A DNA stretch of 64,000 nt, from NCBI RefSeq assembly GCF_900106035.1, contig NZ_FNUC01000003.1, positions 1,178,001 through 1,242,000 of the forward strand, written 5' to 3'. Below, piece after piece: positions 1-64,000 of the stretch (within the stretch, counting starts at the first letter, position 1; each line of letters starts with the position of its first letter). The position numbers and the translations under genes are program-made. The notes beneath the pieces were generated by a model. It searched no databases, was not told the origin of the DNA, and worked only from the letters and a program-made list of their open reading frames with translations. This DNA is from Jiangella alba (GTDB lineage Bacteria; Actinomycetota; Actinomycetes; Jiangellales; Jiangellaceae).

Positions 1-1148
1 AGCGTCCCGAGCCGGCCGTCGCCGCTCACCGTCCAGCCCTCCGGCACCTCGACCGCGACGGACGCGTTCGGCACGGGCCGCCGGGCGGCCGCCCGGGCAT
101 GCGCCACCACCTCGAAGGACGAGCCGGCCAGCACGTGGAAGCCGGGCGTCTCCAGGTAGAACTCCGTGCCCAGCGGCAGGCCGCCGGGCGCCTGCAGGGC
201 CGCGCCCTCGATGGCCGCCAGCCCGCCGCTGCGCGGGTCGGGGTACGGCGTGCGGGTGTCGATGAGCGTGAACCACTGGCTGGAGATGCGTGCGGGGTCG
301 GACGGCGGGAACGCGCGGGTGGACCAGCCCTGGGTGATGTACTCGCGGGCGGCCCACGTCTTGACGACGCTCCACCGCTCCCCGCCGTGGCGCTGCGAGA
401 CCGTGCCGTCCCACGTGCCGAAGACGACGTCGGACGTGACGCGCGGGGTGTAGCCGGTCGCGGGGCCGTCGGGGCCGAGCGGGCCGCTGCCGACGGCGCC
501 GCTCTGCAGGATCCGGCCGACCCGCCACGGGCCGAAGCCCTCGTCGGCGTGCTCGGGGAACCGCGAGGGGTCGGCGGCGGCGTAGTAGGCCTCGACGGCG
601 AGCTTGGCCGCCTGCTGGTGGTTGCCGTGGTTGCCGTCGGTGGCCGACGGGTTCATGGTGACGATGACGCTGGGCCGGGTGGCCCGGACGACCCGGACGA
701 TGCGTCCCAGCGTGCTCTCGTGCCCCCAGATCTGCTCGCTCAGCGGTGCGCTGGCGGTGTAGTAGAAGTCGAGGCCGTCGAGGTTGTAGATGTGCTCGAT
801 CCCGGCGTAGGCCACCGCGCGGCGCTCCTCCGCCTCGCGCAGCAGGCCCAGCGGCGGGCCCTCCTCCAGGCCGACCGCGTTGCCGCCGCCCTCGCCGCGG
901 GTGATCGTGATGACGCCGGCGCGCACGCCGTGGTCCTCGTTCCACTGACCCAGGGCGCCGAGCGTGCCGGCTTCGTCGTCGGGATGCGCGCCGATGTAGA
1001 GGATGTCCAGGTCGACCGCACCTCCCGGCTCGGCGAGTGCCCGCTCCGCGGGGGTCAGCAGCCGCAACCCGGCGGCCGCGCCGACGGCCGCGGCGGTGAC
1101 GGCGCCGGTGCCACGCAGGAAGCTGCGGCGGTTCAGGTTCACGTCCAT
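1..1148 (-). CDS. PIG-L family deacetylase, exported, C-terminus cut by the window edge
   Basis: Likely hydrolyses an N-acetyl or other amide group on a sugar-containing substrate, as LmbE/PIG-L enzymes do with one zinc ion. The N-terminus (MDVNLNRRSFLRGTGA) is a twin-arginine signal, so the protein should be exported folded. The zinc motif AHPDDE lies near residue 50, and an HGNHQ motif further on supplies the usual third ligand region. After the catalytic part there is a beta-rich C-terminal extension that runs off the left edge, so length and domain end are unknown. A GAGAGGG ribosome site precedes the ATG at 1148. It is divergent from the ROK operon and may supply that operon's substrate, which is inference only. 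Confidence 0.9.
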   Translation of the reverse strand, partial: MDVNLNRRSFLRGTGAVTAAAVGAAAGLRLLTPAERALAEPGGAVDLDILYIGAHPDDEAGTLGALGQWNEDHGVRAGVITITRGEGGGNAVGLEEGPPLGLLREAEERRAVAYAGIEHIYNLDGLDFYYTASAPLSEQIWGHESTLGRIVRVVRATRPSVIVTMNPSATDGNHGNHQQAAKLAVEAYYAAADPSRFPEHADEGFGPWRVGRILQSGAVGSGPLGPDGPATGYTPRVTSDVVFGTWDGTVSQRHGGERWSVVKTWAAREYITQGWSTRAFPPSDPARISSQWFTLIDTRTPYPDPRSGGLAAIEGAALQAPGGLPLGTEFYLETPGFHVLAGSSFEVVAHARAAARRPVPNASVAVEVPEGWTVSGDGRLGT

Positions 1149-1366
1149 GTAAGCCCTCTCTACGACGCGCGATGACGGCGCGATCCTCATGAGGTCATGC
1201 CGACGGACTCCCCGAGCCGCGGGTCCGGCGGGGAGTGGTCATGAGCTGTGCATGACCCGACTTCAGCGGTGACAGTGCAGGTGCGGGCGCCGGCCGAGCG
1301 CCCTCGGAAGGCCTTCGAAGGGCGACCCTAGGGACGTCTCCAGCCCGTTGGCAAGGGTTCGTGAGC

Positions 1367-1389
1367 TTTTTCCTTCGGAGAACGAAAAA
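1367..1389. promoter_or_regulatory. Candidate ROK-regulator operator
   Basis: An A/T-rich inverted repeat, TTTTTC, 11 bases, GAAAAA, stands out in very GC-rich DNA upstream of the ROK regulator gene. NagC/Mlc-type ROK regulators bind A/T-rich inverted repeats, so autoregulation is plausible. The rest of the 312-base gap (1149-1460) holds only this, the promoter below and the PIG-L promoter; no gene is seen in it. Confidence 0.4.
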
Positions 1390-1424
1390 TAACGGGACGA
1401 GACCTTCCGTGTCCGAACCGTGTC

Positions 1425-1453
1425 TTGACCGCGGTACTTCCTTCGCCGTAGAA
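1425..1453 (+). promoter_or_regulatory. Promoter of the ROK/ABC operon, probably leaderless
   Basis: TTGACC (1425-1430), a 17-base spacer and GTAGAA (1448-1453) make a good vegetative promoter. Transcription would begin at about 1460-1461, exactly at the GTG start codon. There is no Shine-Dalgarno sequence before that GTG, which fits a leaderless mRNA. Confidence 0.55.
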
Positions 1454-1460
1454 AGCAACC

Positions 1461-2627
1461 GTGAAGTCGCAATCAGAGGTCCCGGCGAGCCCCGTCCGGC
1501 GGGAGCGTTCCCGGGAGATCAAGCGGTCCGCGGTCATCTCCGCGGCCCGTCAGGCCCGGCTGCTCTCGCGGTCACAGCTGACCGAGCTGACCGGGCTGAG
1601 CCCTGCGACCCTCACCCCGCTGGTCCGCGAGCTGATCGCCGAGGGCTACCTGATCGCCCGGGGCGCGGACTCCTCGCGGGCCGGTCGCCCCCGGGAGCGG
1701 CTGGAGTTCAACCCGCGGGCCGAGCTCGTCGCCGCGGTGGCGCTGCGGCCGCACCAGGCCAGCTGCGAGATCGCCGACAGCGACGGCACCGTCATCGCCC
1801 ACGACGACGTCCCGCTCGGCCCGGACATCGTGGCCACCATCTGCGACGTCGTGCCGCGACTGGCCGGCGCCGGGCGTCCGGAGCTGCGTGGCGTCGCGGT
1901 GGCCGTGCCCGGTGTCACCGCCGACGGCGAGGTGCGGCTGGCGCCGTCGGTCGGCGTCGTCGAGACGCGCTCGATCGGCGACGGCATCCGCGCCCGCCTC
2001 GGTGTCTCCGTCGTCGTCGACAACGACGTCAACCTCATGGTGGCCGGCGAGCACGCCGCCGGTGCCGGCAGCGACGTGAGCGACCTGATGCTGCTGCACG
2101 TCACCGACGGCGTGGGCGCCGGTCTCATGCTCGACGGCCGGGTCCGCCGGGGCGCCTCCAGCGCGGCCGGCGAGGTCGGGTTCATGACGCTGGACCGCGA
2201 CGCGCACACCCGCGACGGCGTCGGCGCGTTCGAGGCGCGCTGGTCGGAGTCCGCCGTGGCGCGCAAGCTCGCCGACGCGGGCATCGAGCGCGACGGCGCT
2301 CGGCCGGTCACCGCGCTCGTCACCGCCGCGGCCGGCGACGGCCCGGGCGCCGCCACCGCGCGCGAGTACCTCGACGAGGTGCTGGTGGCGTGGTCGCGGC
2401 TGATCATCTCGTGCGCGTGCGTCGTCGACCCCGGACGGGTGCTGCTCAGCGGCGCGGCCGCCGAGCTCGACGACGCCGCGACCGCGCGGCTGCAGGAGCT
2501 GGTCGACGCCGACGTGCCCGCACCGGTGGAGATCCGGCGGGGCGCGCTCGGCGACCGCGCCGCCCTGCACGGGGCCATCAGCTCCGCACTCACCGCGGCC
2601 GGACTGATGGCGGTACCGGCCATCTGA
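1461..2627 (+). CDS. ROK family transcriptional regulator
   Basis: A 388-residue DNA-binding regulator of the NagC/XylR type, probably the local repressor of the operon it heads. A winged helix lies at about residues 20-75 (LLSRSQLTELTGLSPATL). A ROK sugar-kinase-like fold follows, with DNDVNLMVAGEH and a glycine-rich VTDGVGAGLML segment. The usual ROK zinc motif (CxCGxxGC) is missing; the equivalent stretch after GEVGFM has no cysteine. GTG at 1461 is chosen because the helix-turn-helix follows at the normal distance and the promoter places the transcript start there. Ligand unknown, perhaps the sugar acted on by the ROK kinase at the end of the operon. Confidence 0.9.
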   Translation: MKSQSEVPASPVRRERSREIKRSAVISAARQARLLSRSQLTELTGLSPATLTPLVRELIAEGYLIARGADSSRAGRPRERLEFNPRAELVAAVALRPHQASCEIADSDGTVIAHDDVPLGPDIVATICDVVPRLAGAGRPELRGVAVAVPGVTADGEVRLAPSVGVVETRSIGDGIRARLGVSVVVDNDVNLMVAGEHAAGAGSDVSDLMLLHVTDGVGAGLMLDGRVRRGASSAAGEVGFMTLDRDAHTRDGVGAFEARWSESAVARKLADAGIERDGARPVTALVTAAAGDGPGAATAREYLDEVLVAWSRLIISCACVVDPGRVLLSGAAAELDDAATARLQELVDADVPAPVEIRRGALGDRAALHGAISSALTAAGLMAVPAI

Positions 2628-2708
2628 CCTCACAGCGCGGCTCGGCCCGGCTCGGCGAGCGCGCCTGCCTGCCCAGAACGTCAGCACACACCCAACGGAG
2701 GGACACCC

Positions 2709-3764
2709 ATGCGACGCCCCATCATCATGCTCGGCGCGACCGTCGCGCTCGGCATGGTCCTCGCGGCCTGCGGCGGCGACGACGGCGACACCACGTCCGA
2801 CGGCGGCGGCTCGGAGTCGCGCAGCCTCACCATCTACAGCGCCCGCGACTCCAACATCACCGACTTCGTGATCGAGCGGTTCGAGGAGGAGTACCCCGAG
2901 TACGCGGGCAACGTCGAGGTGCTGAACCTCGGCGCCCAGGAGGTGCTCGAGCGGGTCCGGGCCGAGGCGTCCAACGCCCAGGCCGACGTGTGGTGGGGCG
3001 GCACCCAGCAGGGCCTGGACGCCGCCGCGGCCGAGGACCTGCTGGCGCCGATCGAGCCCGCCTTCGCCGCGGACATCGAGGACGGGCACAAGGACCCCGA
3101 GGGCCGCTGGTTCGGCGAGATCCTGCTGCCCGAGGTCATCATGTACAACAACGCCGCCCTCACCGAGGACGAGGCGCCGAAGGACTGGGACGACCTGCTC
3201 GACCCGAAGTGGAAGGACCAGATCCTCATCCGCGACGTCGCCGCGTCGGGCACCATGCGCTCGATCTACGCCGCGATGATCCTCAAGGAGTCCCCTGACG
3301 GGCAGGACCCGCAGCCGGGCTACGAGTGGCTGACGCAGCTGGACGCGAACACCGCCGAGTACGCGGCCAACCCGGCCGACCTCTACCTGAAGCTGTCGCG
3401 CGAGCAGGGCGTGCTCAGCGCCTGGAACCTGCAGGACATCCTGATCCAGGCCGAGCAGCAGAACATGCCGTTCGACTACGTCATGCCCGCGTCCGGCGCT
3501 CCGGTGCTGGTCGACGGCGTCGCGGCGGTGGCCGGCGGCGACAGCGAGGCGGCCACGCAGTTCCTGGAGTTCCTGTTCGACGACGGCCTGCGCGGCGAGC
3601 TCGCCGCCGACTACTACCAGATCCCGACCGTCGAGATCTCCGAGCAGCCGGAGTGGCTGGCGAACCTCGGCCTGCAGCCGATGGAGGTCGACTGGGCCAC
3701 CATCGGCCAGAACGAGACGGACTGGATCAACTACTGGAACGAGAACATCAAGAACAAGGGCTGA
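2709..3764 (+). CDS. ABC transporter substrate-binding lipoprotein (Fbp/Pot type)
   Basis: Extracellular solute-binding protein of 351 residues. A lipoprotein signal ends in the lipobox LAAC (cysteine about residue 21), followed by an acidic/glycine linker. The mature part (LTIYSARDSNITDFV, YEYA-type linkers, WWGGTQQG) resembles the family 1 binding proteins for ferric iron, putrescine/spermidine or 2-aminoethylphosphonate. The substrate cannot be read from sequence. GGAGGGA precedes the ATG. It is followed by its own ATPase and a fused double permease. The downstream amidohydrolase and lyase suggest an organic, amide-bearing solute rather than iron. Confidence 0.88.
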   Translation: MRRPIIMLGATVALGMVLAACGGDDGDTTSDGGGSESRSLTIYSARDSNITDFVIERFEEEYPEYAGNVEVLNLGAQEVLERVRAEASNAQADVWWGGTQQGLDAAAAEDLLAPIEPAFAADIEDGHKDPEGRWFGEILLPEVIMYNNAALTEDEAPKDWDDLLDPKWKDQILIRDVAASGTMRSIYAAMILKESPDGQDPQPGYEWLTQLDANTAEYAANPADLYLKLSREQGVLSAWNLQDILIQAEQQNMPFDYVMPASGAPVLVDGVAAVAGGDSEAATQFLEFLFDDGLRGELAADYYQIPTVEISEQPEWLANLGLQPMEVDWATIGQNETDWINYWNENIKNKG

Positions 3765-3830
3765 CCCGGCCCGGCGGACCGGCGGGCGTGCTCACGGCAC
3801 GCCCGCCGGTCGCCCGACGAAAGGTGAGAC

Positions 3831-4901
3831 ATGGTCGAGGTCCGGCTCGATGCGGTGAGCAAGGTGTTCGCCCGCTCCGGCGATCCCGCGGTCGACAAGG
3901 TCGACCTGGTCATCCAGGACGGCGAGTTCTTCACGCTGCTGGGGCCCAGCGGCTGCGGGAAGACGACGACGCTGCGGATGGTCGCGGGGTTCTACTTCCC
4001 CTCGTCGGGACGGATCTTCTTCGGCTCCGACGACGTCACGCGGGCCGCGCCGAACAAGCGCGACACCGGCATGGTGTTCCAGAACTACGCGCTGTTCCCG
4101 CACCTCAGCGTGGCCCAGAACGTCGGGTACGGGCTGAGGACGCGCAAGGTGCGCGGCACCGAGGCGAAGCGGCGCATCGACGAGGCGCTGGAGCAGGTGC
4201 ACCTGGCCGGGTACGGGTCGCGCCGCATCGACCAGCTCTCCGGCGGGCAGCAGCAGCGGGTCGCGCTGGCCCGGGCGCTGGTGATCCGGCCGCGCACGCT
4301 GCTGCTGGACGAGCCGCTGTCCAACCTCGACGCCAAGCTGCGCGAGGAGACCCGGCTGGAGATCCGCCGCATCCAGCGCGAGGCCAACACCACCTCGCTG
4401 TACGTGACCCACGACCAGGCCGAGGCGATGGCGATGTCCGACCGCATCGCCGTCATGAACGGCGGCACGGTGCAGCAGGTCGGCACGCCGGAGGAGATCT
4501 ACCGGCGCCCGGCCAACCGGTTCGTGGCCACGTTCATCGGCCGCAGCAACGTGCTGTCGCTGCCGGTCCTCGGCGCCGGGCCGCAGCACGTCGAGGTCGC
4601 GGGCCCCGACGGCGTCACCCTCCGGGCCGCAACTCCGGAGGGCCACGGCCTCACCGAGACCGACCTCGCGCTGGTGTCGGTGCGCCCGGAGCACGTCCGC
4701 CTCACCGGGCCCGACGCCCCCGGCGCGCTGCGCGCCACCGTCCTCGAGACGGAGTTCACCGGCATGTCGACGAACGTGTCGGCCGACCTCGCCGGCACGC
4801 CGCTGCACGTCGCCGCCGTCCAGCTCCCCGACGGCCTGACGATCGGCGACACCGTCGGCGTCGTGCTGCCGCCGGAGCAGCTGTGGGTGGTGCGGCCGTG
4901 A
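3831..4901 (+). CDS. ABC transporter ATP-binding protein (PotA/FbpC type)
   Basis: A 356-residue ATPase that powers the importer. It carries Walker A (GPSGCGKTT, about residue 38), the Q-loop (VFQNYALFPH), the signature LSGGQQQR, Walker B (LLLDEPLSNLD) and the H-loop (VTHDQAEA). A C-terminal TOBE-type regulatory region fits the PotA/FbpC/MalK group. AAGGTGAG lies just upstream of the ATG. The stop overlaps the next gene's GTG start in a GTGA, so translation of ATPase and permease is coupled. Confidence 0.93.
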   Translation: MVEVRLDAVSKVFARSGDPAVDKVDLVIQDGEFFTLLGPSGCGKTTTLRMVAGFYFPSSGRIFFGSDDVTRAAPNKRDTGMVFQNYALFPHLSVAQNVGYGLRTRKVRGTEAKRRIDEALEQVHLAGYGSRRIDQLSGGQQQRVALARALVIRPRTLLLDEPLSNLDAKLREETRLEIRRIQREANTTSLYVTHDQAEAMAMSDRIAVMNGGTVQQVGTPEEIYRRPANRFVATFIGRSNVLSLPVLGAGPQHVEVAGPDGVTLRAATPEGHGLTETDLALVSVRPEHVRLTGPDAPGALRATVLETEFTGMSTNVSADLAGTPLHVAAVQLPDGLTIGDTVGVVLPPEQLWVVRP

Positions 4902-6670
4902 GCGTCCGGACCGAGCCGGACGCCGTCACCGCGGACGAACCACCCGCGGCGACGGCGAAGCGGCTGCGCAGCGGCGCCGTCACCGGGTCGCGGTGGTTCC
5001 CGTACATCCTGGTGCTGCCGCTGGCGCTGGTGCTGTGGGGCTACATCGTCCAGCCGATGCTGGCGACGTTCGCCGAGAGCGTCGGCGAGAACGCCGGCGA
5101 CAACTACTCGGGCTTCTTCAGCGCCGGCGGCGTCGCCCGCCAGTCGCTGATCAACTCCATCCTCATCTCGGTGGCCAGCGTCGTGCTGTGCGGCGTGGTC
5201 GGCGTGGCGATGGCGTTCCTGCTGCGCCGCTTCCAGTTCCCCGGCCGCGGGCTGATCGAGGCGATCATCCTGGTCCCGGCCGCGCTGCCGCCGCTGATCG
5301 GCGCCATCTCCTTCCAGCTGCTGTACAGCGAGACCGGCATCCTGCCGCGCGCGCTGCAACGGCTGTTCGGGACCGAGGAACCGGTGCTGGCCGTCAGCGG
5401 CATCGCCGGCGTGCTGGTGGTCCACACGTTCACCATGTACCCGTTCTTCTACCTCGCCGCGTCGGCCGCCCTGCGCGGGCTGGACCCGTCGGTCGAGGAG
5501 GCCGCCTACAACCTGGGCGCGTCGCGGCTGCGGGTCTGGCGCACGGTGCTGCTGCCGATGCTGACGCCGGCCATGGTGTCCGGCGCGCTGCTGGTGTTCA
5601 TGACGTCGCTGGCGTCCTACACCGCGCCGCTGCTGTTCGGCGTCGACCAGACGATGACGATGCAGATCTACATCAACCGCACCAACGGCGACATGCCGCT
5701 GGCGTCCACGTACGCGTCGGTGCTCGGTGTGGTCTCGATCCTGTTCCTGCTGGCCATGCGGTGGTACGAGGGACGGCGCAGCTACCGGTCGCAGTCCAAG
5801 GGCGTCGCCAGCCACCGGCGCGAGGTCACCAACCCGGTCGGGCGCTGGCTGGCCATGGTCGGCTCGCTGGCCGGCGTGGCGGTGCTGCTCGCACCCGTCG
5901 CGACCATCGCGCTCGTGGCGTTCTCGCGCGACGGCTCGTGGACGACGCAGGTCATCCCGTCGGAGTACACGACGGAGAACTTCAGCACGATCTTCAACGA
6001 CCCCCGCGCGTTCGAGCCGATCCGGAACTCGGTGACGATCAGCGCCGTGGCGACGGCCGCCATCATCGTCGTCGGTGTCCTCATCGCCTACGCGGTGCGC
6101 CGGCTGCGCTTCGTCGGCCGGTCGCTGCTGGACATCGCCGTCATGCTGGCCTGGGCGCTACCGGGCACCGTCGTCGCCATCAACCTGATCGCGGCGTTCA
6201 GCACCGGCAACGCGTTCAGCTTCGGGCAGGTGCTGGTCGCCACGTTCTGGATCATGCCGCTGGCCTACTTCGTGCGGTTCTTGCCGATGGTCTTCCGGTC
6301 GACGTCGGCCGCCCTCGCGCAGACCGACCCGGCCCTGGAGGAGGCGGCCCGCAACCTGGGCGCGTCGTGGCCGCGGGCGTTCCTGACGGTGACCGTGCGG
6401 CTGGTGCTGCCGGGCGTGGTGGCCGGCGCCCTGCTGGCGTTCGTGCACGGCGTGGGGGAGTTCGTGGCGTCGGTGCTGATCTACACGTCGCGGACCGAGC
6501 CGATCTCGGTCGCCATCAACAACAGCATGTACCGCTTCGAGATGGGGACGGCGGCCGCGTACGGCATGCTGCAGGTCGTGCTCATCTTCGTCGTCATGCT
6601 GGTCAGCGGGCGGCTCGAGAACGGGCGGACGTCCCGCTCGGCCAAGGAGGCGACGCAGTGGGCGGCCTGA
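4898..6670 (+). CDS. Fused double ABC permease (FbpB type)
   Basis: A 590-residue membrane protein made of two binding-protein-dependent permease domains in one chain. Each half has its EAA loop: EEAAYNLGASRLRVW in the first, EEAARNLGASWPRAF in the second, both contacting the ATPase. About 12 transmembrane helices are visible. One-chain permeases are typical of FbpB and some phosphonate or polyamine importers, so no second permease gene is needed, and none is present. The GTG start at 4898 is set by the GTGA overlap with the ATPase; a long frame-open stretch further upstream is an antisense-free shadow. Confidence 0.92.
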   Translation: MSVRTEPDAVTADEPPAATAKRLRSGAVTGSRWFPYILVLPLALVLWGYIVQPMLATFAESVGENAGDNYSGFFSAGGVARQSLINSILISVASVVLCGVVGVAMAFLLRRFQFPGRGLIEAIILVPAALPPLIGAISFQLLYSETGILPRALQRLFGTEEPVLAVSGIAGVLVVHTFTMYPFFYLAASAALRGLDPSVEEAAYNLGASRLRVWRTVLLPMLTPAMVSGALLVFMTSLASYTAPLLFGVDQTMTMQIYINRTNGDMPLASTYASVLGVVSILFLLAMRWYEGRRSYRSQSKGVASHRREVTNPVGRWLAMVGSLAGVAVLLAPVATIALVAFSRDGSWTTQVIPSEYTTENFSTIFNDPRAFEPIRNSVTISAVATAAIIVVGVLIAYAVRRLRFVGRSLLDIAVMLAWALPGTVVAINLIAAFSTGNAFSFGQVLVATFWIMPLAYFVRFLPMVFRSTSAALAQTDPALEEAARNLGASWPRAFLTVTVRLVLPGVVAGALLAFVHGVGEFVASVLIYTSRTEPISVAINNSMYRFEMGTAAAYGMLQVVLIFVVMLVSGRLENGRTSRSAKEATQWAA

Positions 6671-7473
6671 TCGACGCGACCCGGGTCACCGGCGCCGCCT
6701 GGCCGGACGTCGTCGCCGGCGCCGACCTCGCCGTCCTGCCGGTCGGGGCGTTCGAGTGGCACGGCCCGCACCTGCCGCTGGGCGCCGACCTGCTGCTCGC
6801 CGACGGGTTCGCGAGGGAGTGGGCCGACGCGCCGGGCACGCCGAGCGGCGTGCTCTACCCGTCCGTTGCGTACACGGCGGTGCCCGGGCAGACGCGACCG
6901 TGGCCCGGCACCATCGGCGTCCGGCCGGAGATCGCGCTCGCCTATCTGAGCGACGTCCTCGAGGGCATCGTGGCGGCCGGCTTCCGCCGCGTGCTCGTCG
7001 TCAACGGGCACGACGCCAACATGTCGATCGTCCGGGCGGCGATGGAGTGGGTGTCGGGACGGCGCCGGTGCAGCCTGCTGCTGGCGAACTGGTTCCAGCT
7101 GATCACGCCGGAGGAGACCACCGAGCTGTTCGGCCCGCTGCCGTCGCGCGGCCACGGCGGCGCCTACGAGACCAGCGGCGTCCTCGGCTTCGCGCCGGAC
7201 GCCGTCGACCTGGCCGCGGCGCGCGACCTGCCGCCGCGGCCGAAGCTGCCCACCCCGAGCCCGTACGTGCTGATCGAGTCCCGGCCCACGCCGTGGGAGG
7301 GCTGGTCCGGGCACGTGTCGCTGGTGCGCGACGACTCCGGCCGGCGGGTCCGCGACCTCGCCGCGCGGCGGCTGCGCGAGCTCGTCGACGCCTGGCTCGC
7401 CGCCCCGCTGCCCGACGCGCCCACGACCGACCCGGTACCCGAACCACCCGCTACAGGAGAGTCCGATGGCTGA
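6658..7473 (+). CDS. Creatininase family amidohydrolase
   Basis: A 271-residue metal-dependent amidohydrolase of the creatinine amidohydrolase / MftE fold. The metal site is visible: E33 and H35 in FEWHGPHLP, D44 in LGAD, the VNGHDAN loop, and a glutamate in GGAYETS. The loop reads NGHDAN rather than the common NGHGGN, so it is not a classical creatininase. The GTG start at 6658 overlaps the permease end by 13 bases and gives the normal N-terminus. It probably opens a cyclic amide or cleaves an amide in the imported compound; the following lyase would take the product. The substrate is unknown. Confidence 0.88.
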   Translation: MGGLIDATRVTGAAWPDVVAGADLAVLPVGAFEWHGPHLPLGADLLLADGFAREWADAPGTPSGVLYPSVAYTAVPGQTRPWPGTIGVRPEIALAYLSDVLEGIVAAGFRRVLVVNGHDANMSIVRAAMEWVSGRRRCSLLLANWFQLITPEETTELFGPLPSRGHGGAYETSGVLGFAPDAVDLAAARDLPPRPKLPTPSPYVLIESRPTPWEGWSGHVSLVRDDSGRRVRDLAARRLRELVDAWLAAPLPDAPTTDPVPEPPATGESDG

Positions 7474-8926
7474 CCAGGCCCTGACCGTCTACCAGGAGAA
7501 CCACCTGAGCGTGGTGTTCGACCACCACGTGACCAGGCTCTACGGCCCGATGGTGGAGGCCAGCCGGGCCCACGTCGTCATGCTGGCCGACCAGGGCCTC
7601 ATCCCGGCCGGACGCGCCGCCACGCTGCTGCGCGGCCTCGAGGCGATGCGCGCCGACGACCCGGCCACGCTCACCTACGACGGCTCGGTCGAGGACGTCT
7701 ACTTCACCGTCGAGAAGCGGCTGGCCGCCGCGGCCGGCGTCGACACCTCGGAGTTGGACGTCCAGCTGGCCCGCAGCCGCAACGACCTCGACCAGGGCGT
7801 GTTCCGGATGATCCTGCGCGAGCAGGTGGCCGCGGTGCAGGCCGAGGTGCTGGCGACCGCGGGCGCGCTGCTCGACGCGGCGGACCGGTACGCCGACGTC
7901 GTCATCGTCGGGTACACGCACCGGCGGCCGGCGCAGCCGACCACCGTCGGGCACGCGCTGGCCGGCTACGGCGAGGCCCTGACCGGGCACGCCCGCGCCT
8001 ATGCGGAACTGCTCGACGAGATCAACGTGTCGCCGCTCGGGTCGTGCGCCTTCGCCGGCACCGACCTCGACATCGACCCGGCGCGGGTGGCGGGGCTGCT
8101 CGGCTTCGACGGGCTGGTCGTGAACTCCTACGAGGCCGTGGCCGGCGCCGACTACCTGATGCGCGTGGCGACGCTCAACGCGCAGGTGCTGGCCACCGGC
8201 GCCCGGTTCGCGCGCACGATGATGGACTGGCTGAGCTGGCGGTGGATGACCACGCCGCCGGAGTTCACGCAGGGCAGCAGCATCATGCCGCAGAAACGGA
8301 ACCCCGTGGTGTTCGAGCACCTGGTCTCGATGGCCGGCGCGACCGCGGCCGACGCCGCCTCGGTGCTCAACAACGTGGGCGCGGCGTGGTGGGAGGACTC
8401 CAACAACGCGACCACCGACGTCCAGACCCGGCTGTGGGACAGCAATGACCGCGCGCGGCGGTTCTTCCGCCTGCTCGGCGGCGTGATCGCGCGGGTGGAG
8501 CCGCTGTCGACGCCGGCCGCGGCGGAGATCGTCGCGACCGGCGCCACCACGACGGCGGCCGCCGACGCGCTCACGGCCTCCGGCGTCCCGTTCCGCGCCG
8601 CCCACTCGGTGGTGGGCCGGCTGCTGCGTGAGTCGCCGCCCGACGGGTGGACGACGGCGACGGTGCTCGAGGTCGCCGCGGGGCTCGGGCTGAGCGGCGT
8701 CACCGAGGACGCGGCCACGCAGCTCATCGCCGCGGCCAACGACCCCGCCCGGGTGCTGCACCGCGCGCAGGCCGACGGCCCCGGTTCGGCGCAGGTCCGG
8801 CGGCAGGTCGCGCTGCTGCGGGCCCGCGTCGACGAGTCCGCCGCGCACCTGACGGCGCTGCGGTCGCGGCTGGACGCCGCCGCCCGGACGCTCGACGACG
8901 TGGTGCGGGAGCGGACCGCCGCGTGA
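7466..8926 (+). CDS. Argininosuccinate lyase-like enzyme (fumarase/aspartase superfamily)
   Basis: A 486-residue lyase that by family should break a C-N bond by beta-elimination. The superfamily signature GSSIMPQKRNP sits at about residue 270, and LDVQLARSRNDLDQ plus the YTHRRPAQP region match the argininosuccinate lyase subgroup. It is unlikely to be the biosynthetic ArgH: it sits inside an import operon between an amidohydrolase and a sugar-kinase-like gene, with no arg genes nearby. The ATG overlaps the creatininase stop by 8 bases (ATGGCTGA). Eliminating an amino-dicarboxylate from a larger imported molecule is a reasonable guess. Confidence 0.85.
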   Translation: MADQALTVYQENHLSVVFDHHVTRLYGPMVEASRAHVVMLADQGLIPAGRAATLLRGLEAMRADDPATLTYDGSVEDVYFTVEKRLAAAAGVDTSELDVQLARSRNDLDQGVFRMILREQVAAVQAEVLATAGALLDAADRYADVVIVGYTHRRPAQPTTVGHALAGYGEALTGHARAYAELLDEINVSPLGSCAFAGTDLDIDPARVAGLLGFDGLVVNSYEAVAGADYLMRVATLNAQVLATGARFARTMMDWLSWRWMTTPPEFTQGSSIMPQKRNPVVFEHLVSMAGATAADAASVLNNVGAAWWEDSNNATTDVQTRLWDSNDRARRFFRLLGGVIARVEPLSTPAAAEIVATGATTTAAADALTASGVPFRAAHSVVGRLLRESPPDGWTTATVLEVAAGLGLSGVTEDAATQLIAAANDPARVLHRAQADGPGSAQVRRQVALLRARVDESAAHLTALRSRLDAAARTLDDVVRERTAA

Positions 8927-9819
8927 GCACTTCCTCGACCGGGCAGATCCTGGGCATCGACTTCGGCGGCACCAAGATGGCGCTGGCGCTGGCCGAGCCC
9001 GACGGCACCATCGTGGAGCGGGTCCGGCTGCCCACCCACGCCGGCGACGGCGCCGAACGCGCGCTGGCCAGGGCGCTGGACGCGGCGGAGAAGCTGGTCT
9101 CCGAGTCCGGCCGTCCGCTCCTGGCGGCCGGGGTCGCCACCCCGGGCGTCGTCCGCCCCGACGGCATCGACCTCGCCCCGAACGTGCCGGGCTGGGGTGA
9201 GCTGCGGCTGGCCGACGCGCTGCGGGCCCGGCTGGGCGACATGCCGGTGCCCGTCTGGAACGACGTCAACGCGGCCGCGCTGGCCGAGTCGCGGCACGGC
9301 CGGCTGGTCGATGCCGATCCGGGCCTGGTCCTCGGCCTGGGCACCGGGGTGGCGGCGGCGCTCGTCGTCGGTGGCCGGGTCATGCCGGGCTTCCACGGGG
9401 CGGCGGGGGAGATCGGCTACACGCTGGTCGGCTCCGGCCCGCTGCACGCGGACGAGGAGCACCTGGAGGCGATCTTCGGCGGGCGGGTCCTGGACGACCT
9501 GGCGGCGGCGCACGATCTGGACGGCGGGGCGGCGGCACTCGTCGCCGACCCGCGCCCGGAACTGAGCGACCTCGTCGACCGCCGCATCGACGCGCTGGCG
9601 CGGGCCGTCGTCGCGATGTCGTTGCTGCTCGACCCGGAGCGGGTGGTGCTGTTCGGCGGCCTGACCGGCAGCGCGCGGATCGTGTCGCGCCTGACGCAGC
9701 AGCTGCACACCCACCTGGTGTTCGGGCCCGACGTCGTCGTGTCGCGCTTCGACCAGGACGCGCCGCTGGTCGGCGCCGTCACCCTGGCCGGTGACGCCGT
9801 GGCGGTTGACCTCGCCTGA
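8923..9819 (+). CDS. ROK family sugar kinase-like protein
   Basis: A 298-residue ROK protein without a DNA-binding domain. The phosphate loop LGIDFGGTKMALAL (about residues 10-23), the catalytic WNDVNAAALAE and the LGLGTGVAAALVV segment point to a working sugar kinase. As in the regulator at the head of the operon, the zinc motif CxCGxxGCxE is absent after GAAGEIGYT; this is unusual for glucokinases. GTG at 8923 overlaps the lyase stop in GTGA. It ends the operon. The next gene is convergent, and the 192 bases between hold no clear gene. Confidence 0.85.
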   Translation: MSTSSTGQILGIDFGGTKMALALAEPDGTIVERVRLPTHAGDGAERALARALDAAEKLVSESGRPLLAAGVATPGVVRPDGIDLAPNVPGWGELRLADALRARLGDMPVPVWNDVNAAALAESRHGRLVDADPGLVLGLGTGVAAALVVGGRVMPGFHGAAGEIGYTLVGSGPLHADEEHLEAIFGGRVLDDLAAAHDLDGGAAALVADPRPELSDLVDRRIDALARAVVAMSLLLDPERVVLFGGLTGSARIVSRLTQQLHTHLVFGPDVVVSRFDQDAPLVGAVTLAGDAVAVDLA

Positions 9820-10011
9820 CGTCGGCGGGCTGACAACCGGGGTCTGTCTTCCGAGCCGTCACCCACCATGATCATCAACCTTTTGAGCCGCTCTGACGAC
9901 CAGGAAGGTGGATGAAAACCGGCCAACCGTTCGCCCCACATCGCCGATGACCGGCCCCGGCCGGACCGCTGTCCCCGCTCGTGCCGAGGCTGTACATGGA
10001 GGATCCCCGGG

Positions 10012-10989
10012 TCAGCCCTTGACGGCGCCGCCCAGCCCGGCGCCGCGCAGGAACAGCCGCTGGAACACCAGGAAGATCACGATCGGCAGCGCCATCGAGA
10101 TGAGCAGCGCTGCCAGGAACACGTCCAGCTCGACGGTGTCGCGGATCAGCGGCAGCCGCACCGACAACGGCTGCAGCGTCGGCTCCGGCAGCACGATCTG
10201 CGGCCAGAGGAAGTCCTTCCACGCGTTGAGGAAGGCGAAGATCGAGACGACGCCGAGGATCGGCCTGGACATCGGCAGCACCACCGACCACAACATGCGC
10301 AGCGGCCCGGCGCCGTCCATCCGGGCCGCCTCGTAGACGTCGCGCGGCAGGCCGTCCATGAACCGCTTGACCAGCAGCACGTTGAACGCGTTGGCGCCGG
10401 CCGGCAGCCACACCGCCCAGTAGGTGTTCAGCAGCGACGCGTTCACCACCGGCAGGTCGAGCACCGTCAGGAACAGAGGCACCAGCACCACCACGCCGGG
10501 GATGAACAGCGTCGCCAGCACGGCGGCGGACACCACCGGCGCGTACCGCGGCCGCAGCACCGCGAGCACGTAGCCGCCGGTCGTCGCCACCAGCAGCTGC
10601 ACGAACCACGAGCCCAGCGCCACCCACACGGTGTTGGCGAAGTAGTGGCTGATCTGGGCCTGGTTCCAGGCCGTCGACAGGTTCGCCCAGTCGATGCCGC
10701 TGGGCCAGAACGCCATCGGCGTGCGCAGCGTGTCCTGCGTGGTGCTCACCGACGCGCGGGCCAGCCACAGCAGCGGGCCGAGGCTGGCCACGACCAGCAG
10801 CACCAGCACCAGCCCCTGCGCGACGCGCAGGCCCCAGCGGGTGCCCGTCCGGCCGCGGTCGTAGCCGGACAGGATGCCGCGCTCGCGGTCGCCGCCGGGG
10901 CGCCGCCGCGTCCGCCGGGCGGTCCGCGCCGCCGGGGCGGCCGGGGCGGGCGCCGCGACCCGGACGTCGTCCTTCACGGTGTCACTCAT
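10012..10989 (-). CDS. Carbohydrate ABC transporter permease (MalG type)
   Basis: A 325-residue inner-membrane permease with a long proline/alanine/arginine-rich cytoplasmic N-terminus and then six membrane helices. The EAA loop reads YEAARMDGAGPLRMLW, typical of MalG-family partners. Its ATG overlaps the stop of the MalF-type gene (ATGA), so the pair is translationally coupled. No ATPase is encoded in this operon; a shared MsiK-type ATPase encoded elsewhere is the usual arrangement in actinomycetes for such sugar importers. Confidence 0.92.
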   Translation of the reverse strand: MSDTVKDDVRVAAPAPAAPAARTARRTRRRPGGDRERGILSGYDRGRTGTRWGLRVAQGLVLVLLVVASLGPLLWLARASVSTTQDTLRTPMAFWPSGIDWANLSTAWNQAQISHYFANTVWVALGSWFVQLLVATTGGYVLAVLRPRYAPVVSAAVLATLFIPGVVVLVPLFLTVLDLPVVNASLLNTYWAVWLPAGANAFNVLLVKRFMDGLPRDVYEAARMDGAGPLRMLWSVVLPMSRPILGVVSIFAFLNAWKDFLWPQIVLPEPTLQPLSVRLPLIRDTVELDVFLAALLISMALPIVIFLVFQRLFLRGAGLGGAVKG

Positions 10990-11873
10990 GTCGTGCTCCA
11001 GGACCGGGTGAGCCGGAAGTAGACGGCCGACAGTACCGCCAGGAACAGCGCCAGCAGCACCGACAGCGCCGTCGCGGCGCCGTAGTCGCCGAACCGGAAC
11101 GCGTAGTTGTAGATCTGCAGCAGCACGGTCACGGTGGCGTTCTGGGGGCCGCCGTTCGTCATCAGGTACGGCTCGGTGAACACCTGGAACGTGGCGATGA
11201 CCTGCAGGATCAACGTGATCAGCAGCACGCCGCGCAGCTGCGGCAGGGTGACGTGCCAGATCTTGCGCCACAGCCCCGCGCCGTCGACCTCGGCCGCGTC
11301 GTACAGGTCGCCGCGCACCCCCGTCAGCGCGGCCAAATAGATGAGCACCGTCGCACCGGCGTTGGCCCACGTCGCCTGCAGCACCAGCGACGGCATCGCC
11401 GTCGACGCGTCCTGGATCCAGGCGAACGGGCCGAGCCCGATCCAGCCCAGCATGGTGTTGAAGACACCGGTCTGGCTGGCGTCGTAGAAGAACCGCCACA
11501 GCAGCACCGCCACCACCGGCGGCACCACGACCGGCAGGTACGCCAGCGCGCTGTAGACGCCCCTGCCGCGGTGCAGCTCGCTCATGACGACCGCCAGCAC
11601 CAGCGGCACCGGGTAGCCGAACAGCAGCGCCAGCCCGGTGAAGAAGAACGTGTTGCGCACCGACGTCCAGAACAGCGGATCGTCGAGGACGTGCCGGAAG
11701 TTGTCCAGGCCGACCCACGCCGGGTCGGCGACCAGATTGGTCTCCTGGAAGCTCATCACCACGGCGCGGCTGATGGGGAACCAGGCGAAGTAGCCGAACA
11801 CCAGCAGCAACGGCAGCAGGAGCAGCAGCGTGCTCAGCCCGCCGCCGCGGACCCAGCGGACGGTCGCGCTCAC
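10986..11873 (-). CDS. Carbohydrate ABC transporter permease (MalF type)
   Basis: A 295-residue permease with six predicted helices and the EAA loop YDAAEVDGAGLWRKIW. It pairs with the MalG-type protein to form the membrane channel of a di- or oligosaccharide importer. The GTG start at 11873 leads directly into a short basic segment and helix 1 (LLLLLPLLLVFGYFAW). It lies 28 bases after the binding-protein gene and belongs to the same leftward operon. Confidence 0.92.
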   Translation of the reverse strand: MSATVRWVRGGGLSTLLLLLPLLLVFGYFAWFPISRAVVMSFQETNLVADPAWVGLDNFRHVLDDPLFWTSVRNTFFFTGLALLFGYPVPLVLAVVMSELHRGRGVYSALAYLPVVVPPVVAVLLWRFFYDASQTGVFNTMLGWIGLGPFAWIQDASTAMPSLVLQATWANAGATVLIYLAALTGVRGDLYDAAEVDGAGLWRKIWHVTLPQLRGVLLITLILQVIATFQVFTEPYLMTNGGPQNATVTVLLQIYNYAFRFGDYGAATALSVLLALFLAVLSAVYFRLTRSWSTT

Positions 11874-11901
11874 CTCGGTCCTCCCATCGGCGCGCCGTGC
11901 C

Positions 11902-13299
11902 TCAGCCGGCCTCGACCAGCGCGGCGACGTTGCCGTTCGCGGTCTCGAGCAGGGCGTCGATGTCGGCGTTCTCGTCGGTCAGCACCGCCTGCACGACGGC
12001 GTCCAGCTCGGCGTACAGGTCCTGGGCGCGCACCGGCGGCTCCGGCACCAGCGGCTGGTCCAGGATGGCGTCCTTGAACGGCATCATCTGCGCCAGCGGC
12101 ACGTTGACGAGGTCGGCCACCCAGGCGTCGGACTCGGCCAGCTGCTCGGCCCCGAAGATCGGCAGCGCCGGCGTGCCCAGCGGCGCGTCCGTCGCGACCA
12201 GCGCCTCGGCGTCGGCCAGCGCGGCGTCCTGCTGGGTCAGCTTGCTCATGTAGAAGAAGTCGATCCACTTCACCGCGGCGTCGCGCTCGGCGTCGCTGGC
12301 GTCCGGCCGCACGCCGACGATCGTCCCGCCGCCCAGCACGCCGGCGTCGCCGCCCTCCAGCGGCAGCACCGTGAGCCCGTAGCCGGCCGGGTCGATGCTG
12401 TTCTCGGTCACCAGGCTGTTGTAGACGTCCGAGCCGCCGATGTACATGCCCACCTGGCCGGCGGCGAACGCCTGGTTGATGGTGCCCCAGTCGAACAGGA
12501 AGTTGTCGCCCATGGCGTCGTCCTCCCAGCGCATCTGGCGCAGCAGCTCCAGCGCCGCCTTGGTGCCGTCGTTGTCCAGCGTGGCGGTGACGTCGTCGCC
12601 GGAGCCGTCCTCCATGCGCCCGCCCAGCGCGTACGTGAGCGTCGTCAGGATCCAGCCGCCGGTGTTGTTCTGGCTCATCTGCGCGAACCCGGCCTGGCCG
12701 GTGGCCTCGGCGATCGCGTCGGCGTACTCGCGCACCTCCGCCCAGCTCGTCGGCGGCGCGTCCGGGTTGAGGCCGGCCTGCTCGAACATGGCCCGGTTGT
12801 AGTGCAGCCCCATGCCGTAGGCGGTGGTCGGGACGGCGAAGATTGCACCGCTGTCGTCCTGGGCGACCTCCAGCACGCTGGGGTTGAAGTCCGCGGCGTA
12901 GGGGAGCGCCTCGACCTCGGCGGTGATGTCGGCCAGCTGGCCGCGCTCGATCATCGCCTGGCCGTCGGTGAACGGGAACTCGAACGTCGTCGGGAGCGTG
13001 CCGCCCGCGAGCTGGGCCGCGAACGTCGTCACGTCCCACTCGTACTCGCTCGGTTCGACGGTGATGTCCGGGTTGGCGGCCTCGAACTCCTCGACCCGGG
13101 CGAGGAACGCCTCGCGGGTGGCCGACTCCGTCGCCGGCGGCAGGTTGCTCACGCTGATGGTGACCTGCTCGTCGCCGCCGTCGCCACCCGGGCTGCCGCC
13201 GTCGGCCGCGGGCTCGTCGTCGGACCCGCAGGCCGCCACCAGGCTCAGCGCCATCACGGCCGCGGCTGCGGCGCCCAGGTGTCTGCGTGTGCTGCTCAT
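11902..13299 (-). CDS. Carbohydrate ABC transporter substrate-binding lipoprotein
   Basis: A 465-residue family 1 solute-binding protein. MSSTRRHLG begins a lipoprotein signal that ends at the lipobox LVAAC, followed by an acidic, glycine-rich linker. The start is placed at 13299, not 13311. This ATG has GGAG at normal distance and overlaps the glucosidase stop in ATGA, while the upstream ATG sits directly on AAGGG. The sugar is probably an alpha-glucoside, judged from the co-transcribed GH13 enzyme. The mature domain has tryptophan/tyrosine-rich stretches usual for sugar stacking. Confidence 0.9.
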   Translation of the reverse strand: MSSTRRHLGAAAAAVMALSLVAACGSDDEPAADGGSPGGDGGDEQVTISVSNLPPATESATREAFLARVEEFEAANPDITVEPSEYEWDVTTFAAQLAGGTLPTTFEFPFTDGQAMIERGQLADITAEVEALPYAADFNPSVLEVAQDDSGAIFAVPTTAYGMGLHYNRAMFEQAGLNPDAPPTSWAEVREYADAIAEATGQAGFAQMSQNNTGGWILTTLTYALGGRMEDGSGDDVTATLDNDGTKAALELLRQMRWEDDAMGDNFLFDWGTINQAFAAGQVGMYIGGSDVYNSLVTENSIDPAGYGLTVLPLEGGDAGVLGGGTIVGVRPDASDAERDAAVKWIDFFYMSKLTQQDAALADAEALVATDAPLGTPALPIFGAEQLAESDAWVADLVNVPLAQMMPFKDAILDQPLVPEPPVRAQDLYAELDAVVQAVLTDENADIDALLETANGNVAALVEAG

Positions 13300-14936
13300 C
13301 TCGTGCTCCATCCCTTGTCAGTGGTCGTCAGGCGTAGCCAGACGGCGGCGTCGGAGCCGAGCCGGCCGTCGTCGAGGTCCGCGCTGGCGAGCAGGACCTC
13401 CTCGTGCTGGGGCAGGCCGACGGGGCCCGCCGACAGGTTGACGACGCACGCGACGTCGTCGCCGCGCCGGAACGCGAGCACGTCGGCCGGGGCGTCCAGC
13501 CAGGTCAGGGTGCCGTCGCCGAGGGCGGGCTCGGCCTTGCGGACCCGCAGCGCGTCCCGGTACAGGCGCAGCGTGGAGGCGGGGTTCCGCTGCTGCGCCT
13601 CGACCGTCAGGTCCGCCCAGGTCGTGGGCTGCGGCAGCCAGGTGTCGCCGGTGGCGCCGAACCCGTACGGTGGCGCCGCGCCGCTCCACGGGAGCGGCAC
13701 CCGCGAACCGTCCCGGCCGGGGTCGACGCCGCCGGAGCGGAAGTGCATGGGGTCCTGGATGCGGTCGGGCGCGATGTCCTCGACCTCCGGCAGGCCCAGC
13801 TCCTCGCCCTGGTAGATGTAGGCCGAGCCGGGCAGCGCGAGCATCAGCAGCGCCGCCGCCCGCGCTCGTCGCTCACCGAGGACCAGGTCGGACGCCGTGC
13901 CCGCGCGCTTCGTCTCGAACGCGAACGACGTGTCGGCCCGGCCGTAGCGCGTCACCGGGCGGGTGACGTCGTGGTTGGACAGCACCCAGGTGGCGGGGGC
14001 GTCCACCTGCTCGTGGAAGTGCAGGCTCCGCTCGATGCTGGCGCGCAGCCGGTCCGGCTCCCACGGGCAGGCCAGGAAGTCGAAGTTGAACACGGTGTGC
14101 AGCTCGCCCGGGCGCAGGTAGCGGGCCAGCCGCTCGAGGTCGGGCAGCCAGATCTCGCCGATCAGCGCCCGCGGCTCCGGGTATCCGTCGGCCAGCCGCC
14201 GCCAGCTGCGGTAGATGTCGTGCACCTCGTCGCGGTCGGTGTGCACGTGCTGGCCGGGCGCGTGGGCGGGGTCGACCTCGGGGAGGTCGGCGTGCTTGGC
14301 CAGCAGCCCGGCGGAGTCGATGCGCACGCCGGCGGCGCCGCGGTCGAACCAGAACCGCAGGATCTGCTCGTGCTCGTGCCAGACCAGCGGGTGCGTCCAG
14401 TTGAGGTCGGGCTGCTCCGGTGCGAACAGGTGCAGGTACCACTCGCCGGGCGTGCCGTCGGCGTTCTTCGTCCGGGTCCAGGCGGAGCCGCCGAAGATCG
14501 AGCTCCAGTCGTTCGGCGGCTCCGCGCCGCCGGGGCCGCGTCCGGGCCGGAACCAGAACCGCTGCCGGGCCGGCGACCCGGGCGCGGCGTCGAGCGCGGC
14601 CTGGAACCAGGCGTGCTGGTCGGACACGTGGTTCGGGACGATGTCGACGATGGTGCGCAGGCCCACGTCCCTCGCCTCGGCGATGAGCCGCTCGGCCTCT
14701 TCCAGCGTCCCGTAGGCCGGGTCGACGTCGCGGTAGTCGGCCACGTCGTAGCCGCCGTCGGCCATCGGCGACGGGTACCACGGGCTGAACCACAGCGCGT
14801 CGACGCCGAGGTCGGCGAGGTAGCGCAGCCTCGTCCGGACGCCGGCGAGGTCGCCGGTGCCGTCACCGTTCCCGTCGGCGAAGCTGCGCACGTACACCTG
14901 ATAGATGACGGCGCTGCGCCACCACGCGATTTCCAT
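13296..14936 (-). CDS. GH13 alpha-glucosidase, cytoplasmic
   Basis: A 546-residue glycoside hydrolase family 13 enzyme, probably splitting an imported alpha-glucoside such as maltose, isomaltose or trehalose-like sugars. Region I is VDIVPNH (about 98-103). Region II, GVRIDSA, holds the nucleophile D207. Region III, LIGEIW, holds the acid E261. Region IV, NHDVTRP, holds D323. All catalytic residues are present. There is no signal peptide, which fits hydrolysis after uptake. The start at 14936 (MEIAWWRSAVIYQVY) is the conserved N-terminus of the family; an in-frame TTG at 14972 is possible but less likely. It is the first structural gene after the LacI regulator. Confidence 0.92.
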   Translation of the reverse strand: MEIAWWRSAVIYQVYVRSFADGNGDGTGDLAGVRTRLRYLADLGVDALWFSPWYPSPMADGGYDVADYRDVDPAYGTLEEAERLIAEARDVGLRTIVDIVPNHVSDQHAWFQAALDAAPGSPARQRFWFRPGRGPGGAEPPNDWSSIFGGSAWTRTKNADGTPGEWYLHLFAPEQPDLNWTHPLVWHEHEQILRFWFDRGAAGVRIDSAGLLAKHADLPEVDPAHAPGQHVHTDRDEVHDIYRSWRRLADGYPEPRALIGEIWLPDLERLARYLRPGELHTVFNFDFLACPWEPDRLRASIERSLHFHEQVDAPATWVLSNHDVTRPVTRYGRADTSFAFETKRAGTASDLVLGERRARAAALLMLALPGSAYIYQGEELGLPEVEDIAPDRIQDPMHFRSGGVDPGRDGSRVPLPWSGAAPPYGFGATGDTWLPQPTTWADLTVEAQQRNPASTLRLYRDALRVRKAEPALGDGTLTWLDAPADVLAFRRGDDVACVVNLSAGPVGLPQHEEVLLASADLDDGRLGSDAAVWLRLTTTDKGWSTR

Positions 14937-14968
14937 GGCGGTCACGGTAACGACGGCGACATCATCGC

Positions 14969-14995
14969 GCAATAGTCAGACAGAAAGTTGCAATA
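14969..14995. promoter_or_regulatory. Candidate LacI-family half-sites upstream of the glucosidase
   Basis: On the minus strand TATTGC occurs twice, 21 bases apart (14990-14995 and 14969-14974), in the 60-base gap between the LacI gene and the glucosidase. Two-turn spacing on one DNA face would suit a regulator, but the sites are only half-like the perfect operator at 16048. Low certainty. Confidence 0.3.
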
Positions 14996-14996
14996 A

Positions 14997-16034
14997 CTAG
15001 ATCTCGGCTCGGGTGGGTGCCGGCGGCGGCGCCGTCGAGCCCCTGACCACCAGCTCCGGCTCGAAGAGCAGCTCGTCGGACTCGACCCGGTGCCCGCTGA
15101 TCAGCCCGACCAGGAGGTCGACGGCGGCCTTGCCCATGGCCTCGATCGGCTGGCGGACCGTCGTCAGCGGGGGCTCGGTGCAGTTCATCAGGGCGGAGTC
15201 GTCGTAGCCGACCACGGAGAGGTCGTGCGGGACGCGCAGGCCGGCGCGCTTGGCGGCGCGGATGGCGCCGAGGGCCATGGGGTCGCTGGCGCAGATGAGG
15301 GCGGTGACGCCGCGGCGGAGCAGGCGGGCGGCGGCGGCCTGGCCGCCCTCCAGGGAGTGCATGGCGTTCTCGACGTGGTCGTCGGGGAGGTCCAGGCCCG
15401 CCGCCGCCAGCCGGGTGTGCGCCGCGGCCAGCTTCCGCTGCGAGGGAACGTGGTCCGGCGGCCCCAGGATCAGGCCGATGCGGGTGTGTCCCAGCGACAG
15501 CAGGTGCCCCATGGCCTGCTCCGTCGCCACCGCGTCGTCGCAGCTCACCCGCGGGAACGGCAGCTCGTCGATGCCCGCGTTGACCATGACGGTCGGGAGC
15601 TTGCGCTCGATCAGGCGGGCATAGTGGTCGTGCGCGCCGTTGCGGCCGCTGTACAGCCCGCCGGCGAACAGCACGCCCGACACCCGCTGCTGGAAGAGCA
15701 GTTCGATGTAGTCGGCCTCCGACACCCCGCCCACCGTCTGCGTGCACAGCACCGGCGTCAGGCCCTGCTGCGCCAGCGACCCGCCCACGACGTCGGCGAA
15801 CGCGGGGAAGATGGGGTTCTGCAGCTCCGGCAGCACCAGCCCCACCAGCCGCGCCCGTTCCCCCCGCAGCTTCGTCGGCCGCTCGTACCCCAGCACGTCC
15901 AGCGCCGTCAGGACCGCCTCGCGGGTGGCCTCGGACACCCCCGGGCGCCCGTTGAGCACCCGGCTCACGGTCGCCTCGCTCACGCCGACCTTCGCGGCCA
16001 CCTCAGTCAGTCGTCCAGCCATGGGCGAAAGCAT
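14997..16034 (-). CDS. LacI family transcriptional regulator
   Basis: A 345-residue sugar-responsive repressor. The helix-turn-helix and hinge are at the extreme N-terminus (TEVAAKVGVSEATVSRVLNG), followed by a periplasmic-binding-like effector domain. Two starts are possible: ATG 16034 (MLSPMAG) or ATG 16022 (MAGRLTE). Neither has a Shine-Dalgarno site, and the second gives the standard LacI N-terminus. A perfect operator-like palindrome 14 bases upstream of 16034 suggests autoregulation. It is transcribed towards the glucosidase and importer genes it very probably controls. Confidence 0.92.
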   Translation of the reverse strand: MLSPMAGRLTEVAAKVGVSEATVSRVLNGRPGVSEATREAVLTALDVLGYERPTKLRGERARLVGLVLPELQNPIFPAFADVVGGSLAQQGLTPVLCTQTVGGVSEADYIELLFQQRVSGVLFAGGLYSGRNGAHDHYARLIERKLPTVMVNAGIDELPFPRVSCDDAVATEQAMGHLLSLGHTRIGLILGPPDHVPSQRKLAAAHTRLAAAGLDLPDDHVENAMHSLEGGQAAAARLLRRGVTALICASDPMALGAIRAAKRAGLRVPHDLSVVGYDDSALMNCTEPPLTTVRQPIEAMGKAAVDLLVGLISGHRVESDELLFEPELVVRGSTAPPPAPTRAEI

Positions 16035-16047
16035 ACGACAAGATCAC

Positions 16048-16060
16048 GCAAGAATCTTGC
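16048..16060. promoter_or_regulatory. Candidate LacI/MalR-type operator
   Basis: GCAAGA-A-TCTTGC is a perfect 6+1+6 inverted repeat just upstream of the LacI-family gene. It is followed by AG, so the right arm reads CTTGCAG, the half-site described for the Streptomyces maltose regulator MalR. It probably mediates autoregulation. Confidence 0.6.
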
Positions 16061-16096
16061 AGGCCGCCTGGGCGTGGAGACGGCAGCCGGCGCCGA

Positions 16097-16162
16097 CTTC
16101 GATAGCCAGAATCACGCGATCGGCCCGAGACTGCGCCCGGAACGCGACTCCCGCTATCGAAG
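16097..16162. repeat. 10-bp inverted repeat in the LacI-MFS gap
   Basis: CTTCGATAGC (16097-16106) and GCTATCGAAG (16153-16162) are perfect reverse complements separated by 46 bases, in the 151-base gap between the LacI start and the end of the MFS gene. Too distant for a simple terminator; two sites bound by one regulator is possible. Unexplained. Confidence 0.5.
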
Positions 16163-16185
16163 ACGGGCCAACCGGCGGGCGACGG

Positions 16186-17583
16186 TCACACAGCTCGCTC
16201 CCGCAGGACCGGTGCGGGCGCGGGCATGCGCCAGGCCACGACCGCGCCGGCCACGAGCCCGGCGGCGGCCAGCAGGGTGGCGACCAGGAAGGGATCGTGG
16301 GAGTGCAGGGCCGGCGCGAACCCGATCCCGACACAGATCGCGACCCCGGTCGCGCCGCCCAGTTGATCGGCCGCCCGCTGGATGCCCGAGGCGATACCGG
16401 CGTCGTCCTCGGTGACGCCGCTGACCGCGAGGTACTGCAGCCCCACGATGCCGAACCCCATCCCGGCCGCGATCAGGAGCATGGCCGGGATCATCGCTGC
16501 CCCTCCTGCGTCGAGGGCCGAGACGAGCGCGATCGCCGCTATCGCGGCCGCGGTGAACCCGATGCCGGCCAGCACGCACGCGCGTGCGCCCCAGCGGGCC
16601 AGCAGGCGGGGCACGAGCATGGAGAACGCGATCAGCGAGACCGCCAGCGGCAGCATCGTCAGGCCCGCGCCCATCGGGCCGATGCCCAGCCGGTCCTGCA
16701 GGTAGAAGGTGAACAGCAGGAACGAGGTCGACAACGCGCCGCTCAGCAGCATCGTGGTCAGGTTGGCCGCCACCCGCGTGCGGTGGGCGAAGAAGCGCAG
16801 CGGCAGCAGCGGATGGCGGGAGCGCGCCTCGACCCGCACGAACCCGGCCCCGGCGGCCACCGCTCCGGCCAGCGCCGCCGCGATCACCCAGGCGGAGGTT
16901 CCGGATCCACCGGCCTCGACCACGCCGAAGGCGAACAGCAGCGGGCACGCGGTCAGCAGCAGCGCGCCCGGCAGGTCCAGCGCCGGGGCGTCCCCGGCCA
17001 CCGGCGGCCGGTCGCCGTCGATCAGGACGGCGGCCGCCAGCAGCACGACCGCGATGAACGGGACCGAGACCAGGAAGATCCATCGCCACCCCAGGTGGGC
17101 GGTGATGATGCCGGACAGGACGAACCCGAGCACGAGACCGCAGCTGGCCACCGCCGCCCACACGCTCAGGGCCCGCGACCGCCGCGGACCCTCGGGGAAC
17201 ATCAGGACGATGGTGGCCATCGCGGCCGGCAGCGCGATGGCCTCGCCCGCGCCCTGCAGCAGCCGCGCCACCACCAGCAGGTCGAACGTGGGGGCCAGGC
17301 CCGCCAGCAGCGACGCGGCGCCGAACAGCCCGGTGCCGAGCAGCAGCATGCGCCGCCGTCCGAGCAGGTCGCCCAGCCGGCCACCGAGCAGCAGCAGCCC
17401 GCCGCCGGTGACCGTGTACCCGACCACCACCCAGGTCAGGGCGTGACCGTCGACGCCGAAGTCGGCGCCGATCGAGGGCAGGGCGATGTTGACCACGGTC
17501 ACGTCGACCGCGATGAAGAACTGCAGCATGGACATGGCGCACAGCACCAGCCATGCGCGTGCGGGAAGGATTCTTGGAACCAT
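16186..17583 (-). CDS. MFS drug/solute exporter, DHA2 group
   Basis: A 465-residue proton-driven exporter of the EmrB/QacA type. It has many membrane helices (about 13-14), the loop motif GGRLGDLLGRRRM between helices 2 and 3, and VDVTVVNIALPSIG in helix 1, both hallmarks of DHA2 transporters. The start at 17583 is preceded by GGAG at good distance. It may be co-transcribed with the MMPL gene 200 bases upstream; the gap has no gene. No regulator lies next to it, so the substrate is open. Confidence 0.9.
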   Translation of the reverse strand: MVPRILPARAWLVLCAMSMLQFFIAVDVTVVNIALPSIGADFGVDGHALTWVVVGYTVTGGGLLLLGGRLGDLLGRRRMLLLGTGLFGAASLLAGLAPTFDLLVVARLLQGAGEAIALPAAMATIVLMFPEGPRRSRALSVWAAVASCGLVLGFVLSGIITAHLGWRWIFLVSVPFIAVVLLAAAVLIDGDRPPVAGDAPALDLPGALLLTACPLLFAFGVVEAGGSGTSAWVIAAALAGAVAAGAGFVRVEARSRHPLLPLRFFAHRTRVAANLTTMLLSGALSTSFLLFTFYLQDRLGIGPMGAGLTMLPLAVSLIAFSMLVPRLLARWGARACVLAGIGFTAAAIAAIALVSALDAGGAAMIPAMLLIAAGMGFGIVGLQYLAVSGVTEDDAGIASGIQRAADQLGGATGVAICVGIGFAPALHSHDPFLVATLLAAAGLVAGAVVAWRMPAPAPVLRERAV

Positions 17584-17783
17584 CAGCTGCTCCGTCGCTC
17601 AGAGGAGGATCCGAGCAGCACGAACGTGCCGCTCCGGTCAGATCGCGAAGCGGCTGGACGTCCAGGAAGAAGGTGTGTGCCGAACGCCCGCCGCTAGCGG
17701 AGCGCCCTGGTCACTGCGGCGCAGGCGGCCGCGGACGAAGCAGACATGCGGCGAACCGTATCAGGGACGGCCGCCGGCCACCG

Positions 17784-19919
17784 TCACCGCACGGGGCGAG
17801 GCGTCTCCGTCACGTCAGCCGGTTCCCGGGCCACCAGCGCCGCCGGCGGCTCGGAGCGCCGATACAGGCCGCTGGGCCACCACATGAACCGCCCGATGTC
17901 GAGGTTGAGCGCCGTCACCAGGATCGACCGCACGATCAGCGTGTCCAGCAGCACGCCCAGCGCCACCGTGATCCCGATCTCCGCGAACGCCACCACCGGC
18001 AGCGTCGCCAGTACCGCGAACGTCCCCGCCAGCACCAGGCCGGCCGACGTGATCACGCCGCCGGTGGCGGCGAGGCCGATGAGGGCGCCGCGCCGGGTGC
18101 CGTGCTGCCGCGCCTCCTCGTGGACGCGGGTCATGAGGAAGATGTTGTAGTCGATCCCGAGCGCGACGAGGAACACGAAGACGAACAGCGGGAACGCGGT
18201 GTCGGCGCCGGCGAAGCCCAGCACGTGCTCGAAGATCAGCGAGCTCAGCCCGAGCGCCGCCGCGAACGACAGCACGACCGTGGCGATCAGGATGAGCGGC
18301 GCGACGAACGCGCGCAGCAGGATCATGAGGATGACGAACACCGCGGCCAGCACCAGCGGCATGATCACGACGCTGTCCCGCGACGCCGCGTTCTGGGCGT
18401 CGAGGGCGATCGCGGTGTTGCCGCCGACCAGCGCGTTCGCGTCGGGGACGGCGTGCACGCTGTCGCGGACCGCCTCGACGGTGTCCTGCGCGGCCGGGCT
18501 GTCGGGCGCCGCCTCGAGAGTGCCCTCCATGTAGACGAGGTCGCCGAGCGGCACCGGCTCGGCCACCTCGGCGATGCCGTCGGTGTCCTGGAAGGCCTGC
18601 CGCACGTCGTCGGCCGCCGGGGCGTCGGCGACCACGATCACCGGGCTGCCGGTGCCGGCCGGGAAGTGCCGGGCCAGCGCCTCCTCACCGGTGATGGATG
18701 CGGGCCGGTCGACGAACGCGTCCTTGTTCTCGATGACACCGGTGTTCAGGCCGAGCAGCCCGAGCGCCAGCGCGCCGAGGGCCAGCGAGGTGCCGATCCA
18801 CACGGTGCGCGGCCGGCGCGCGATACCGCGCCCCATCTTCGCCCAGAACCCGCGCTCCGTCGGCTCGGCCGACCCGAACCGCGGCTTCAGCGGCCAGAAC
18901 ACCCACCGCCCGGTGATGACGAGCAGCGCCGGCAGCAGCGTCATCATCGCCGCCAGCCCGATCGCGATGCCGATCGCCAGCACCGGGCCCATCCCGCGGG
19001 TCGAGTTCATCTCCGCGGCCAGCAGGCACAGCATGCCGACGGCGACGGTGGCGGCGCTGGCGACGATGGCCGGGCCGGCGCGGTGCAGCGCGAACGCCAT
19101 CGCCTCGTGCCGGTCCTCGTGCCGGCGCAACTCCTCCCGGTACCGCGCGATCAGCAGCAGCGCGTAGTCGGTGCTGGCGCCGAACACCAGCACCAGCAGG
19201 ATGCCGGCGGTCTGCCCGTTGACGGTGACGTCGGCGTACTCGGCCAGCAGGTAGACGACGGCCTGGGCGGCGGTGAGTGCGGTGAACGCGGAGAAGACCG
19301 GGATGATCCAGAGCGCCGGGCTGCGGTAGGAGATCAGCAGGATGACGATGACGACGCCCATCGCGGCGTAGAGCAGCGTGCCGTCGATGCCCTCGAACGC
19401 GTCGGCGAAGTCGGCGGAGACGCCGGCCGGACCGGCGACGTACGCGTTCAGTCCGTCGGGCGCGTCGCTGACGATGTCGTTCATCTCGTCGACGGCGTCG
19501 CCGAGCGCGAACCAGCCGCCGTCACCGGGATCGATCGGCACGACGACCTGCAGCGCCTCACCGTCCTCGGACGGGATCGGCCCGACGACGTCGCCGCTGA
19601 CGTGCTCGACGTCCGCGAAGGCCTGGGCGTCGGCGGCGGCCGTCGCCTGGTCGTCGGGCGTGATGCCGCCGGTCCGCTCGTAGACGACGATGGCCGGAAG
19701 TTCCTCGCCGGTCTGGAAGGCGTCCTGCTGCACCTCGAACACCTGCGTCGACTCCGCCGAGCCGGGCAGCCACGACGCGGTGTCGTTCTCCTGCGCGCCG
19801 GTCAGCTTCGCCGACAGCGGGAACCCGACGGCCAGCACGATGACCCAGAACGCCAGGACGACCCACTTGGTGCGCCGGCCGCAGACGAGCGGCGCGAGGC
19901 GGCGTCGAGTACTGGCCAT
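17784..19919 (-). CDS. MMPL family RND-type transporter
   Basis: A 711-residue membrane transporter of the actinobacterial MmpL-like family, which export lipids, siderophores or drugs. Two halves each have a large extracytoplasmic loop and about five to six helices. GASTDYALLLIARYREEL and ALGIDYNIFLMTRVHEEA are the paired helix 4/10 motifs bearing the proton-relay Asp-Tyr. ATG 19919 (MASTRRRL) is preferred over an in-frame TTG at 19928. Start and stop give a normal length for the short MMPL group. No biosynthetic neighbours indicate the cargo. Confidence 0.9.
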   Translation of the reverse strand: MASTRRRLAPLVCGRRTKWVVLAFWVIVLAVGFPLSAKLTGAQENDTASWLPGSAESTQVFEVQQDAFQTGEELPAIVVYERTGGITPDDQATAAADAQAFADVEHVSGDVVGPIPSEDGEALQVVVPIDPGDGGWFALGDAVDEMNDIVSDAPDGLNAYVAGPAGVSADFADAFEGIDGTLLYAAMGVVIVILLISYRSPALWIIPVFSAFTALTAAQAVVYLLAEYADVTVNGQTAGILLVLVFGASTDYALLLIARYREELRRHEDRHEAMAFALHRAGPAIVASAATVAVGMLCLLAAEMNSTRGMGPVLAIGIAIGLAAMMTLLPALLVITGRWVFWPLKPRFGSAEPTERGFWAKMGRGIARRPRTVWIGTSLALGALALGLLGLNTGVIENKDAFVDRPASITGEEALARHFPAGTGSPVIVVADAPAADDVRQAFQDTDGIAEVAEPVPLGDLVYMEGTLEAAPDSPAAQDTVEAVRDSVHAVPDANALVGGNTAIALDAQNAASRDSVVIMPLVLAAVFVILMILLRAFVAPLILIATVVLSFAAALGLSSLIFEHVLGFAGADTAFPLFVFVFLVALGIDYNIFLMTRVHEEARQHGTRRGALIGLAATGGVITSAGLVLAGTFAVLATLPVVAFAEIGITVALGVLLDTLIVRSILVTALNLDIGRFMWWPSGLYRRSEPPAALVAREPADVTETPRPVR

Positions 19920-20035
19920 CGCGATCAACCCCCCGGCCGGACGGCGCCGGCCCCCCGTCGGAGTTCCAGACCAGCACGAGTCTAGGCGCGTCCGCTCCGC
20001 CCGGACCCGCTGCGAACCGGATATTTTCTGGGCGC

Positions 20036-20557
20036 ATGATCGTATGGCTGAACGGAACGTTCGGAGCGGGCAAGACGACGACGGCGAAGGAACTGACGGC
20101 GCTGCTGCCCGACGCCCGCATCCTCGACTCCGAGTACGTCGGCATGATGCTGCGCCACGTGCTCGGCTCGCTGCCGGTCGACGACTTCCAGGACTGGCCG
20201 CCGTGGCGCGGGCTGGTCGTCGAGACCGCCGCGCAGGTGCACGCCTACGTCGGGGGCACGCTGGTGGTGCCGCAGACGGTGCTGGTCAAGGCGTACTGGC
20301 AGGAGCTGCGGACGGGGCTGGAGAAGGCCGGGCTCCCGGTGCACCTCGTGCTCCTGCACGCCGATGACGACACGCTGCGGCGGCGCATCGACGGCGACAC
20401 CGTCGAGGCCGGCGCCCGCCAGTGGCGGCTGGACCACCTGGCGCCGTACGCGGCGGCGCTGCCGTGGCTGCGGCCCGCCGCCGACACCGTCGTCGACACC
20501 GCCGGCGCCGAGCCGCGCGCCGTGGCCGAGCGCATCGCCGCCGCCGTCAGGGCGTGA
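20036..20557 (+). CDS. TmrB-like P-loop nucleotide-binding protein
   Basis: A 173-residue soluble P-loop protein. Walker A is GTFGAGKTTT at residues 7-16, right at the N-terminus, as in the TmrB / AAA_33 kinase-like group that includes the Bacillus tunicamycin-resistance protein TmrB. A basic DDDTLRRRIDGD segment could act as the lid. It may be a small-molecule kinase or a drug-binding resistance protein; the sequence does not decide. It ends convergently inside the neighbouring acetyltransferase gene by 11 bases. Confidence 0.75.
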   Translation: MIVWLNGTFGAGKTTTAKELTALLPDARILDSEYVGMMLRHVLGSLPVDDFQDWPPWRGLVVETAAQVHAYVGGTLVVPQTVLVKAYWQELRTGLEKAGLPVHLVLLHADDDTLRRRIDGDTVEAGARQWRLDHLAPYAAALPWLRPAADTVVDTAGAEPRAVAERIAAAVRA

Positions 20558-21632
20558 GCTGCCAGCAGCCTTCGTAGCCGATGGGCGTGAACCCGACGGC
20601 CTCGTTGACGTCGAGCATGTGCCGGTTCTCTTCGGCGTTGAACGTGGTGACCAGCGTGGACGAGGGGCTCAGCTCGGCGAGTCGTTGCAGGTTGGCCACC
20701 TTGAGCAGCATGCCGAGCCGGTGGCCGCGGTGCTCGGACAGCACCAGGGTGTCCTCCTGGACCACCGGGCGAGAGCGGTCGGCCGGCAGGTAGAGCTCGT
20801 TGTGGCCGGCCAGCCGGCCGGTGGGCACGTGTTCGGCGGCGACGGTGAGGCGCTCGCGGCCGCTGCCGGCCAGCTGGCCGTCCCAGCGGGCGAGACGGGC
20901 GGCATCCCACCGCTCGTCGGTGATCTCGAGGCCGGCGCTGGGGATGTCGGCGCTCATGTGCGTCTTCAGCGTGACGAGGTCGTCGACGCGCTCGGGCGGG
21001 GTGGTGCCGGTCCACCCGACGATGCGGTAGTCGTCGCCCGCGGCGGCCTGGGCGGTGGCCCGCTGCGCGGCGAGGACCGCGGGGTCGACCGGCAGCGGCA
21101 GCGCGCTGATGCGGGCCACCTGCTCGAGCCGGTAGCCGTGGCGCAGCAGGAACCGCACGCCGGGGTCGTCCGCGGACACCCAGCCGAAGCCGGTCGGCGA
21201 GTCGACGCGCTCGCCGGTGGCCGGGCGGGTGTGGATGGCCTCGGCCTGCAGCGTCGGGCGGCCGGAGGCCAGCGCGAGCGTCGTCAGGTGGTCGAGCAGC
21301 ACCGTGCCGATGCCGCGCCGCCGGTACTGCGGCAGCACCTCGACCGACACCCACGACGCGCTCGCGCCCTCCTCGGTCTGCCACGCCAGGATGGCCCGTC
21401 CGACGATGCGGCCGTCGACGCGGGCGACGAACAGCCGGTTCGGCTCGTCCTCCTGGACCAGGTAGACGGGCAGTAGTTCGCGAGCGGAGTAGTTCAGCAC
21501 GTCGGTGCCCATGATCTGGGTCTCGATCGCGTTGCGGACCTCGACCATCTCGGCGAAGTCGGCCGCGCCGGGCTCGTCCATCGAGGCCGGGATCTCCAGC
21601 TCGTCGATGACGATCGTGGTGTCGGTGCTCAT
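20547..21632 (-). CDS. Two-domain GNAT acetyltransferase, copy 1
   Basis: A 361-residue protein with two GNAT folds. The first domain carries the acetyl-CoA loop in VEVLPQYRRRGIGTVLLDHL (about 115-133). The second has TLVLSEHRGHRLGMLLK (about 290). Such tandem GNAT proteins are common in actinomycetes, often with unknown acceptors; mycothiol synthase has this layout but a different sequence. The last 60 residues are almost identical to copy 2 while the N-terminal third is clearly diverged. It appears leaderless (TAGCGT 6 bases before the ATG). Confidence 0.88.
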   Translation of the reverse strand: MSTDTTIVIDELEIPASMDEPGAADFAEMVEVRNAIETQIMGTDVLNYSARELLPVYLVQEDEPNRLFVARVDGRIVGRAILAWQTEEGASASWVSVEVLPQYRRRGIGTVLLDHLTTLALASGRPTLQAEAIHTRPATGERVDSPTGFGWVSADDPGVRFLLRHGYRLEQVARISALPLPVDPAVLAAQRATAQAAAGDDYRIVGWTGTTPPERVDDLVTLKTHMSADIPSAGLEITDERWDAARLARWDGQLAGSGRERLTVAAEHVPTGRLAGHNELYLPADRSRPVVQEDTLVLSEHRGHRLGMLLKVANLQRLAELSPSSTLVTTFNAEENRHMLDVNEAVGFTPIGYEGCWQLTP

Positions 21633-21638
21633 GATCGG

Positions 21639-21644
21639 ACGCTA
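21639..21644 (-). promoter_or_regulatory. Leaderless -10 box for GNAT copy 1
   Basis: TAGCGT (TANNNT type) ends 6 bases before the ATG at 21632; no ribosome site is present. Confidence 0.55.
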
Positions 21645-21694
21645 GCCCTCCGGCGGCGGCCGGCGCACCGGGTTTTACGGTCACGGCGCCGCCG

Positions 21695-22777
21695 TCAGGG
21701 CGTGAGCTGCCAGCAGCCCTCGTAGCCGATGGGTGCGAACCCGACGGCCTCGTTGACGTCGAGCATGTGCCGGTTCTCCTCGGCGTTGAACGTGGTGACG
21801 AGCGTGGAGGACGGGCTCAGCTCGGCGAGTCGTTGCAGGTTGGCCACCTTGAGCAGCATGCCGAGCCGGTGGCCGCGGTGCTCGGACAGCACCAGGGTGT
21901 CCTCCTGGATGACCGGGCGGCTGCGGTCGCGCGGGAGGACCAGCACGTTGTGACCGGCCAGCCGCCCGGTGGGCACGTGCTCGGCGGCGACCGTGAGCCG
22001 GGTGCGGCCGGTGGCGGCGAGGAGGTCGTCCACGCGGGCGAGACGGGCGGCGTCCCACTGCTCGTCGGTGGTCTCGAGGGCGGCGGTGGGGATGTCGGTG
22101 CTCATGCGCGCCATGAGCGTGACGAGGTCGTCGACCCGGTCGGCGGGGGTCGGGCCGGTCCACCCGACGATGCGGTAGTCGTCGCCCGCGGCGGCCTGGG
22201 CGGCGGCCCGTTTCGCCGCGAGCAGTTCGGGGTCGACCGGCAGCGGCAGCGCGCTGATGCGGGCCACCTGCTCGAGCCGGTAGCCGCGGGCGAGCAGGAA
22301 CCGCACGCCGGGATCGGCGTCGGACAGCCAGCCGAAGCCGGTCGGCGCCTCGACCCGCTCGCCGCCGCCCGGCCGCGAGTGGATGACGGCGGCCTGCAGC
22401 GTCGGCCGGCCGGACGCCAGCGCGAGCGTCGTCAGGTGGTCGAGCAGCGCCGTGCCGATGCCGCGGCGCCGGTACTGCGGCAGCACCTCGACCTCGGCCC
22501 AGGTGACGGTGGCGTCGTCCTCGGGCTGCCACGACAGGTGCCCGGTGCCGACGATGCGGCCGTCGGCGCGGGCGACGAAGATGCGGACCGGGTGGTCCTC
22601 CTGCGCCTGGTAGTCGGACAGCAGCTGGCGCGCGGGCAGCGTGAGCGCGTCGGTGCCGAGCGCCTGGGTCTCGATGAGGTTGCCGATGTCGATCAGCTCG
22701 GTGAACGCGGCCGCCTCGGGCGTGTCCATCGACCGCGGGATCGGCAGCTCCTCGACGAGGACGGTGTCGGTGCTCAT
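21695..22777 (-). CDS. Two-domain GNAT acetyltransferase, copy 2
   Basis: A 360-residue paralogue of the neighbouring gene with the same two GNAT domains (VEVLPQYRRRGIGTALLDHL and TLVLSEHRGHRLGML). N-terminal residues 1-90 differ at roughly half the positions, while the C-terminal 60 differ at about two. Each copy keeps an intact frame and its own leaderless promoter, so both are probably expressed. Acceptor unknown; divergence in the N-terminal domain may mean a changed substrate. Confidence 0.88.
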   Translation of the reverse strand: MSTDTVLVEELPIPRSMDTPEAAAFTELIDIGNLIETQALGTDALTLPARQLLSDYQAQEDHPVRIFVARADGRIVGTGHLSWQPEDDATVTWAEVEVLPQYRRRGIGTALLDHLTTLALASGRPTLQAAVIHSRPGGGERVEAPTGFGWLSDADPGVRFLLARGYRLEQVARISALPLPVDPELLAAKRAAAQAAAGDDYRIVGWTGPTPADRVDDLVTLMARMSTDIPTAALETTDEQWDAARLARVDDLLAATGRTRLTVAAEHVPTGRLAGHNVLVLPRDRSRPVIQEDTLVLSEHRGHRLGMLLKVANLQRLAELSPSSTLVTTFNAEENRHMLDVNEAVGFAPIGYEGCWQLTP

Positions 22778-22783
22778 GATCGG

Positions 22784-22789
22784 ACGCTA
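22784..22789 (-). promoter_or_regulatory. Leaderless -10 box for GNAT copy 2
   Basis: TAGCGT ends 6 bases before the ATG at 22777, in the same context as copy 1. Confidence 0.55.
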
Positions 22790-22820
22790 ACCCGGGCGGA
22801 GCCGCCGGCGCACCCGGTTT

Positions 22821-23501
22821 TCAGCTCGCTGCCAGCGCCTCGGCGTACTCGCTGACCAGCAGGTATCGCGCCGCGGCGTCCTCGGTGACGGACGGGTAGC
22901 GCGGCGACGGGTCGAGGAAGACGTTGTCGTCGACGTCGTCGTTCACGGCCGACACCTCGCCGGCCAGCAGGACCCCGCCGTCGGCCCAGAAACGGTGGTA
23001 GACGCCGGCCGGCACCTGCACGCTCTGCCCGGGCTCCAGCCGCAGCGGCGACCCACCCCGCACCGCCCGCTCCAGCCCGTCGACCAGCGTGACGACCTCG
23101 CCGTCGCCGGACTCGGGGCGCAGCTCGACGACCAGCTCGGCGCCGCCGCGGTTGATGATGTCCTCGGTCTTGCGCCGGTGCAGGTGCATCGGCGTCTCCT
23201 GGCCGTCGCGCGCGACGAGGAACTTCTCCGCGTACGTCTGCCCGGCCCCGGCGTCGCGCTCGGCCAGGGTGCCGTTGCGCAGGGTGCACAGGACCAGCCC
23301 GATGTGGTCGAACCGGCCGCGGCCGAAGTCGGTGACGTCCCAGCCCAGGCCGCGTTCCAGTGCCGGCCGCGCACCCGGCGTCGGCGCGGCGGCGAGCCAG
23401 TCGGCCCGCGTCCAGGACGCGAAGGCGGGCAACGCGATGCCGGCCTCGGCCGCCCGCGCGCGGGCGTCGTCGATGGCGGCGTCGATGCGGGACCTGTGCA
23501 T
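22821..23501 (-). CDS. D-lyxose ketol-isomerase-like cupin protein
   Basis: A 226-residue cupin that matches the D-lyxose/D-mannose ketol-isomerase family, which interconverts D-lyxose and D-xylulose with a divalent metal. Family marks are KFLVARDGQETPMHLHRRK and KTEDIINRGG, then PAGVYHRFW and GEVSAVNDDVDDN. The paired histidines (HLH), a glutamate and the later H supply the metal site. ATG 23501 is chosen because a TAGACT -10 box stands 7 bases upstream and a longer frame would run into the next gene. No other pentose genes adjoin it. Confidence 0.82.
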   Translation of the reverse strand: MHRSRIDAAIDDARARAAEAGIALPAFASWTRADWLAAAPTPGARPALERGLGWDVTDFGRGRFDHIGLVLCTLRNGTLAERDAGAGQTYAEKFLVARDGQETPMHLHRRKTEDIINRGGAELVVELRPESGDGEVVTLVDGLERAVRGGSPLRLEPGQSVQVPAGVYHRFWADGGVLLAGEVSAVNDDVDDNVFLDPSPRYPSVTEDAAARYLLVSEYAEALAAS

Positions 23502-23508
23502 GCGCGGC

Positions 23509-23514
23509 AGTCTA
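23509..23514 (-). promoter_or_regulatory. Leaderless -10 box for the isomerase gene
   Basis: TAGACT 7 bases upstream of the ATG at 23501. Confidence 0.5.
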
Positions 23515-23523
23515 GGGATGCGG

Positions 23524-24540
23524 TCAGAGCCAGCCGCGGCGGGCCGCAGCCAGTCCGGCCTGGAACCGCGTCTCCGCACCCAGCTCCTCCAGCAGCGCCG
23601 CGATCCGCCGCCGGGTCGTGCGGTAGCTCCAGTCGAGGTGGTTGGCGATCGCCTGGTCCTTCATCCCGCTGGCCAGGAGCGCGAGCAGCCGCCGGTCGTC
23701 CGGCCCAGGGGCCACGGTGTCCGGCTCGCTCGGCGCGGTGAGCGGGGTCGCGCGCTCCCACAACTCGTCGAACACGTACAGCAGGACGTCCAGCAGCGAA
23801 CACGGGTGCACCACGATGGCGCCGGAGACGTCGCGCTGGTTCAGCGACTGCGGGACGAACGCCAGCTTGCGGTCGAACGTGGCCAGTTTCAGCGGGAGCC
23901 GCGATGTGACCCGCGCCTGCTCACCCGCCTCGACATAGCCGAGGATCGCGTCGGTCGCGAGCGGCGAGCGCTCCAGCGCCGCGCGGTCGTAGATCGCCTT
24001 GCAGGTGACGCCGCGGGCCAGGATCTCGAACTCCAGGTCGTTGGAGCGGGGACCGCGCGGGCCGGAATAGGGCGGGGTATCGAGCACCTGGATCTCGCTG
24101 GTGGCCGAACGCTGCAGTTGGTCGAACCGGCGCAGCACGGCCTCGGAACCGGTGACGATCTCGCAGAGCTCGTTGCGCTCGGCCTCGAGCCCTTCGCGGT
24201 AGTCGTCCATGAGCAACGCCCCGAGCGTCCGGATGCGGCCCAGCTGCGCCTCCTTGTCGCGGACCAGCGCTTCCAGCCCGACGTCGGGAGCCGCCGGCAG
24301 GAACCGGGCGACGGCCCCGGCGGACCGGCTCACCAGGCCGGCGCGTTCCAGGACCGCCAGAGCGCGGCGGCTGCGCGGCCGGGGGAGCTCGAGGATCTCG
24401 GCCAGCTCGGTCGTCGTCGATCCGGGCAGCCGCAGCAGCGTCCGGTACACGCGCTCCTCGACCGAGCCGATGCCGAGCGCGCCGAGCGCCACGGAGTCGG
24501 CGTCGGAATCGGCCGGGAGGCCAGTTCTGTCCATGGCCAT
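23524..24540 (-). CDS. TrmB/LuxR hybrid transcriptional regulator
   Basis: A 338-residue regulator with two DNA-binding regions. The N-terminal TrmB-like winged helix (GSVEERVYRTLLRLPGSTTTELAEIL, shown here only in part: VYRTLLRLPGSTTTEL) is at about 25-80, followed by a coiled-coil-like stretch and a phospholipase-D-like sensor region. The C-terminus has a LuxR-type helix-turn-helix (LLASGMKDQAIANHLDWSYR, about 290-330). This architecture is widespread in actinomycetes next to secreted enzymes. It is divergent from the large subtilase gene, 84 bases away, so it may control that gene. ATG 24540 follows a TAGGCT box. Confidence 0.85.
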   Translation of the reverse strand: MAMDRTGLPADSDADSVALGALGIGSVEERVYRTLLRLPGSTTTELAEILELPRPRSRRALAVLERAGLVSRSAGAVARFLPAAPDVGLEALVRDKEAQLGRIRTLGALLMDDYREGLEAERNELCEIVTGSEAVLRRFDQLQRSATSEIQVLDTPPYSGPRGPRSNDLEFEILARGVTCKAIYDRAALERSPLATDAILGYVEAGEQARVTSRLPLKLATFDRKLAFVPQSLNQRDVSGAIVVHPCSLLDVLLYVFDELWERATPLTAPSEPDTVAPGPDDRRLLALLASGMKDQAIANHLDWSYRTTRRRIAALLEELGAETRFQAGLAAARRGWL

Positions 24541-24548
24541 AGCTGGCC

Positions 24549-24554
24549 AGCCTA
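24549..24554 (-). promoter_or_regulatory. Leaderless -10 box for the TrmB/LuxR regulator
   Basis: TAGGCT lies 8 bases upstream of the ATG at 24540, within the divergent gap shared with the subtilase. Confidence 0.5.
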
Positions 24555-24623
24555 GTGCCTGGACAGCTGGATCCGGCATCGCGGACCATACCGGCAATTC
24601 ACGCCAGCGTCGGAAGGCCGAGC

Positions 24624-27600
24624 ATGCCCGTGCGCACCCGCGTCGCCGCCCTCACGTCCGCCGTCGTCGTCCTCGGTTCCCTGGCGCTCGCCGGCCCGGC
24701 AGCGTCGACCGGCGGCGTCGCCACCGCAGTGGGCGACGCCGCGGACGCCTGGACCGCGAAGGTGGAGGACGACGTCGTGTCGGCGCTCGCCGCCGGCGAG
24801 ACCACCGACGTGATGATCGCGTTCGAGGAGCGCGCCGACCTGGCCGCCGCTGCGCGGATCGACGACTGGGACGAGCGCGGCGCCGCTGTGGTCGCCGCCC
24901 TGCAGGAGACCGCGGCGGACAGCCAGAGCGCCACCCGCGCGGAGCTGGACGCGGCCGGCGCCGACTACGAGGCGTACTGGATCGCCAACGCGATCCTGGT
25001 CCGCGACGCGACGGAGGCGATCGCCCGGCGGGTCGCCGCGCAGCCGGGTGTGGACCAGGTGCTCGAGGTCGCCGAGTACGACGTCCCGGAGCTGCTGCCG
25101 GCCGATCCCGCGGCCACGACGGCAGCGCAGGAGGCGGCCGCCGCGGCCGCCGCCGAATGGGGGGTCGGCGCCGTCCACGCCGACCGCGTCTGGTCCGAGA
25201 TCGACGTGCGCGGCGAAGGGCTGGTCATCGCCAACATCGACACCGGCGTGCAGTTCGACCATCCGGCCCTGGCGGCGCGCTACCGCGGCGCGAACGCCGA
25301 CGGCACCGTCAGCCACGACTACAACTGGTACGACCCCGCCCGCGTCTGCCCGAGCGCCGCGCCGTGCGACAACCAGGGCCACGGCACGCACACGATGGGC
25401 ACGATGGCCGGCGGCGATGAGGGCGGCACCGCGATCGGTGTCGCGCCCGGCGCCCGCTGGATCGCCGCGAAGGGCTGCGAGGCCACAGCCCAGGCGGCCT
25501 GCACGATCACGTCATTGGTCGCGTCCGGCCAGTGGACCCTCGCCCCGACCGACACCCACGGCCGGAACCCGCGCATCGACCTGCGCCCGCACGTCGTCAA
25601 CAACTCGTGGGGCGCCGACACGCTGGGGTTCGCCGACCCGTTCTACGACCAGATCGTCGAAGCCTGGAACGCGGCCGGCGTCTTCGCGGTCTTCTCCAGC
25701 GGCAACGACGGCGCCAACGGCTGCACCACTGTCGGGTCGCCGGCCGACTCGCCGGGCGCTTACTCCGTCGGCGCGCACGACGCCGCGAACCTCATCGCGC
25801 CGTTCTCCAGCCGCGGGCCGGGCCCGAACGGCCGGATCCGGCCGGACGTCGCGGCACCCGGCGTCGCGGTCCGGTCCAGCGTCCCCGGCAGCGGCTACGG
25901 GACGGCCAACGGCACGTCCATGGCGGCGCCGCACGTCACGGCGACCGTAGCGCTCATGTGGGCGGCCGCGCCGTCGCTGATCGGCGACATCGACGGCACC
26001 CGCGAGCTGCTCGGCACGACCGCCGTCGACACCCCGAACGCCGAGTGCGGTGGCACCGAGCAGCGCAACAACGCGTTCGGCGAGGGCCGCCTCGACGCGT
26101 TCGCGGCGGTCACGGCCTCGCCGATCGGCGCGACCGGGCTGGTCTCCGGCGTCGTCACCGATGGCGCCACCGGCGAGCCGGTGCCGGGGGTCCAGCTCCG
26201 CGCCACCAGCGACGGCTACCAGCGCACGACGGTGACCGGCCCGGACGGCCGCTACGAGATGGCGCTGGTCGCCGGGACCTACGAGATGACGGCTACGGCG
26301 TACGGCTTCGCGCCCGGCGGCGCGAGCGGTGTGGTCGTCACCGAGGACGCGACCACGACCCTGGACCTCGACCTGACGGCGCTCCCGTCGGTGACCGTCA
26401 GCGGCACCGTCGCCGACGGCTCCGGCCAGGGCTGGCCTCTGTACGCGGGCATCAGCATCGCCGGCTACCCGCACGGCACCGTGTGGACCGACCCCGAGAC
26501 CGGTCGCTACGAGGTCGAGTTGCCGGCGTCGACCGCGTACACGCTCACCGTCCGGCCTCACGCCGACGGCTATGCGACGTCCAGCCGCACGGTCGAGGTC
26601 GGCGACGGCGATCTGACGGCTGACTTCGCCGCCTCCGTCGTCACCGACGAGTGCCTGGCGCCCGGCTACGCTCCCGCCCACCGCGGCGCGTTCGCGGCCT
26701 TCGACGACGGCCTGCCGGCCGGCTGGGCCGTGCAGACGGTGCGTGGCAACGGCTGGGAGACCGGCGACTCCGGTGCTCGTGGCAACCTCACCGGGGGCGC
26801 CGGCGGCTTCGCGAGCATCGACAGCGCCTCCGGGCAGTTGCTGGAGGACGGAGTGCTGGTCTCCGCGCCGGCCGACCTCACCGGCGTCGCCGCACCGGTG
26901 TTGTCGTTCCGGACCGACCTGCTGTTGTCGCGCGGCGTGGCCGAGGCGGACCTCTCGGTCGACGGCGGCGCGACCTGGCAGAACGTCTGGCGGCGGACGG
27001 CGCACCAGCGCGGCCCGCGGCAGGAACGAGTGCCGCTGCCCGGGGCCGGTGGCGTCGACGGTGTGCTCGTGCGCTTCCACTACCGGAACGACACCGCGAA
27101 CAACGGCTGGTGGCAGCTCGACGACGTGCTCGTGGGGGAGCGGTCCTGCGAGCCGGTCGAGGGCGGCATCGTGCTCGGCCAGGTGCGCGACGACCGCACT
27201 GGGGCGCCGCTCGACGGCGCCACCCTGCGTAGTGCCGACGGCGCGGTCGACGTCACCGCGACGGCCACGCCGGGCGACCCGGGCCTCGGCGGAGGCTTCT
27301 ACGCGGCCTTCGTCGTGGGCGCCGGGGACCACGAGTTGACCGCCGCGCACGACCTCGGCCAGCACGGGAGGCGGACCCAGACCGTGACCGTCGACCCCGG
27401 CAGCGTCACCCGGGCCGACTTCGAGCTGGGCACCGGAGAGCTCGAGGTGAGCACCTCAGCCGTCGAGGAGCAGGTCGAGGTGGGTGCCACTCGGACCGCC
27501 ACCGTCACCATCACCAACACGGGCACCGGGCCCGCCACCTTCGAGCTGGCCGAGCGGAACGCCGGCTTCGACCAGCAGCGGGAGACGCTCACGGCCCTCC

Positions 27601-30332
27601 CGAGTGCCCCGCTGCGGCGTGAGACCGTGCCCGACGACGGCGGCCCGCTCGCCCCCGTCGCCGGTGCGGCGGCCGAGGCCCCCGACCCCGGCGACGCCGC
27701 CTGGGTCCGGCTGCACGACATGCCCGACGCACGCACCGACGGCCTGGCCGCCGTCCGCGACGGCAAGCTGTACTACGTCGGCGGCAGTACGTCAGGCACG
27801 TCGCACCGGAACATGGTGTACGACATCGCGCTGGACCGCTGGGAGTTCACCGGCTCGTTCCAGCAGCCGCGCGGCAAACCCGTGGGCGGGTTCATCGGCG
27901 ACCGCCTGTACATGGTGGGCGGCTGGGGACCCGCGGGCGCCGGAGAGACGAACACCGTCCTCATCTACGAACCCGCGACCGACACCTGGTCGACCGGCGC
28001 GCCCGCGCCGGTGCGCTTCGCGGCGGCCGGGTCGGCCATCCTCGACGGAAAGCTCTACGTCATCGGCGGGCGGACGGCGGACCAGCCCGATCGCGGCAGC
28101 AGCGACGTCTACGTCTACGACGCCGCCGCCGACTCGTGGTCCCAGGTCGCCGATTATCCGGAGCCGGCGTCTTGGCAGGCCTGCGGTCCCATCGACGGCC
28201 TCGTCTACTGCGCCGGCGGGCAGGCTCCACACGTCGAGCACAGCACGCGCGGCTACGTCTACAACCCGGCCACCGATGCCTGGTACCGCATCGCGGATCT
28301 GCCGAAGACGGTGACCTTCACCGCGCACACGGCCGCGAACGGGCTGCTGCTGACGTCGGGCGGGCAGGTCGGCGGCTACCGCAGCAACGAGGGCTACTTC
28401 TACGATCCGGCCGCGGGGGAGTGGGCCTCGCTGCCCAACTCGATCTTCGACGTCTACCGGCTGGCCGGCACCTGTGGGTTCTACAAGCTCGGCGGCACCC
28501 AGGGTCAGCCCGGCACGTTCCCATGGGTGGAGCGGCTGCCCGGCTTCGACGACTGCCAGACCACCACGGAGGACCCGGTGCCGTGGCTGTCCGTCGACGG
28601 CGGCCCGCGCACGCTCGCGCCCGGCGAGTCCGCCGAGGTCACCGTCACACTGGACGCGAGCGGCCCCGACGCGGGGCAGCCCGGCGACTACCTGGCTCGG
28701 CTGGTGCTGCTCGAGGACACCCCGTCCGCGATCCCGGCCCTGACCGTCGCGATGGACGCCACCGCACCGGACTCGTGGGGGCTGATCACCGGCACCGTCA
28801 CCGGCCTGGACCGGTGCGACGGCCCGGAGCGCCCGCTGCCCGGCGCAACGGTCCGGCTGCGAGGCGCGGTCTCCGACGTCGAGGTCACGACGGACGAGCA
28901 GGGCGTCTACCGGCACTGGCTGGACCGCTCCGACCGGCGCGTCACGGTGACGGCGGCGGCGAACGGCTGGCAGTCGCGCGACGGCGTGGTCACCGTCCAG
29001 GCCGGGGAGACGGCGACGAAGGACCTGCGGCTGCGCCGGGACGAGCCGTGCGCCGTCGCCGCACCGGTCGCGGGCCTGGAGATCGACGTGCGCAGCCGCG
29101 GACACGCCGTGGAGCGGCTCGAGCTCGGCAACGACGGCGCCGCCGCGTTCGACTACGCGGTGACGGAGACGGCCGAGGTGCTGCAGCCGCTCGGGGCCGT
29201 GACCGCGGCCACCGGCTGGACGGACGGCGCACCAGTGCCGGGCGGGCGGATGCTCTTCGCGGCCGCCCAGTGCCCGGGCCGGCCGGACCACGGGTACCTC
29301 ATCGGCGGCCTCGACGAGCGGATCGAGGTCAGCGGCCGGACCTGGCGGTACGATGCCGCCGACGACGCCTGGACCGAGCTGGCGCCGATCCCCGAGGCTG
29401 GGCGCAGCGCGGTCGCCGCCTGCGACGCCGGCCGGATCCACGTGCTCGGCGGCGACGACACCGACCGGCACTACAGCTACGACGTCGCCCGCGACACCTG
29501 GTCGGAGGGGACGCCGCTGCCCGCCGGTACGTCGAGTGCCGCGGCCGCGGCCTGGGACGGCCGGGTCTGGGTGGCGGGCGGCGCGACCGGCGGGTCCGGC
29601 GGCGGCTCGGACGGCACGGTCACCGGGGACGTCCACGTCCACGACGTCGCGTCCGGGACCTGGAACCCGGAGGAGCCGATGCCGCATCCTGCCCGGGACC
29701 CCGCGTTCACGCAGGCCGGGCCGTACCTCTACCTGGCCGGCGGGTTGACCGACGATGGCGCCGTCAGCGACGTCGTCCAGCGGCTCGACCTGCGCACCGG
29801 TGGGTGGACGACCGGGCCGGCCCTGGCCGAGCCGCGGGCCGGCGCCGCGCTCGTCGCCACGGACAGGGCGCTCTACGCCGTCGGCGGCGAGCGGGAGGAC
29901 CCGCCATATGGCCGCCTGCCGACGGCCACGGTGCAGCGACTCGACCTGGCCGGCTGGGACGGCGGGACGTGGAGCATCGACTCGGCCGCGGAGCTGCCGT
30001 CGCCCGTCAACGCCGCCCCCGCCGGGTTCTGCACGGAGGGGCGGACCGGTGGCGAGATCTGGTCGCTCGGCGGCATGGGCGGCGGGCTGGACCGCGCCCG
30101 CTTCCTGCCGGTACCCGGCGAACGGTGCGCCGGCATCGCGACCGACGTGCCCTGGTTGAACGTGCGAGCGGCGAGCGGTTCGGTGGCGGCCGACGGACGG
30201 CTCCGGCTGGCGGTGAACGTCGACGCCGGCGACCTGGCGGCGGGATCGACGCACCACGCGACGCTGCTGGTGGCGACGTCCGATCCTGGCGCACCTGAGC
30301 TGCGGGTCCCCGTCACCGTCCGCGTGCGTTGA
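24624..30332 (+). CDS. Giant secreted subtilisin-like protease with two Kelch-type propellers
   Basis: A 1902-residue exported S8 family serine protease. After a signal peptide (about 1-28) and propeptide-like part comes the catalytic domain, with D206 in IANIDTGVQ, H253 in GHGTHTMG, N361 in SSGNDG and S432 in NGTSMAAPH, so the triad is intact. Then follow carboxypeptidase-regulatory-like beta domains (about 520-690), a jelly-roll-like domain (about 700-865, CLAPGYAP to GERSC) and another regulatory-like domain. A first Kelch propeller runs from about 1025 to 1300 (YYVGGSTSGTSH, LYVIGGRT). After a linker of Ig/BACON-like type a second runs from about 1540 to 1830 (IHVLGGDD, LYAVGGER). GGAAGG precedes ATG 24624. 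Probably a surface or secreted proteinase whose propellers bind polymer or partner protein. Confidence 0.9.
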   Translation: MPVRTRVAALTSAVVVLGSLALAGPAASTGGVATAVGDAADAWTAKVEDDVVSALAAGETTDVMIAFEERADLAAAARIDDWDERGAAVVAALQETAADSQSATRAELDAAGADYEAYWIANAILVRDATEAIARRVAAQPGVDQVLEVAEYDVPELLPADPAATTAAQEAAAAAAAEWGVGAVHADRVWSEIDVRGEGLVIANIDTGVQFDHPALAARYRGANADGTVSHDYNWYDPARVCPSAAPCDNQGHGTHTMGTMAGGDEGGTAIGVAPGARWIAAKGCEATAQAACTITSLVASGQWTLAPTDTHGRNPRIDLRPHVVNNSWGADTLGFADPFYDQIVEAWNAAGVFAVFSSGNDGANGCTTVGSPADSPGAYSVGAHDAANLIAPFSSRGPGPNGRIRPDVAAPGVAVRSSVPGSGYGTANGTSMAAPHVTATVALMWAAAPSLIGDIDGTRELLGTTAVDTPNAECGGTEQRNNAFGEGRLDAFAAVTASPIGATGLVSGVVTDGATGEPVPGVQLRATSDGYQRTTVTGPDGRYEMALVAGTYEMTATAYGFAPGGASGVVVTEDATTTLDLDLTALPSVTVSGTVADGSGQGWPLYAGISIAGYPHGTVWTDPETGRYEVELPASTAYTLTVRPHADGYATSSRTVEVGDGDLTADFAASVVTDECLAPGYAPAHRGAFAAFDDGLPAGWAVQTVRGNGWETGDSGARGNLTGGAGGFASIDSASGQLLEDGVLVSAPADLTGVAAPVLSFRTDLLLSRGVAEADLSVDGGATWQNVWRRTAHQRGPRQERVPLPGAGGVDGVLVRFHYRNDTANNGWWQLDDVLVGERSCEPVEGGIVLGQVRDDRTGAPLDGATLRSADGAVDVTATATPGDPGLGGGFYAAFVVGAGDHELTAAHDLGQHGRRTQTVTVDPGSVTRADFELGTGELEVSTSAVEEQVEVGATRTATVTITNTGTGPATFELAERNAGFDQQRETLTALPSAPLRRETVPDDGGPLAPVAGAAAEAPDPGDAAWVRLHDMPDARTDGLAAVRDGKLYYVGGSTSGTSHRNMVYDIALDRWEFTGSFQQPRGKPVGGFIGDRLYMVGGWGPAGAGETNTVLIYEPATDTWSTGAPAPVRFAAAGSAILDGKLYVIGGRTADQPDRGSSDVYVYDAAADSWSQVADYPEPASWQACGPIDGLVYCAGGQAPHVEHSTRGYVYNPATDAWYRIADLPKTVTFTAHTAANGLLLTSGGQVGGYRSNEGYFYDPAAGEWASLPNSIFDVYRLAGTCGFYKLGGTQGQPGTFPWVERLPGFDDCQTTTEDPVPWLSVDGGPRTLAPGESAEVTVTLDASGPDAGQPGDYLARLVLLEDTPSAIPALTVAMDATAPDSWGLITGTVTGLDRCDGPERPLPGATVRLRGAVSDVEVTTDEQGVYRHWLDRSDRRVTVTAAANGWQSRDGVVTVQAGETATKDLRLRRDEPCAVAAPVAGLEIDVRSRGHAVERLELGNDGAAAFDYAVTETAEVLQPLGAVTAATGWTDGAPVPGGRMLFAAAQCPGRPDHGYLIGGLDERIEVSGRTWRYDAADDAWTELAPIPEAGRSAVAACDAGRIHVLGGDDTDRHYSYDVARDTWSEGTPLPAGTSSAAAAAWDGRVWVAGGATGGSGGGSDGTVTGDVHVHDVASGTWNPEEPMPHPARDPAFTQAGPYLYLAGGLTDDGAVSDVVQRLDLRTGGWTTGPALAEPRAGAALVATDRALYAVGGEREDPPYGRLPTATVQRLDLAGWDGGTWSIDSAAELPSPVNAAPAGFCTEGRTGGEIWSLGGMGGGLDRARFLPVPGERCAGIATDVPWLNVRAASGSVAADGRLRLAVNVDAGDLAAGSTHHATLLVATSDPGAPELRVPVTVRVR

Positions 30333-30373
30333 CGGGAGGTGCGGCGGCCGCGGGTGGCGCCGAGGTGCGCCCG

Positions 30374-30817
30374 TCAGAGGGCGAGCTTCATGCCCTCGTG
30401 GCTGGCGACGAAGCCGAGCCGCTGGTAGAAGCGGTGCGCGTCGGCGCGGGACTTGTCGGTGGTCAGCTGGACCATGGCGCAGCCGCGCTCGCGGGCGCGG
30501 TCGATGACCCAGGCCATCAGCCGTCCGCCCACGCCGTCGCCGCGCCGGTCGGATCGGACCCGGACCGCCTCGACCTGGCAGCGCTCGGCCCCGTGCCGGC
30601 CCAGCCCCGGGATGAAGGTCAGCTGCAGGCACGCCACCACCTCGCCGCCTTCGTCGCCGACGATGAGCTCGTTGCGGGGGTCGGCGTCGATGGCGGCGAA
30701 GGCGCGCTCGTATCGTCCGTCGACAGTGCCGGCATCGCGCGCCTTCCCCAGCACGTCGTCGGCGAGCAGTGCGACGATGGCGTCGAGGTCGGCGCGGGTG
30801 GCGGTCCGGAACTGCAC
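30374..30817 (-). CDS. GNAT family N-acetyltransferase
   Basis: A 147-residue single-domain acetyltransferase. VEAVRVRSDRRGDGVGGRLM (about 84-103) is the acetyl-CoA binding motif, and AHRFYQRLGF the typical C-terminal GNAT signature. By family it acetylates a small molecule or protein amine; the acceptor is unknown. It starts at GTG 30817 with a TAGGCT -10 box 7 bases upstream. It stands alone, separated from the RidA gene by 21 bases. Confidence 0.9.
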   Translation of the reverse strand: MQFRTATRADLDAIVALLADDVLGKARDAGTVDGRYERAFAAIDADPRNELIVGDEGGEVVACLQLTFIPGLGRHGAERCQVEAVRVRSDRRGDGVGGRLMAWVIDRARERGCAMVQLTTDKSRADAHRFYQRLGFVASHEGMKLAL

Positions 30818-30824
30818 GGCCGCC

Positions 30825-30830
30825 AGCCTA
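30825..30830 (-). promoter_or_regulatory. Leaderless -10 box for the GNAT gene
   Basis: TAGGCT 7 bases before the GTG at 30817, lying inside the short gap after the RidA gene. Confidence 0.5.
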
Positions 30831-30838
30831 GGGTGTGC

Positions 30839-31228
30839 TCAGCTCTCGACCGCGACGGCCTCGATCTCGAGCAGCCAGTCCTCGGCGTAGATGTCGGTGA
30901 TGATGATCGTCAGCGCCGGCGTGTGCTCGCCGAGCACCTCCTGGCGGATGCGGCTGTTCGCCTCGCGGTAGCGGCGGTCGGCCAGGTAGGTGGTGACCTT
31001 GGCGAGGTGCTCGACGCCCATGCCGGCCTCGGCCAGCACGGCGAGCACGTTGCGCCACGTCAGCCGGCACTGGTCGTCGAACTCCGGCGGCACCCGGCCG
31101 TCGGCGTCGGCCCAGGGGACCTGGCCGCTGACGTAGACGGTGCGGCGGGCTCCGGTGACCAGCGTGCCGTGGGTGTAGGTGCCCGTCGCGGCGGGCAGGG
31201 CGGCGGGGTCGAGCCGTTCGATGGTCAT
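30839..31228 (-). CDS. RidA family protein, copy A
   Basis: A 129-residue YjgF/RidA-fold protein. RidA proteins hydrolyse reactive enamine/imine intermediates released by PLP enzymes; others of the family act in catabolic operons. The VYVSGQVPWADADG and TWRNVLAVLAEAGM segments match the family. The conserved arginine expected near the substrate pocket is not obvious at the usual place, so it may belong to a non-archetypal subgroup. The ATG overlaps the stop of the XRE/cupin regulator (ATGA), so the two are one operon. Confidence 0.88.
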   Translation of the reverse strand: MTIERLDPAALPAATGTYTHGTLVTGARRTVYVSGQVPWADADGRVPPEFDDQCRLTWRNVLAVLAEAGMGVEHLAKVTTYLADRRYREANSRIRQEVLGEHTPALTIIITDIYAEDWLLEIEAVAVES

Positions 31229-31794
31229 GCGGGCTCCTTCGCGACGTGCATGGCGGTGTAGTAGACGCACTCGGTGGCGCCGGGATTGGCGAACTCGTGC
31301 ACCGCGTCGCCCGCGTAGTACAGCGCGTCGCCGGCGGCCAGCCGGTGCGCGACGCCGTCGACGGTGACGGTGAGCTCCCCGCTCTCGACGGCGACGTACT
31401 CGCGCGAGCCGGGCGCGTGTGCGGCGAACGAGCCGAGCGTGACCCCGGCCGGGACGGTGGTGCGGATGAGCTCGAACTCGACGCCGGGCAGCGTGGGGGA
31501 GAGGATGCGCCGCTGCCACCCGTCGGCGTCGGTGATGGCCCGCTGCTCGGCCCGCCGGCGCACGATCACCCGCTCGGGCCGGTCCTCGCCGAGCAGCCGC
31601 GCGACCGTGACGCCCAGCGCCGTCGCAAGCCTGGCCAGCACGATGACGGTGGGGATCTTGGCGCCCCGCTCGATGTCGGAGATCATGCTGCGGCTCACCC
31701 CGCTGGCCGCGGCGAGCGCCTCGAGGCTCAGCTCGCGCCGCTGCCGCTGCGCCCTGAGCCGGGTGCGCAGCCGCTCCGGCAGATCGTCGTCCAT
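31225..31794 (-). CDS. XRE-type regulator with cupin domain
   Basis: A 189-residue regulator. An XRE helix-turn-helix lies at about 10-65 (LEALAAASGVSRSMISDIERG) and a C-terminal cupin at about 110-180 (GSREYVAVESGELTVTVDG). HTH-cupin proteins usually sense a small amino or amine metabolite and often control the gene next to them. Here it is co-transcribed with one RidA gene and divergent from a second, separated by 99 bases, so it probably controls both. Confidence 0.9.
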   Translation of the reverse strand: MDDDLPERLRTRLRAQRQRRELSLEALAAASGVSRSMISDIERGAKIPTVIVLARLATALGVTVARLLGEDRPERVIVRRRAEQRAITDADGWQRRILSPTLPGVEFELIRTTVPAGVTLGSFAAHAPGSREYVAVESGELTVTVDGVAHRLAAGDALYYAGDAVHEFANPGATECVYYTAMHVAKEPA

Positions 31795-31893
31795 AGTGGA
31801 AGTGTATCCGCTATCGCGGTCGGCCGAGTTGACATGGAATGGCGTGCCACATGAGGGTGAGCGAGGTCCGTCCACCCAGCGAGGAGCGCCCGC

Positions 31894-32286
31894 GTGATCG
31901 AGCACATCGAGCCCGACCCCGACAACCCGCCGCCCATCCCGTTGTCGTCGGCGGTGCGGGTGGGCCGGTTGCTGTTCGTGTCCGGCCAGGTGTCGACGGA
32001 GCCGGGCGTGGGGATCGTGGCCGACACCTTCGACGGCGAGTTCCACCGCACCATCCGCAACGTCGAGCAGATCCTCGCCGCCGCCGGCGCCACGCTGCGC
32101 GACGTCGTTCAGGTGCGGGCGTTCCTGCGCGACGAGGAGGCGCGGGCGCGCTTCAACGAGCTGTACGCGCAGACGTTCCAGCCGCCGTACCCGGCCCGCA
32201 CCACCGTCGGGAACCACTTCTCCTTCATCCAGGTCGAGATCGACTGCGTGGCCGTGCTGCCGGACGGGGTCGACCCGACGGTGTGA
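31894..32286 (+). CDS. RidA family protein, copy B
   Basis: A 130-residue RidA-fold protein, clearly different from copy A. LLFVSGQVSTEPG, IRNVEQILAAAGATLRDVVQV and the C-terminal VEIDCVAVL (the Rid E-I-x-C-type end) place it close to classical enamine/imine deaminases, but the usual R in RVQ-type motifs is not evident. GTG at 31894 is supported by GAGGAG 8 bases upstream. Divergence from the XRE/cupin gene suggests shared control. Confidence 0.88.
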   Translation: MIEHIEPDPDNPPPIPLSSAVRVGRLLFVSGQVSTEPGVGIVADTFDGEFHRTIRNVEQILAAAGATLRDVVQVRAFLRDEEARARFNELYAQTFQPPYPARTTVGNHFSFIQVEIDCVAVLPDGVDPTV

Positions 32287-32388
32287 CGCGGGCGTCGTCG
32301 GCGCGGAACGCCCTGAATCCGTCCCCGTTGTGAGATCGATGCCGAAATGATCTTGCGTTCGGGCGGCCGGTCCGACAGGGTCGTTCGT

Positions 32389-32417
32389 GACAATCCGGTT
32401 GTCGCAGGGCAAGGAGG
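32389..32417 (+). promoter_or_regulatory. Inverted repeat and strong ribosome site before the SapA-like gene
   Basis: GACAA-TCCGG-TTGTC (32389-32403) is a 5+5+5 inverted repeat, and AAGGAGG (32411-32417) is a near-perfect Shine-Dalgarno sequence 9 bases before the ATG. This is the strongest ribosome site in the window and suggests an abundantly made product. The 140-base gap holds nothing else. Confidence 0.5.
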
Positions 32418-32426
32418 AACTGCCGG

Positions 32427-32903
32427 ATGAAACGCGCCATCTCTGCACTTGCCTTCGTTCTGTTCCTGCTCCTCGGTCTCTCCGTCCCCGCGGCCGCCGG
32501 CGGAGAGTCAGATCCCACCGTCGGCGGCGACGAACGCGTGAGCGTCATGGCCGGCCCGTGCGGCTCGTCGTACCGCCACATCGGCCACTACCCCATCGGC
32601 TCGTCCCCGGTCCTCGGCTACATGGACGTCTACTGGTCCAGCACGGCGAAGCGCAACTGCCTGGTCGTCAACCATTCCAGCGCCACCTACGGGAAGCGGT
32701 TGTACACCGAGGCGAGCATCTGGCCGTACGGCTCCTCGGCGCCGTCCTGCCCCAGCAGCGTCGGCTGCGACGGCGGCATGTACGGCTACTACGCCGGCCC
32801 CGTCTACACCCCGGCGGGCGTGGACATGTCGAACCGCTGCGTCAACATCAAGGGCGTGGTCGACTGGACGACGGCCACCCGCACCCGCATCCACTGCGGC
32901 TGA
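32427..32903 (+). CDS. Secreted small protein resembling spore-associated protein A
   Basis: A 158-residue exported protein. A classical signal peptide (MKRAISALAFVLFLLLGLSV) ends near AAAGG. The mature part has a CGSSYRHIGHYPIGSS start, KRNCLVV, YAGPVYTPAG and a C-terminal cysteine. This is the same order of motifs as SapA of Streptomyces (CGSGYK, GKNC, YAGPV, C at the end), recalled from the family and not searched. A short CPSSVGC insert adds two further cysteines. The role of SapA-like proteins is unknown; they are found on spores or in medium. It stands as a single gene. Confidence 0.7.
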   Translation: MKRAISALAFVLFLLLGLSVPAAAGGESDPTVGGDERVSVMAGPCGSSYRHIGHYPIGSSPVLGYMDVYWSSTAKRNCLVVNHSSATYGKRLYTEASIWPYGSSAPSCPSSVGCDGGMYGYYAGPVYTPAGVDMSNRCVNIKGVVDWTTATRTRIHCG

Positions 32904-33096
32904 CGCCGGGCCGCTCGGGGGAGCGGCGGCGTCCGTGGGCGGTGCAGGGCGGGCCGTGCCTGCTGGTCGTCGCGTCCGGTTCGGCGAGTATGCGCTCATG
33001 CTTTGCGCGCGGGGCTTCGTTGAGTCGAGCGCAAGTGGAGATCGTCCGGAGTGTCCGCCTGTTGATCCAGGCCACGGGCGAGGTCGTGCGCCTCAT

Positions 33097-33102
33097 TAGG
33101 CT
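33097..33102 (+). promoter_or_regulatory. Leaderless -10 box for the Dabb gene
   Basis: TAGGCT lies 6 bases before ATG 33109. The preceding gap (32904-33096) shows no gene. Confidence 0.5.
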
Positions 33103-33108
33103 CCGGGC

Positions 33109-33402
33109 ATGATCCGGCACACGGTGGCCTTCCGCCTTCGTCATCCCGCCGGCTCGCAGGAGGAACACAACTTCCTGCGGGCCGCGCTCGCCCTGGCCGG
33201 CATCCCCGGCGTCCAGCGGTTCGAGCAGTTGCGGCAGACCAGCCCGAAGAACGACTTCGCCTTCGGCTTCTCCATGGAGTTCGCCGACCAGGCGGCCTAT
33301 GACGCCTACAACGAGCACCCCGTGCACGTCGGGTTCGTCGCCGACCGCTGGGCCGCGGAGGTCGAGGACTTCCTCGAGCTCGACTACGAGCCGATCGGCT
33401 GA
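33109..33402 (+). CDS. Dabb family alpha/beta-barrel protein
   Basis: A 97-residue dimeric ferredoxin-like barrel protein (stress-responsive Dabb family). The start MIRHTVAFRLRH and the AYDAYNEHPVHVGFV segment (with the conserved N-x-H-P-x-H) are characteristic. Members range from plant olivetolic acid cyclase-like enzymes to stress proteins; no specific role can be given here. It ends 19 bases inside the convergent metallo-hydrolase gene. Confidence 0.88.
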   Translation: MIRHTVAFRLRHPAGSQEEHNFLRAALALAGIPGVQRFEQLRQTSPKNDFAFGFSMEFADQAAYDAYNEHPVHVGFVADRWAAEVEDFLELDYEPIG

Positions 33403-34130
33403 GCCGGGCCCGGCGCGGCGACGGTGACGCCGGTCGCGCCGGTGCGTGCGGCGGCGGCCAGGAAGTCGGCGGGCGCCAGCCCGGGCCAGAGGTGGGTCAG
33501 CGCGATGTGCCGGGCGCCGGCCGCCAGACCCTGCTCGGCGGCCTGGACGGCGCTGCACAGCAGCCCGGCGTCCTCGTCGGGCACGGCGTCGGGATAGGTC
33601 GACTCGACGAGCAGCAGGTCGGCGTCGCGGGCCAGCTCGACGAGGGCCCGATCCGGGCCGGCGTCGCCGCTGTACGCCAGCGTCCCGGCGTCGTCGCTGA
33701 TGCGCAGGCCGAGGTTGGGCACGTGGTGCGGCAACGCCGCGGCCGTGACGTCGAACGGCCCGATGCGCACGTGGTCGCCGTCGGCGAGCGGCACCTGGTC
33801 GACGGCCCGGCTCGTCGCCCGCATGGAGTCCAGCGCCAGCACGGCGTCGACGGCGCCCGCCGGGGCGAACACCGGCAACGGCGCCGGCGGGTCGTCGGCC
33901 AGCGCCCGGGCGCGCAGCAGCGGATTGAGGTCGGCGCAGTGGTCGGGATGCCCGTGCGTGACGACGACGGCGTCGACCGCGGCGGCGTCGATGGCCGCCA
34001 GCAGCCGCGGGAGCACGGCGTAACCGGGGTCGACCAGCAGCCGGAAACCGTCGCGCTCGAGCAGGTAGCCGCCGCAGGCCTGGCCGGCGGCCGGCCAGGC
34101 GCCGCAGCCGCCGAAGACGGTGAGTCGCAC
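33384..34130 (-). CDS. MBL-fold metallo-hydrolase
   Basis: A 248-residue metallo-beta-lactamase-fold hydrolase. The metal motif THGHPDHC (about 58-65), a later LPHH, the YSGDAGPD aspartate and a final ALTHLWPG histidine provide a full dinuclear zinc site. The sequence resembles the RNase Z/YhfI-type ribonuclease-or-phosphodiesterase group. MRLTVFGGCGAWP is the typical first strand. It forms a leftward series with the next three genes but with gaps of about 30-60 bases. Confidence 0.88.
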   Translation of the reverse strand: MRLTVFGGCGAWPAAGQACGGYLLERDGFRLLVDPGYAVLPRLLAAIDAAAVDAVVVTHGHPDHCADLNPLLRARALADDPPAPLPVFAPAGAVDAVLALDSMRATSRAVDQVPLADGDHVRIGPFDVTAAALPHHVPNLGLRISDDAGTLAYSGDAGPDRALVELARDADLLLVESTYPDAVPDEDAGLLCSAVQAAEQGLAAGARHIALTHLWPGLAPADFLAAAARTGATGVTVAAPGPAQPIGS

Positions 34131-34157
34131 CCGGCGATTCTCCCCGACGCGGGCGGG

Positions 34158-34706
34158 TCAGTGGTCGTGGGTCATCAGGTCGAGAGCGACGGTGGCCGCC
34201 AGCACGGGCACCGGGTCCTGGCCGGGCGCCACCTCGACGCCGTAGGTGTCGGCGACCCGGAACCACTTCTTCGAGACCGTCGCCACCGGTGTGCGGCCGT
34301 CGGTGAACGTGTACTCGTGGTCGACGACGTTGCCCTGGACGTCGAGGTCGGACCCGCCGCGGATCTCGACGCTCCACCGATCGCGCAGCGGGCTGACCAG
34401 CGCCTTCTTGATCAACGCGATCCGGTTGCCGTCGGGGTCCTCGACCTCCATCGAGTCCTTCACCCGCATGACCCGTTCCTGGATCTTCGCCACCTCGTGG
34501 CCGTGGGCGTCCTCGAGGATCAGCGTCTTGCGCAGCCGCAGCGCCTTCCCGTCCACCTTGTACGCGCGCTCCCCGTCGTCGGTCTCGATCCAGAAGTCGT
34601 CGCCGATGGACACCAGTCGCTGCCGCATTCGATAGTGGACGCCCCCGCCCCCGTGCCGCTCCTCGCGGCGTTCCTCCCGGCGTTCGCGTCGTCGTCCCAG
34701 TGCCAT
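34158..34706 (-). CDS. LURP-one-related (tubby-like) family protein
   Basis: A 182-residue protein whose C-terminal 150 residues match the LURP-one-related family, a tubby-like beta-barrel that may bind phospholipid. RMRQRLVSIGDDFWIE and GKALRLRKTLILED are characteristic. The N-terminus after the start is a short run of alternating arginine and glutamate (RRERREERREERHGGGG), likely disordered. ATG 34706 is chosen for GGAAGGA upstream; a longer frame to 34772 would overlap the next gene. Function unknown. Confidence 0.8.
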   Translation of the reverse strand: MALGRRRERREERREERHGGGGVHYRMRQRLVSIGDDFWIETDDGERAYKVDGKALRLRKTLILEDAHGHEVAKIQERVMRVKDSMEVEDPDGNRIALIKKALVSPLRDRWSVEIRGGSDLDVQGNVVDHEYTFTDGRTPVATVSKKWFRVADTYGVEVAPGQDPVPVLAATVALDLMTHDH

Positions 34707-34764
34707 GCCGACCACGTCCTTCCACTCCGGCTTCCGAGCATGCGGCCGGGGACGCGTCCGCACC

Positions 34765-35721
34765 TCATCCACCGCGGGTGAGGCTCGCGAGCAGCCCGTC
34801 GAGCCGGTCGCGTGAGTGTGGATCGTCGAGCGTCTCGCGGATCCACGCCTCCGCCTCGGCCCGGCCGGGCGAGCGGTCGTTCGGCCGCAGCCAGTCGGTG
34901 GCCGCCAGCTCGGTGATGTGGCCGAGCTGCGCGATCAGCATGGAGAAGTCGCCGCGGCCGGTGAGGCGCGCCGGGCCGCCGGCGTCCTCGTACGCGGCGA
35001 CGAGGGCGCGGGCCCGGCCGGGGTCGGTGCGCGCGTACTCGAACAGCACGACGGCCAGTTCCTGCGCCGGATCGGCCGGGCCGCTGTTCTCCCAGTCGAT
35101 GACGCAGACGCCGCCGCCCGCCGCCGGGAGCAGGTTGTCGGCCATGAGATCGCGGTGACAGGTCCGCGGCGCCGCCGGGGGAGCGAGCCACGCCTCCAGC
35201 GCGACCAGCTCGTCGCGCAGCGCGGCGAGGTCGGCGGCGAACGGCGCGCCGGCCCCGTCCAGCTCGGTGATCAGCGCGTCCCACCGCTCGGCGCCGACGG
35301 GGTCGAGGTACCAGCGGTCAGGGTCGGTGAACGGCGCGGCCGGTTCGGCGCCCGGCACGCGGTGGATCGCGGCGACGGCGGCGCCGGCCAGCTCCGGGTC
35401 GAGCAGCGGGTCGGGCGCGCCGAGGTCGACCCACTCGTAGACCCGCAGCCGGACCCCGTCGACGACGGCGAACAGGGCGCCTTCGGCGGTGCGGCGGATG
35501 CGCGGGGCCGGGACGCCGGACGCGGCGGCGGCCTCCTGGAACGCGGCGGCGGGCGCCAGCGCGGCCTCGTCCTCGTGGCGGAACGGGACCTTGACCGCCC
35601 ACCGTCCGTCTGCCGTGGTCAGCCGCCAGACGGCGCCCTGCTTGCCGCGCGCGACCGGGCCGTCGGACAGGGTCGCGCGGGCGCCGAGACCGAAGCGGCC
35701 GGCGATGGCGGCGGCATCCAC
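34765..35721 (-). CDS. Aminoglycoside phosphotransferase family protein
   Basis: A 318-residue APH/choline-kinase-fold phosphotransferase. VKVPF supplies the ATP-binding lysine, CHRDLMADN (about 185) the catalytic loop, and VIDWENSG the metal-binding DxE region. These proteins phosphorylate small hydroxylated molecules; only a few confer drug resistance, and nothing here points to resistance. GTG 35721 is the start that gives the usual N-terminus. Confidence 0.85.
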   Translation of the reverse strand: MDAAAIAGRFGLGARATLSDGPVARGKQGAVWRLTTADGRWAVKVPFRHEDEAALAPAAAFQEAAAASGVPAPRIRRTAEGALFAVVDGVRLRVYEWVDLGAPDPLLDPELAGAAVAAIHRVPGAEPAAPFTDPDRWYLDPVGAERWDALITELDGAGAPFAADLAALRDELVALEAWLAPPAAPRTCHRDLMADNLLPAAGGGVCVIDWENSGPADPAQELAVVLFEYARTDPGRARALVAAYEDAGGPARLTGRGDFSMLIAQLGHITELAATDWLRPNDRSPGRAEAEAWIRETLDDPHSRDRLDGLLASLTRGG

Positions 35722-35750
35722 GACGCCACCCCATCACAGCCGCGGCGGGG

Positions 35751-36452
35751 TCAGCCAGCGAGTTCCACGGCCGGCCGCTCGCTCGTCAGCATCGTCAGCC
35801 GCGGCGTCACGCCGGGCCAGGCGGCGGCCAGGTCGTCCGCCAGCGCCGTCAGCAGCGCCTCGACGTCGGCCGCGGCGCCGGGGTGCAGCGCCTCGGACAC
35901 GATCAGCACGTCGCGGGTCTCGGGCCGGACGATCGACGTGCCGCTCTGCTTGTACGTCCAGCGGCGGGCGTGCGCGTGGCCGGCCTCGTCGGCGAAGATC
36001 ACCTCACCCGGCGCGGGTCGCTCGATCTCGCCGCCGAACGCGGTGTACGCCTCGTCGCCGTGCGCCCGGCGGACCTCGAGATCGCCCTTGACGCGGTCGC
36101 GGTCCAGCGCGGCGACGGGGATCGCGGCGGCGGCCGACGCCGCGTTGCACAGGTCGACCAGCGGGTGGATGCGCGGCAGGTCGCCGTCCTTGCCGAGGCG
36201 GCGCAACAGCGACTCGGCGGCGCACCGGTACTGCGTCGGCTTCAGGCCCATGGCGGCGAACGTGCGCCGCCAGGCCTGCAGCTGCGGCAGCGCGCTGGCC
36301 GGTCCGGCGTCCAGCAGCGCCCGGGCCGTGCCGAGGTGGCGGGCGACGGCGTCGCCGGCCGCGGCGCGGTCGCTCACCCCGTCGACGACGAGGACCCCGG
36401 CGGCCAGCGTGGGGTGGCCGGTCCAGATCTCCGGCGCGTGGCGGAAGCGCAT
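35751..36452 (-). CDS. B3/B4 tRNA-binding domain protein
   Basis: A 233-residue stand-alone B3/B4 domain like that in the phenylalanyl-tRNA synthetase beta chain. AWRRTFAAMGLKPTQYRCAAESL and PLVDLCNAAS and the GEVIFADEAGHAHARRW segment are hallmarks. Stand-alone copies are thought to edit or bind aminoacyl-tRNA or free amino acids, without firm proof. It is divergent from the SDR gene, 89 bases away, and may share that gene's operator region. Confidence 0.85.
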   Translation of the reverse strand: MRFRHAPEIWTGHPTLAAGVLVVDGVSDRAAAGDAVARHLGTARALLDAGPASALPQLQAWRRTFAAMGLKPTQYRCAAESLLRRLGKDGDLPRIHPLVDLCNAASAAAAIPVAALDRDRVKGDLEVRRAHGDEAYTAFGGEIERPAPGEVIFADEAGHAHARRWTYKQSGTSIVRPETRDVLIVSEALHPGAAADVEALLTALADDLAAAWPGVTPRLTMLTSERPAVELAG

Positions 36453-36526
36453 CCGGACATCGTCGCGCTCGGCGCCGGGGCCGCGACAGGGCCAGCCGCC
36501 GCTTCGTGCGCTGGGCCAGAAGGTGG

Positions 36527-36543
36527 ATTACAGTCACTGTAAT
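36527..36543. promoter_or_regulatory. TetR-type operator overlapping the SDR start codon
   Basis: ATTACAG-TCA-CTGTAAT is a perfect 7+3+7 inverted repeat that covers the first two bases of the ATG at 36542. TTACAGTNACTGTAA-like palindromes are commonly bound by TetR-family regulators. No TetR gene is in this window, so the regulator would act from elsewhere. Confidence 0.6.
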
Positions 36544-37318
36544 GAACGGCTTCGACGGCAGGGTCGCGCTCGTCACGGGGGCGAGCCGCGGCATCGGCGC
36601 GGCGACGGCGCGGGCGTTCGCCGCCGCGGGGGCGGCGGTCGTGCTGGTGGCGCGCGACGCCGGGGCTCTGGCGGAGGTGCGGGCGGGCATCGAGGCGGAC
36701 GGCGGGACGGCCCTGGTCGTCGCGGCCGATCTGGCCCGGGCCGACGACGCGGAGCGGATGGTCGCGGCCGCCGTCGACCGGTTCGGGCGGCTCGACGCCG
36801 CCGTCAACGCCGCGGCCGCACACGGCGGCCGGCCCACGCCGCTGGCCCGGCTCGACGTCGACGAGTGGGACCGGACGCTCGCCGTCAGCCTGCGCGGTGC
36901 GTTCCTGTCGCTGCGCGCCGAGATCGCCGTCATGGCGTCGTCGGGCGGCGGCGCCATCGTCAACGTCGCATCGACGACCGGCCTCGAGGCGGTGGCCGGG
37001 CTGGCGCCGTACGTCGCCGCCAAGCACGGGCTGATCGGGCTGACCAAGACCGCCGCGCTCGACCACGCCGCCGACGGCGTCCGCGTCAACGCGCTCGCGC
37101 CCGGGCCGACGCACACCGAGGCCCTGGACCGCGCGGGGGAGGCCGCCCGCGAGCGGGTCGCCGCCGCCGTTCCCGTCCACCGGCTCGGCACGCCGGACGA
37201 GGTGGCCGCGGCCGCGCTCTGGCTCTGCGGCGACGCCGCCGCGTTCGTCACCGGCGCCACCCTCGCCGTCGACGGCGGGCTGCTGGCCGGTCAGCCGCCG
37301 TTCGGGGCCGCCCGCTGA
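36542..37318 (+). CDS. SDR family oxidoreductase
   Basis: A 258-residue short-chain dehydrogenase/reductase, NAD(P)-dependent. TGASRGIG (about 13-20) binds the cofactor, NVASTTG carries the catalytic serine, and YVAAK the Tyr-Lys pair. The usual NNAG motif is replaced by NAAAAHGG, a mild deviation. No Shine-Dalgarno site precedes ATG 36542; the operator overlaps it, which fits a leaderless message shut off directly by a repressor. The following SnoaL-like gene lies 33 bases on with its own likely start signal. Confidence 0.88.
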   Translation: MNGFDGRVALVTGASRGIGAATARAFAAAGAAVVLVARDAGALAEVRAGIEADGGTALVVAADLARADDAERMVAAAVDRFGRLDAAVNAAAAHGGRPTPLARLDVDEWDRTLAVSLRGAFLSLRAEIAVMASSGGGAIVNVASTTGLEAVAGLAPYVAAKHGLIGLTKTAALDHAADGVRVNALAPGPTHTEALDRAGEAARERVAAAVPVHRLGTPDEVAAAALWLCGDAAAFVTGATLAVDGGLLAGQPPFGAAR

Positions 37319-37351
37319 CGGCGGGAGGCGTCGCGGTACGATGTGGGGGTC

Positions 37352-37720
37352 ATGACGACTGCTCATGACACCTCCCCCTTCACCCGCCACGTCGACCGCT
37401 GGGTGCGCCTCTTCAACGCCGGCGACGCCGCCGCGCTCGACCGCCTCTACGAGGACGACGGCCTGCTCGTGCCGGTACCGGGCCACCCGGCGACCGGCCC
37501 CGGGCGACTGGCGGCCAACGGCCACCTCATCGGCCTCGGCGCCACGATGACCGCGAGCCTGCGGCACGCCTACGCCACCGGCGACCTCGCCCTGATCGTC
37601 GTCGACTGGTCCGTCACCGCCACCGGCCTCGCCCTCTCCGGCGTCGCCACCGACGTCCTGCGCCGCGGCGACGACGGCGCGTGGCGCCTCGTCATCGACA
37701 ACCCGTCCGGCACGTCCTGA
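37352..37720 (+). CDS. SnoaL-like / DUF4440 family protein
   Basis: A 122-residue NTF2-fold protein. VDRWVRLFNAGDAAALDRLYEDDG is the family's first helix and strand, here quoted only to identify it by GDAAALDRLYEDDG; GHPATGPG and VLRRGDDGAWRLVIDNP follow. Such proteins are small isomerases, cyclases or simple binding domains. ATG 37352 follows a TACGAT box (37337-37342) by 9 bases and is probably leaderless; an in-frame GTG at 37343 is the alternative. Confidence 0.8.
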   Translation: MTTAHDTSPFTRHVDRWVRLFNAGDAAALDRLYEDDGLLVPVPGHPATGPGRLAANGHLIGLGATMTASLRHAYATGDLALIVVDWSVTATGLALSGVATDVLRRGDDGAWRLVIDNPSGTS

Positions 37721-37722
37721 CC

Positions 37723-37830
37723 TCAGTACTGCCCGTCGACCTGGAACTCGACGGTGTCGTACTCGCCGAACGGGGCCAGCGAGAAGAACTCCGCGGTCGT
37801 GAGATCGTCGACCTGCCCTTGCAGGGTCAC
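37723..37830 (-). CDS. Small ORF of 35 codons with a good ribosome site, or the remnant of a larger gene
   Basis: A short frame begins at GTG 37830 with GAGGAG 6 bases upstream and ends at 37723. It encodes MTLQGQVDDLTTAEFFSLAP and then FGEYDTVEFQVDGQY. Codon use (GC-rich third positions) looks coding. The same frame is open a further nine codons upstream to a stop. I do not recognise it. Either it is a genuine small protein or the tail of a gene lost by deletion, because the region up to 37931 has no other coding sequence. Confidence 0.4.
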   Translation of the reverse strand: MTLQGQVDDLTTAEFFSLAPFGEYDTVEFQVDGQY

Positions 37831-37885
37831 GACCTGCTCCTCGCGGCCGGCTGGTGGTCATGATGATCCCCCTGGATCGGGCGCC

Positions 37886-37910
37886 CACCCTGGTGCCTCT
37901 GGTCAGGGTG
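37886..37910. terminator. Stem-loop in the gap beside GrpB
   Basis: CACCCTG and CAGGGTG form a 7-bp stem with an 11-base loop just beyond the stop of the GrpB gene (which reads leftward). It could act as that gene's terminator or as part of a lost gene; there is no T-run. Confidence 0.35.
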
Positions 37911-37931
37911 ACAGCACCCTCGGGCGCGGTG

Positions 37932-38492
37932 TCAGCGGGGGACCTCGTCGTGGGAGGGGACCTGGTTCGCGTCGATCGAGGCGCGGTCGGCGTCGCTGAG
38001 GCCGGCCGCGGCGAGGAGGCGCTGCACCATGGCGTTCTTCCCCTGCCCGTAGTCGTCGATGGTGGCGGCGGTGGCGCCGACCCGCCGTTTCACCGCCGCG
38101 TACTCGTCGCGCAGGCGGGCGTCGCGGCGCAGGATGTCGCGGACGGCGAGGTGGTTGCGCAGCGCCAGGGACCCCTCGACGATCACGTAGGTGTTCGTGC
38201 CGGCCAGCCGGTCCGGTTCCGCGAACGCCCACCGCAGCGGGATGCCGAGTTCGCCGAGCGGACGGAAGCCGAGTCCGGTCAGCACCTCGGACGCGGCGCC
38301 GACGGCGGCGCGGGCGACCACGATGTCGCAGTCGATGACCGGCTTCGCGGCGAGGCCCGGCACCGACGTGCTGCCGACGTGCTCGACGGCGACGACCGGC
38401 ACCCCGGCCGTAGCCATCGCCGTCGCGTACTCGTCGCGCAGGCGCGCGAACCGTTCGGGCCAGCCGGGGTCGTAGTCGACGACGGTGATCAT
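37932..38492 (-). CDS. GrpB family protein (UPF0157)
   Basis: A 186-residue member of the GrpB/UPF0157 family, related to the nucleotidyltransferase fold (the name is historical and unrelated to GrpE function). VEHVGSTSVPGLAAKPVIDCDIVV is the signature, here abbreviated HVGSTSVPGLAAKPVID, with GSTS and the two aspartates of a putative nucleotidyl-transfer site. ATG 38492 is chosen since a TAGGCT box lies 7 bases upstream. Function unproven. Confidence 0.88.
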   Translation of the reverse strand: MITVVDYDPGWPERFARLRDEYATAMATAGVPVVAVEHVGSTSVPGLAAKPVIDCDIVVARAAVGAASEVLTGLGFRPLGELGIPLRWAFAEPDRLAGTNTYVIVEGSLALRNHLAVRDILRRDARLRDEYAAVKRRVGATAATIDDYGQGKNAMVQRLLAAAGLSDADRASIDANQVPSHDEVPR

Positions 38493-38499
38493 CCGGCGC

Positions 38500-38505
38500 A
38501 GCCTA
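38500..38505 (-). promoter_or_regulatory. Leaderless -10 box for the GrpB gene
   Basis: TAGGCT 7 bases before the ATG at 38492. Confidence 0.5.
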
Positions 38506-38584
38506 GTCGTCCCGCTGCGTGGACCCCCGTCACCCCTGGCCATCGCGTCGTGAGGCGCGTACGTTCGAGGAGGGGGTGGTGGTC

Positions 38585-38971
38585 ATGCTGAATGACTATC
38601 CGGTCTACGCGACGATCGCGACGGGCGACCTCGCGCGGGCACGGGCCTTCTACGAGAAGACCCTGGGGTTCAGTCCCGAGATGGAGGACGCCACCGGCGG
38701 CATCCTGTACCGATCCGGCGGCACCCGGTTCCTGCTCTACGCCAGCGAGTTCGCCGGCGGCGCGACGCAGACGGTGGCGACGTGGATGGTGGACGACGCC
38801 GACGCGACGGTGGCGGAGCTGGCGGGCAAGGGCGTCATGTTCGAGCAGTACGACCTGCCGGGGCTCAAGACCGACGAGCACGGCATCGCCGAGATGGGGC
38901 CGTTCCGCGGCGCCTGGTTCAAGGATCCCGACGGCAACATCCTCAACGTCGGCACCGGCCCGGCGAGCTGA
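38585..38971 (+). CDS. VOC (glyoxalase/dioxygenase superfamily) protein
   Basis: A 128-residue vicinal-oxygen-chelate fold protein. ARAFYEKTLGFSPE and the C-terminal FKDPDGNILNVG are the standard paired motifs. The first metal ligand position (usually H in the first strand) is a tyrosine/alanine stretch, so it may be a non-enzymatic binding protein or a methylmalonyl/glyoxalase relative. GAGGAGGGGG precedes ATG 38585. It stands alone. Confidence 0.85.
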   Translation: MLNDYPVYATIATGDLARARAFYEKTLGFSPEMEDATGGILYRSGGTRFLLYASEFAGGATQTVATWMVDDADATVAELAGKGVMFEQYDLPGLKTDEHGIAEMGPFRGAWFKDPDGNILNVGTGPAS

Positions 38972-39063
38972 GGCCGGGCCCGTCCGCTCTCCCACGCGAC
39001 GGGTGAGGGCGGGCCGCCCCGTCCAGGGCACGCTGAGATGCGAGTCCTGGACGGGGGTGCCTC

Positions 39064-40707
39064 ATGGTGGAGTCCAGAGGGCCGGTCGCGGCGGGCCCGG
39101 CGCAGGCAGCGTCGGGGCTGATCCTGCTGACGCTGGCGTCGGGGCAGTTCCTGATGGCGCTGGACAGCTCGGTCATGAACGTGTCCATCGCCACCGTCGC
39201 CGCGGACCTCGACACGACCGTCACCGGGATCCAGTCCGCCATCACGTTCTACACGCTGGTGATGTCGTCGCTGATGATCACCGGCGGGAAGATCGGCGAG
39301 ATCCTGGGGCGCAAGCGGGCGTTCGCGATCGGCTGCGTCGTCTACGGCTGCGGATCGCTGACGACGTCGCTGGCGCAGAACCTGACGGTGCTGCTGGTCG
39401 GCTGGTCCGTGCTGGAGGGCGTCGGCGCGGCGCTGATCATGCCGGCGATCGTCGCTCTCATCGCGACGAACTTCGACCGCGGCGCCCGGCCGCGAGCGTA
39501 CGGGCTGGTGGCGGCGGCCGGCGCGATCGCCGTCGCGCTTGGTCCGCTGATCGGCGGGGCGCTGACGACGTACGCGTCGTGGCGGTGGGTGTTCGCGGGC
39601 GAGGTGCTGATCGTCGGCGCGATCCTGGTGCTGACGCGGCGGCTGGCCGACGCGCCCGGCGACCGCTCGGCGCGGCTGGACGTCGTCGGCACCGTGCTGT
39701 CGGCGCTGGGGCTCGGCCTCGTCGTCTTCGCCGTCATCCGGTCCGGGACCTGGGGGTTCGTCAACCCGAAGCCGGACGCCCCGGTCTGGCTCGGCCTGTC
39801 GCCGGTGATCTGGCTGCTGCTCGCCGGAGGCCTGGTGCTGCTCGGGTTCGCCGCCTGGGAGCGCCGGCGGCGCGACGCCGGCCGGGCGATCCTGTTCGAC
39901 CCGGCGCTGCTGCGCAACGGCGTCCTGCGGGCCGGGCTGGTCGCGTTCCTCTTCCAGTACGTGGTGCTGGCGGGGGTGTTCTTCACCGTGCCGCTGTTCC
40001 TCTCCGTCGCCCTGGGGCTGTCGGCGATCGAGACGGGCGTGCGGATCCTGCCGCTGTCGCTGGCGCTGCTCGCGACGGCGCTCGGGATCCCGAAGCTGCT
40101 GCCCGGCGCGTCGCCGCGGCTGGTCGTGCGGGCCGGCTTCCTGTCGATGTGCGCCGGCATCGTGTGGCTGGTCGCGGTGCTCGACGCCGACGCCGGAGCC
40201 GAGATCGTCAGCTGGCCGTTGATCCTGGCCGGGCTCGGCATCGGCGCGCTGGCGTCGCAGCTGGGCAGCGTCACGGTGTCGTCGGTGCCGGACGAGCGCA
40301 GCGACGAGGTCGGCGGCGTCCAGAACAGCGTGATGTTCCTCGGGTCGTCGATCGGGACGGCGCTGGCCGGCGCCGTGCTGATCGCGGCGCTGACGACGTC
40401 GTTCCTCACGAACGTGCGCGCCGACCCGGACGTCCCGGCGGAGCTGACCACACAGGCCGAGGCCGAGCTGGCCGGCGGCGTGCCGTTCGTCTCCGACGAC
40501 CAGCTGACCAGCGCGCTCGACGACGCCGGCGTCCCCGCGGACGTCACCGCGGCGGTCGTCGACGCCAACGCCGAGGCGCGCGTCGACGGTCTGCGCTCGG
40601 CGCTCTCGCTGCTGGCCCTGCTGGCGCTGGCCGCCCTGTTCGCGGCGCGGGGGATTCCCCGCAAGCAGCCGGCCGCCGTGGGCGGATCATCGAGCGAAAT
40701 CTATTGA
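39064..40707 (+). CDS. MFS drug exporter, DHA2 group (14 helices)
   Basis: A 547-residue EmrB/QacA-like exporter with about 14 helices. LDSSVMNVSIATVAADL in helix 1 and GGKIGEILGRKRAF in the 2-3 loop are diagnostic. A large extracytoplasmic loop lies before the last helix, rich in acidic residues (DPDVPAELTTQAEAELA). The ATG at 39064 has GGGGGTG upstream. The gene ends 31 bases before the DUF2975 gene, and its stop lies at the edge of the operator there; there is no sign that the two are functionally linked. Confidence 0.9.
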   Translation: MVESRGPVAAGPAQAASGLILLTLASGQFLMALDSSVMNVSIATVAADLDTTVTGIQSAITFYTLVMSSLMITGGKIGEILGRKRAFAIGCVVYGCGSLTTSLAQNLTVLLVGWSVLEGVGAALIMPAIVALIATNFDRGARPRAYGLVAAAGAIAVALGPLIGGALTTYASWRWVFAGEVLIVGAILVLTRRLADAPGDRSARLDVVGTVLSALGLGLVVFAVIRSGTWGFVNPKPDAPVWLGLSPVIWLLLAGGLVLLGFAAWERRRRDAGRAILFDPALLRNGVLRAGLVAFLFQYVVLAGVFFTVPLFLSVALGLSAIETGVRILPLSLALLATALGIPKLLPGASPRLVVRAGFLSMCAGIVWLVAVLDADAGAEIVSWPLILAGLGIGALASQLGSVTVSSVPDERSDEVGGVQNSVMFLGSSIGTALAGAVLIAALTTSFLTNVRADPDVPAELTTQAEAELAGGVPFVSDDQLTSALDDAGVPADVTAAVVDANAEARVDGLRSALSLLALLALAALFAARGIPRKQPAAVGGSSSEIY

Positions 40708-40733
40708 CTTTCGATTGATATCGGGCGAAAGTC
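40706..40733. promoter_or_regulatory. Candidate operator/promoter of the DUF2975-XRE pair
   Basis: GACTTTCG (40706-40713) and CGAAAGTC (40726-40733) are an 8-bp perfect inverted repeat with 12 bases between, overlapping a TTGACT -35-like box. The A/T-rich stretch stands out. It is well placed for autoregulation by the XRE protein encoded next. Confidence 0.5.
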
Positions 40734-40738
40734 GGCGC

Positions 40739-41218
40739 ATGCCGTCCACGCACCGGGCCGTCGGCCCGCTCCGCGTCCTGCTCGTCCTGCTGTTCGCCGG
40801 ACTGGTCGTGGCGCAGGTCGCCGTCCTGCCGCCGACACTCGCCTCCCTCGCCGACGACGAGCCCGACCTCGCGTTCCTGCAGTGGCCGGCGCTGGCGTTC
40901 TCCGTCGTCGAGCTGGTGTGCGTGCAGGTCGTCATCGTCTGCACCTGGCGGCTGCTCGGCATGGTCCGGGCCGGGCGCATCTTCAGCGAGGCCGCGTTCG
41001 TCTGGGTGAACGCGATCGTGGCGACCATGGTCGTCGCGTGGGCGCTGGCGCTGGCCGCGTTCGTCTCGGTGAGCGTGCTGGTCGACGGGCCGGGGCTGCC
41101 GGTGCTGCTGTTCGGGGTCGTGCTGGCCGGGGGAGCGCTGGTGCTGCTGATGATCGTCATGCGGGCGCTGCTCCGGCAGGCCACCACGCTGCGTGCGGAC
41201 ATGGACGCGGTGATCTGA
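40739..41218 (+). CDS. DUF2975 membrane protein
   Basis: A 159-residue membrane protein with four predicted helices and the family motif of a short cytoplasmic RAGRIFSEAAF segment between helices 2 and 3. DUF2975 proteins occur almost always with a small XRE regulator and may sense envelope state or modulate that regulator. ATG 40739 was chosen because it leaves room for the operator; an upstream in-frame ATG at 40715 would lie inside it. Confidence 0.8.
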   Translation: MPSTHRAVGPLRVLLVLLFAGLVVAQVAVLPPTLASLADDEPDLAFLQWPALAFSVVELVCVQVVIVCTWRLLGMVRAGRIFSEAAFVWVNAIVATMVVAWALALAAFVSVSVLVDGPGLPVLLFGVVLAGGALVLLMIVMRALLRQATTLRADMDAVI

Positions 41219-41433
41219 TGCCCATCGTCGTGCGCATCGACGTCGAGCTGGCGAAGCGGAAGCTGAGCGTCGGCGAGTTCGCGGAACGGGTCGGGCTGAC
41301 GCCGGCCAACGTCGCCGTCCTGAAGAACGGCCGGGCGAAGGCGGTCCGGTTCAGCACGCTGGAGGCGATGTGCCGGGTCCTCGGCTGCCAGCCCGGCGAC
41401 CTGCTCGAATGGGTCCCGGACGGTGACGAGTGA
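41218..41433 (+). CDS. XRE family regulator (YozG-like)
   Basis: A 71-residue helix-turn-helix protein of the small Cro/C1 class that partners DUF2975. VGEFAERVGLTPANVAVLKN is the DNA-binding helix pair, and CRVLGCQPGDLLEW the C-terminal helix. The ATG shares bases with the upstream stop (TGATG), so the two are coupled. Its probable target is the inverted repeat before the pair. Confidence 0.9.
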   Translation: MPIVVRIDVELAKRKLSVGEFAERVGLTPANVAVLKNGRAKAVRFSTLEAMCRVLGCQPGDLLEWVPDGDE

Positions 41434-42524
41434 GGGCCGACGTGCTGGTCGTCGGCGCCGGGCTGGCCGGGCTGCACACGGCGACGCTGCTGGCGCGCGC
41501 CGGTCACGACGTGCTGCTGGCCGAGCGGCGGGCGCGGCTCGGCGGCGCCGTCCGCACCACCGGGATCTTCGTCCGCCGCACGCTCGACGACTTCGCGCTG
41601 CCGCCCGAGCACCTGGGCCCGCCGATCCGCCGCGTCGTCCTCTATCCGCCCAGCCGGCGCCGCCCCGTCACGCTGGTCAGCGAGCGCGACGAGTACCGCG
41701 TCGGCGACATGGCGGCGCTGTACGGGGCGGGCGCGCGGACGGCGGAAGCGGCGGGCGTACGGGTGCTGCTCGGCACCCGCTACGAGGGACGCGGACGGTC
41801 GTCGTACCTGCTCAGCGGGCCGGACGGGCCGCAGCGGGTGCGGGCGCGGTTCGTCGTCGGCGCCGACGGCGCGCGCTCGCGGGTGGCGCGCGACCTCGCC
41901 CTCGACCGCAACGAGCACCTGCTCACCGGCGCCGAGGAGGTGTTCGCCGTCCCGGCGGGGGAGCGGCCGCCGACCTTCCACTGCGTCGTCGACCCCGCGC
42001 TCGCCCCCGGCTACCTCGCCTGGGTCGTCGACGACGGCCGGCACGCGCACGTCGGCGTCGCCGGGTACGCCGACCGCTTCCCCGACGGCATGCGCCGGGC
42101 GCTGGCCCGGTTCAGCGCCGCGGCGCCCGGCCTCGACGGCCTGCGGCGTCCGGCCGAGGCCGAGGTCGAGCGGCGCGGCGGCCCGATCCCGGTCGGTGGC
42201 ATGCTGCGGCGCATCAGCGGCCCCGACGGCCTGCTGGTCGGCGACGCCGCGGGCGCCGTCTCGCCGCTGACGGCCGGCGGGCTCGACCCCTGCCTGCGGC
42301 TGTCCGAGCGCGCCGCCTCCGTCCTCGACGACGCCCTGCGGACCGGGCGCCCCGACGCCCTCGCCCACTACGACGGCGCCGAGCTGCGGGCCCGATTCCG
42401 CGGCCGGCTCGCGTTGCGGCAGGGACTGGCCCGGGTGCGCACGCCGGCCGCCGCGGCCGCGGGGTTCGCGCTGCTGCGCACGCCGCCCGGCCGGGCAGCG
42501 GCTCGGCGCATCCTGTTCGCGTGA
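41430..42524 (+). CDS. FAD-dependent oxidoreductase (geranylgeranyl reductase-like)
   Basis: A 364-residue flavoprotein. The N-terminal VLVVGAGLAGLHTATLLARAG is a dinucleotide-binding fold (abbreviated GAGLAG), VGADGARSRVARDL is the GD-type FAD motif, and LLVGDAAGAVSPLTAGG the second FAD contact. This layout matches geranylgeranyl reductase and p-hydroxybenzoate hydroxylase relatives. The GTG start overlaps the XRE stop (GTGA), so it appears co-expressed with the regulator pair. The C-terminal helix-rich end has several arginines, perhaps membrane-associating. Substrate unknown. Confidence 0.85.
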   Translation: MRADVLVVGAGLAGLHTATLLARAGHDVLLAERRARLGGAVRTTGIFVRRTLDDFALPPEHLGPPIRRVVLYPPSRRRPVTLVSERDEYRVGDMAALYGAGARTAEAAGVRVLLGTRYEGRGRSSYLLSGPDGPQRVRARFVVGADGARSRVARDLALDRNEHLLTGAEEVFAVPAGERPPTFHCVVDPALAPGYLAWVVDDGRHAHVGVAGYADRFPDGMRRALARFSAAAPGLDGLRRPAEAEVERRGGPIPVGGMLRRISGPDGLLVGDAAGAVSPLTAGGLDPCLRLSERAASVLDDALRTGRPDALAHYDGAELRARFRGRLALRQGLARVRTPAAAAAGFALLRTPPGRAAARRILFA

Positions 42525-42559
42525 GCGCTAATTGCGTTGCTCGCCGAAATCGGCCGGGT

Positions 42560-42565
42560 TAGCGT
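42560..42565 (+). promoter_or_regulatory. Leaderless -10 box for the FBP-domain gene
   Basis: TAGCGT lies 7 bases before ATG 42573; no ribosome site. Confidence 0.5.
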
Positions 42566-42572
42566 CGCGAGC

Positions 42573-43073
42573 ATGAGGCCGGTCATCGAGAAGGACATCC
42601 GCCGCAGCTTCGTCAACTGCTCCAAGGGCGAGGCGCAGCGGCTGAACCTCCCTCGCGACCTCGCCGACCAGCCGTGGGACGACCTCGACTTCCTCGGCTG
42701 GCGCGACCCCGGCGCGCCCGACCGCGCCTACATCGTCACCGAACGCGACGACGGCGGACTGCTCGGCGTCACGCTGCGGGCGAACCCGAAGTCCGGCCGC
42801 GGCTTCACGCACAGCAGCATGTGCTCGCTCTGCATGACGGCACACACCGGCGGAGGCGTGTCGCTGATGACCGCCCGCCGCGCCGGCGAGGCCGGCCGCC
42901 AGGGCAACAGCGTCGGCCAGTACCTCTGCGCCGACCTCGCCTGCTCCCTCTACGTCCGCGGCCGCAAGCAGGCCATCGTCGGCGTCCAGCCGTTCGAGAC
43001 CAGCCCGGTCGAGGAGAAGATCGCCCGCGCCCGCCGCAACCTCGCCACCTTCGTCGACTCCGTGCTCAGGTAG
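42573..43073 (+). CDS. FBP domain zinc-finger protein (EF-G-binding, FusB-like)
   Basis: A 166-residue protein with the treble-clef zinc finger found at the C-terminus of FusB/FusC and related elongation factor G-binding proteins. The four ligands are in CSLCMTAH and CADLACSLYV. FusB-type proteins free EF-G from the ribosome and some protect from fusidic acid; actinobacterial homologues are common housekeeping genes and need not give resistance. ATG 42573 has a leaderless promoter. The stop overlaps that of the amidohydrolase by 8 bases. Confidence 0.82.
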   Translation: MRPVIEKDIRRSFVNCSKGEAQRLNLPRDLADQPWDDLDFLGWRDPGAPDRAYIVTERDDGGLLGVTLRANPKSGRGFTHSSMCSLCMTAHTGGGVSLMTARRAGEAGRQGNSVGQYLCADLACSLYVRGRKQAIVGVQPFETSPVEEKIARARRNLATFVDSVLR

Positions 43074-44109
43074 CCGGCAGGTCCAGCAACCGCTGCGCGT
43101 TCCGGAAGTACAGCTTCTCCAGGACGTCGTCGGGCAGGTCGAGGCCGCGGATCGTCGCCTCGGACTGGAACGGGAACGGGTTGCCGATCCCGTCCAGGCC
43201 GGTCTCGTAGAAGGCCAGGTTCCGTGCGTAGAAGGCCCGGGTGAGGTCGGGGTACTCGCCGGGCAGCGGCTGGTCCAGCCAGCCGGCCATGCGCGCGTAG
43301 TCGCTGCCGAAGAGCACCCGGTCGGCGAAGTCGCACAGCAGTGTCCGGGCCGCTGCCGGCTCCTGGGCGAGGTCGAGGACGCGCGCCGACGTCTCCAGCC
43401 AGAGGTTCGGATACCGCCGCATCATCCGGTGCAGGCGGTCGAACGGGATGAAGCAGCCGCCGTGCAGCGCGACGAAGTCCGTCGCCGGATGCGCCGACAC
43501 CAGCCGCTCGAACTCGTCGTGCAGCGTCTCCAGGCTGGGGAACTCCTCGCCGGCGAAGGACCAGTCGGGTCGTTCCAGCAGCTCGGTGTAGCGCGGGTTG
43601 TCCGGCGCGACGGGCTGGAAGAACGGTTCCGGGTCGGCGATGTGGATGCCGGCCGGACGCCGGTGCCGCGCGGCGCACTCCCACATCGGCGCCAGCCGCT
43701 CGTCGTCGACGGCGACCCGGTCGCCGTGCGCGTCGGTGAGCCAGAGGCCCAGCTGCTTCCAGATCTTGAGGCCGCGGGCGCCCAGCTCGAAGGCGTGCTG
43801 GACGTCGGCGGCGAGGTCCCGCTCGAAGCCGGGGGAACCGATGCCCGAGAGGTCGGGGGCGTGGAAGAGGACCATCCCGGCGACCGTGCGGTCTCCGCTC
43901 CAGCCGGCCCGCCACTCCTCGAACGGCTGCGGCGGCCAGGCTCCGACGAGGTTGACCAGCCCGCCGAGGCCCGCGGCCCGCACGGCGGCGACGGCCGCGT
44001 CACGGGCGCCGACGGAGAAGTGCGTGTGGACGTCGACGATCCGGCCGTGGAAGCGGGACCGGTAGCCGTCGTGCGGCCCGGCCGCGGCGCGAGCGAGCCG
44101 GCCGGTCAT
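43066..44109 (-). CDS. Amidohydrolase family 2 protein
   Basis: A 347-residue TIM-barrel metal hydrolase or decarboxylase of the amidohydrolase 2 family. VDVHTHF (about 25-31) gives the first metal pair, VALHGG a further histidine and LFGSDY the catalytic aspartate. There is no signal peptide. It is downstream of, and overlaps in ATGA with, the aminotransferase gene, so both are read together away from the importer operon. The substrate is unknown; acting on a lactone, carboxylate or imine of the imported compound would fit the locus. Confidence 0.88.
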   Translation of the reverse strand: MTGRLARAAAGPHDGYRSRFHGRIVDVHTHFSVGARDAAVAAVRAAGLGGLVNLVGAWPPQPFEEWRAGWSGDRTVAGMVLFHAPDLSGIGSPGFERDLAADVQHAFELGARGLKIWKQLGLWLTDAHGDRVAVDDERLAPMWECAARHRRPAGIHIADPEPFFQPVAPDNPRYTELLERPDWSFAGEEFPSLETLHDEFERLVSAHPATDFVALHGGCFIPFDRLHRMMRRYPNLWLETSARVLDLAQEPAAARTLLCDFADRVLFGSDYARMAGWLDQPLPGEYPDLTRAFYARNLAFYETGLDGIGNPFPFQSEATIRGLDLPDDVLEKLYFRNAQRLLDLPAT

Positions 44110-45404
44110 GCGGCGAGCCGCCGCAGCGCGCCGGTGTTGGCCTGGATCTTCGCGAAGGCGTGCGCCAGGTCGGTGGTGAGGTCCTCGTTCTCCTCGACGT
44201 AGTTCCACGGGATCTCGATCGACGCGGCCACCTTCGCCCGCATGCCGGGGAGGTCCGCCGCCGTCGCGTCGTATCCGGAGCGCCGGATGGCGCCGGTCCA
44301 CATCACCTTCGGCCCGGCGTACGACGGGCTCAGCCGCGGCGACTCGTTGAGGCCGCGGGCCACGTACGAGACCGCCGGGACGCCCTCGGCCTGGAGCACC
44401 CGCAGGATCGCGTCGCGCCACTCGGGGACGCGGACGTTGATCGTCACCATGTGGTAGACGGGCGAGTCGTCGGCCGGATGGGCCGGCATCGCGAACAGGT
44501 CGAGGCCGTCGATCTTCTTCCGCAGCGCCTCGGCGTTGGCGCGCCGGTTCGCGTTGAGCTCGTCGACGTGCGGCAGTTGGTCCAGCGCCAGGATCAGTGA
44601 GGCGAGGTTGGGCCGGTAGGTGTAGACGAGCGTGTCGACGAGGTCGCGCAAGTCGTCGGGGAAGCCCGGTTCGCTGGCGCGCCCGATCAGCTCGCCTCGC
44701 CCGGCGTGCTGGGCGCTGATGGTCGGCGTCCAGTAGACGGATTCGTGGCGGGTGACCAGATAGCCGCCCTCGGTCGTCGCCAGCGGCTTGACGCCGTTGA
44801 TCGAGAAGCCGGCGGCGTCGCCGAGCGAGCCCAGGCGCCGGCCGCGGTGGCGGGCGCCGTGCGCCTGGCTGCCGTCCTCGATCACGGCCAGGTCGTGGCG
44901 GCCGGCGAAGTCGAGGATCGCCGTCATGTCGCTGACCTGCCCGTACAGGTGCGGCACCAGGACGGCGCGGGTGTGCGGCGTCAGGGCCGGCTCCAGGCCG
45001 TCCGGGTCGATGAGGCCGGTCTCGGCGCTCACGTCGCAGAAGACCGGGACCGCGCCGTTGTGGAGGATGCACGACACCGACGCGCCCCAGGAGTACGGCG
45101 ACGTGATGACGTGGTCGCCGTCGGCGATCTCCAGCCCGATCAGCGCGGACTGCAGCGCGCCGTGCCCGGAGCTCGCGCTCAGGCAGTGCGGCACCTCGTG
45201 GAATTCGGCCAGTGCCCGCTCGAACTCTCCGACGACCGGATGGTGCTTGGAGAGCCCTTGGGTCGGCCCGGTGCTGATCACCTGGACCAGTCGCTCCAGG
45301 ATCGCCGCCGAGAAGCGCGGATACCGAGGGGGTTCGTGTCCGAAGGCGGCCGTGCCGCCCTCGATCGCCAGTTCCATCGTCACGTCGGCCAGCGTACGGA
45401 GCAT
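44106..45404 (-). CDS. DegT/DnrJ/EryC1/StrS family aminotransferase
   Basis: A 432-residue PLP enzyme of the sugar aminotransferase family. SASSGHGALQSALIG binds the cofactor phosphate, VIEDGSQAHGA holds the aspartate that pairs with the ring nitrogen, and GFSINGVKPLATTEGG the PLP lysine (K206). This family normally transaminates keto sugars in antibiotic or cell-wall synthesis; here it lies in an import and catabolism locus, where it might remove an amino group. ATG 45404 is 10 bases from the perfect palindrome; a second ATG at 45377 would also work. Confidence 0.88.
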   Translation of the reverse strand: MLRTLADVTMELAIEGGTAAFGHEPPRYPRFSAAILERLVQVISTGPTQGLSKHHPVVGEFERALAEFHEVPHCLSASSGHGALQSALIGLEIADGDHVITSPYSWGASVSCILHNGAVPVFCDVSAETGLIDPDGLEPALTPHTRAVLVPHLYGQVSDMTAILDFAGRHDLAVIEDGSQAHGARHRGRRLGSLGDAAGFSINGVKPLATTEGGYLVTRHESVYWTPTISAQHAGRGELIGRASEPGFPDDLRDLVDTLVYTYRPNLASLILALDQLPHVDELNANRRANAEALRKKIDGLDLFAMPAHPADDSPVYHMVTINVRVPEWRDAILRVLQAEGVPAVSYVARGLNESPRLSPSYAGPKVMWTGAIRRSGYDATAADLPGMRAKVAASIEIPWNYVEENEDLTTDLAHAFAKIQANTGALRRLAA

Positions 45405-45414
45405 GAACAGGATC

Positions 45415-45430
45415 GGTCAACCGGTTGACC
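45415..45430. promoter_or_regulatory. FadR/GntR-type operator in the divergent promoter
   Basis: GGTCAACCGGTTGACC is a perfect 16-bp palindrome between the aminotransferase and permease genes. A closely similar sequence precedes the GntR gene at 53341. It is ideally placed to control both arms of the locus. Confidence 0.7.
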
Positions 45431-45538
45431 AATTCTTGTCGGAACCCTAGGGTGCCGCCTACGACGACATCCACCGCGGCTGCCACGGCGCCGTCCCGGC
45501 TCCCGCGCCCGGCACTCCATGACCCGAGAGGGACACCC

Positions 45539-46597
45539 TTGATCCGAGCGTTCATCGAGCGTCGCTCCGACCCAGGCACCGAGCACGCGCCCGCACCACC
45601 GGGCGACGGCCGGCAGGCCGCCTCCGCGCGGCTGCTGCTGGCGGTGATCCGCCTGGGCCCGACGCTGCTGCTGGCGATCCTCGCGGTGGTCTTCACCGTG
45701 GCCTCGCCGTACTTCCTGACCTCCGGCAACCTGCAGAACCTCGGCGCGCAGAGCTCGATCGTGATGGCTCTCGCGCTCGGCCAGCTGATCGTCGTGCTCA
45801 TCAGGGGCATCGACATCTCGGTCGGCTCGGTCATCGGGTTCTCGGTGGTGTTCGCCGCCGTCGTCGGCGGCACCGGCAACGGCTGGCAGTTCCTCCTGCT
45901 CGCACTGCTCGGCGGGGCGCTGATCGGGACCATCAACGGCGCCGTGATCGTGTGGGGCCGGCTGCCGCAGCCGTTCATCGTCACGCTGGCCACGCTCGGC
46001 GCGGCAGCCGGAGCGGCGCAGCTGCTCACCGACGGCACCGCCGTCGTCGGCCTGCCGGACCTGATCACGACGATCGGCGGCGGCGAACTCGGCCCGGTGC
46101 CGACGCCGGTGCTGCTCGTCGGCGTCCTCGGGTTGCTGCTCTGGTACGTCACGACCCGGACGCAGTGGGGCCGGTGGCTCTACGCGCTGGGCGGCAACCC
46201 GGAGGGCGCCACGCGGATGGGCTTGCCGGTCGGCCGCATCACGATGGCGGCGTTCGTCATCTCCGGGGTCACCGCAGCGTGCGCCGGGATCATCGCCGCC
46301 GGACGTACCAACACCGCGACCCCGCTGGCCGGGACGGGCGCCGAGCTGGACTCGATCATCGCCGTCGTCATCGGCGACGCGAGCCTCTTCGGAGGCCGCG
46401 GGACCGTCGTGAACGTACTGGTCGGAGCCCTGATCCTCGGCACCATCCGCAACGGCCTGGACCTGCTCGGCGTGAGCCCCTACATGCAGCAGGTCGCCGT
46501 CGGCGTGATCGTGCTCGCCGCGCTCGAGCTCGACGTGATCCGCCGGCGGCTGGAGGAACGGGTGAAGCGGCTGACCGCGCTGGAGGTGGAACGATGA
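45539..46597 (+). CDS. Ribose-type ABC transporter permease
   Basis: A 352-residue permease of the RbsC/BPD_transp_2 family with about 8-10 helices. RGIDISVGSVIGFS and GGNPEGATRMGLPVGR are family hallmarks. It forms the channel of a monosaccharide-type importer as a homodimer. The TTG at 45539 is taken as the start because GAGAGGGA lies about 5 bases upstream; the frame is open further upstream to 45425 but that stretch is proline/threonine-rich and overlaps the promoter. It starts a seven-gene operon without gaps. Confidence 0.88.
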   Translation: MIRAFIERRSDPGTEHAPAPPGDGRQAASARLLLAVIRLGPTLLLAILAVVFTVASPYFLTSGNLQNLGAQSSIVMALALGQLIVVLIRGIDISVGSVIGFSVVFAAVVGGTGNGWQFLLLALLGGALIGTINGAVIVWGRLPQPFIVTLATLGAAAGAAQLLTDGTAVVGLPDLITTIGGGELGPVPTPVLLVGVLGLLLWYVTTRTQWGRWLYALGGNPEGATRMGLPVGRITMAAFVISGVTAACAGIIAAGRTNTATPLAGTGAELDSIIAVVIGDASLFGGRGTVVNVLVGALILGTIRNGLDLLGVSPYMQQVAVGVIVLAALELDVIRRRLEERVKRLTALEVER

Positions 46598-47385
46598 GCC
46601 CGGCGACGACCACCACGCCGCTGCTGCAGATCGCCGGCGCGTACAAGACGTTCGGCCACGTCACCGCTCTGAACGGCGTCGACTTCCAGCTGCACCAGGG
46701 CGAGATCGTCGCGCTGCTGGGCGACAACGGGGCCGGGAAGTCGACCCTGGTCAAGGTCATCGCCGGCGTGCACCAACTGGACGCGGGCGAGCTGCGCCTC
46801 GACGGCGAGGCGGTGCACTTCCGCAGCCCCGCGGACTCGCGCGGCGCCGGGATCGAGACCGTCTACCAGGACCTCGCGGTCTTCGACAACCTCGACGTCC
46901 TCGCCAACATGTTCATGGGCCGCGAGCACCGCACGCCGCGTTGGCTCGGGCCGCTGGGCTACCTGCGCAACCGTCAGATGCTCGCGGCCTGGAAGGCGGC
47001 GTCGGCCGAGCTCAAGGTCACCATCCCCGACCCGCGCCAGCCGATCGGCCTGATGTCCGGCGGCCAGCGGCAGGCGGTGGCGGTGGCCCGGGCGGCGGCG
47101 TTCGCCAGCCGGGTCGTCGTGCTGGACGAGCCCACCGCGGCGCTCGGCATCCGGGAGAGCCGGCAGGTGATCGAGCTGGTGCGGTCGCTGCCGGAGCGAG
47201 GGATGTCGGTCGTCCTGATCTCCCACAACATGGAGCACGTCCTCCAGATCGCCGACCGGGCCACCGTCCTGCGGCAGGGCCGGGTCGTCGGGAACGCGGT
47301 CGCCAGCAAGGAGAACGAGCACCGGCTCGTCTCGATGATCGTCGGATCGCCGCACCACCAATTCGACCAGGAAGGGCACCCATGA
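46594..47385 (+). CDS. Sugar ABC transporter ATP-binding protein, single domain
   Basis: A 263-residue ATPase with one nucleotide-binding domain. LLGDNGAGKSTL is Walker A, LMSGGQRQAVAVARA the signature, and VVVLDEPTAALG Walker B. Most ribose-type importers use a double-domain ATPase; the single-domain form occurs in the FrcA-like subgroup and would act as a homodimer. It overlaps the permease stop in ATGA. Confidence 0.92.
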   Translation: MSPATTTTPLLQIAGAYKTFGHVTALNGVDFQLHQGEIVALLGDNGAGKSTLVKVIAGVHQLDAGELRLDGEAVHFRSPADSRGAGIETVYQDLAVFDNLDVLANMFMGREHRTPRWLGPLGYLRNRQMLAAWKAASAELKVTIPDPRQPIGLMSGGQRQAVAVARAAAFASRVVVLDEPTAALGIRESRQVIELVRSLPERGMSVVLISHNMEHVLQIADRATVLRQGRVVGNAVASKENEHRLVSMIVGSPHHQFDQEGHP

Positions 47386-48395
47386 ACCAGTTGACGAGGA
47401 CCGCAACGGCGGTCGTCTGCGCCTGTGCCGTGGCCGGCGGCCTGGCCGCGTGTTCCGCGCGCGGTGAGGCCGCGACGGACGCCGAGATCAAGGTCATGTA
47501 CCTGCTGCCGACGCTCAACGACGAGGCGTACAGCCGCGAGGCGGCCGGCGCGCGCGCCGAGGCCGACCGGCTGGGCGTCGAGGTCGACGTTCAGGCCGGC
47601 CCACAGCGGCGCGACCCGTCGCCGATCATCGCGAAGGTCGAGGACGCGATCACCCAGCAGTTCGACGTCATCGTGGTCGACCCCGGCGAGTACGCGGCGC
47701 AGTTGTCGCCCGTCCTGAACAAGGCCGAGGAGGCCGGGATCGACGTGATCTCGATGATCCAGGAGATCCCCGACCTCGAGCCGACGGTGCACATCGCCTA
47801 CGACGAGTCCGCCGGCTACCGCGCCGCGGGGGAGTACATGGGCGAGCTGCTGCCCGAGGGCGGCGAGCTGGGCGTCATCGGCTGCGGGATCGGCAACGCC
47901 CAGATGGACGGGCGCCGCTCCGCGTTCGCGGACGGGTTGCCGGCGAACATCACCCAGGTCCAGATCGGCGAGACCCAGTGCGACCCGACCAAGGCGCGCA
48001 AGCTCACCGAGAACATGCTGACCGCCCATCCGGAGCTGGCCGGCATCTTCAGCGACACCGACATCGCGCTGCTCGGCGGCATCGAGGCGCTGCGCGCCGC
48101 AGGCGCGGACCTGGCGGTGATCGGCGGCGACGGGCAGACGGCCAACCTGGAGCTGATCTCGAACGGCGAGATCCAGGACGCCAGCACCAGCTATCCGAGC
48201 GAGATCTTCGGCGCGACGGCGATCCAGGTGGCCAGCCGGCTCGCGGCCGACGAGGACGTCGCCGCCCTCTGCGAGATCCCCTCGCAGCCGCTGATCACCG
48301 AGGACACCGCCGCACAGGTGCTGGCGCTGATCGAGGAGATCGACGCCGGCAGCGCGCAACCCGAAGTGCCCGACTGCACGGAGAACCATGACTGA
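47382..48395 (+). CDS. Sugar-type ABC substrate-binding lipoprotein
   Basis: A 337-residue periplasmic-binding protein 1-like lipoprotein (RbsB class). The lipobox LAAC is at about residue 24; the ligand fold follows (VMYLLPTLNDEAYSREAAG, VIVVDPGEY, GGDGQTANLELI). The pocket residues do not match any sugar I can name. The C-terminus has two cysteines (ALCEIP and PDCTEN) that may form a disulfide. It overlaps the ATPase stop in ATGA and the next gene by 8 bases. Confidence 0.9.
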   Translation: MNQLTRTATAVVCACAVAGGLAACSARGEAATDAEIKVMYLLPTLNDEAYSREAAGARAEADRLGVEVDVQAGPQRRDPSPIIAKVEDAITQQFDVIVVDPGEYAAQLSPVLNKAEEAGIDVISMIQEIPDLEPTVHIAYDESAGYRAAGEYMGELLPEGGELGVIGCGIGNAQMDGRRSAFADGLPANITQVQIGETQCDPTKARKLTENMLTAHPELAGIFSDTDIALLGGIEALRAAGADLAVIGGDGQTANLELISNGEIQDASTSYPSEIFGATAIQVASRLAADEDVAALCEIPSQPLITEDTAAQVLALIEEIDAGSAQPEVPDCTENHD

Positions 48396-49584
48396 CCGAT
48401 CGTCGCACCGTCCACCAGGAGGTCAGGTGTCCGCACCGTTCGCGGCCGAGCGACTCGACGAGCTGCTGCAGGAGGCCGGGGTCGACGTCGTCCTCGCGAC
48501 CACGCGGCACAACGTCCAGTACCTGCTCGGCGGCTACCGCTACTTCTTCTTCGCCGGTATGGACGCCATCGGGGTCAGCCGCTACCTGCCCGTCGTCGGG
48601 TACGTCGCGGGCCGGCCGGAGGACGCCTTCTACGTCGGCTGCGGCAACGAGGACTGGGGCACCGACGTGCAGCCGCTCTGGGTCGGCGAGATCCAGAACG
48701 TGAGCTGGTCCAGCCTCGACTCGGCCCGCGTGGCGGCCGCCGCGATCACCCGCCGCGGCGCCGCGACCGGGCGCATCGCGGTCGAGTACGCGTTCATCCC
48801 GGCCGACGCCCTGGACGAACTGCGGCGCGAGCTGCCGGACGCCGAGTTCGTCGACGCGCACCCGATCCTGGAGTCGCTGCGCGGGCGGAAGTCCGCCGCG
48901 GAGCTGGCGCTGGTCCGGACGGCGTCGGAGGGGATCATCGACTCGATGCTGGCCACCTTCGCCACGGTCCGCCCGGGCCTCACCAGGCACCAGATCGTCG
49001 AGGAGTTCCGCCGCCAGCAGACCAGCCGCGGGCTGGTCTTCGACTACTGCCTGATCGCCACCGGCCCGAGCCTCAACCGGGCACCGTCGCAGGAGCCGTG
49101 GCGCCCCGGCACCGTGCTCTCGCTCGACAGCGGCGGCATGTTCGACGGCTACATCGGCGACCTCGCCCGGATGGCCGTCCACGGGGAGCCGACCGACCGC
49201 ATGGTCGAGCTGATGGCCGAGATCGAGCACGTCCAGCAGCAGGTCCGGACCGTGGTCCGGGCCGGCAGCCCGGGCTCGGCGATCTACGAGATCGCGGCCG
49301 ACCTGGTGGCCGCCAGCCCATACGCCGCGACCATGACGTTCCTGGCGCACGGCATGGGCCTGATCACCCACGAGGTGCCGCGGCTGACGGCGACCGGCCC
49401 GGTGCCCTACCCGGCCGACCACGCGCACACCCCGCTGGCCGAGGGCAACGTGCTGTCCATCGAGACCTGGATCGAGGACCCGGTGGTCGGCTTCGTGAAG
49501 CTGGAGGACACCCTCATCGTGACGGCGGACGGGTACGAGGCGCCCGGGGACATCGGCCGCGGCTACACGGTCGTCCATGACTAG
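48388..49584 (+). CDS. M24 family metallopeptidase (Xaa-Pro dipeptidase/creatinase fold)
   Basis: A 398-residue pita-bread-fold protein. All five metal ligands are present: D247 (SLDSGG), D258 (YIGDLAR), H321 (LAHGMGLITHE), E359 (SIETWI) and E373 (KLEDTLIV). It should therefore be a true metal hydrolase (prolidase or DMSP lyase DddP-like) and not creatinase, which lacks the metals. Its place between importer and kinase suggests it cleaves an amide or ester bond in the imported compound. DddP (a lyase of this fold) is an alternative and cannot be excluded. The ATG overlaps the previous stop by 8 bases. Confidence 0.85.
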   Translation: MTDRSSHRPPGGQVSAPFAAERLDELLQEAGVDVVLATTRHNVQYLLGGYRYFFFAGMDAIGVSRYLPVVGYVAGRPEDAFYVGCGNEDWGTDVQPLWVGEIQNVSWSSLDSARVAAAAITRRGAATGRIAVEYAFIPADALDELRRELPDAEFVDAHPILESLRGRKSAAELALVRTASEGIIDSMLATFATVRPGLTRHQIVEEFRRQQTSRGLVFDYCLIATGPSLNRAPSQEPWRPGTVLSLDSGGMFDGYIGDLARMAVHGEPTDRMVELMAEIEHVQQQVRTVVRAGSPGSAIYEIAADLVAASPYAATMTFLAHGMGLITHEVPRLTATGPVPYPADHAHTPLAEGNVLSIETWIEDPVVGFVKLEDTLIVTADGYEAPGDIGRGYTVVHD

Positions 49585-50992
49585 CCCGGCGGTGACGCTC
49601 GCCGAGCTGGACCGGCCGCCCACCGCACGGCGCGAGGCGGACGACCTGGCCGCCGTGCGGGCCGCCGCCGCGCGGCGGCGCACCTGGACCGTCGTGATCG
49701 ACGACGACCCCACCGGCACCCAGTGCGTCCGCGACGTGCCGGTCGTCATGGGGGAGTGGACCGCCGGCGACCTCGCCTGGGCGGCGCGGGGGCATGACCT
49801 CGCCTTCGTGCTGACGAACAGCCGGGCGCTGCCCGCGTCCGAGGCGAGCCGGGTGACGTCGCACGCGGCGGCGGCGGCCGGCCGGGCCGGCGAGCGGCTC
49901 GGCCGGCCGGTGCGGTACGTGAGCCGGAGCGACTCGACCCTGCGCGGGCACGTGCGGGAGGAGGTGGCGGCCGTCCGGGCGGCGGCCGGCTCGCCGCAAC
50001 GGCAGCGGGTCGTCTTCGCGCCGGCCTTCGTCGAGGCCGGCCGGGTCACCGCCCGCGGTGTGCAGTGGGTCGGCGACGGTGTGTTCGTCCCGGCTGCCGC
50101 CACCGAATACGCCGCGGACCCGGCGTTCGGCTACGACGACGTGGACCTCGCCGCTTGGGTGCGTGCCCGGCTGCGCGACGACGTCGCCCGTGTGCGGGTG
50201 CTCGATCTGGCGCTGCTACGCGGCGGTTCCGGCCCCGAGCTGGTCCGCGACGAGCTGCGTCGCGGACACCACGACGACGTCTGGATCGCCGAGGCGGTGA
50301 CCGGCGGCGACCTCGCCGCGCTGGCGGCCGGCTGTGCGCTGGCCGAGGACGACGGCCTGCGTGTCGTCTACCGGACCGGCCCCACGGCGGTCCGGGCGCT
50401 CGCCGGGCGGCCGCTGCCCGAGCCGTGGCCGGGCCGCGACGGACCGGCGGCCAGCGGGCTGGTCGTCGTCGGAAGCCACACCGGGCTCACCAACGTCCAG
50501 GTGGACGAGCTGCGGCGGAGCCGGCCGGTGTCGCTCGTCGAGCTCGACGCCAGGGTGGTCGCCGCCGTCGACGAGGCGGCGCGGGAAGCCGAGATCGGGC
50601 GGGCGGCCGCCGCCGTCCGGGCCGCCGTGCCGTCGGTCACGACGGTGCTGCGGACGTCCCGGCAGGTCGTCGCCGGCGCGGACCCGATCACCACCAGCGG
50701 GCGGGTGGCCGCCGCCCTCACCGAGACGGTACGCCGGATCGCCGAGACGACGGAGCTGGGCTTCCTCGTAGCCAAGGGCGGCATCACCTCGCACGACGTC
50801 CCCGCGCGGGCACTCGGCGCGACCCGGGCCGTCGTCCTCGGCCAGCTGTTCCCCGGGATGGTGCCGGTGTGGCGGCTGCTCGACGGCTCCCGGCCGGAGC
50901 TGCCCTACGTCGTGTTCCCCGGCAACGTCGGCGACCGCACCAGCCTCGCGGTCACCGTCACCCGGCTCGCAGAAGGAGACCGCAGTGCCTGA
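49577..50992 (+). CDS. Four-carbon acid sugar kinase-like protein (OtnK/DUF1537 family)
   Basis: A 471-residue two-domain kinase of the family that phosphorylates D-threonate, D-erythronate or related acid sugars. VIDDDPTGTQ (about 38-48) and SRSDSTLRGH belong to the N-terminal sugar-binding domain. FLVAKGGITSHDV and VFPGNVGD are the C-terminal ATP-binding motifs. The usual partner, a PdxA2-type dehydrogenase, is absent. Instead an HpcH/HpaI aldolase and an SDR follow. ATG 49577 overlaps the M24 stop (ATGACTAG). Confidence 0.85.
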   Translation: MTSPAVTLAELDRPPTARREADDLAAVRAAAARRRTWTVVIDDDPTGTQCVRDVPVVMGEWTAGDLAWAARGHDLAFVLTNSRALPASEASRVTSHAAAAAGRAGERLGRPVRYVSRSDSTLRGHVREEVAAVRAAAGSPQRQRVVFAPAFVEAGRVTARGVQWVGDGVFVPAAATEYAADPAFGYDDVDLAAWVRARLRDDVARVRVLDLALLRGGSGPELVRDELRRGHHDDVWIAEAVTGGDLAALAAGCALAEDDGLRVVYRTGPTAVRALAGRPLPEPWPGRDGPAASGLVVVGSHTGLTNVQVDELRRSRPVSLVELDARVVAAVDEAAREAEIGRAAAAVRAAVPSVTTVLRTSRQVVAGADPITTSGRVAAALTETVRRIAETTELGFLVAKGGITSHDVPARALGATRAVVLGQLFPGMVPVWRLLDGSRPELPYVVFPGNVGDRTSLAVTVTRLAEGDRSA

Positions 50993-51800
50993 TCCGAACC
51001 GCAGCCGTTCGCTCGCGGACCGCCTCCGGGACCGCGACCCGGTGCTCGGGCTGATCGTCAAGATGCCCAACCCCGCGCTGGTCGAGCAGGCCCGGTACCT
51101 CGGGTTCGACCTGGTGGTGATCGACACCGAGCACGGGGCCGGCGACGATCTGCTGCTCGAGCACCACCTGCGCGCCGCCGGCAGCGCCGGCATCGACGCG
51201 CTGGTCAGGGTCGGGTCGAACTCACCGCTCGACATCCTCCGGGCGCTCGACGCCGGGGCCGCCGGGGTGATCGTCCCGCACGTCGCCGACGCCGCGGGGG
51301 CGGGCGAGGCGGTCGCCAGCGCCCACTACCCGCCGCGCGGCCGACGTGGGCTCGCGGTGAGCACCCGGGGCGGACGGTACGGCGACGAGCCGATCGACGA
51401 GTACCTCGCCCGGGTCGCCGCGCAGACCGTCGTCGTCGTGCAGGTCGAGGACGAGGCCGGGGTGCGCAACGCGGCCGAGATGGTCGCGACCCCCGGCGTC
51501 AACGGCGTCTGGGTGGGGCCGGGCGACCTGTCCGCGTCGCTCGGCTTCCCCGGGCAGGGCGACCACCCGCGGGTCCGCGCCGCCGTCGAACAGGTCGTCG
51601 GCGAGGTCGTCCGCAGCGAGCGGACCGCCGCGGCGGTGCTGGTCAAGTCCGCACACGAGATCAAGGAATGGCACGCTCTGGGTGCGTCGGTGTTCCTCAT
51701 CACCTCGATCGACCTGTTCGGCCGGGCCGCCCGTGAGCTCGTGGCGGCGGCCGGGGCGCTGGACGGCGCCCGTCACGACGTCAAGGAGGCAGCACAGTGA
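50985..51800 (+). CDS. HpcH/HpaI family aldolase
   Basis: A 271-residue class II aldolase that by family splits 2-keto-3-hydroxy acids into pyruvate and an aldehyde, with a divalent metal. VVIDTEHGAGDD, VQVEDEAGVRNA (metal-binding glutamate and aspartate) and WVGPGDLSASLG are conserved. The GTG start has AGAAGGAGA just upstream and overlaps the kinase stop. It fits a step late in acid-sugar breakdown, feeding pyruvate to central metabolism. Confidence 0.9.
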   Translation: MPDPNRSRSLADRLRDRDPVLGLIVKMPNPALVEQARYLGFDLVVIDTEHGAGDDLLLEHHLRAAGSAGIDALVRVGSNSPLDILRALDAGAAGVIVPHVADAAGAGEAVASAHYPPRGRRGLAVSTRGGRYGDEPIDEYLARVAAQTVVVVQVEDEAGVRNAAEMVATPGVNGVWVGPGDLSASLGFPGQGDHPRVRAAVEQVVGEVVRSERTAAAVLVKSAHEIKEWHALGASVFLITSIDLFGRAARELVAAAGALDGARHDVKEAAQ

Positions 51801-52579
51801 GCACGAGCGGGATCCTCGGCCGGTTCGACCTCACCGGACGCACCGCGTTGATCACCGGCGCCGGCATGGGCATCGGGCGGGCGTTCGCGCACGCCCTCGG
51901 CGAGGCCGGCGCGAACGTCGCGGTGATCGATCTGGACCTGCGACGTGCCGAGCAGGTGGTTGCCGGGCTCGGCGAGAGCGGGGTCGCCGCGCTCGCCGTC
52001 GGCGCCGACGCGTCCGACCCCGAGCAGATCGACGCCTTCGTCGCCCAGGTCGTCGCGCACTTCGGCCGGCTCGACATCGCCGTCAACAACGCCGGGATCA
52101 ACCTCAACTCGGCGGCGGAGGAGACCACGCTGGACGAGTGGGACCGCGTCTTCGCGGTGAACACCCGGGGCGTGTTCCTCGCCTGCCAGGCCGAGGCACG
52201 GGCGATGTTCCCGCACGGCTACGGCAAGATCGTCAACACCGCGTCGATGGCCTCGCTGATCGTCCCGCACCCGCAGAAGCAGGTCTCGTACAACGCGTCC
52301 AAGGGCGCCGTGGTCACCCTCACGCGCACGCTGGCCGCCGAGTGGGCGCCGCGCGGCATCCGGGTGAACTGCATGTCGCCGGGGATCATCCGGACCGCGC
52401 TGATCGAGCAGTCGCCCGACCTCGCCCCGCTCGTCGACGAGTGGGTGCGCTCCATCCCGGCGGGCCGGCTGGGCGAGGTCGAGGACCTCCAGGGCGGCAT
52501 CGTGTACCTCGCCAGCCCGGCGTCGGACTACATGACCGGCCACAACCTGGTGATCGAGGGCGGCCAGACCCTCTGGTGA
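51797..52579 (+). CDS. SDR family oxidoreductase of the catabolic operon
   Basis: A 260-residue short-chain dehydrogenase. TGAGMGIG (about 20-27), NNAGIN, the catalytic serine in NTASMAS and YNASKG are all present. NAD(P)-dependent oxidation of a hydroxyl in the imported acid-sugar-like compound is likely. It starts with a GTG that overlaps the aldolase stop (GTGA) and ends 3 bases before the convergent GntR gene. Confidence 0.9.
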   Translation: MSTSGILGRFDLTGRTALITGAGMGIGRAFAHALGEAGANVAVIDLDLRRAEQVVAGLGESGVAALAVGADASDPEQIDAFVAQVVAHFGRLDIAVNNAGINLNSAAEETTLDEWDRVFAVNTRGVFLACQAEARAMFPHGYGKIVNTASMASLIVPHPQKQVSYNASKGAVVTLTRTLAAEWAPRGIRVNCMSPGIIRTALIEQSPDLAPLVDEWVRSIPAGRLGEVEDLQGGIVYLASPASDYMTGHNLVIEGGQTLW

Positions 52580-52582
52580 CGC

Positions 52583-53326
52583 TCAGCCCTCGACGGCGCG
52601 CTGCTCGGCGGCCGGCAGCGACAGCCGCAGCCGCCGGGTCGCGCGGTCCATGAGCGCCTGCATGGCCGCACGTGCCCGCTCCTCGTCCTGCTCGACGACG
52701 GCCTCGAGGACGGGCACGTGCATGGCCAGCGACGACTCCGTCTCCTGCGCCGACTCGATGACCCGGTGCGCCCACGCCTCGATCAGCGACCGGATGTTGC
52801 TCAGCACGCCCGTCAGCACCTCGTTGCCCGACGCCGCGGCCAGCTCCAGATGGAACTCCACGTCGGCCTCGATGTACCGGTCGTAGTCGTGGCTGGCCGC
52901 CCGCATCTCCTCGACCAGCTGCGTCAGCCGGGCCGCGGCCGCCGCGCTGCGGTTGCGCGCCGCCTGCGGCGCCAACGTCACCTCGAGCAGCTGGCGGGCC
53001 TCGATGAGGTCGGTGAGCTGGTTGTTCCCGAGCAGCACCCCCCACTCGATGACCTTCGGCAGCAGGCTCGACGGCTCCTTCGCCAGATACGTGCCGTCGC
53101 CCTGGCGCTGCTCCAGCACGCCGAGCAGGATGAGCGACTTGATGGCCTCACGCAGCGCCGCGCGGCCCACCCCCAGCGCCTCGCTGAGCGCACGCTCACC
53201 CGGAAGCCGCTGCCCCGGCGTCACGTCGCCGGACGCGAGATACGTCAGCAGCTCCCGCGTCAGCTCGACCGTCGCCGGTTCGCGCCGGCGCAGCGGCCGG
53301 TCGGGCAGTGGTGCAAGCTCGCCCAT
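52583..53326 (-). CDS. GntR family regulator, FadR/FCD subfamily
   Basis: A 247-residue repressor. The winged helix is at about 15-85 (LPGERALSEALGVGRAALREAI) and the all-helical FCD sensor domain at about 95-235, with the DRYIEADVEFHLELAAASGN segment supplying metal/ligand residues. FCD regulators commonly bind organic acids. The near-palindrome just upstream (53341) resembles the perfect one at 45415, so it probably represses both itself and the divergent catabolic genes. Confidence 0.9.
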   Translation of the reverse strand: MGELAPLPDRPLRRREPATVELTRELLTYLASGDVTPGQRLPGERALSEALGVGRAALREAIKSLILLGVLEQRQGDGTYLAKEPSSLLPKVIEWGVLLGNNQLTDLIEARQLLEVTLAPQAARNRSAAAAARLTQLVEEMRAASHDYDRYIEADVEFHLELAAASGNEVLTGVLSNIRSLIEAWAHRVIESAQETESSLAMHVPVLEAVVEQDEERARAAMQALMDRATRRLRLSLPAAEQRAVEG

Positions 53327-53340
53327 GACGTCCTCTCGAA

Positions 53341-53356
53341 GGTTGACCGGTGAACC
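53341..53356. promoter_or_regulatory. GntR autoregulatory operator candidate
   Basis: GGTTGACCGGTGAACC is a near-palindrome 15 bases upstream of the GntR ATG and shares the GGTTGACC and ACCGGT elements with the operator at 45415. It probably mediates autoregulation. Confidence 0.6.
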
Positions 53357-53699
53357 CCTCGACCATCCTAACGTCAGGGCCCGATCATGGCCGTCGCGGC
53401 GCCCAGGATCTCACCCGATCGATGGTGTGCCGGCGCGACGATCGGCGCGGGGTGGCCGATGGCGACGGGCGCAGGCTGGTGGATCGCCGGGGATCCGGCC
53501 GAGGTAGCGCTGCCGACCAGGTGGCCGAGGCGCCCGACGCGGTGCGGGACGGCATCCAACGGGTCGTCGACGCCGACAAGCTGGACTGCCTGTTCCAGGC
53601 CATCGAGTACCGCGAGCAGGGCAAACAGAACACCCAGCAGTTCGTCGACAGCATGACGGCCGCGTTGACGACGACGTCGGCGCGTCCGTGTGGGTGCGC
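53357..53699. other. Gap with an unrecognised, possibly decayed coding fragment
   Basis: The gap between the GntR promoter and the tRNA holds no clear gene. On the plus strand a stretch from about 53500 to 53690 reads in one frame as protein-like sequence (DAVRDGIQRVVDADKLDCLF, then QAIEYREQGKQNTQQFVDSM), but it has no start with a ribosome site and its frame runs into the tRNA. The upstream half has poor protein character. It may be the remnant of a gene broken beside the tRNA. Confidence 0.35.
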
Positions 53700-53776
53700 T
53701 GGTAGGGCGGGTGGGACTCGAACCCACGACCCAGGGATTATGAGTCCCCTGCTCTAACCGGCTGAGCTACCGCCCC
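53700..53776 (-). tRNA. tRNA with CAU anticodon (tRNA-Ile2 or elongator tRNA-Met)
   Basis: A complete cloverleaf of 77 bases including an encoded CCA. The acceptor stem is GGGGCGG/CCGCCCT (with G1-U72), the D arm is GCTC..GAGC, the anticodon arm is GGGGA-CTCATAA-TCCCT, and the T arm is GTGGG-TTCGAGT-CCCAC. Anticodon CAU with this anticodon arm is close to the bacterial isoleucine tRNA that is modified to lysidine by TilS, but an elongator methionine tRNA cannot be excluded by eye. Not an initiator: no CCC/GGG-type initiator stem. Confidence 0.9.
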
Positions 53777-53795
53777 GCGCTCACGCCCGAGCACC

Positions 53796-54776
53796 TTACC
53801 TCGGCAGCTGCGGCGGGCGGCGGCCTGCTCGGGCCAGTGCGTCCTCGGCCTGGGCGGCCAGGGTGGCGACGAGGTCGGCGGCGGCGGGGAGGTCGGTGAT
53901 GAGGTCGACTCCCTCGCCGGCCCAGACGGGGAGGGACGGGATGGCGCCGCGCGCGACGTCGTCCTGGTAGTGCTGCCGGGCCTGGGGGTCGCGGGCGAGG
54001 TCGGCCTCCCGGCCGCGCCATCGGTCGAGGTACGGGTGGCCGAGCGTGCGCGCCGGATACCGCGACGGCCAGTCGGAGCCGCGGGCGAGGTCGAGGACGG
54101 TGCTGCGCTCGGTGTCCTCGGCCGAGCCGTCGACGATCGCCTGGGCGATGACGGGGTCGACCAGCGCCTCGGCCGTCGCCTGGAATCGGGTGCCGATCAG
54201 CGCGCCGGCCGCGCCCAGAGCGAGGGCGGCGGCCACCCCGCGGCCGTCGGCGATGCCGCCGGCGGCCAGCACCGGCACCGGCGCCGCCAGGTCCACGACG
54301 ACCGGCACGAACGGCAGCGTGGAGCGGCCGTGCCGGGCGCCGTGCCCGCCGGCCTCGGTGCCCTGGGCCACGATGACGTCGGCGCCGAGATCGACCGCCT
54401 GCCTGGCCTCCTCGAGGTCGGTGACCTGCAGGATCAGCGCCGTGCCGGCCGCACGGATCCGCTCGGCGTACGGAGTGGGGTCGCCGAAGGACAGCATGAC
54501 GGCCCGCGGGCCGTGCTCCAGGACGTGCTCCACCGCGCCGTCCTGGATGCCCCAGGTGAGGAATCCGGCGCCCCATGGCAGCCCGGGCCGCGACGCGACG
54601 ATCGGCACCTCGCGGTCCAGCCACTCGCGGTCGCCGAAGCCGGCGCCCAGGAGGCCGAGGCCGCCGGCCTGCGACACCGCCGCGGCCAGGGCGCCACCGG
54701 CCGAGCCGCCCATCGGCGCGAGCGCGATCGGATGCCGCAGCTGGAACAGGTCCGTGAACGCGGTCGCCAACGCCAT
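53796..54776 (-). CDS. Nitronate monooxygenase family protein
   Basis: A 326-residue FMN-dependent TIM barrel that by family oxidises nitronates (2-nitropropane dioxygenase-like) or acts as an enoyl reductase-like flavoprotein. APMGGSAGG near the N-terminus, AQGTEAGGHGA (catalytic histidine) and VLAAGGIADGRGVAAALALGA, here shortened to AAGGIADGRGV, are characteristic, with GTRFQAT at the phosphate site. Start 54776 (MALATAFTDLF) gives the usual N-terminus. It lies next to the tRNA and is divergent from the BrkB-like gene. Confidence 0.88.
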   Translation of the reverse strand: MALATAFTDLFQLRHPIALAPMGGSAGGALAAAVSQAGGLGLLGAGFGDREWLDREVPIVASRPGLPWGAGFLTWGIQDGAVEHVLEHGPRAVMLSFGDPTPYAERIRAAGTALILQVTDLEEARQAVDLGADVIVAQGTEAGGHGARHGRSTLPFVPVVVDLAAPVPVLAAGGIADGRGVAAALALGAAGALIGTRFQATAEALVDPVIAQAIVDGSAEDTERSTVLDLARGSDWPSRYPARTLGHPYLDRWRGREADLARDPQARQHYQDDVARGAIPSLPVWAGEGVDLITDLPAAADLVATLAAQAEDALARAGRRPPQLPR

Positions 54777-54804
54777 GGAGACATCCTCGCCGGGCGGCCG
54801 GGCG

Positions 54805-54870
54805 CCACCCGCAGCGGGTGGCCGGCCGCCACCCGCAAGGGGTGGCCGGACATCACCCGCGGCGGGTGGG
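54805..54870. repeat. Three 24-bp tandem hairpin repeats in a divergent promoter
   Basis: Three consecutive units of 24 bases each contain an inverted repeat: CCACCCGCAGCGGGTGG (54805-54821), CCACCCGCAAGGGGTGG (54829-54845) and CACCCGCGGCGGGTG (54854-54868). They fill most of the gap between the NMO and BrkB-like starts. Period and dyad symmetry suggest repeated protein-binding sites or an attenuator-like series of stems. Confidence 0.75.
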
Positions 54871-54908
54871 CCGGAACGGGGCGCGGCGCGGTGGGATGGG
54901 CCGTGTCG

Positions 54909-55727
54909 ATGGACGAGAACGGGCCGATCCGGGCGCCCGCCTGGCTGCTGCACCGCTGGCCGGGGCGGGTCGCGATCACCAGCGCGGCCGGGTGCGTGCG
55001 CATCGACGTGTTCGATCGGGCGATGACGGTGGCGGCGCAGCTGTTCAGCTCGGTGCTGCCGATCCTGATCCTGTTCGCGACGTGGGCCGGGGCCAGTGCG
55101 TCGGACGCGACGGCGGAGGCGTTGCGGATCCCGGACGAGTCGAAGGCGGTGCTGGACGACGCGGTGACGGGAGCGTCGGGTGCGGCGTTCGGGGTGGTCG
55201 GCGTGCTGATCGTGCTGATCTCGGCGACCAGCCTGTCGCGCGCGGTGACGCGGGCGTTCACGGCGGTGTGGTCGCTGCCGCGGCCACGCAACCGGCTCGG
55301 CTCGGCCTGGCGCTGGCTGGCCGCGGTCGTGGGCCTGGCGCTGGCGATCGTCGTGGTGCGGCAGCTGGCGGCATTCGCCGACGGCCTGCCGCAGCCGCGG
55401 GCGTGGCAGTCGGTGACGGCGTTCGCGGCGGACACGGCGGTCGCGCTGTTCCTGCCGTGGCTGCTGCTGGCCGGCGCCGTCCGGCCTCGGCTGCTGCTGC
55501 CCGGCGCCCTGCTGTTCGCGGTGACGATGATCGCGGTCCGCCCGGCGTCGGCGGTGTGGCTGCCGCGGGCACTGGAGTCCAGCGCGGAGCGGTTCGGCTC
55601 GATCGGCGTCGCGTTCACGTACCTGGCCTGGCTGTACGCGGTCGCGTTCTGCTACCTGGTGACGGCGGTCGTCGGCCAGGTGGTGGCGACGGACGACGGG
55701 TGGCTCGGCCGCCGGATCCGGCGCTGA
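54909..55727 (+). CDS. YihY/BrkB-like inner-membrane protein
   Basis: A 272-residue membrane protein of the YihY/virulence factor BrkB family with about six helices. FDRAMTVAAQLFSSVLPILI and SATSLSRAVTRAFTAVW are family segments. The name is historical; the role is unknown (it is not RNase BN). ATG 54909 follows GGTGGGATGGG; a GTG two codons upstream is also possible. Confidence 0.85.
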   Translation: MDENGPIRAPAWLLHRWPGRVAITSAAGCVRIDVFDRAMTVAAQLFSSVLPILILFATWAGASASDATAEALRIPDESKAVLDDAVTGASGAAFGVVGVLIVLISATSLSRAVTRAFTAVWSLPRPRNRLGSAWRWLAAVVGLALAIVVVRQLAAFADGLPQPRAWQSVTAFAADTAVALFLPWLLLAGAVRPRLLLPGALLFAVTMIAVRPASAVWLPRALESSAERFGSIGVAFTYLAWLYAVAFCYLVTAVVGQVVATDDGWLGRRIRR

Positions 55728-55750
55728 ACTGACGGTGCGGGTCGCTTGCA

Positions 55751-55843
55751 GGCGTGGGGCCGGGGACGCCAGCCCCGCCCGCCTCGCTCGTTCCTCGCTC
55801 GGACGCCCGCGCCTACCCCTGCTGGCGTCCCCGGCCCCACGCC
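55751..55843. repeat. 23-bp perfect inverted repeat (REP-like element)
   Basis: Arms at 55751-55773 and 55821-55843 are perfect reverse complements with a 47-base loop containing CCTCGCTCGTTCCTCGCTCGG. The structure is much longer than a terminator needs. It has the look of an intergenic palindromic repeat found in multiple copies, but only one copy is in the window. Confidence 0.7.
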
Positions 55844-55857
55844 CGGCGCAGAACGCG

Positions 55858-55892
55858 CGGACGCCCCGGGGCTGCGGTCCCCGGGGCGTCCG
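55858..55892. terminator. Strong bidirectional terminator hairpin
   Basis: A 14-bp perfect stem (CGGACGCCCCGGGG/CCCCGGGGCGTCCG) with a 7-base loop lies 12 bases beyond the stop of the Ig-like repeat gene and after the convergent BrkB-like gene. The T-run is weak, as usual in high-GC actinomycetes. Confidence 0.75.
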
Positions 55893-55903
55893 TGGTCTCC
55901 TTC

Positions 55904-58900
55904 CTAGTGGTGACCGGCGTGCTCCAGCGCCTCCTCGATCGACGGCTCGGCGGGCTCGGCCGTGGCCGGCGCCTTGGCCGCCTCGACCGGCTCGGCCGGG
56001 GGCGGCGTCCTGCCGACGTCCGACGCAGCCGCGGTGCGGGTCAGCATGCCCCGCTCCCGCCCGGTGATGACGCCGTCGGTGACCAGCTGGTTCGCGACCT
56101 CGGTGACGTGCCGGACGAACTGGCCGTGGTTCGGCCATTCGCCCTCGTCGTCGATGAGGTCGTTGATGGTGCAGCCGTCACCGCGGTCGACGTTGGCCAC
56201 GAGCGAGTCGAGGCTGCCGATGACCACCGTCGGGCGGGTGTCGGAGTCCGGGCAGGCGTCGCCGTCACGCTCGACGACGGTGAACGTCACCGATCCGGTC
56301 TCCGACTCGTTGCCCGCGTTGTCCGTCGCCCGGTACTGGACGGTGTGCTCGCCGACCGACGAGACGACGACCGGCCCGGTGTACGGGACGAACGCGCCGT
56401 CGTCGAGCGAGTAGACGACCGACGCGACGCCGGACTGGGTGTCCGTCGCGGTGACGGTCACGGTCGCGGAGTCGACGTAGGCGCCGTCGGGGTTCTGGTC
56501 GCCCGACACCACGCCGGAGACCGACGGCGGCGTCGTGTCGTCCGGCTCGGGCTCGACGACGGTGAATGTCACGGACTGCACGGGCGCGACGTTGCCCGCG
56601 TTGTCCGTGGCCCGGTACCGCACCGTGTGGTCGCCGACGGCCGAGACGACGACCGGCGCCGTGTAGGCGGTGAAGCCCGCGCCGTCGAGGTCGTACTCGA
56701 TCGACGCGACGCCGGACTGCGCGTCCGACGCGGTGACGGTCACCGTCGCGGACGCGATGTAGTCGCCGTCCGGGTTCTGCGAACCCGTCACGGCGGCCGA
56801 CGTCTGCGGCGGGGTGGTGTCGTCCGGCTCCGGCTCGACGACGGTGAACGCCACCGACTCGACCGGCGAGGTGTTGCCGGCGTTGTCGGTCGCCCGGTAC
56901 TGCACGACGTGGTCGCCGACGGCCGAGACCACGACCGGCGCTGTGTACGGCTGGAACGAGCCGCCGTCCAGGGCGTACGCGATGGACGCGACGCCCGACT
57001 CGGCGTCGGTCGCCGTGATGGTCACGGTCGCCGACCCGACGTACTCGCCGTCGGGGTTCTGGTCGCCGGCCACCGCCGCGGACACGTCCGGCGGGGTGGT
57101 GTCGTCCGGCTCCGGCTCGACGACGGTGAACGACACCGACTGCACGGGCGCGACGTTGCCGGCGTTGTCCGTGGCCCGGTACTGCACAGTGTGGTCGCCG
57201 AGCGCGCTGACGACCAGCGGCGTCGTGTAGGCGGTGAAGCCGGCGCCGTCCAGGTTGTACTCGATCGACGCGACGCCGGACTGCGCGTCCGACGCGGTGA
57301 TCGTCACCGTGGCCGACCCCACGTAGTCGCCGTCGGCGTTCTGGTCACCGGTGACGGTGGCCGACGTCTGCGGCGGGGTGGTGTCGTCGGGCTCCGGCTC
57401 GACGACGGTGAACGTGACCGACTCGACCGGCGAGGTGTTGCCGGCGTTGTCCGTGGCCCGGTACTGCACGGTGTGGTCGCCGACGGCCGAGACCACGACC
57501 GGTGCCGTGTAGGGCTGGAACGAGCCGCCGTCCAAGGCGTACGCGATGGACGCGACGCCCGACTCGGCGTCGGTCGCCGTGATCGTCACGGTCGCCGACG
57601 ACACGTAGTCGCCCTGGTCGTTCTGCTCGCCGGTGACGGCCGCCGCGACCTCCGGCGGGGTGGTGTCGTCGGGCTCCGGCTCGACGACGGTGAACTGGAC
57701 GGCCTCGACCGGCGCGACGTTGCCCGCGTTGTCCGTCGCCCGGTACTGCACCGTGTGGGCGCCGATGGACGACACCACGACGGGCGCGGTGTAGGGCGCG
57801 AACGCGGCGCCGTTGAGGCTGTACTCCACCGACGCGACGCCGGACTGCGCGTCCGTCGCCGTCACCGTGACCGTCGCGGACCCGACGTAGTCGCCGTCGG
57901 CGTTCTGGTCGCCGGTGACCGTCGCCGAGATGTCCGGCGGGGTGGTGTCGTCGGGCTCCGGCTCGACGACGGTGAACGGCACCGACTCGACCGGCGCGAC
58001 GTTGCCGGCGTTGTCCGTCGCCCGGTACTGCAGCGTGTGCGCGCCGATCGCCGTCACCTGCACGGGTGCCGCGTACGCCTGCCAGCCGCCGTTGTCGAGG
58101 TTGTACTCGACCGACGCTACGCCGGACTCCGCGTCCGTCGCCGTCACCGTGACCGTCGCCGACCCGATGTAGTTGCCCTGGTCGTCCTGTTCGCCGGCGA
58201 CCGCTGCCGAGATGTCCGGTGGCGTGGTGTCCTCCGGCTCCGGCTCGACGACGCGGAACTGCACCGAGCCGTCCGGTGAGGTGTTGCCGGCGTTGTCCGT
58301 GGCCCGGTACTGCACCGCGTGGTCGCCGATCTCGGAGACGGTGACGGGCCCGGTGTACGGCTTGAACCCGGTGTCGTCGATCTCGTACTCGATGGTGTCG
58401 ACGCCCGACCCGGCGTCGGTCGCGTTCACCGTCACCGTGGCCGAGCCGACGTAGTCGCCGTCGGCGTTCTGGTCGCCGGTGACCGTCGCCGTCACCTCCG
58501 GCGGCGTGGTGTCCTCCCCGCCGCCGGTGACGACCAGCAGGCCGGTCATCTGGCCGTGGCCGGGGAACGCGCAGTAGAACTTGTACACGCCCGGCGTGAG
58601 GTTGACCTCGACCTCGTACCGGCCGCCGTTCGGGTCGAACGGGTTCGCCGTGAGGTTGACGTCGACGTCCTGGTTGTACTGCGGGTCGCCGGTCTCGAAC
58701 GTCAGCGTGTGCGGCATGCCGCTGGTGTTGCCGGTGGCCGTGCTGTTCTCGAAGACGATCGTGGTCGGACCGGCGACCGCGGAGGTCGGGGCCGACCGGT
58801 ACGCCGTCACGCTGTTGTCGGCGGTCCAGGTCAGGGTCTGCGCCGCCGCCGTCTCGGCGTTGCCGGAGACGGACGACGCCGGCGCGGGCGCCGGCGCGCC

Positions 58901-59053
58901 GCGCAGGGCGGCCGCGGCCGGCACCAGGCCGACCGCCATGAGGGCCATGGTCAGCACCGCGACGACGACGCCCTGGGGCGTCACCCGCCGGCGGCCGGCC
59001 CGGCCCGTCGAGGGATGGCGGCCGGTGAGGTCCGCCCAGAGTCGTTGAAGCAT
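55904..59053 (-). CDS. Secreted cupredoxin with eight Ig-like repeats and a shared C-terminal module
   Basis: A 1049-residue exported protein. A long signal peptide (membrane segment VVVAVLTMALMAVGLV) is followed by a plastocyanin-like copper domain (about 70-176) with all four type 1 copper ligands: H115 (MPHTLTF), C161 (FYCAF), H166 and M169 (PGHGQM). Eight repeats of about 94 residues follow (181-930), each starting DTTPP and containing YRATDNAGN, of the OmpL47/bacterial Ig-like type. Residues about 934-1014 form a module with GCTINDLIDDE and WPNHGQFVRHV that also occurs in the neighbouring protein. The end is low-complexity, finishing EHAGHH. No cell-wall sorting signal is seen. It probably carries electrons at the cell surface. 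Confidence 0.88.
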   Translation of the reverse strand: MLQRLWADLTGRHPSTGRAGRRRVTPQGVVVAVLTMALMAVGLVPAAAALRGAPAPAPASSVSGNAETAAAQTLTWTADNSVTAYRSAPTSAVAGPTTIVFENSTATGNTSGMPHTLTFETGDPQYNQDVDVNLTANPFDPNGGRYEVEVNLTPGVYKFYCAFPGHGQMTGLLVVTGGGEDTTPPEVTATVTGDQNADGDYVGSATVTVNATDAGSGVDTIEYEIDDTGFKPYTGPVTVSEIGDHAVQYRATDNAGNTSPDGSVQFRVVEPEPEDTTPPDISAAVAGEQDDQGNYIGSATVTVTATDAESGVASVEYNLDNGGWQAYAAPVQVTAIGAHTLQYRATDNAGNVAPVESVPFTVVEPEPDDTTPPDISATVTGDQNADGDYVGSATVTVTATDAQSGVASVEYSLNGAAFAPYTAPVVVSSIGAHTVQYRATDNAGNVAPVEAVQFTVVEPEPDDTTPPEVAAAVTGEQNDQGDYVSSATVTITATDAESGVASIAYALDGGSFQPYTAPVVVSAVGDHTVQYRATDNAGNTSPVESVTFTVVEPEPDDTTPPQTSATVTGDQNADGDYVGSATVTITASDAQSGVASIEYNLDGAGFTAYTTPLVVSALGDHTVQYRATDNAGNVAPVQSVSFTVVEPEPDDTTPPDVSAAVAGDQNPDGEYVGSATVTITATDAESGVASIAYALDGGSFQPYTAPVVVSAVGDHVVQYRATDNAGNTSPVESVAFTVVEPEPDDTTPPQTSAAVTGSQNPDGDYIASATVTVTASDAQSGVASIEYDLDGAGFTAYTAPVVVSAVGDHTVRYRATDNAGNVAPVQSVTFTVVEPEPDDTTPPSVSGVVSGDQNPDGAYVDSATVTVTATDTQSGVASVVYSLDDGAFVPYTGPVVVSSVGEHTVQYRATDNAGNESETGSVTFTVVERDGDACPDSDTRPTVVIGSLDSLVANVDRGDGCTINDLIDDEGEWPNHGQFVRHVTEVANQLVTDGVITGRERGMLTRTAAASDVGRTPPPAEPVEAAKAPATAEPAEPSIEEALEHAGHH
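56270..58512 (-). repeat. Eight tandem 282-bp coding repeats
   Basis: A 282-base unit (94 codons) occurs eight times within the cupredoxin gene, with the GACGACGGTGAA region recurring at regular 282-base steps. Units alternate in two slightly different types (ATDAESGVASIAYALDGG versus ASDAQSGVASIEYNLDGA), suggesting duplication of a two-unit block. Confidence 0.88.
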
Positions 59054-59171
59054 GAAGTGCCGCACCTCTTTCGTGAATCCGCGAGACGCCGTGCGTCCCG
59101 GCGGCCGAGGCCCGCCGGAACGGGCGCGACCCGGGGGGTGAGGTCGCGCCCGTCCAGCCGGCCGCCGGGTC

Positions 59172-62100
59172 CTACAGCTCCCGGACTCGGACGTTGCGGA
59201 ACTCCATCTGGTCGTTGTTGCCGTGGTTCTGCAGACCGATGTATCCGCTGAGGAACTGGCGCAGGTCGGTCGGCGGGTCACCCGCGCGCGACGACTCGAT
59301 GCCAGGGACGTTGTCGAACTCGTTGATCACCACGCCGTTGCGGATGATCGTGTAGTGCTGACCCTCGACCCGGATCTCGTAGTCGTTCCAGACCCCCTTC
59401 GGAGTGGCGCCCGAGCCGGGCAGCCCGATCGGGTCGAAGTTGTAGACCGACCCGGTCTTCTGCGGCTCGCCCGTCTCACCGTCGTAGAGCTGGATCTCAT
59501 GGCCGCAGTAGATCGCGACCCAGGCCGGCGAGTTCGCCGCGGAACCGACGCGCCCGCACTCCGGACGTTCCGCCAGCGGCTGGTTCGGGTTCGGGAACCG
59601 GATGAACACACCGCTGTTGGCCCGCGTGGTGCCGGGTGACACGTCACGGAACTGGAGCCGGATCGAGTAGTCCGCGAACTCCTGGGCGGAGTACCAGAGC
59701 ATGCCCAGCCCGCCGCGGCTGAGGATCGTCCCGTCGTCCTGCAGCTCGAAGAAGCCGCCGGGCGCCTGGGTCCAGCCCTCGAGGGACTCGGCGGTCCCGT
59801 CGAAGATGGCGTCCCAGCCGGTGTCGCCGGGCGTGCCGATCTCGGACTGCGCCGCCAGCCGCGTCAGCGTGGCCTTCTCCCGCGCCGTGATGACGCCGTC
59901 AGAGGCCAGGCCGTTCGCGGTGTCGGTGACGTGCCGGACGAACTGGCCGTGGTTCGGCCAGCTGCTCTCGTCGTCGATGAGGTCGTTGATCGTGCAGCCC
60001 TCGCCGACGACGTCGTTGGCCACGCCGGTGTCGGTGTCGCGCAGGAAGACCGTGGAGCGGTCGTCCGGCACGGCGCACCCGACGGTGACGTCGACCTCGG
60101 TGGTCATGGTCTCGCCGTCGGCGTACGTCACCGTGAGCGTCGCGGTGTAGCTGCCCACCGCGCCGTAGGTGTGCCGCGGGTTCGCCTCGTCCGACGTCGC
60201 GCCGTCGCCGAAGTCCCACGCGTAGGACACGCCGCCGGAGCGGGCGCCGGTGAACGCGATGGTCAGCGGCTTGTTCTGCACGGCCGTCGCCGACGCCGTC
60301 GCCACCGGGGTGGCCGGGCCGCCGTTGTAGACCACGCGGAGCAGCTTCTGGTTCGGGGTGAGGCTGAAGAACCCGCCGCTGTAGTCGGACATGTAGAGGG
60401 CGCCGTCCGGGCCGAACCGCGACGTCATCATCCAGCTGTTCAGCTGGTTGCTGCCGGCGCCGTGCGGGATGATCGGGACCAGGTTCTCCGCGAACAGCGG
60501 CGGCGCCTGCTCCTCGATGCCCTCCGGGTCGACGGTGACGGCGATCCGGCTGCTCGAGCCGCAGTTGTCACCGAGAATCCACTTGCCCTCCCAGTACGAC
60601 GGCCACGAGACGCCGCTGTCGGTGTCGACCAGCGACTCGCGGAACGTCGGGCCGGTCATGACGGCCTGGCAACCGCCGCTGCGCATGTACGGGAACCCGT
60701 AGGTGGCGTCGTCGTTGTCGTACGTCGGGACGCCGTCGCCACGGTCCGGGAAGTCCGGGTTACCGCCCTGCGGGGAGTACCAGATCATGTTGTCGCGGGC
60801 GTCCGGGATGTCGACCAGGCCGGTGTTGCGCGGCGAGGTGTTCATCAGGTTGCCCTTGCAGTCGTACCAGTCGGTCAGCACCGACGCGTCGGTGTTGCTG
60901 CGGTCGCGGTACGGCTGCCGGTTGCCCATGCAGTACGGCCAGCCCTGGTTGCCCGCCGACGTGATGATCGTCGCCGTCTCGTACTTGGCCGGGCCGAGGT
61001 CGGCGTTCGGGCCGCCGGCGTCGGGGCCGACCCAGGCGGCGTGCAGGTAGTCCGTCACCGGGTCGACGTACAGGGTCGAGATGTTGCGCACGCCCATGAC
61101 GTAGATCTCCGGGCGGGTCTTGCCTCCGCCCTCCTCCTCGCCGGTGAACAGGTTGCCGTCGGGGATGGTGTACGTCCCGTCGGCCTCCGGGTGGATGCGC
61201 AGGATCTTGCCGTTCAGGTCGTTCGTGTTGCCCGACGTGCGGCGCGCGTCCTGGAACGAGTACCCGCCGAACTCCTGCGTCCAGTTGTTGCCGGAGTAGC
61301 CGCTGGAGCCGCCGGAGGAGTTGCTGTCGCCGACGCCGACGTACAGGTTGCCGTCGGAGTCGAAGTCCATGCCGCCGCCGGCGTGGCAGCAGCTGTGGAT
61401 CTGGGTCTCCCACGACAGCAGGTCCGTGCGGCTGTCGAGGTCGAGCTCCTGCGTCTCGTGGTCGTAGGTGAACCGCGAGATGGTCCGGTCACCGACGCGG
61501 CGCTCGCGGTCGAGCGAGTCGTACGGCATCCAGTAGGTGTAGATCCAGCCGTTGTCCATGAACGCCGGGTCCAGCGCGATGCCGACCAGACCGTCCTCGG
61601 CCTTCACCAGTTCGCTCCCGCTGCCGCGGTTGCCGAACACGTCGAGCGAGGCCAGCTGTGTGACGTCGCCGCTCTCCGGGTCCCACTGGTGGATCGTGCC
61701 GCAGCCGCGGCCGACGTTCGGGTCGTCCCACGACGCGATCGGGCCGGTGGCGCAGGCCGCCTTGCCGATGTAGAAGACGGTGCCGTCGGCGGCGACGTCC
61801 AGGCCGTGCGGCTCGCCGTTCTGGTCCAGCTGGCCCGGCTGGTTCTGCGCCGTCAGACGCTCGATCTCGTAGTTCGCGCCGATGGTGGCCTGGCAGTCGC
61901 CGCGCACGAGACCGGTGGTCCACTGCAGGGCGCCGGTGATGTGGCTGCGGACCTCGGCGTTGCTCCAGCTCTGCTCCGCGCCGCCCATGCTCGTGTAGAA
62001 CGAGCGGCCGCCGTCGTAGTCACGGCACCACGAGATCGGGTGGAACGCGCCGTTCGCGCCCTCGCCCGGCTCATAGGTGTTCTCCTGGACCTGCGCGACG

Positions 62101-63260
62101 GTGTGCACCGTGCCGACCGGGTTGGGCGCCCAGTTGGTCCAGCGGTCCGTGAGCGTCAGCTCCAGCGGCAGCCCGTCGTTGGCCGGGTGCTGCCGGTCGA
62201 CGATGCTGACGGTGGCCTCCAGCGCCGGCACCGGCGGCGGCTCGACGATATCGCCGGCGAAGAACTGCAGCTCGGCCAGCTGCGTGATGGAGTCGCCGGA
62301 GTTGCGGGTGATGTCCAGCCGGAGGTACTCGTAGGCCGTCGTGTTCGCGATCGTGTAGGCCTTGGTCTGGAACCGCTCCGGGAAGTCCTCGTTGGTCCGC
62401 CGGTCGATGTCGGTCCAGGTCGTCCCGTCGTTCGAGCCCTGCAGGGTCCAGTCCTGCGGGTCGCGGCCGGCGGAGTCGTTGGCCGACGACAGCGCGTACT
62501 GGTTCACCGCGGCCGCCTCGGTCAGCCGGACGGTGATCTGCGCCGTCCGCACGAAGCCCAGCCACTTGGTGTTGACGTTGCCGTCGACCAGCTTGGGCGC
62601 GTCCTCGTTCGGCGGGTTGTTGGCGGTGGCGCTGACGGAGGCGACGTCGAGCGAGTCGGGCAGCGCGCCGACCGGCCGGGAGCCGATCAGCCCGGTGAAC
62701 CACTCCGACCGCTCCTGCGCGCGCGAGGCGTCGCCGATGCCGAGGAAGCCGCCGCCGTCCTCGACGAAGGCCTCGAGCGCGTCCTCCTGGGACGGCGTCA
62801 GCTCGGTGCCGATGGCGGACAGGAACACGACACCGCGGTAGCCGGCCAGCGTGCTCGCCGAGAAGCTGGCGGGGTCCGACGACACGTCGACGCCGATGCC
62901 GCTGGCCGCGCCCAGCTCCTGCACCGCCGCGACTGCGGCCGCGACGGGGTCGACCTGCTCGGCGGCGGCGCCGTGGAAGACCAGCACCTTGGCGCCGTCG
63001 GCGGCGTTCGCCTTGGCGGCGGCCAGCGCCTGGCGTGCGGCGGGGCTGGCGTCGTCAGCGGCGTTGGAGGCCTTGTCGGCCGGTGCGCTGGAGGCGCTCG
63101 GCGAGGGTTCGGCCGGTTCCGGCTCCGGCTGCCCCTGCGCGGGCAGCGCGGTCACGCTCAGCGCCAGGACGGCCGTGCTCGCCAGGACGATCGTGCGGCG
63201 CCACCGTGCGGATCTCGCCGGTGGCCCTCCTCCCGGACGGACGAGGCTGGTGCGTCTCAT
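59172..63260 (-). CDS. Secreted mosaic: ThuA split by a discoidin domain, sugar dehydrogenase, PKD, shared module, DUF1080
   Basis: A 1362-residue exported protein. After a signal peptide (about 1-43) and a proline/serine linker, the first half of a ThuA fold (about 85-200) is interrupted by an F5/8-type discoidin domain (about 202-335), and ThuA then resumes (about 345-460; FHPISWCRDYDGGRSFYTSMG). A soluble quinoprotein glucose dehydrogenase-like propeller follows (about 463-980; GLVGIALDP, CCHAGGGMDFD), then a PKD domain (985-1060; SYAWDFGDGATS), the CTINDLIDDE module (1062-1140) and a C-terminal DUF1080 / 3-keto-disaccharide hydrolase domain (1145-1362; FEL-type jelly roll). AAGGAG precedes ATG 63260. 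Likely oxidises and cleaves polymer-bound or keto sugars. Confidence 0.88.
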   Translation of the reverse strand: MRRTSLVRPGGGPPARSARWRRTIVLASTAVLALSVTALPAQGQPEPEPAEPSPSASSAPADKASNAADDASPAARQALAAAKANAADGAKVLVFHGAAAEQVDPVAAAVAAVQELGAASGIGVDVSSDPASFSASTLAGYRGVVFLSAIGTELTPSQEDALEAFVEDGGGFLGIGDASRAQERSEWFTGLIGSRPVGALPDSLDVASVSATANNPPNEDAPKLVDGNVNTKWLGFVRTAQITVRLTEAAAVNQYALSSANDSAGRDPQDWTLQGSNDGTTWTDIDRRTNEDFPERFQTKAYTIANTTAYEYLRLDITRNSGDSITQLAELQFFAGDIVEPPPVPALEATVSIVDRQHPANDGLPLELTLTDRWTNWAPNPVGTVHTVAQVQENTYEPGEGANGAFHPISWCRDYDGGRSFYTSMGGAEQSWSNAEVRSHITGALQWTTGLVRGDCQATIGANYEIERLTAQNQPGQLDQNGEPHGLDVAADGTVFYIGKAACATGPIASWDDPNVGRGCGTIHQWDPESGDVTQLASLDVFGNRGSGSELVKAEDGLVGIALDPAFMDNGWIYTYWMPYDSLDRERRVGDRTISRFTYDHETQELDLDSRTDLLSWETQIHSCCHAGGGMDFDSDGNLYVGVGDSNSSGGSSGYSGNNWTQEFGGYSFQDARRTSGNTNDLNGKILRIHPEADGTYTIPDGNLFTGEEEGGGKTRPEIYVMGVRNISTLYVDPVTDYLHAAWVGPDAGGPNADLGPAKYETATIITSAGNQGWPYCMGNRQPYRDRSNTDASVLTDWYDCKGNLMNTSPRNTGLVDIPDARDNMIWYSPQGGNPDFPDRGDGVPTYDNDDATYGFPYMRSGGCQAVMTGPTFRESLVDTDSGVSWPSYWEGKWILGDNCGSSSRIAVTVDPEGIEEQAPPLFAENLVPIIPHGAGSNQLNSWMMTSRFGPDGALYMSDYSGGFFSLTPNQKLLRVVYNGGPATPVATASATAVQNKPLTIAFTGARSGGVSYAWDFGDGATSDEANPRHTYGAVGSYTATLTVTYADGETMTTEVDVTVGCAVPDDRSTVFLRDTDTGVANDVVGEGCTINDLIDDESSWPNHGQFVRHVTDTANGLASDGVITAREKATLTRLAAQSEIGTPGDTGWDAIFDGTAESLEGWTQAPGGFFELQDDGTILSRGGLGMLWYSAQEFADYSIRLQFRDVSPGTTRANSGVFIRFPNPNQPLAERPECGRVGSAANSPAWVAIYCGHEIQLYDGETGEPQKTGSVYNFDPIGLPGSGATPKGVWNDYEIRVEGQHYTIIRNGVVINEFDNVPGIESSRAGDPPTDLRQFLSGYIGLQNHGNNDQMEFRNVRVREL

Positions 63261-63342
63261 CGTTGCTCCTTCGATCGAGGTGCGCTCGTGCCTGTGCGTT
63301 CTCGGCCCTGATGGATGTCAGCGGTGGTGCGGGCGGTCCTGC

Positions 63343-64000
63343 CTAGCCGGCGTGGCCCCCGTGTCCTCCTCCGTGTCCTGCGTGGTAGCGGTCGATCGCC
63401 TCCTGTGCGTGGTCGGGGATGCTGCCGTCCTCGTTGCGGACCAGGAAGACGCCGGACATGCCGCCGTCGGAGTGGAACTGCACGTGGCAGTGGTACATCC
63501 ACGCGCCGGGGCCGACGCCTTCGCCGGCGATCACCTGGAACCCGAACGAGCTGCCGGGGTTGAGGTCCTTGTTGTCGACCGCCGGGGTGGGGTCGTTGGG
63601 GCCGTCGAGGTAGCCGGTCCGGTTGTCGGCCCACCGGTGGGCGTGCACGTGGAAGGTGTGCTCCATGCTTCCGTGGCCGATCGCCAGCCACTCCACGCGC
63701 TCGCCCAGCACGGCGTCGAACATCGGCGTCTCGGGCGCCATCTTGTTGTTGATCGTCATGTCGTTGAACACGACGACGAACGTCTTGTCCGGCAGCAGGT
63801 CGCCCTTGCGGCGCACGATCAGGCCGCCGTAGAGGCCCTTCTGCAGGCCCTGGGTGCCGTGGTCGCCGTACGCGTGGTCGTGGTAGTGCCAGTAGCCCGC
63901 GCTGCCCGGCAGCCAGGCCCGTCCGCCCGCCGTCGTGCGCTCCCTGGTGCGCCACACGTAGGTGCGGGTCTCGCCCGGCAGGTTGTAGGACGCGTTGAAC
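63343..64000 (-). CDS. Multicopper oxidase, N-terminus beyond the window
   Basis: The C-terminal 219 residues of a laccase-like or nitrite-reductase-like copper oxidase. [18 protein letters not shown] and the C-terminal [16 protein letters not shown] (type 1 Cys, with His and Met, plus type 2/3 histidines) show an active copper centre. The end is glycine/histidine-rich ([10 protein letters not shown]). The frame is open to the right edge. It lies 82 bases upstream of the ThuA mosaic in the same direction, so an operon is likely. It probably accepts electrons from a partner such as the nearby cupredoxin. Confidence 0.9.

Follow-up and report, generated by a model that had tools for sequence, protein, structure and literature searches.

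A candidate FadR-controlled catabolic unit for an amino-bearing polyhydroxylated compound in Jiangella alba and other actinobacteria

What compound is handled by a locus in which a sugar-type importer, a DUF1537-type kinase and an HpcH/HpaI aldolase stand beside an M24 metalloenzyme and an aminotransferase? This locus comprises ten tightly packed genes at positions 43066-53326 of the window, the 64,000-nucleotide stretch of Jiangella alba DNA analysed here. On the minus strand, the gene for an amidohydrolase-2 family protein of 347 aa (AH; 43066..44109; PF04909, 55.6 bits against a cutoff of 26.4) forms an ATGA overlap with that of a DegT/DnrJ/EryC1/StrS aminotransferase of 432 aa (DegT; 44106..45404; PF01041, 214.8 bits). 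Divergent from this pair, the plus strand encodes an RbsC-like ABC permease (45539..46597; PF02653, 109.8 bits), with a putative TTG start near 45539 placed from reading frame and spacing, an RbsA-like single-domain ABC ATPase (46594..47385; PF00005, 102.2 bits), a sugar-type solute-binding protein (47382..48395; PF13407, 128.4 bits), an M24 pita-bread metalloenzyme that lacks the peptidase histidine (48388..49584; PF00557, 96.1 bits, and PF01321, 40.0 bits), the DUF1537-type kinase (49577..50992), an HpcH/HpaI class II pyruvate-type aldolase (50985..51800; PF03328, 99.2 bits) and an SDR dehydrogenase with its Ser and YxxxK motif (51797..52579; PF13561, 218.5 bits). Last comes a GntR/FCD (FadR-type) regulator on the minus strand (52583..53326; GntR 53.1 and FCD 87.1 bits), whose gene is convergent with that of the SDR, a correction to the preliminary description of this DNA. 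From AH to the regulator the intergenic spacings are -4, 134 (the divergent promoter), -4, -4, -8, -8, -8, -4 and +3 nt; all joints inside both operons are overlaps of 4-8 nt. The coordinates, the protein families, all of which score above their Pfam gathering cutoffs, and the gapless coupling from importer to SDR were thus described correctly. Downstream lies a tRNA-Met gene (53700-53776), across which the congeneric genome G009 is collinear, while collinearity with the congener G010 is lost at 53387; this comparison showed no island boundary at the tRNA gene.

The complete gene set is also present in two congeners and in G1555 and G1585, which belong to another actinobacterial class, making five genomes from two classes. 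The G1555 and G1585 copies are 37-73% identical to the window proteins (AH 41-45%, DegT 61-64%, permease 53-55%, ATPase 61-65%, binding protein 37-38%) and include an additional FBA-type aldolase gene that the window copy lacks; other FBA-like proteins of the window's genome reach at most 43% identity to the G1555 one. Five further genomes carry a core of M24 protein, kinase, HpcH aldolase and FadR-type regulator, joined in four of them by the SDR, no orthologue of which was found in the stretches read at the core of D. roseum. Neither DegT nor AH was found near these five cores in the stretches read, and the cores are accompanied by different importers and upper genes. Outside the genus, the SDR is 67-74% identical in the six other loci where it was found, and the best copy of the regulator is 51-65% identical in seven. 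No relatives of AH were found in viral contigs. Conservation of the gene set in five genomes from two classes argues for more than a chance association, and the best reading of this distribution is a two-module unit in which an exchangeable upper module, here import and transamination, feeds a shared lower pathway of oxidation, phosphorylation and aldol cleavage. The proposal that this is a catabolic locus is supported, and our literature search recognised no publication describing the gene set or assigning it to a known substrate.

The promoter region between DegT and the permease contains the palindrome GGTCAACCGGTTGACC (45415-45430), within a predicted operator (45413..45432) that would be bound by the FadR-type regulator, whose DNA-binding domain is conserved. 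It is the sole match with at most one mismatch in the 7.68-Mb genome, is likewise single in G009 and G010 (three congeneric genomes in all), and differs from the family consensus at one position. Sites with at most three mismatches to that consensus precede the core operons of seven of eight loci (six of seven besides the window), against an expectation of 0-0.03 per locus in first-order Markov sequences, a count that is partly circular since the consensus was built from these same loci and that includes two close relatives (L117/L153 and L133). The D. roseum core has no such site. Weaker sites, with four to five mismatches, mean little because they exceed expectation away from promoters as well (for example, 6 versus 0.17 in L164). 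As the palindrome lies in the DegT/permease promoter and similar sites precede other core operons, the DegT-AH operon is probably part of the FadR regulon, and the ten genes are probably under joint control. Together with the recurrence of the same set in five genomes, the site in the DegT promoter upholds the earlier view that the aminotransferase belongs to the unit.

With moderate confidence, we read the locus as a FadR-repressed catabolic unit of two modules for an amino-bearing polyhydroxylated compound, with substrates and an order of steps that we infer throughout. The upper module (ABC importer, DegT and AH) would take up a polyhydroxylated compound bearing an amino group, which DegT would remove by transamination to leave a ketone, and AH may then open a ring or lactone. 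In the lower module, which occurs independently as well, the SDR would oxidise the product, the M24 metalloenzyme would carry out a hydrolytic or eliminating step other than peptide cleavage, the kinase would phosphorylate the intermediate, and the HpcH aldolase would cleave it into pyruvate-type and aldehyde- or phosphotriose-type fragments, with the FBA-type aldolase added in some relatives. This two-module reading draws on the full set in five genomes of two classes, the core alone in five others, the palindrome sites, the conserved FadR domain, and the catalytic residues of aldolase and SDR, the DegT lysine and the M24 metal site. Against it stand the missing FBA aldolase in the window, the D. 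roseum core with neither site nor SDR, and a serine-to-alanine replacement in the aldolase. At the aldolase positions that we take to be the active site of GarL, five of the six checked are kept (H50, R75, Q151, E153 and D179, in 7/7 homologues), whereas Ser124 is replaced by Ala in all seven; the window aldolase also scores at most 150 bits against GarL, HpaI and RhmA cutoffs of 369-441.

The importer itself was previously described as ribose-type, but its ATPase has a single domain of 263 residues, unlike the two-domain RbsA type, and matches only positions 1-237 of the YtfR model, which spans 492. Of the 14 presumed ribose contacts of RbsB, from the D-ribose importer RbsABC, the window's binding protein retains 2; with the other 12 different, ribose import was rejected. 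An aldonic acid is a possible imported substrate.

The identity of DegT raises the question of whether the amino-bearing compound is a cyclitol. Three of the four best solved matches to DegT are named 2-deoxy-scyllo-inosose aminotransferases, two of which (5w71 and 2c7t) look like one protein; the nearest score 155 and 131 bits, compared with 128 bits for a perosamine synthase. DegT Lys206 aligns with a lysine of these enzymes, for which we take RbmB and BtrR to be the short names, and this is presumably the PLP lysine. These enzymes are biosynthetic, whereas DegT sits here in a catabolic unit. A sequence search of the PDB at E 0.001 gave no match for AH, whose single-sequence structure model (pLDDT 37) was too poor for use; H156, D159, H216 and D270 are invariant among ten aligned sequences, some of them partial, and lactone or ring hydrolysis is its predicted role. 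BtrR also converts valienone to beta-valienamine (PMC6429434). Some relatives of the locus carry inositol-dehydrogenase-like Gfo/Idh proteins and an FBA-type aldolase. The myo-inositol (iol) pathway proceeds through dehydrogenation, a ring or hydrolytic step, a kinase and an aldolase, a logic shared with this locus, but none of the families that we assume for IolD, IolB, IolC and IolE occurs among the ten proteins by Pfam.

Sedoheptulose-phosphate-cyclase-like genes stand beside two relatives of the locus. One, in D. roseum (G751), scores 414 bits to 4p53, presumably ValA, and overlaps a gene pair for a small protein and a second SDR (SDR2) that accompanies the core in four further genomes, of which two are closely related; the second adjoins the regulator in G1555. 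The small protein and SDR2 gave no plasmid matches at E 1e-3 and 1e-25. A search for this D. roseum cyclase across the ten locus-bearing genomes and seven congeners gave a full match only in D. roseum itself and a moderate one in G1555, the other 15 yielding AroB-level matches, so cyclitol synthesis was rejected as a general part of the unit.

These observations do no more than hint at a cyclitol or aminocyclitol as the substrate. A pathway for aminocyclitol catabolism (C6 or C7N, for example an inosamine or a valienamine-like compound), in which DegT would run a reaction of the 2-deoxy-scyllo-inosose aminotransferase kind towards deamination, AH and the non-peptidase M24 protein would open and process the ring, and kinase and HpcH would finish, fits the nearest solved relatives of DegT, the BtrR activity and the two cyclase-like genes, including the one beside the small-SDR2 pair. 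It is nevertheless unlikely: eight of the ten locus-bearing genomes have cyclase matches only of the level seen in the seven congeners too, and the D. roseum cyclase stretch holds no operator-like site with at most four mismatches.

The preliminary description had instead proposed import of an N-acyl or amino-acid-conjugated aldonic acid, with amide cleavage by the M24 protein followed by deamination, oxidation, phosphorylation and aldol cleavage. The M24 fold does have an intact di-metal site (ligands D, D, H, E, E), with D247, D258, H321, H328, E359 and E373 invariant in 13/13 sequences; the last Glu, E373, was unaligned to MetAP in our comparison. DegT is also probably in the regulon. However, the substrate-binding His of M24 aminopeptidases and prolidases (MetAP His79) is absent, its position being Asn in nine and Gly in one of ten aligned members, and the protein falls far under the NCBIfam cutoffs for prolidases, aminopeptidases and the ectoine hydrolase DoeA (44.5 versus 575 and 31.7 versus 613 for the last). 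A structure model from four sequences (mean pLDDT 56) was too poor for use. M24 is kept, moreover, in the five core loci where neither DegT nor AH is nearby, and in a rhizobial plasmid cluster with Tm-1-like, PEP-hydrolase-like and cupin genes, whose M24 proteins are about 47-50% identical to the window's and, in R. etli, likewise carry Asn-Arg where the His would stand. The rhizobial stretches (L035, L037 and L135) yielded no relative of the kinase, HpcH or DegT, and no publication on the cluster's function was recognised in our literature search. Because M24 belongs to the core of loci that have no aminotransferase nearby and lacks the peptidase His, amide hydrolysis or deacylation by this protein was rejected as the favoured reading, and the conjugated aldonate is distinctly improbable.

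The kinase has both SBD_N and NBD_C domains above the Pfam cutoffs (PF07005, 138.1 bits against 25; PF17042, 110.2 bits against 28.3), and its sole NCBIfam match is D-threonate kinase, which would suit a variant threonate or erythronate pathway in which SDR and HpcH replace PdxA2 or LtnD and OtnC or DeoC, leaving DegT and AH peripheral. That match, at 81 bits, falls well below the cutoff of 450. DUF1537 acid-sugar pathways (OtnK, DtnK or DenK with LtnD or PdxA2, OtnC and OtnI) likewise combine a kinase, a dehydrogenase and a carbon-carbon lyase in a catabolic operon; this locus instead has SDR, HpcH aldolase, M24, DegT and AH. The OtnK-type kinase stands without PdxA relatives in the 64-kb window, as had been claimed, and also without relatives of LtnD, OtnC or OtnI (tblastn with E. 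coli PdxA, YgbJ, YgbL and YgbM; best E 0.17). The suggested comparison of kinase neighbourhoods, run on 80 relatives, placed LtnD-like genes next to 43, HpcH near 7, M24 near 3 and PdxA near none, so the absence of PdxA2 from the window is not in itself unusual. The LtnD-like neighbours favour the four-carbon variant, against which weigh the rarity of HpcH and M24 near kinase relatives and the conservation of DegT-AH together with the unit, and we regard it as quite doubtful.

A partly biosynthetic locus, with DegT aminating an imported or salvaged ketone, is very unlikely. In its favour, those close relatives of DegT with a solved structure and a name are biosynthetic enzymes, and cyclase-like genes adjoin two related loci. 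Against it, the unit also holds an importer, a kinase, a FadR-type regulator and either one or two aldolases, and the window's genome has no cyclase beyond an AroB-level match. That the genes are unrelated neighbours without a functional unit is scarcely credible given their overlaps, their conservation across classes at 37-73% identity and the palindrome common to the loci.

If the two-module reading is true, the locus would represent an unassigned actinobacterial route for using nitrogen-bearing polyols as food, and would give a defined reaction context to three enzyme groups: M24 proteins that lack the peptidase His, a DegT branch acting in catabolism, and an AH branch without a PDB match at E 0.001. 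Its single-operator arrangement lends itself to a simple inducer screen. Were the substrate an aminocyclitol, the M24 protein would catalyse a reaction new to the pita-bread fold, and the finding would bear on the turnover in soil of such antibiotic building blocks.

The ten genes at 43066-53326 belong to the families claimed in the preliminary description, each scoring above the Pfam gathering score. Genes for an amidohydrolase-2 family protein (AH) and a DegT/DnrJ/EryC1/StrS aminotransferase (DegT) lie on the minus strand, joined by an ATGA overlap. The plus strand carries, in order and with overlaps of 4-8 nt, an importer permease, ATPase and binding protein, an M24 protein, a DUF1537 kinase, an HpcH/HpaI class II aldolase (HpcH) and an SDR, followed after 3 nt by a convergent FadR-type regulator gene. 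The importer ATPase is a one-domain protein, in contrast to RbsA, and the GC content of the locus (0.728) equals that of the window (0.731). About 370 bp past the regulator lies a tRNA-Met (53700-53776), just before which collinearity with the congener G010 stops. Farther on, a long minus-strand ORF (55904-59281) contains several tandem repeats, each about 282 bp long and similar to the others, seen as off-diagonal matches; these are Ig-like in look, and the product is perhaps a surface protein.

The kinase was matched at E 0.001 in 10 of 99 genomes in a sample of relatives, and is 92-100% identical in G000, G009 and G010, three of the 12 genomes sampled from the same genus. In these, the whole ten-gene set is collinear, together with an unrelated left neighbour, at 86-99% protein identity. 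Counting genomes previously known as carriers, the only class genomes with DegT at E 1e-60 or better were these three, of 393 searched, and M24 was found at E 1e-90 in 2/396 genomes of the phylum, 3/300 of the family of Dactylosporangium roseum and 1/345 of the Streptomyces family. With so few carriers per class, phylum and family sample, the locus is rare. When the M24 protein of genome G641 was the query (E 1e-85), four of 329 genomes of its class, again counting known carriers, had a match: G1555 and G1585 have the full gene set, G641 has part of it, and in G1500 the M24 gene stands amid seemingly unrelated genes.

G1555 (stretches L159 and L160) and G1585 (L161), from another actinobacterial class, contain every gene of the window locus. 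Identities to the window are 49-52% for M24, 45% for the kinase, 47-48% for HpcH, 67-73% for the SDR, 51-53% for FadR, 61-64% for DegT and 41-45% for AH; for the importer they are 53-55% (permease), 61-65% (ATPase) and 37-38% (binding protein). Both have an FBA-type class II aldolase gene between kinase and HpcH, whose G1555 product scores 231 bits, above the broad NCBIfam ketose-bisphosphate-aldolase cutoff of 216 and below all narrower NCBIfam aldolase cutoffs. The G1555 copy may be mobile, given a TrwC-type relaxase gene beyond the gene set and upstream genes judged by eye to be of conjugation type. Between the locus and the relaxase gene lie an additional cyclase-like gene and one for a glutamate-semialdehyde-aminomutase-like aminotransferase (L160:3425-6680 and 7687-11235), an arrangement that suggests a mobile element.

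A genome-collection scan with the kinase alignment, which may leave out genomes near that of the window, confirmed at least 571 relatives, of which 80 were compared by tblastn (E 1e-8) within 6 kb of the kinase, some contigs being shorter. We found LtnD-like genes near 43 of the 80, FBA-like near 14, HpcH near 7, M24 near 3 and OtnI near 2; PdxA, OtnC, DegT and AH were found near none. The missing PdxA2 that had been singled out previously is therefore not unusual by itself among kinases of this branch; what is unusual is the kinase together with HpcH and M24.

A core of M24, kinase, HpcH and FadR occurred in three of these 80: D. roseum (L041), Streptomyces endocoffeicus (L042) and Dactylosporangium sp. 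(L117). Identities to the window are 64-70% (M24), 40-45% (kinase), 46-53% (HpcH) and 60-65% (FadR), and in two of the three an SDR is 70-74% identical. G834 (L133, a close relative of L117) and G641 (L134) bring the core loci to five. DegT and AH were not found in the stretches read of these five, and a DegT search of three whole core-only genomes returned matches 29-38% identical. Importers vary. By eye, L041 and L152 have Opp-type genes and L042 has an MFS gene; L117 and, by similarity, L133 encode a fused permease-ATPase. In four of the five, the core is accompanied by a gene for a small SDR-like protein and a second SDR gene, and in part by genes for VOC-fold, Gfo/Idh, xylose-isomerase-like and beta-lactamase-fold proteins and, by eye, for HSL-type hydrolases. 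The small protein, of 148-166 residues and possibly a non-catalytic partner subunit, is encoded ahead of an SDR gene wherever it was seen (L042:3479-3931, L134:16134-16631, L117:13525-13974 and L151:15061-15507, the last in D. roseum); one of three small proteins tested barely passed the SDR-like PF21777 cutoff.

The regulator has a conserved DNA-binding region, and the locus contains a predicted operator. When up to one mismatch is allowed, the palindrome GGTCAACCGGTTGACC at 45415-45430 occurs only once in the window's genome, and likewise in G009 and G010. Among five other genomes searched in this way, G753 has one site and G834 has three, and in both genomes a site lies between the binding-protein and M24 operons; G752 has a single site away from its locus, and no site was found in G751 (D. 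roseum) or G641. As a control, the reversed pattern matched once, in G751. With up to three mismatches, the consensus TTGGTCRACCGGTYGACCAA precedes the core operon in seven of eight loci (the window, L042, L153, L133, L134, L159 and L161), D. roseum having no such site. Ten sites at this level were found in ten stretches, with 0-0.03 expected per stretch from first-order Markov sequences; promoter-type gaps hold nine of them, and the tenth is at the 3' end of the G1555 kinase gene, ahead of FBA. Sites with four or five mismatches were disregarded because their excess over expectation extends beyond promoters, and the M24-bearing proteobacterial loci L035 and L136 have no site with up to five. 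As the consensus derives from the same loci, the shared sites are supporting rather than independent evidence.

HpcH retains GarL positions H50, R75, Q151, E153 and D179 in 7/7 proteins, with Ser124 replaced by Ala in 7/7 (we assume this GarL numbering), and its residues point to a likely class II retro-aldol reaction. The SDR carries the Ser and YxxxK motif. In the DegT family a lysine marks aminotransfer and a His-type site dehydration; the catalytic lysine is present, so aminotransfer rather than His-type dehydration is likely. M24 keeps D247, D258, H321, H328, E359 and E373 in 13/13 proteins, and has Asn or Gly at the MetAP His79 position in 10/10, those of R. etli and Sagittula included. 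Rhizobial plasmids (L035:7440-11152, L037 and L135) carry an M24 gene, its product about 48-50% identical to that of the window, with conserved Tm-1-like, PEP-hydrolase-family and cupin genes by a carbohydrate-type ABC importer. The binding protein keeps two of 14 presumed RbsB contacts.

Some suggestive leads point to possible substrates. The best solved match of DegT is 5w70, a 2-deoxy-scyllo-inosose aminotransferase (155 bits), followed by 8gyh (134), 5w71 (132) and 2c7t (131), the last two bearing the same enzyme name and apparently one protein. BtrR, a 2-deoxy-scyllo-inosose aminotransferase, is reported to convert valienone to beta-valienamine (PMC6429434). About 6 kb from the D. roseum core begins what looks like an unassigned cyclitol operon (L151:13877-18257), in which a valiolone-synthase-like cyclase gene overlaps the small SDR-like gene and second SDR pair, followed by an inositol-dehydrogenase-like Gfo/Idh and an aldo-keto reductase. 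This cyclase scores 414 bits to 4p53 (entry named 'Cyclase'), which we take to be ValA, and its plasmid relatives are annotated as sedoheptulose 7-phosphate cyclase. Another cyclase-like gene, past the regulator in G1555, scores 148 bits to 4p53 and at most 103 to dehydroquinate synthases. Counting against a cyclitol, cyclase matches in the window's genome are of AroB level at best. An amino-bearing acid is also a possible substrate, as DUF1537 kinases are reported to act on D-threonate, D-erythronate and 4-hydroxy-L-threonine (PMC10971088).

Collectively, the locus is real, conserved and coordinately placed. No paper describing the gene set was found in the open-access literature searched, going by titles and abstract openings, and the set is apparently unassigned. 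Of the pathway proposed in the preliminary description, amide cleavage is not likely; the general scheme is likely, in which the substrate would be imported, deaminated, oxidized, phosphorylated and cleaved by an aldolase. Because the core recurs without DegT and AH, with other importers and extra genes, we distinguish a lower module that the loci share from upper modules that can be exchanged.
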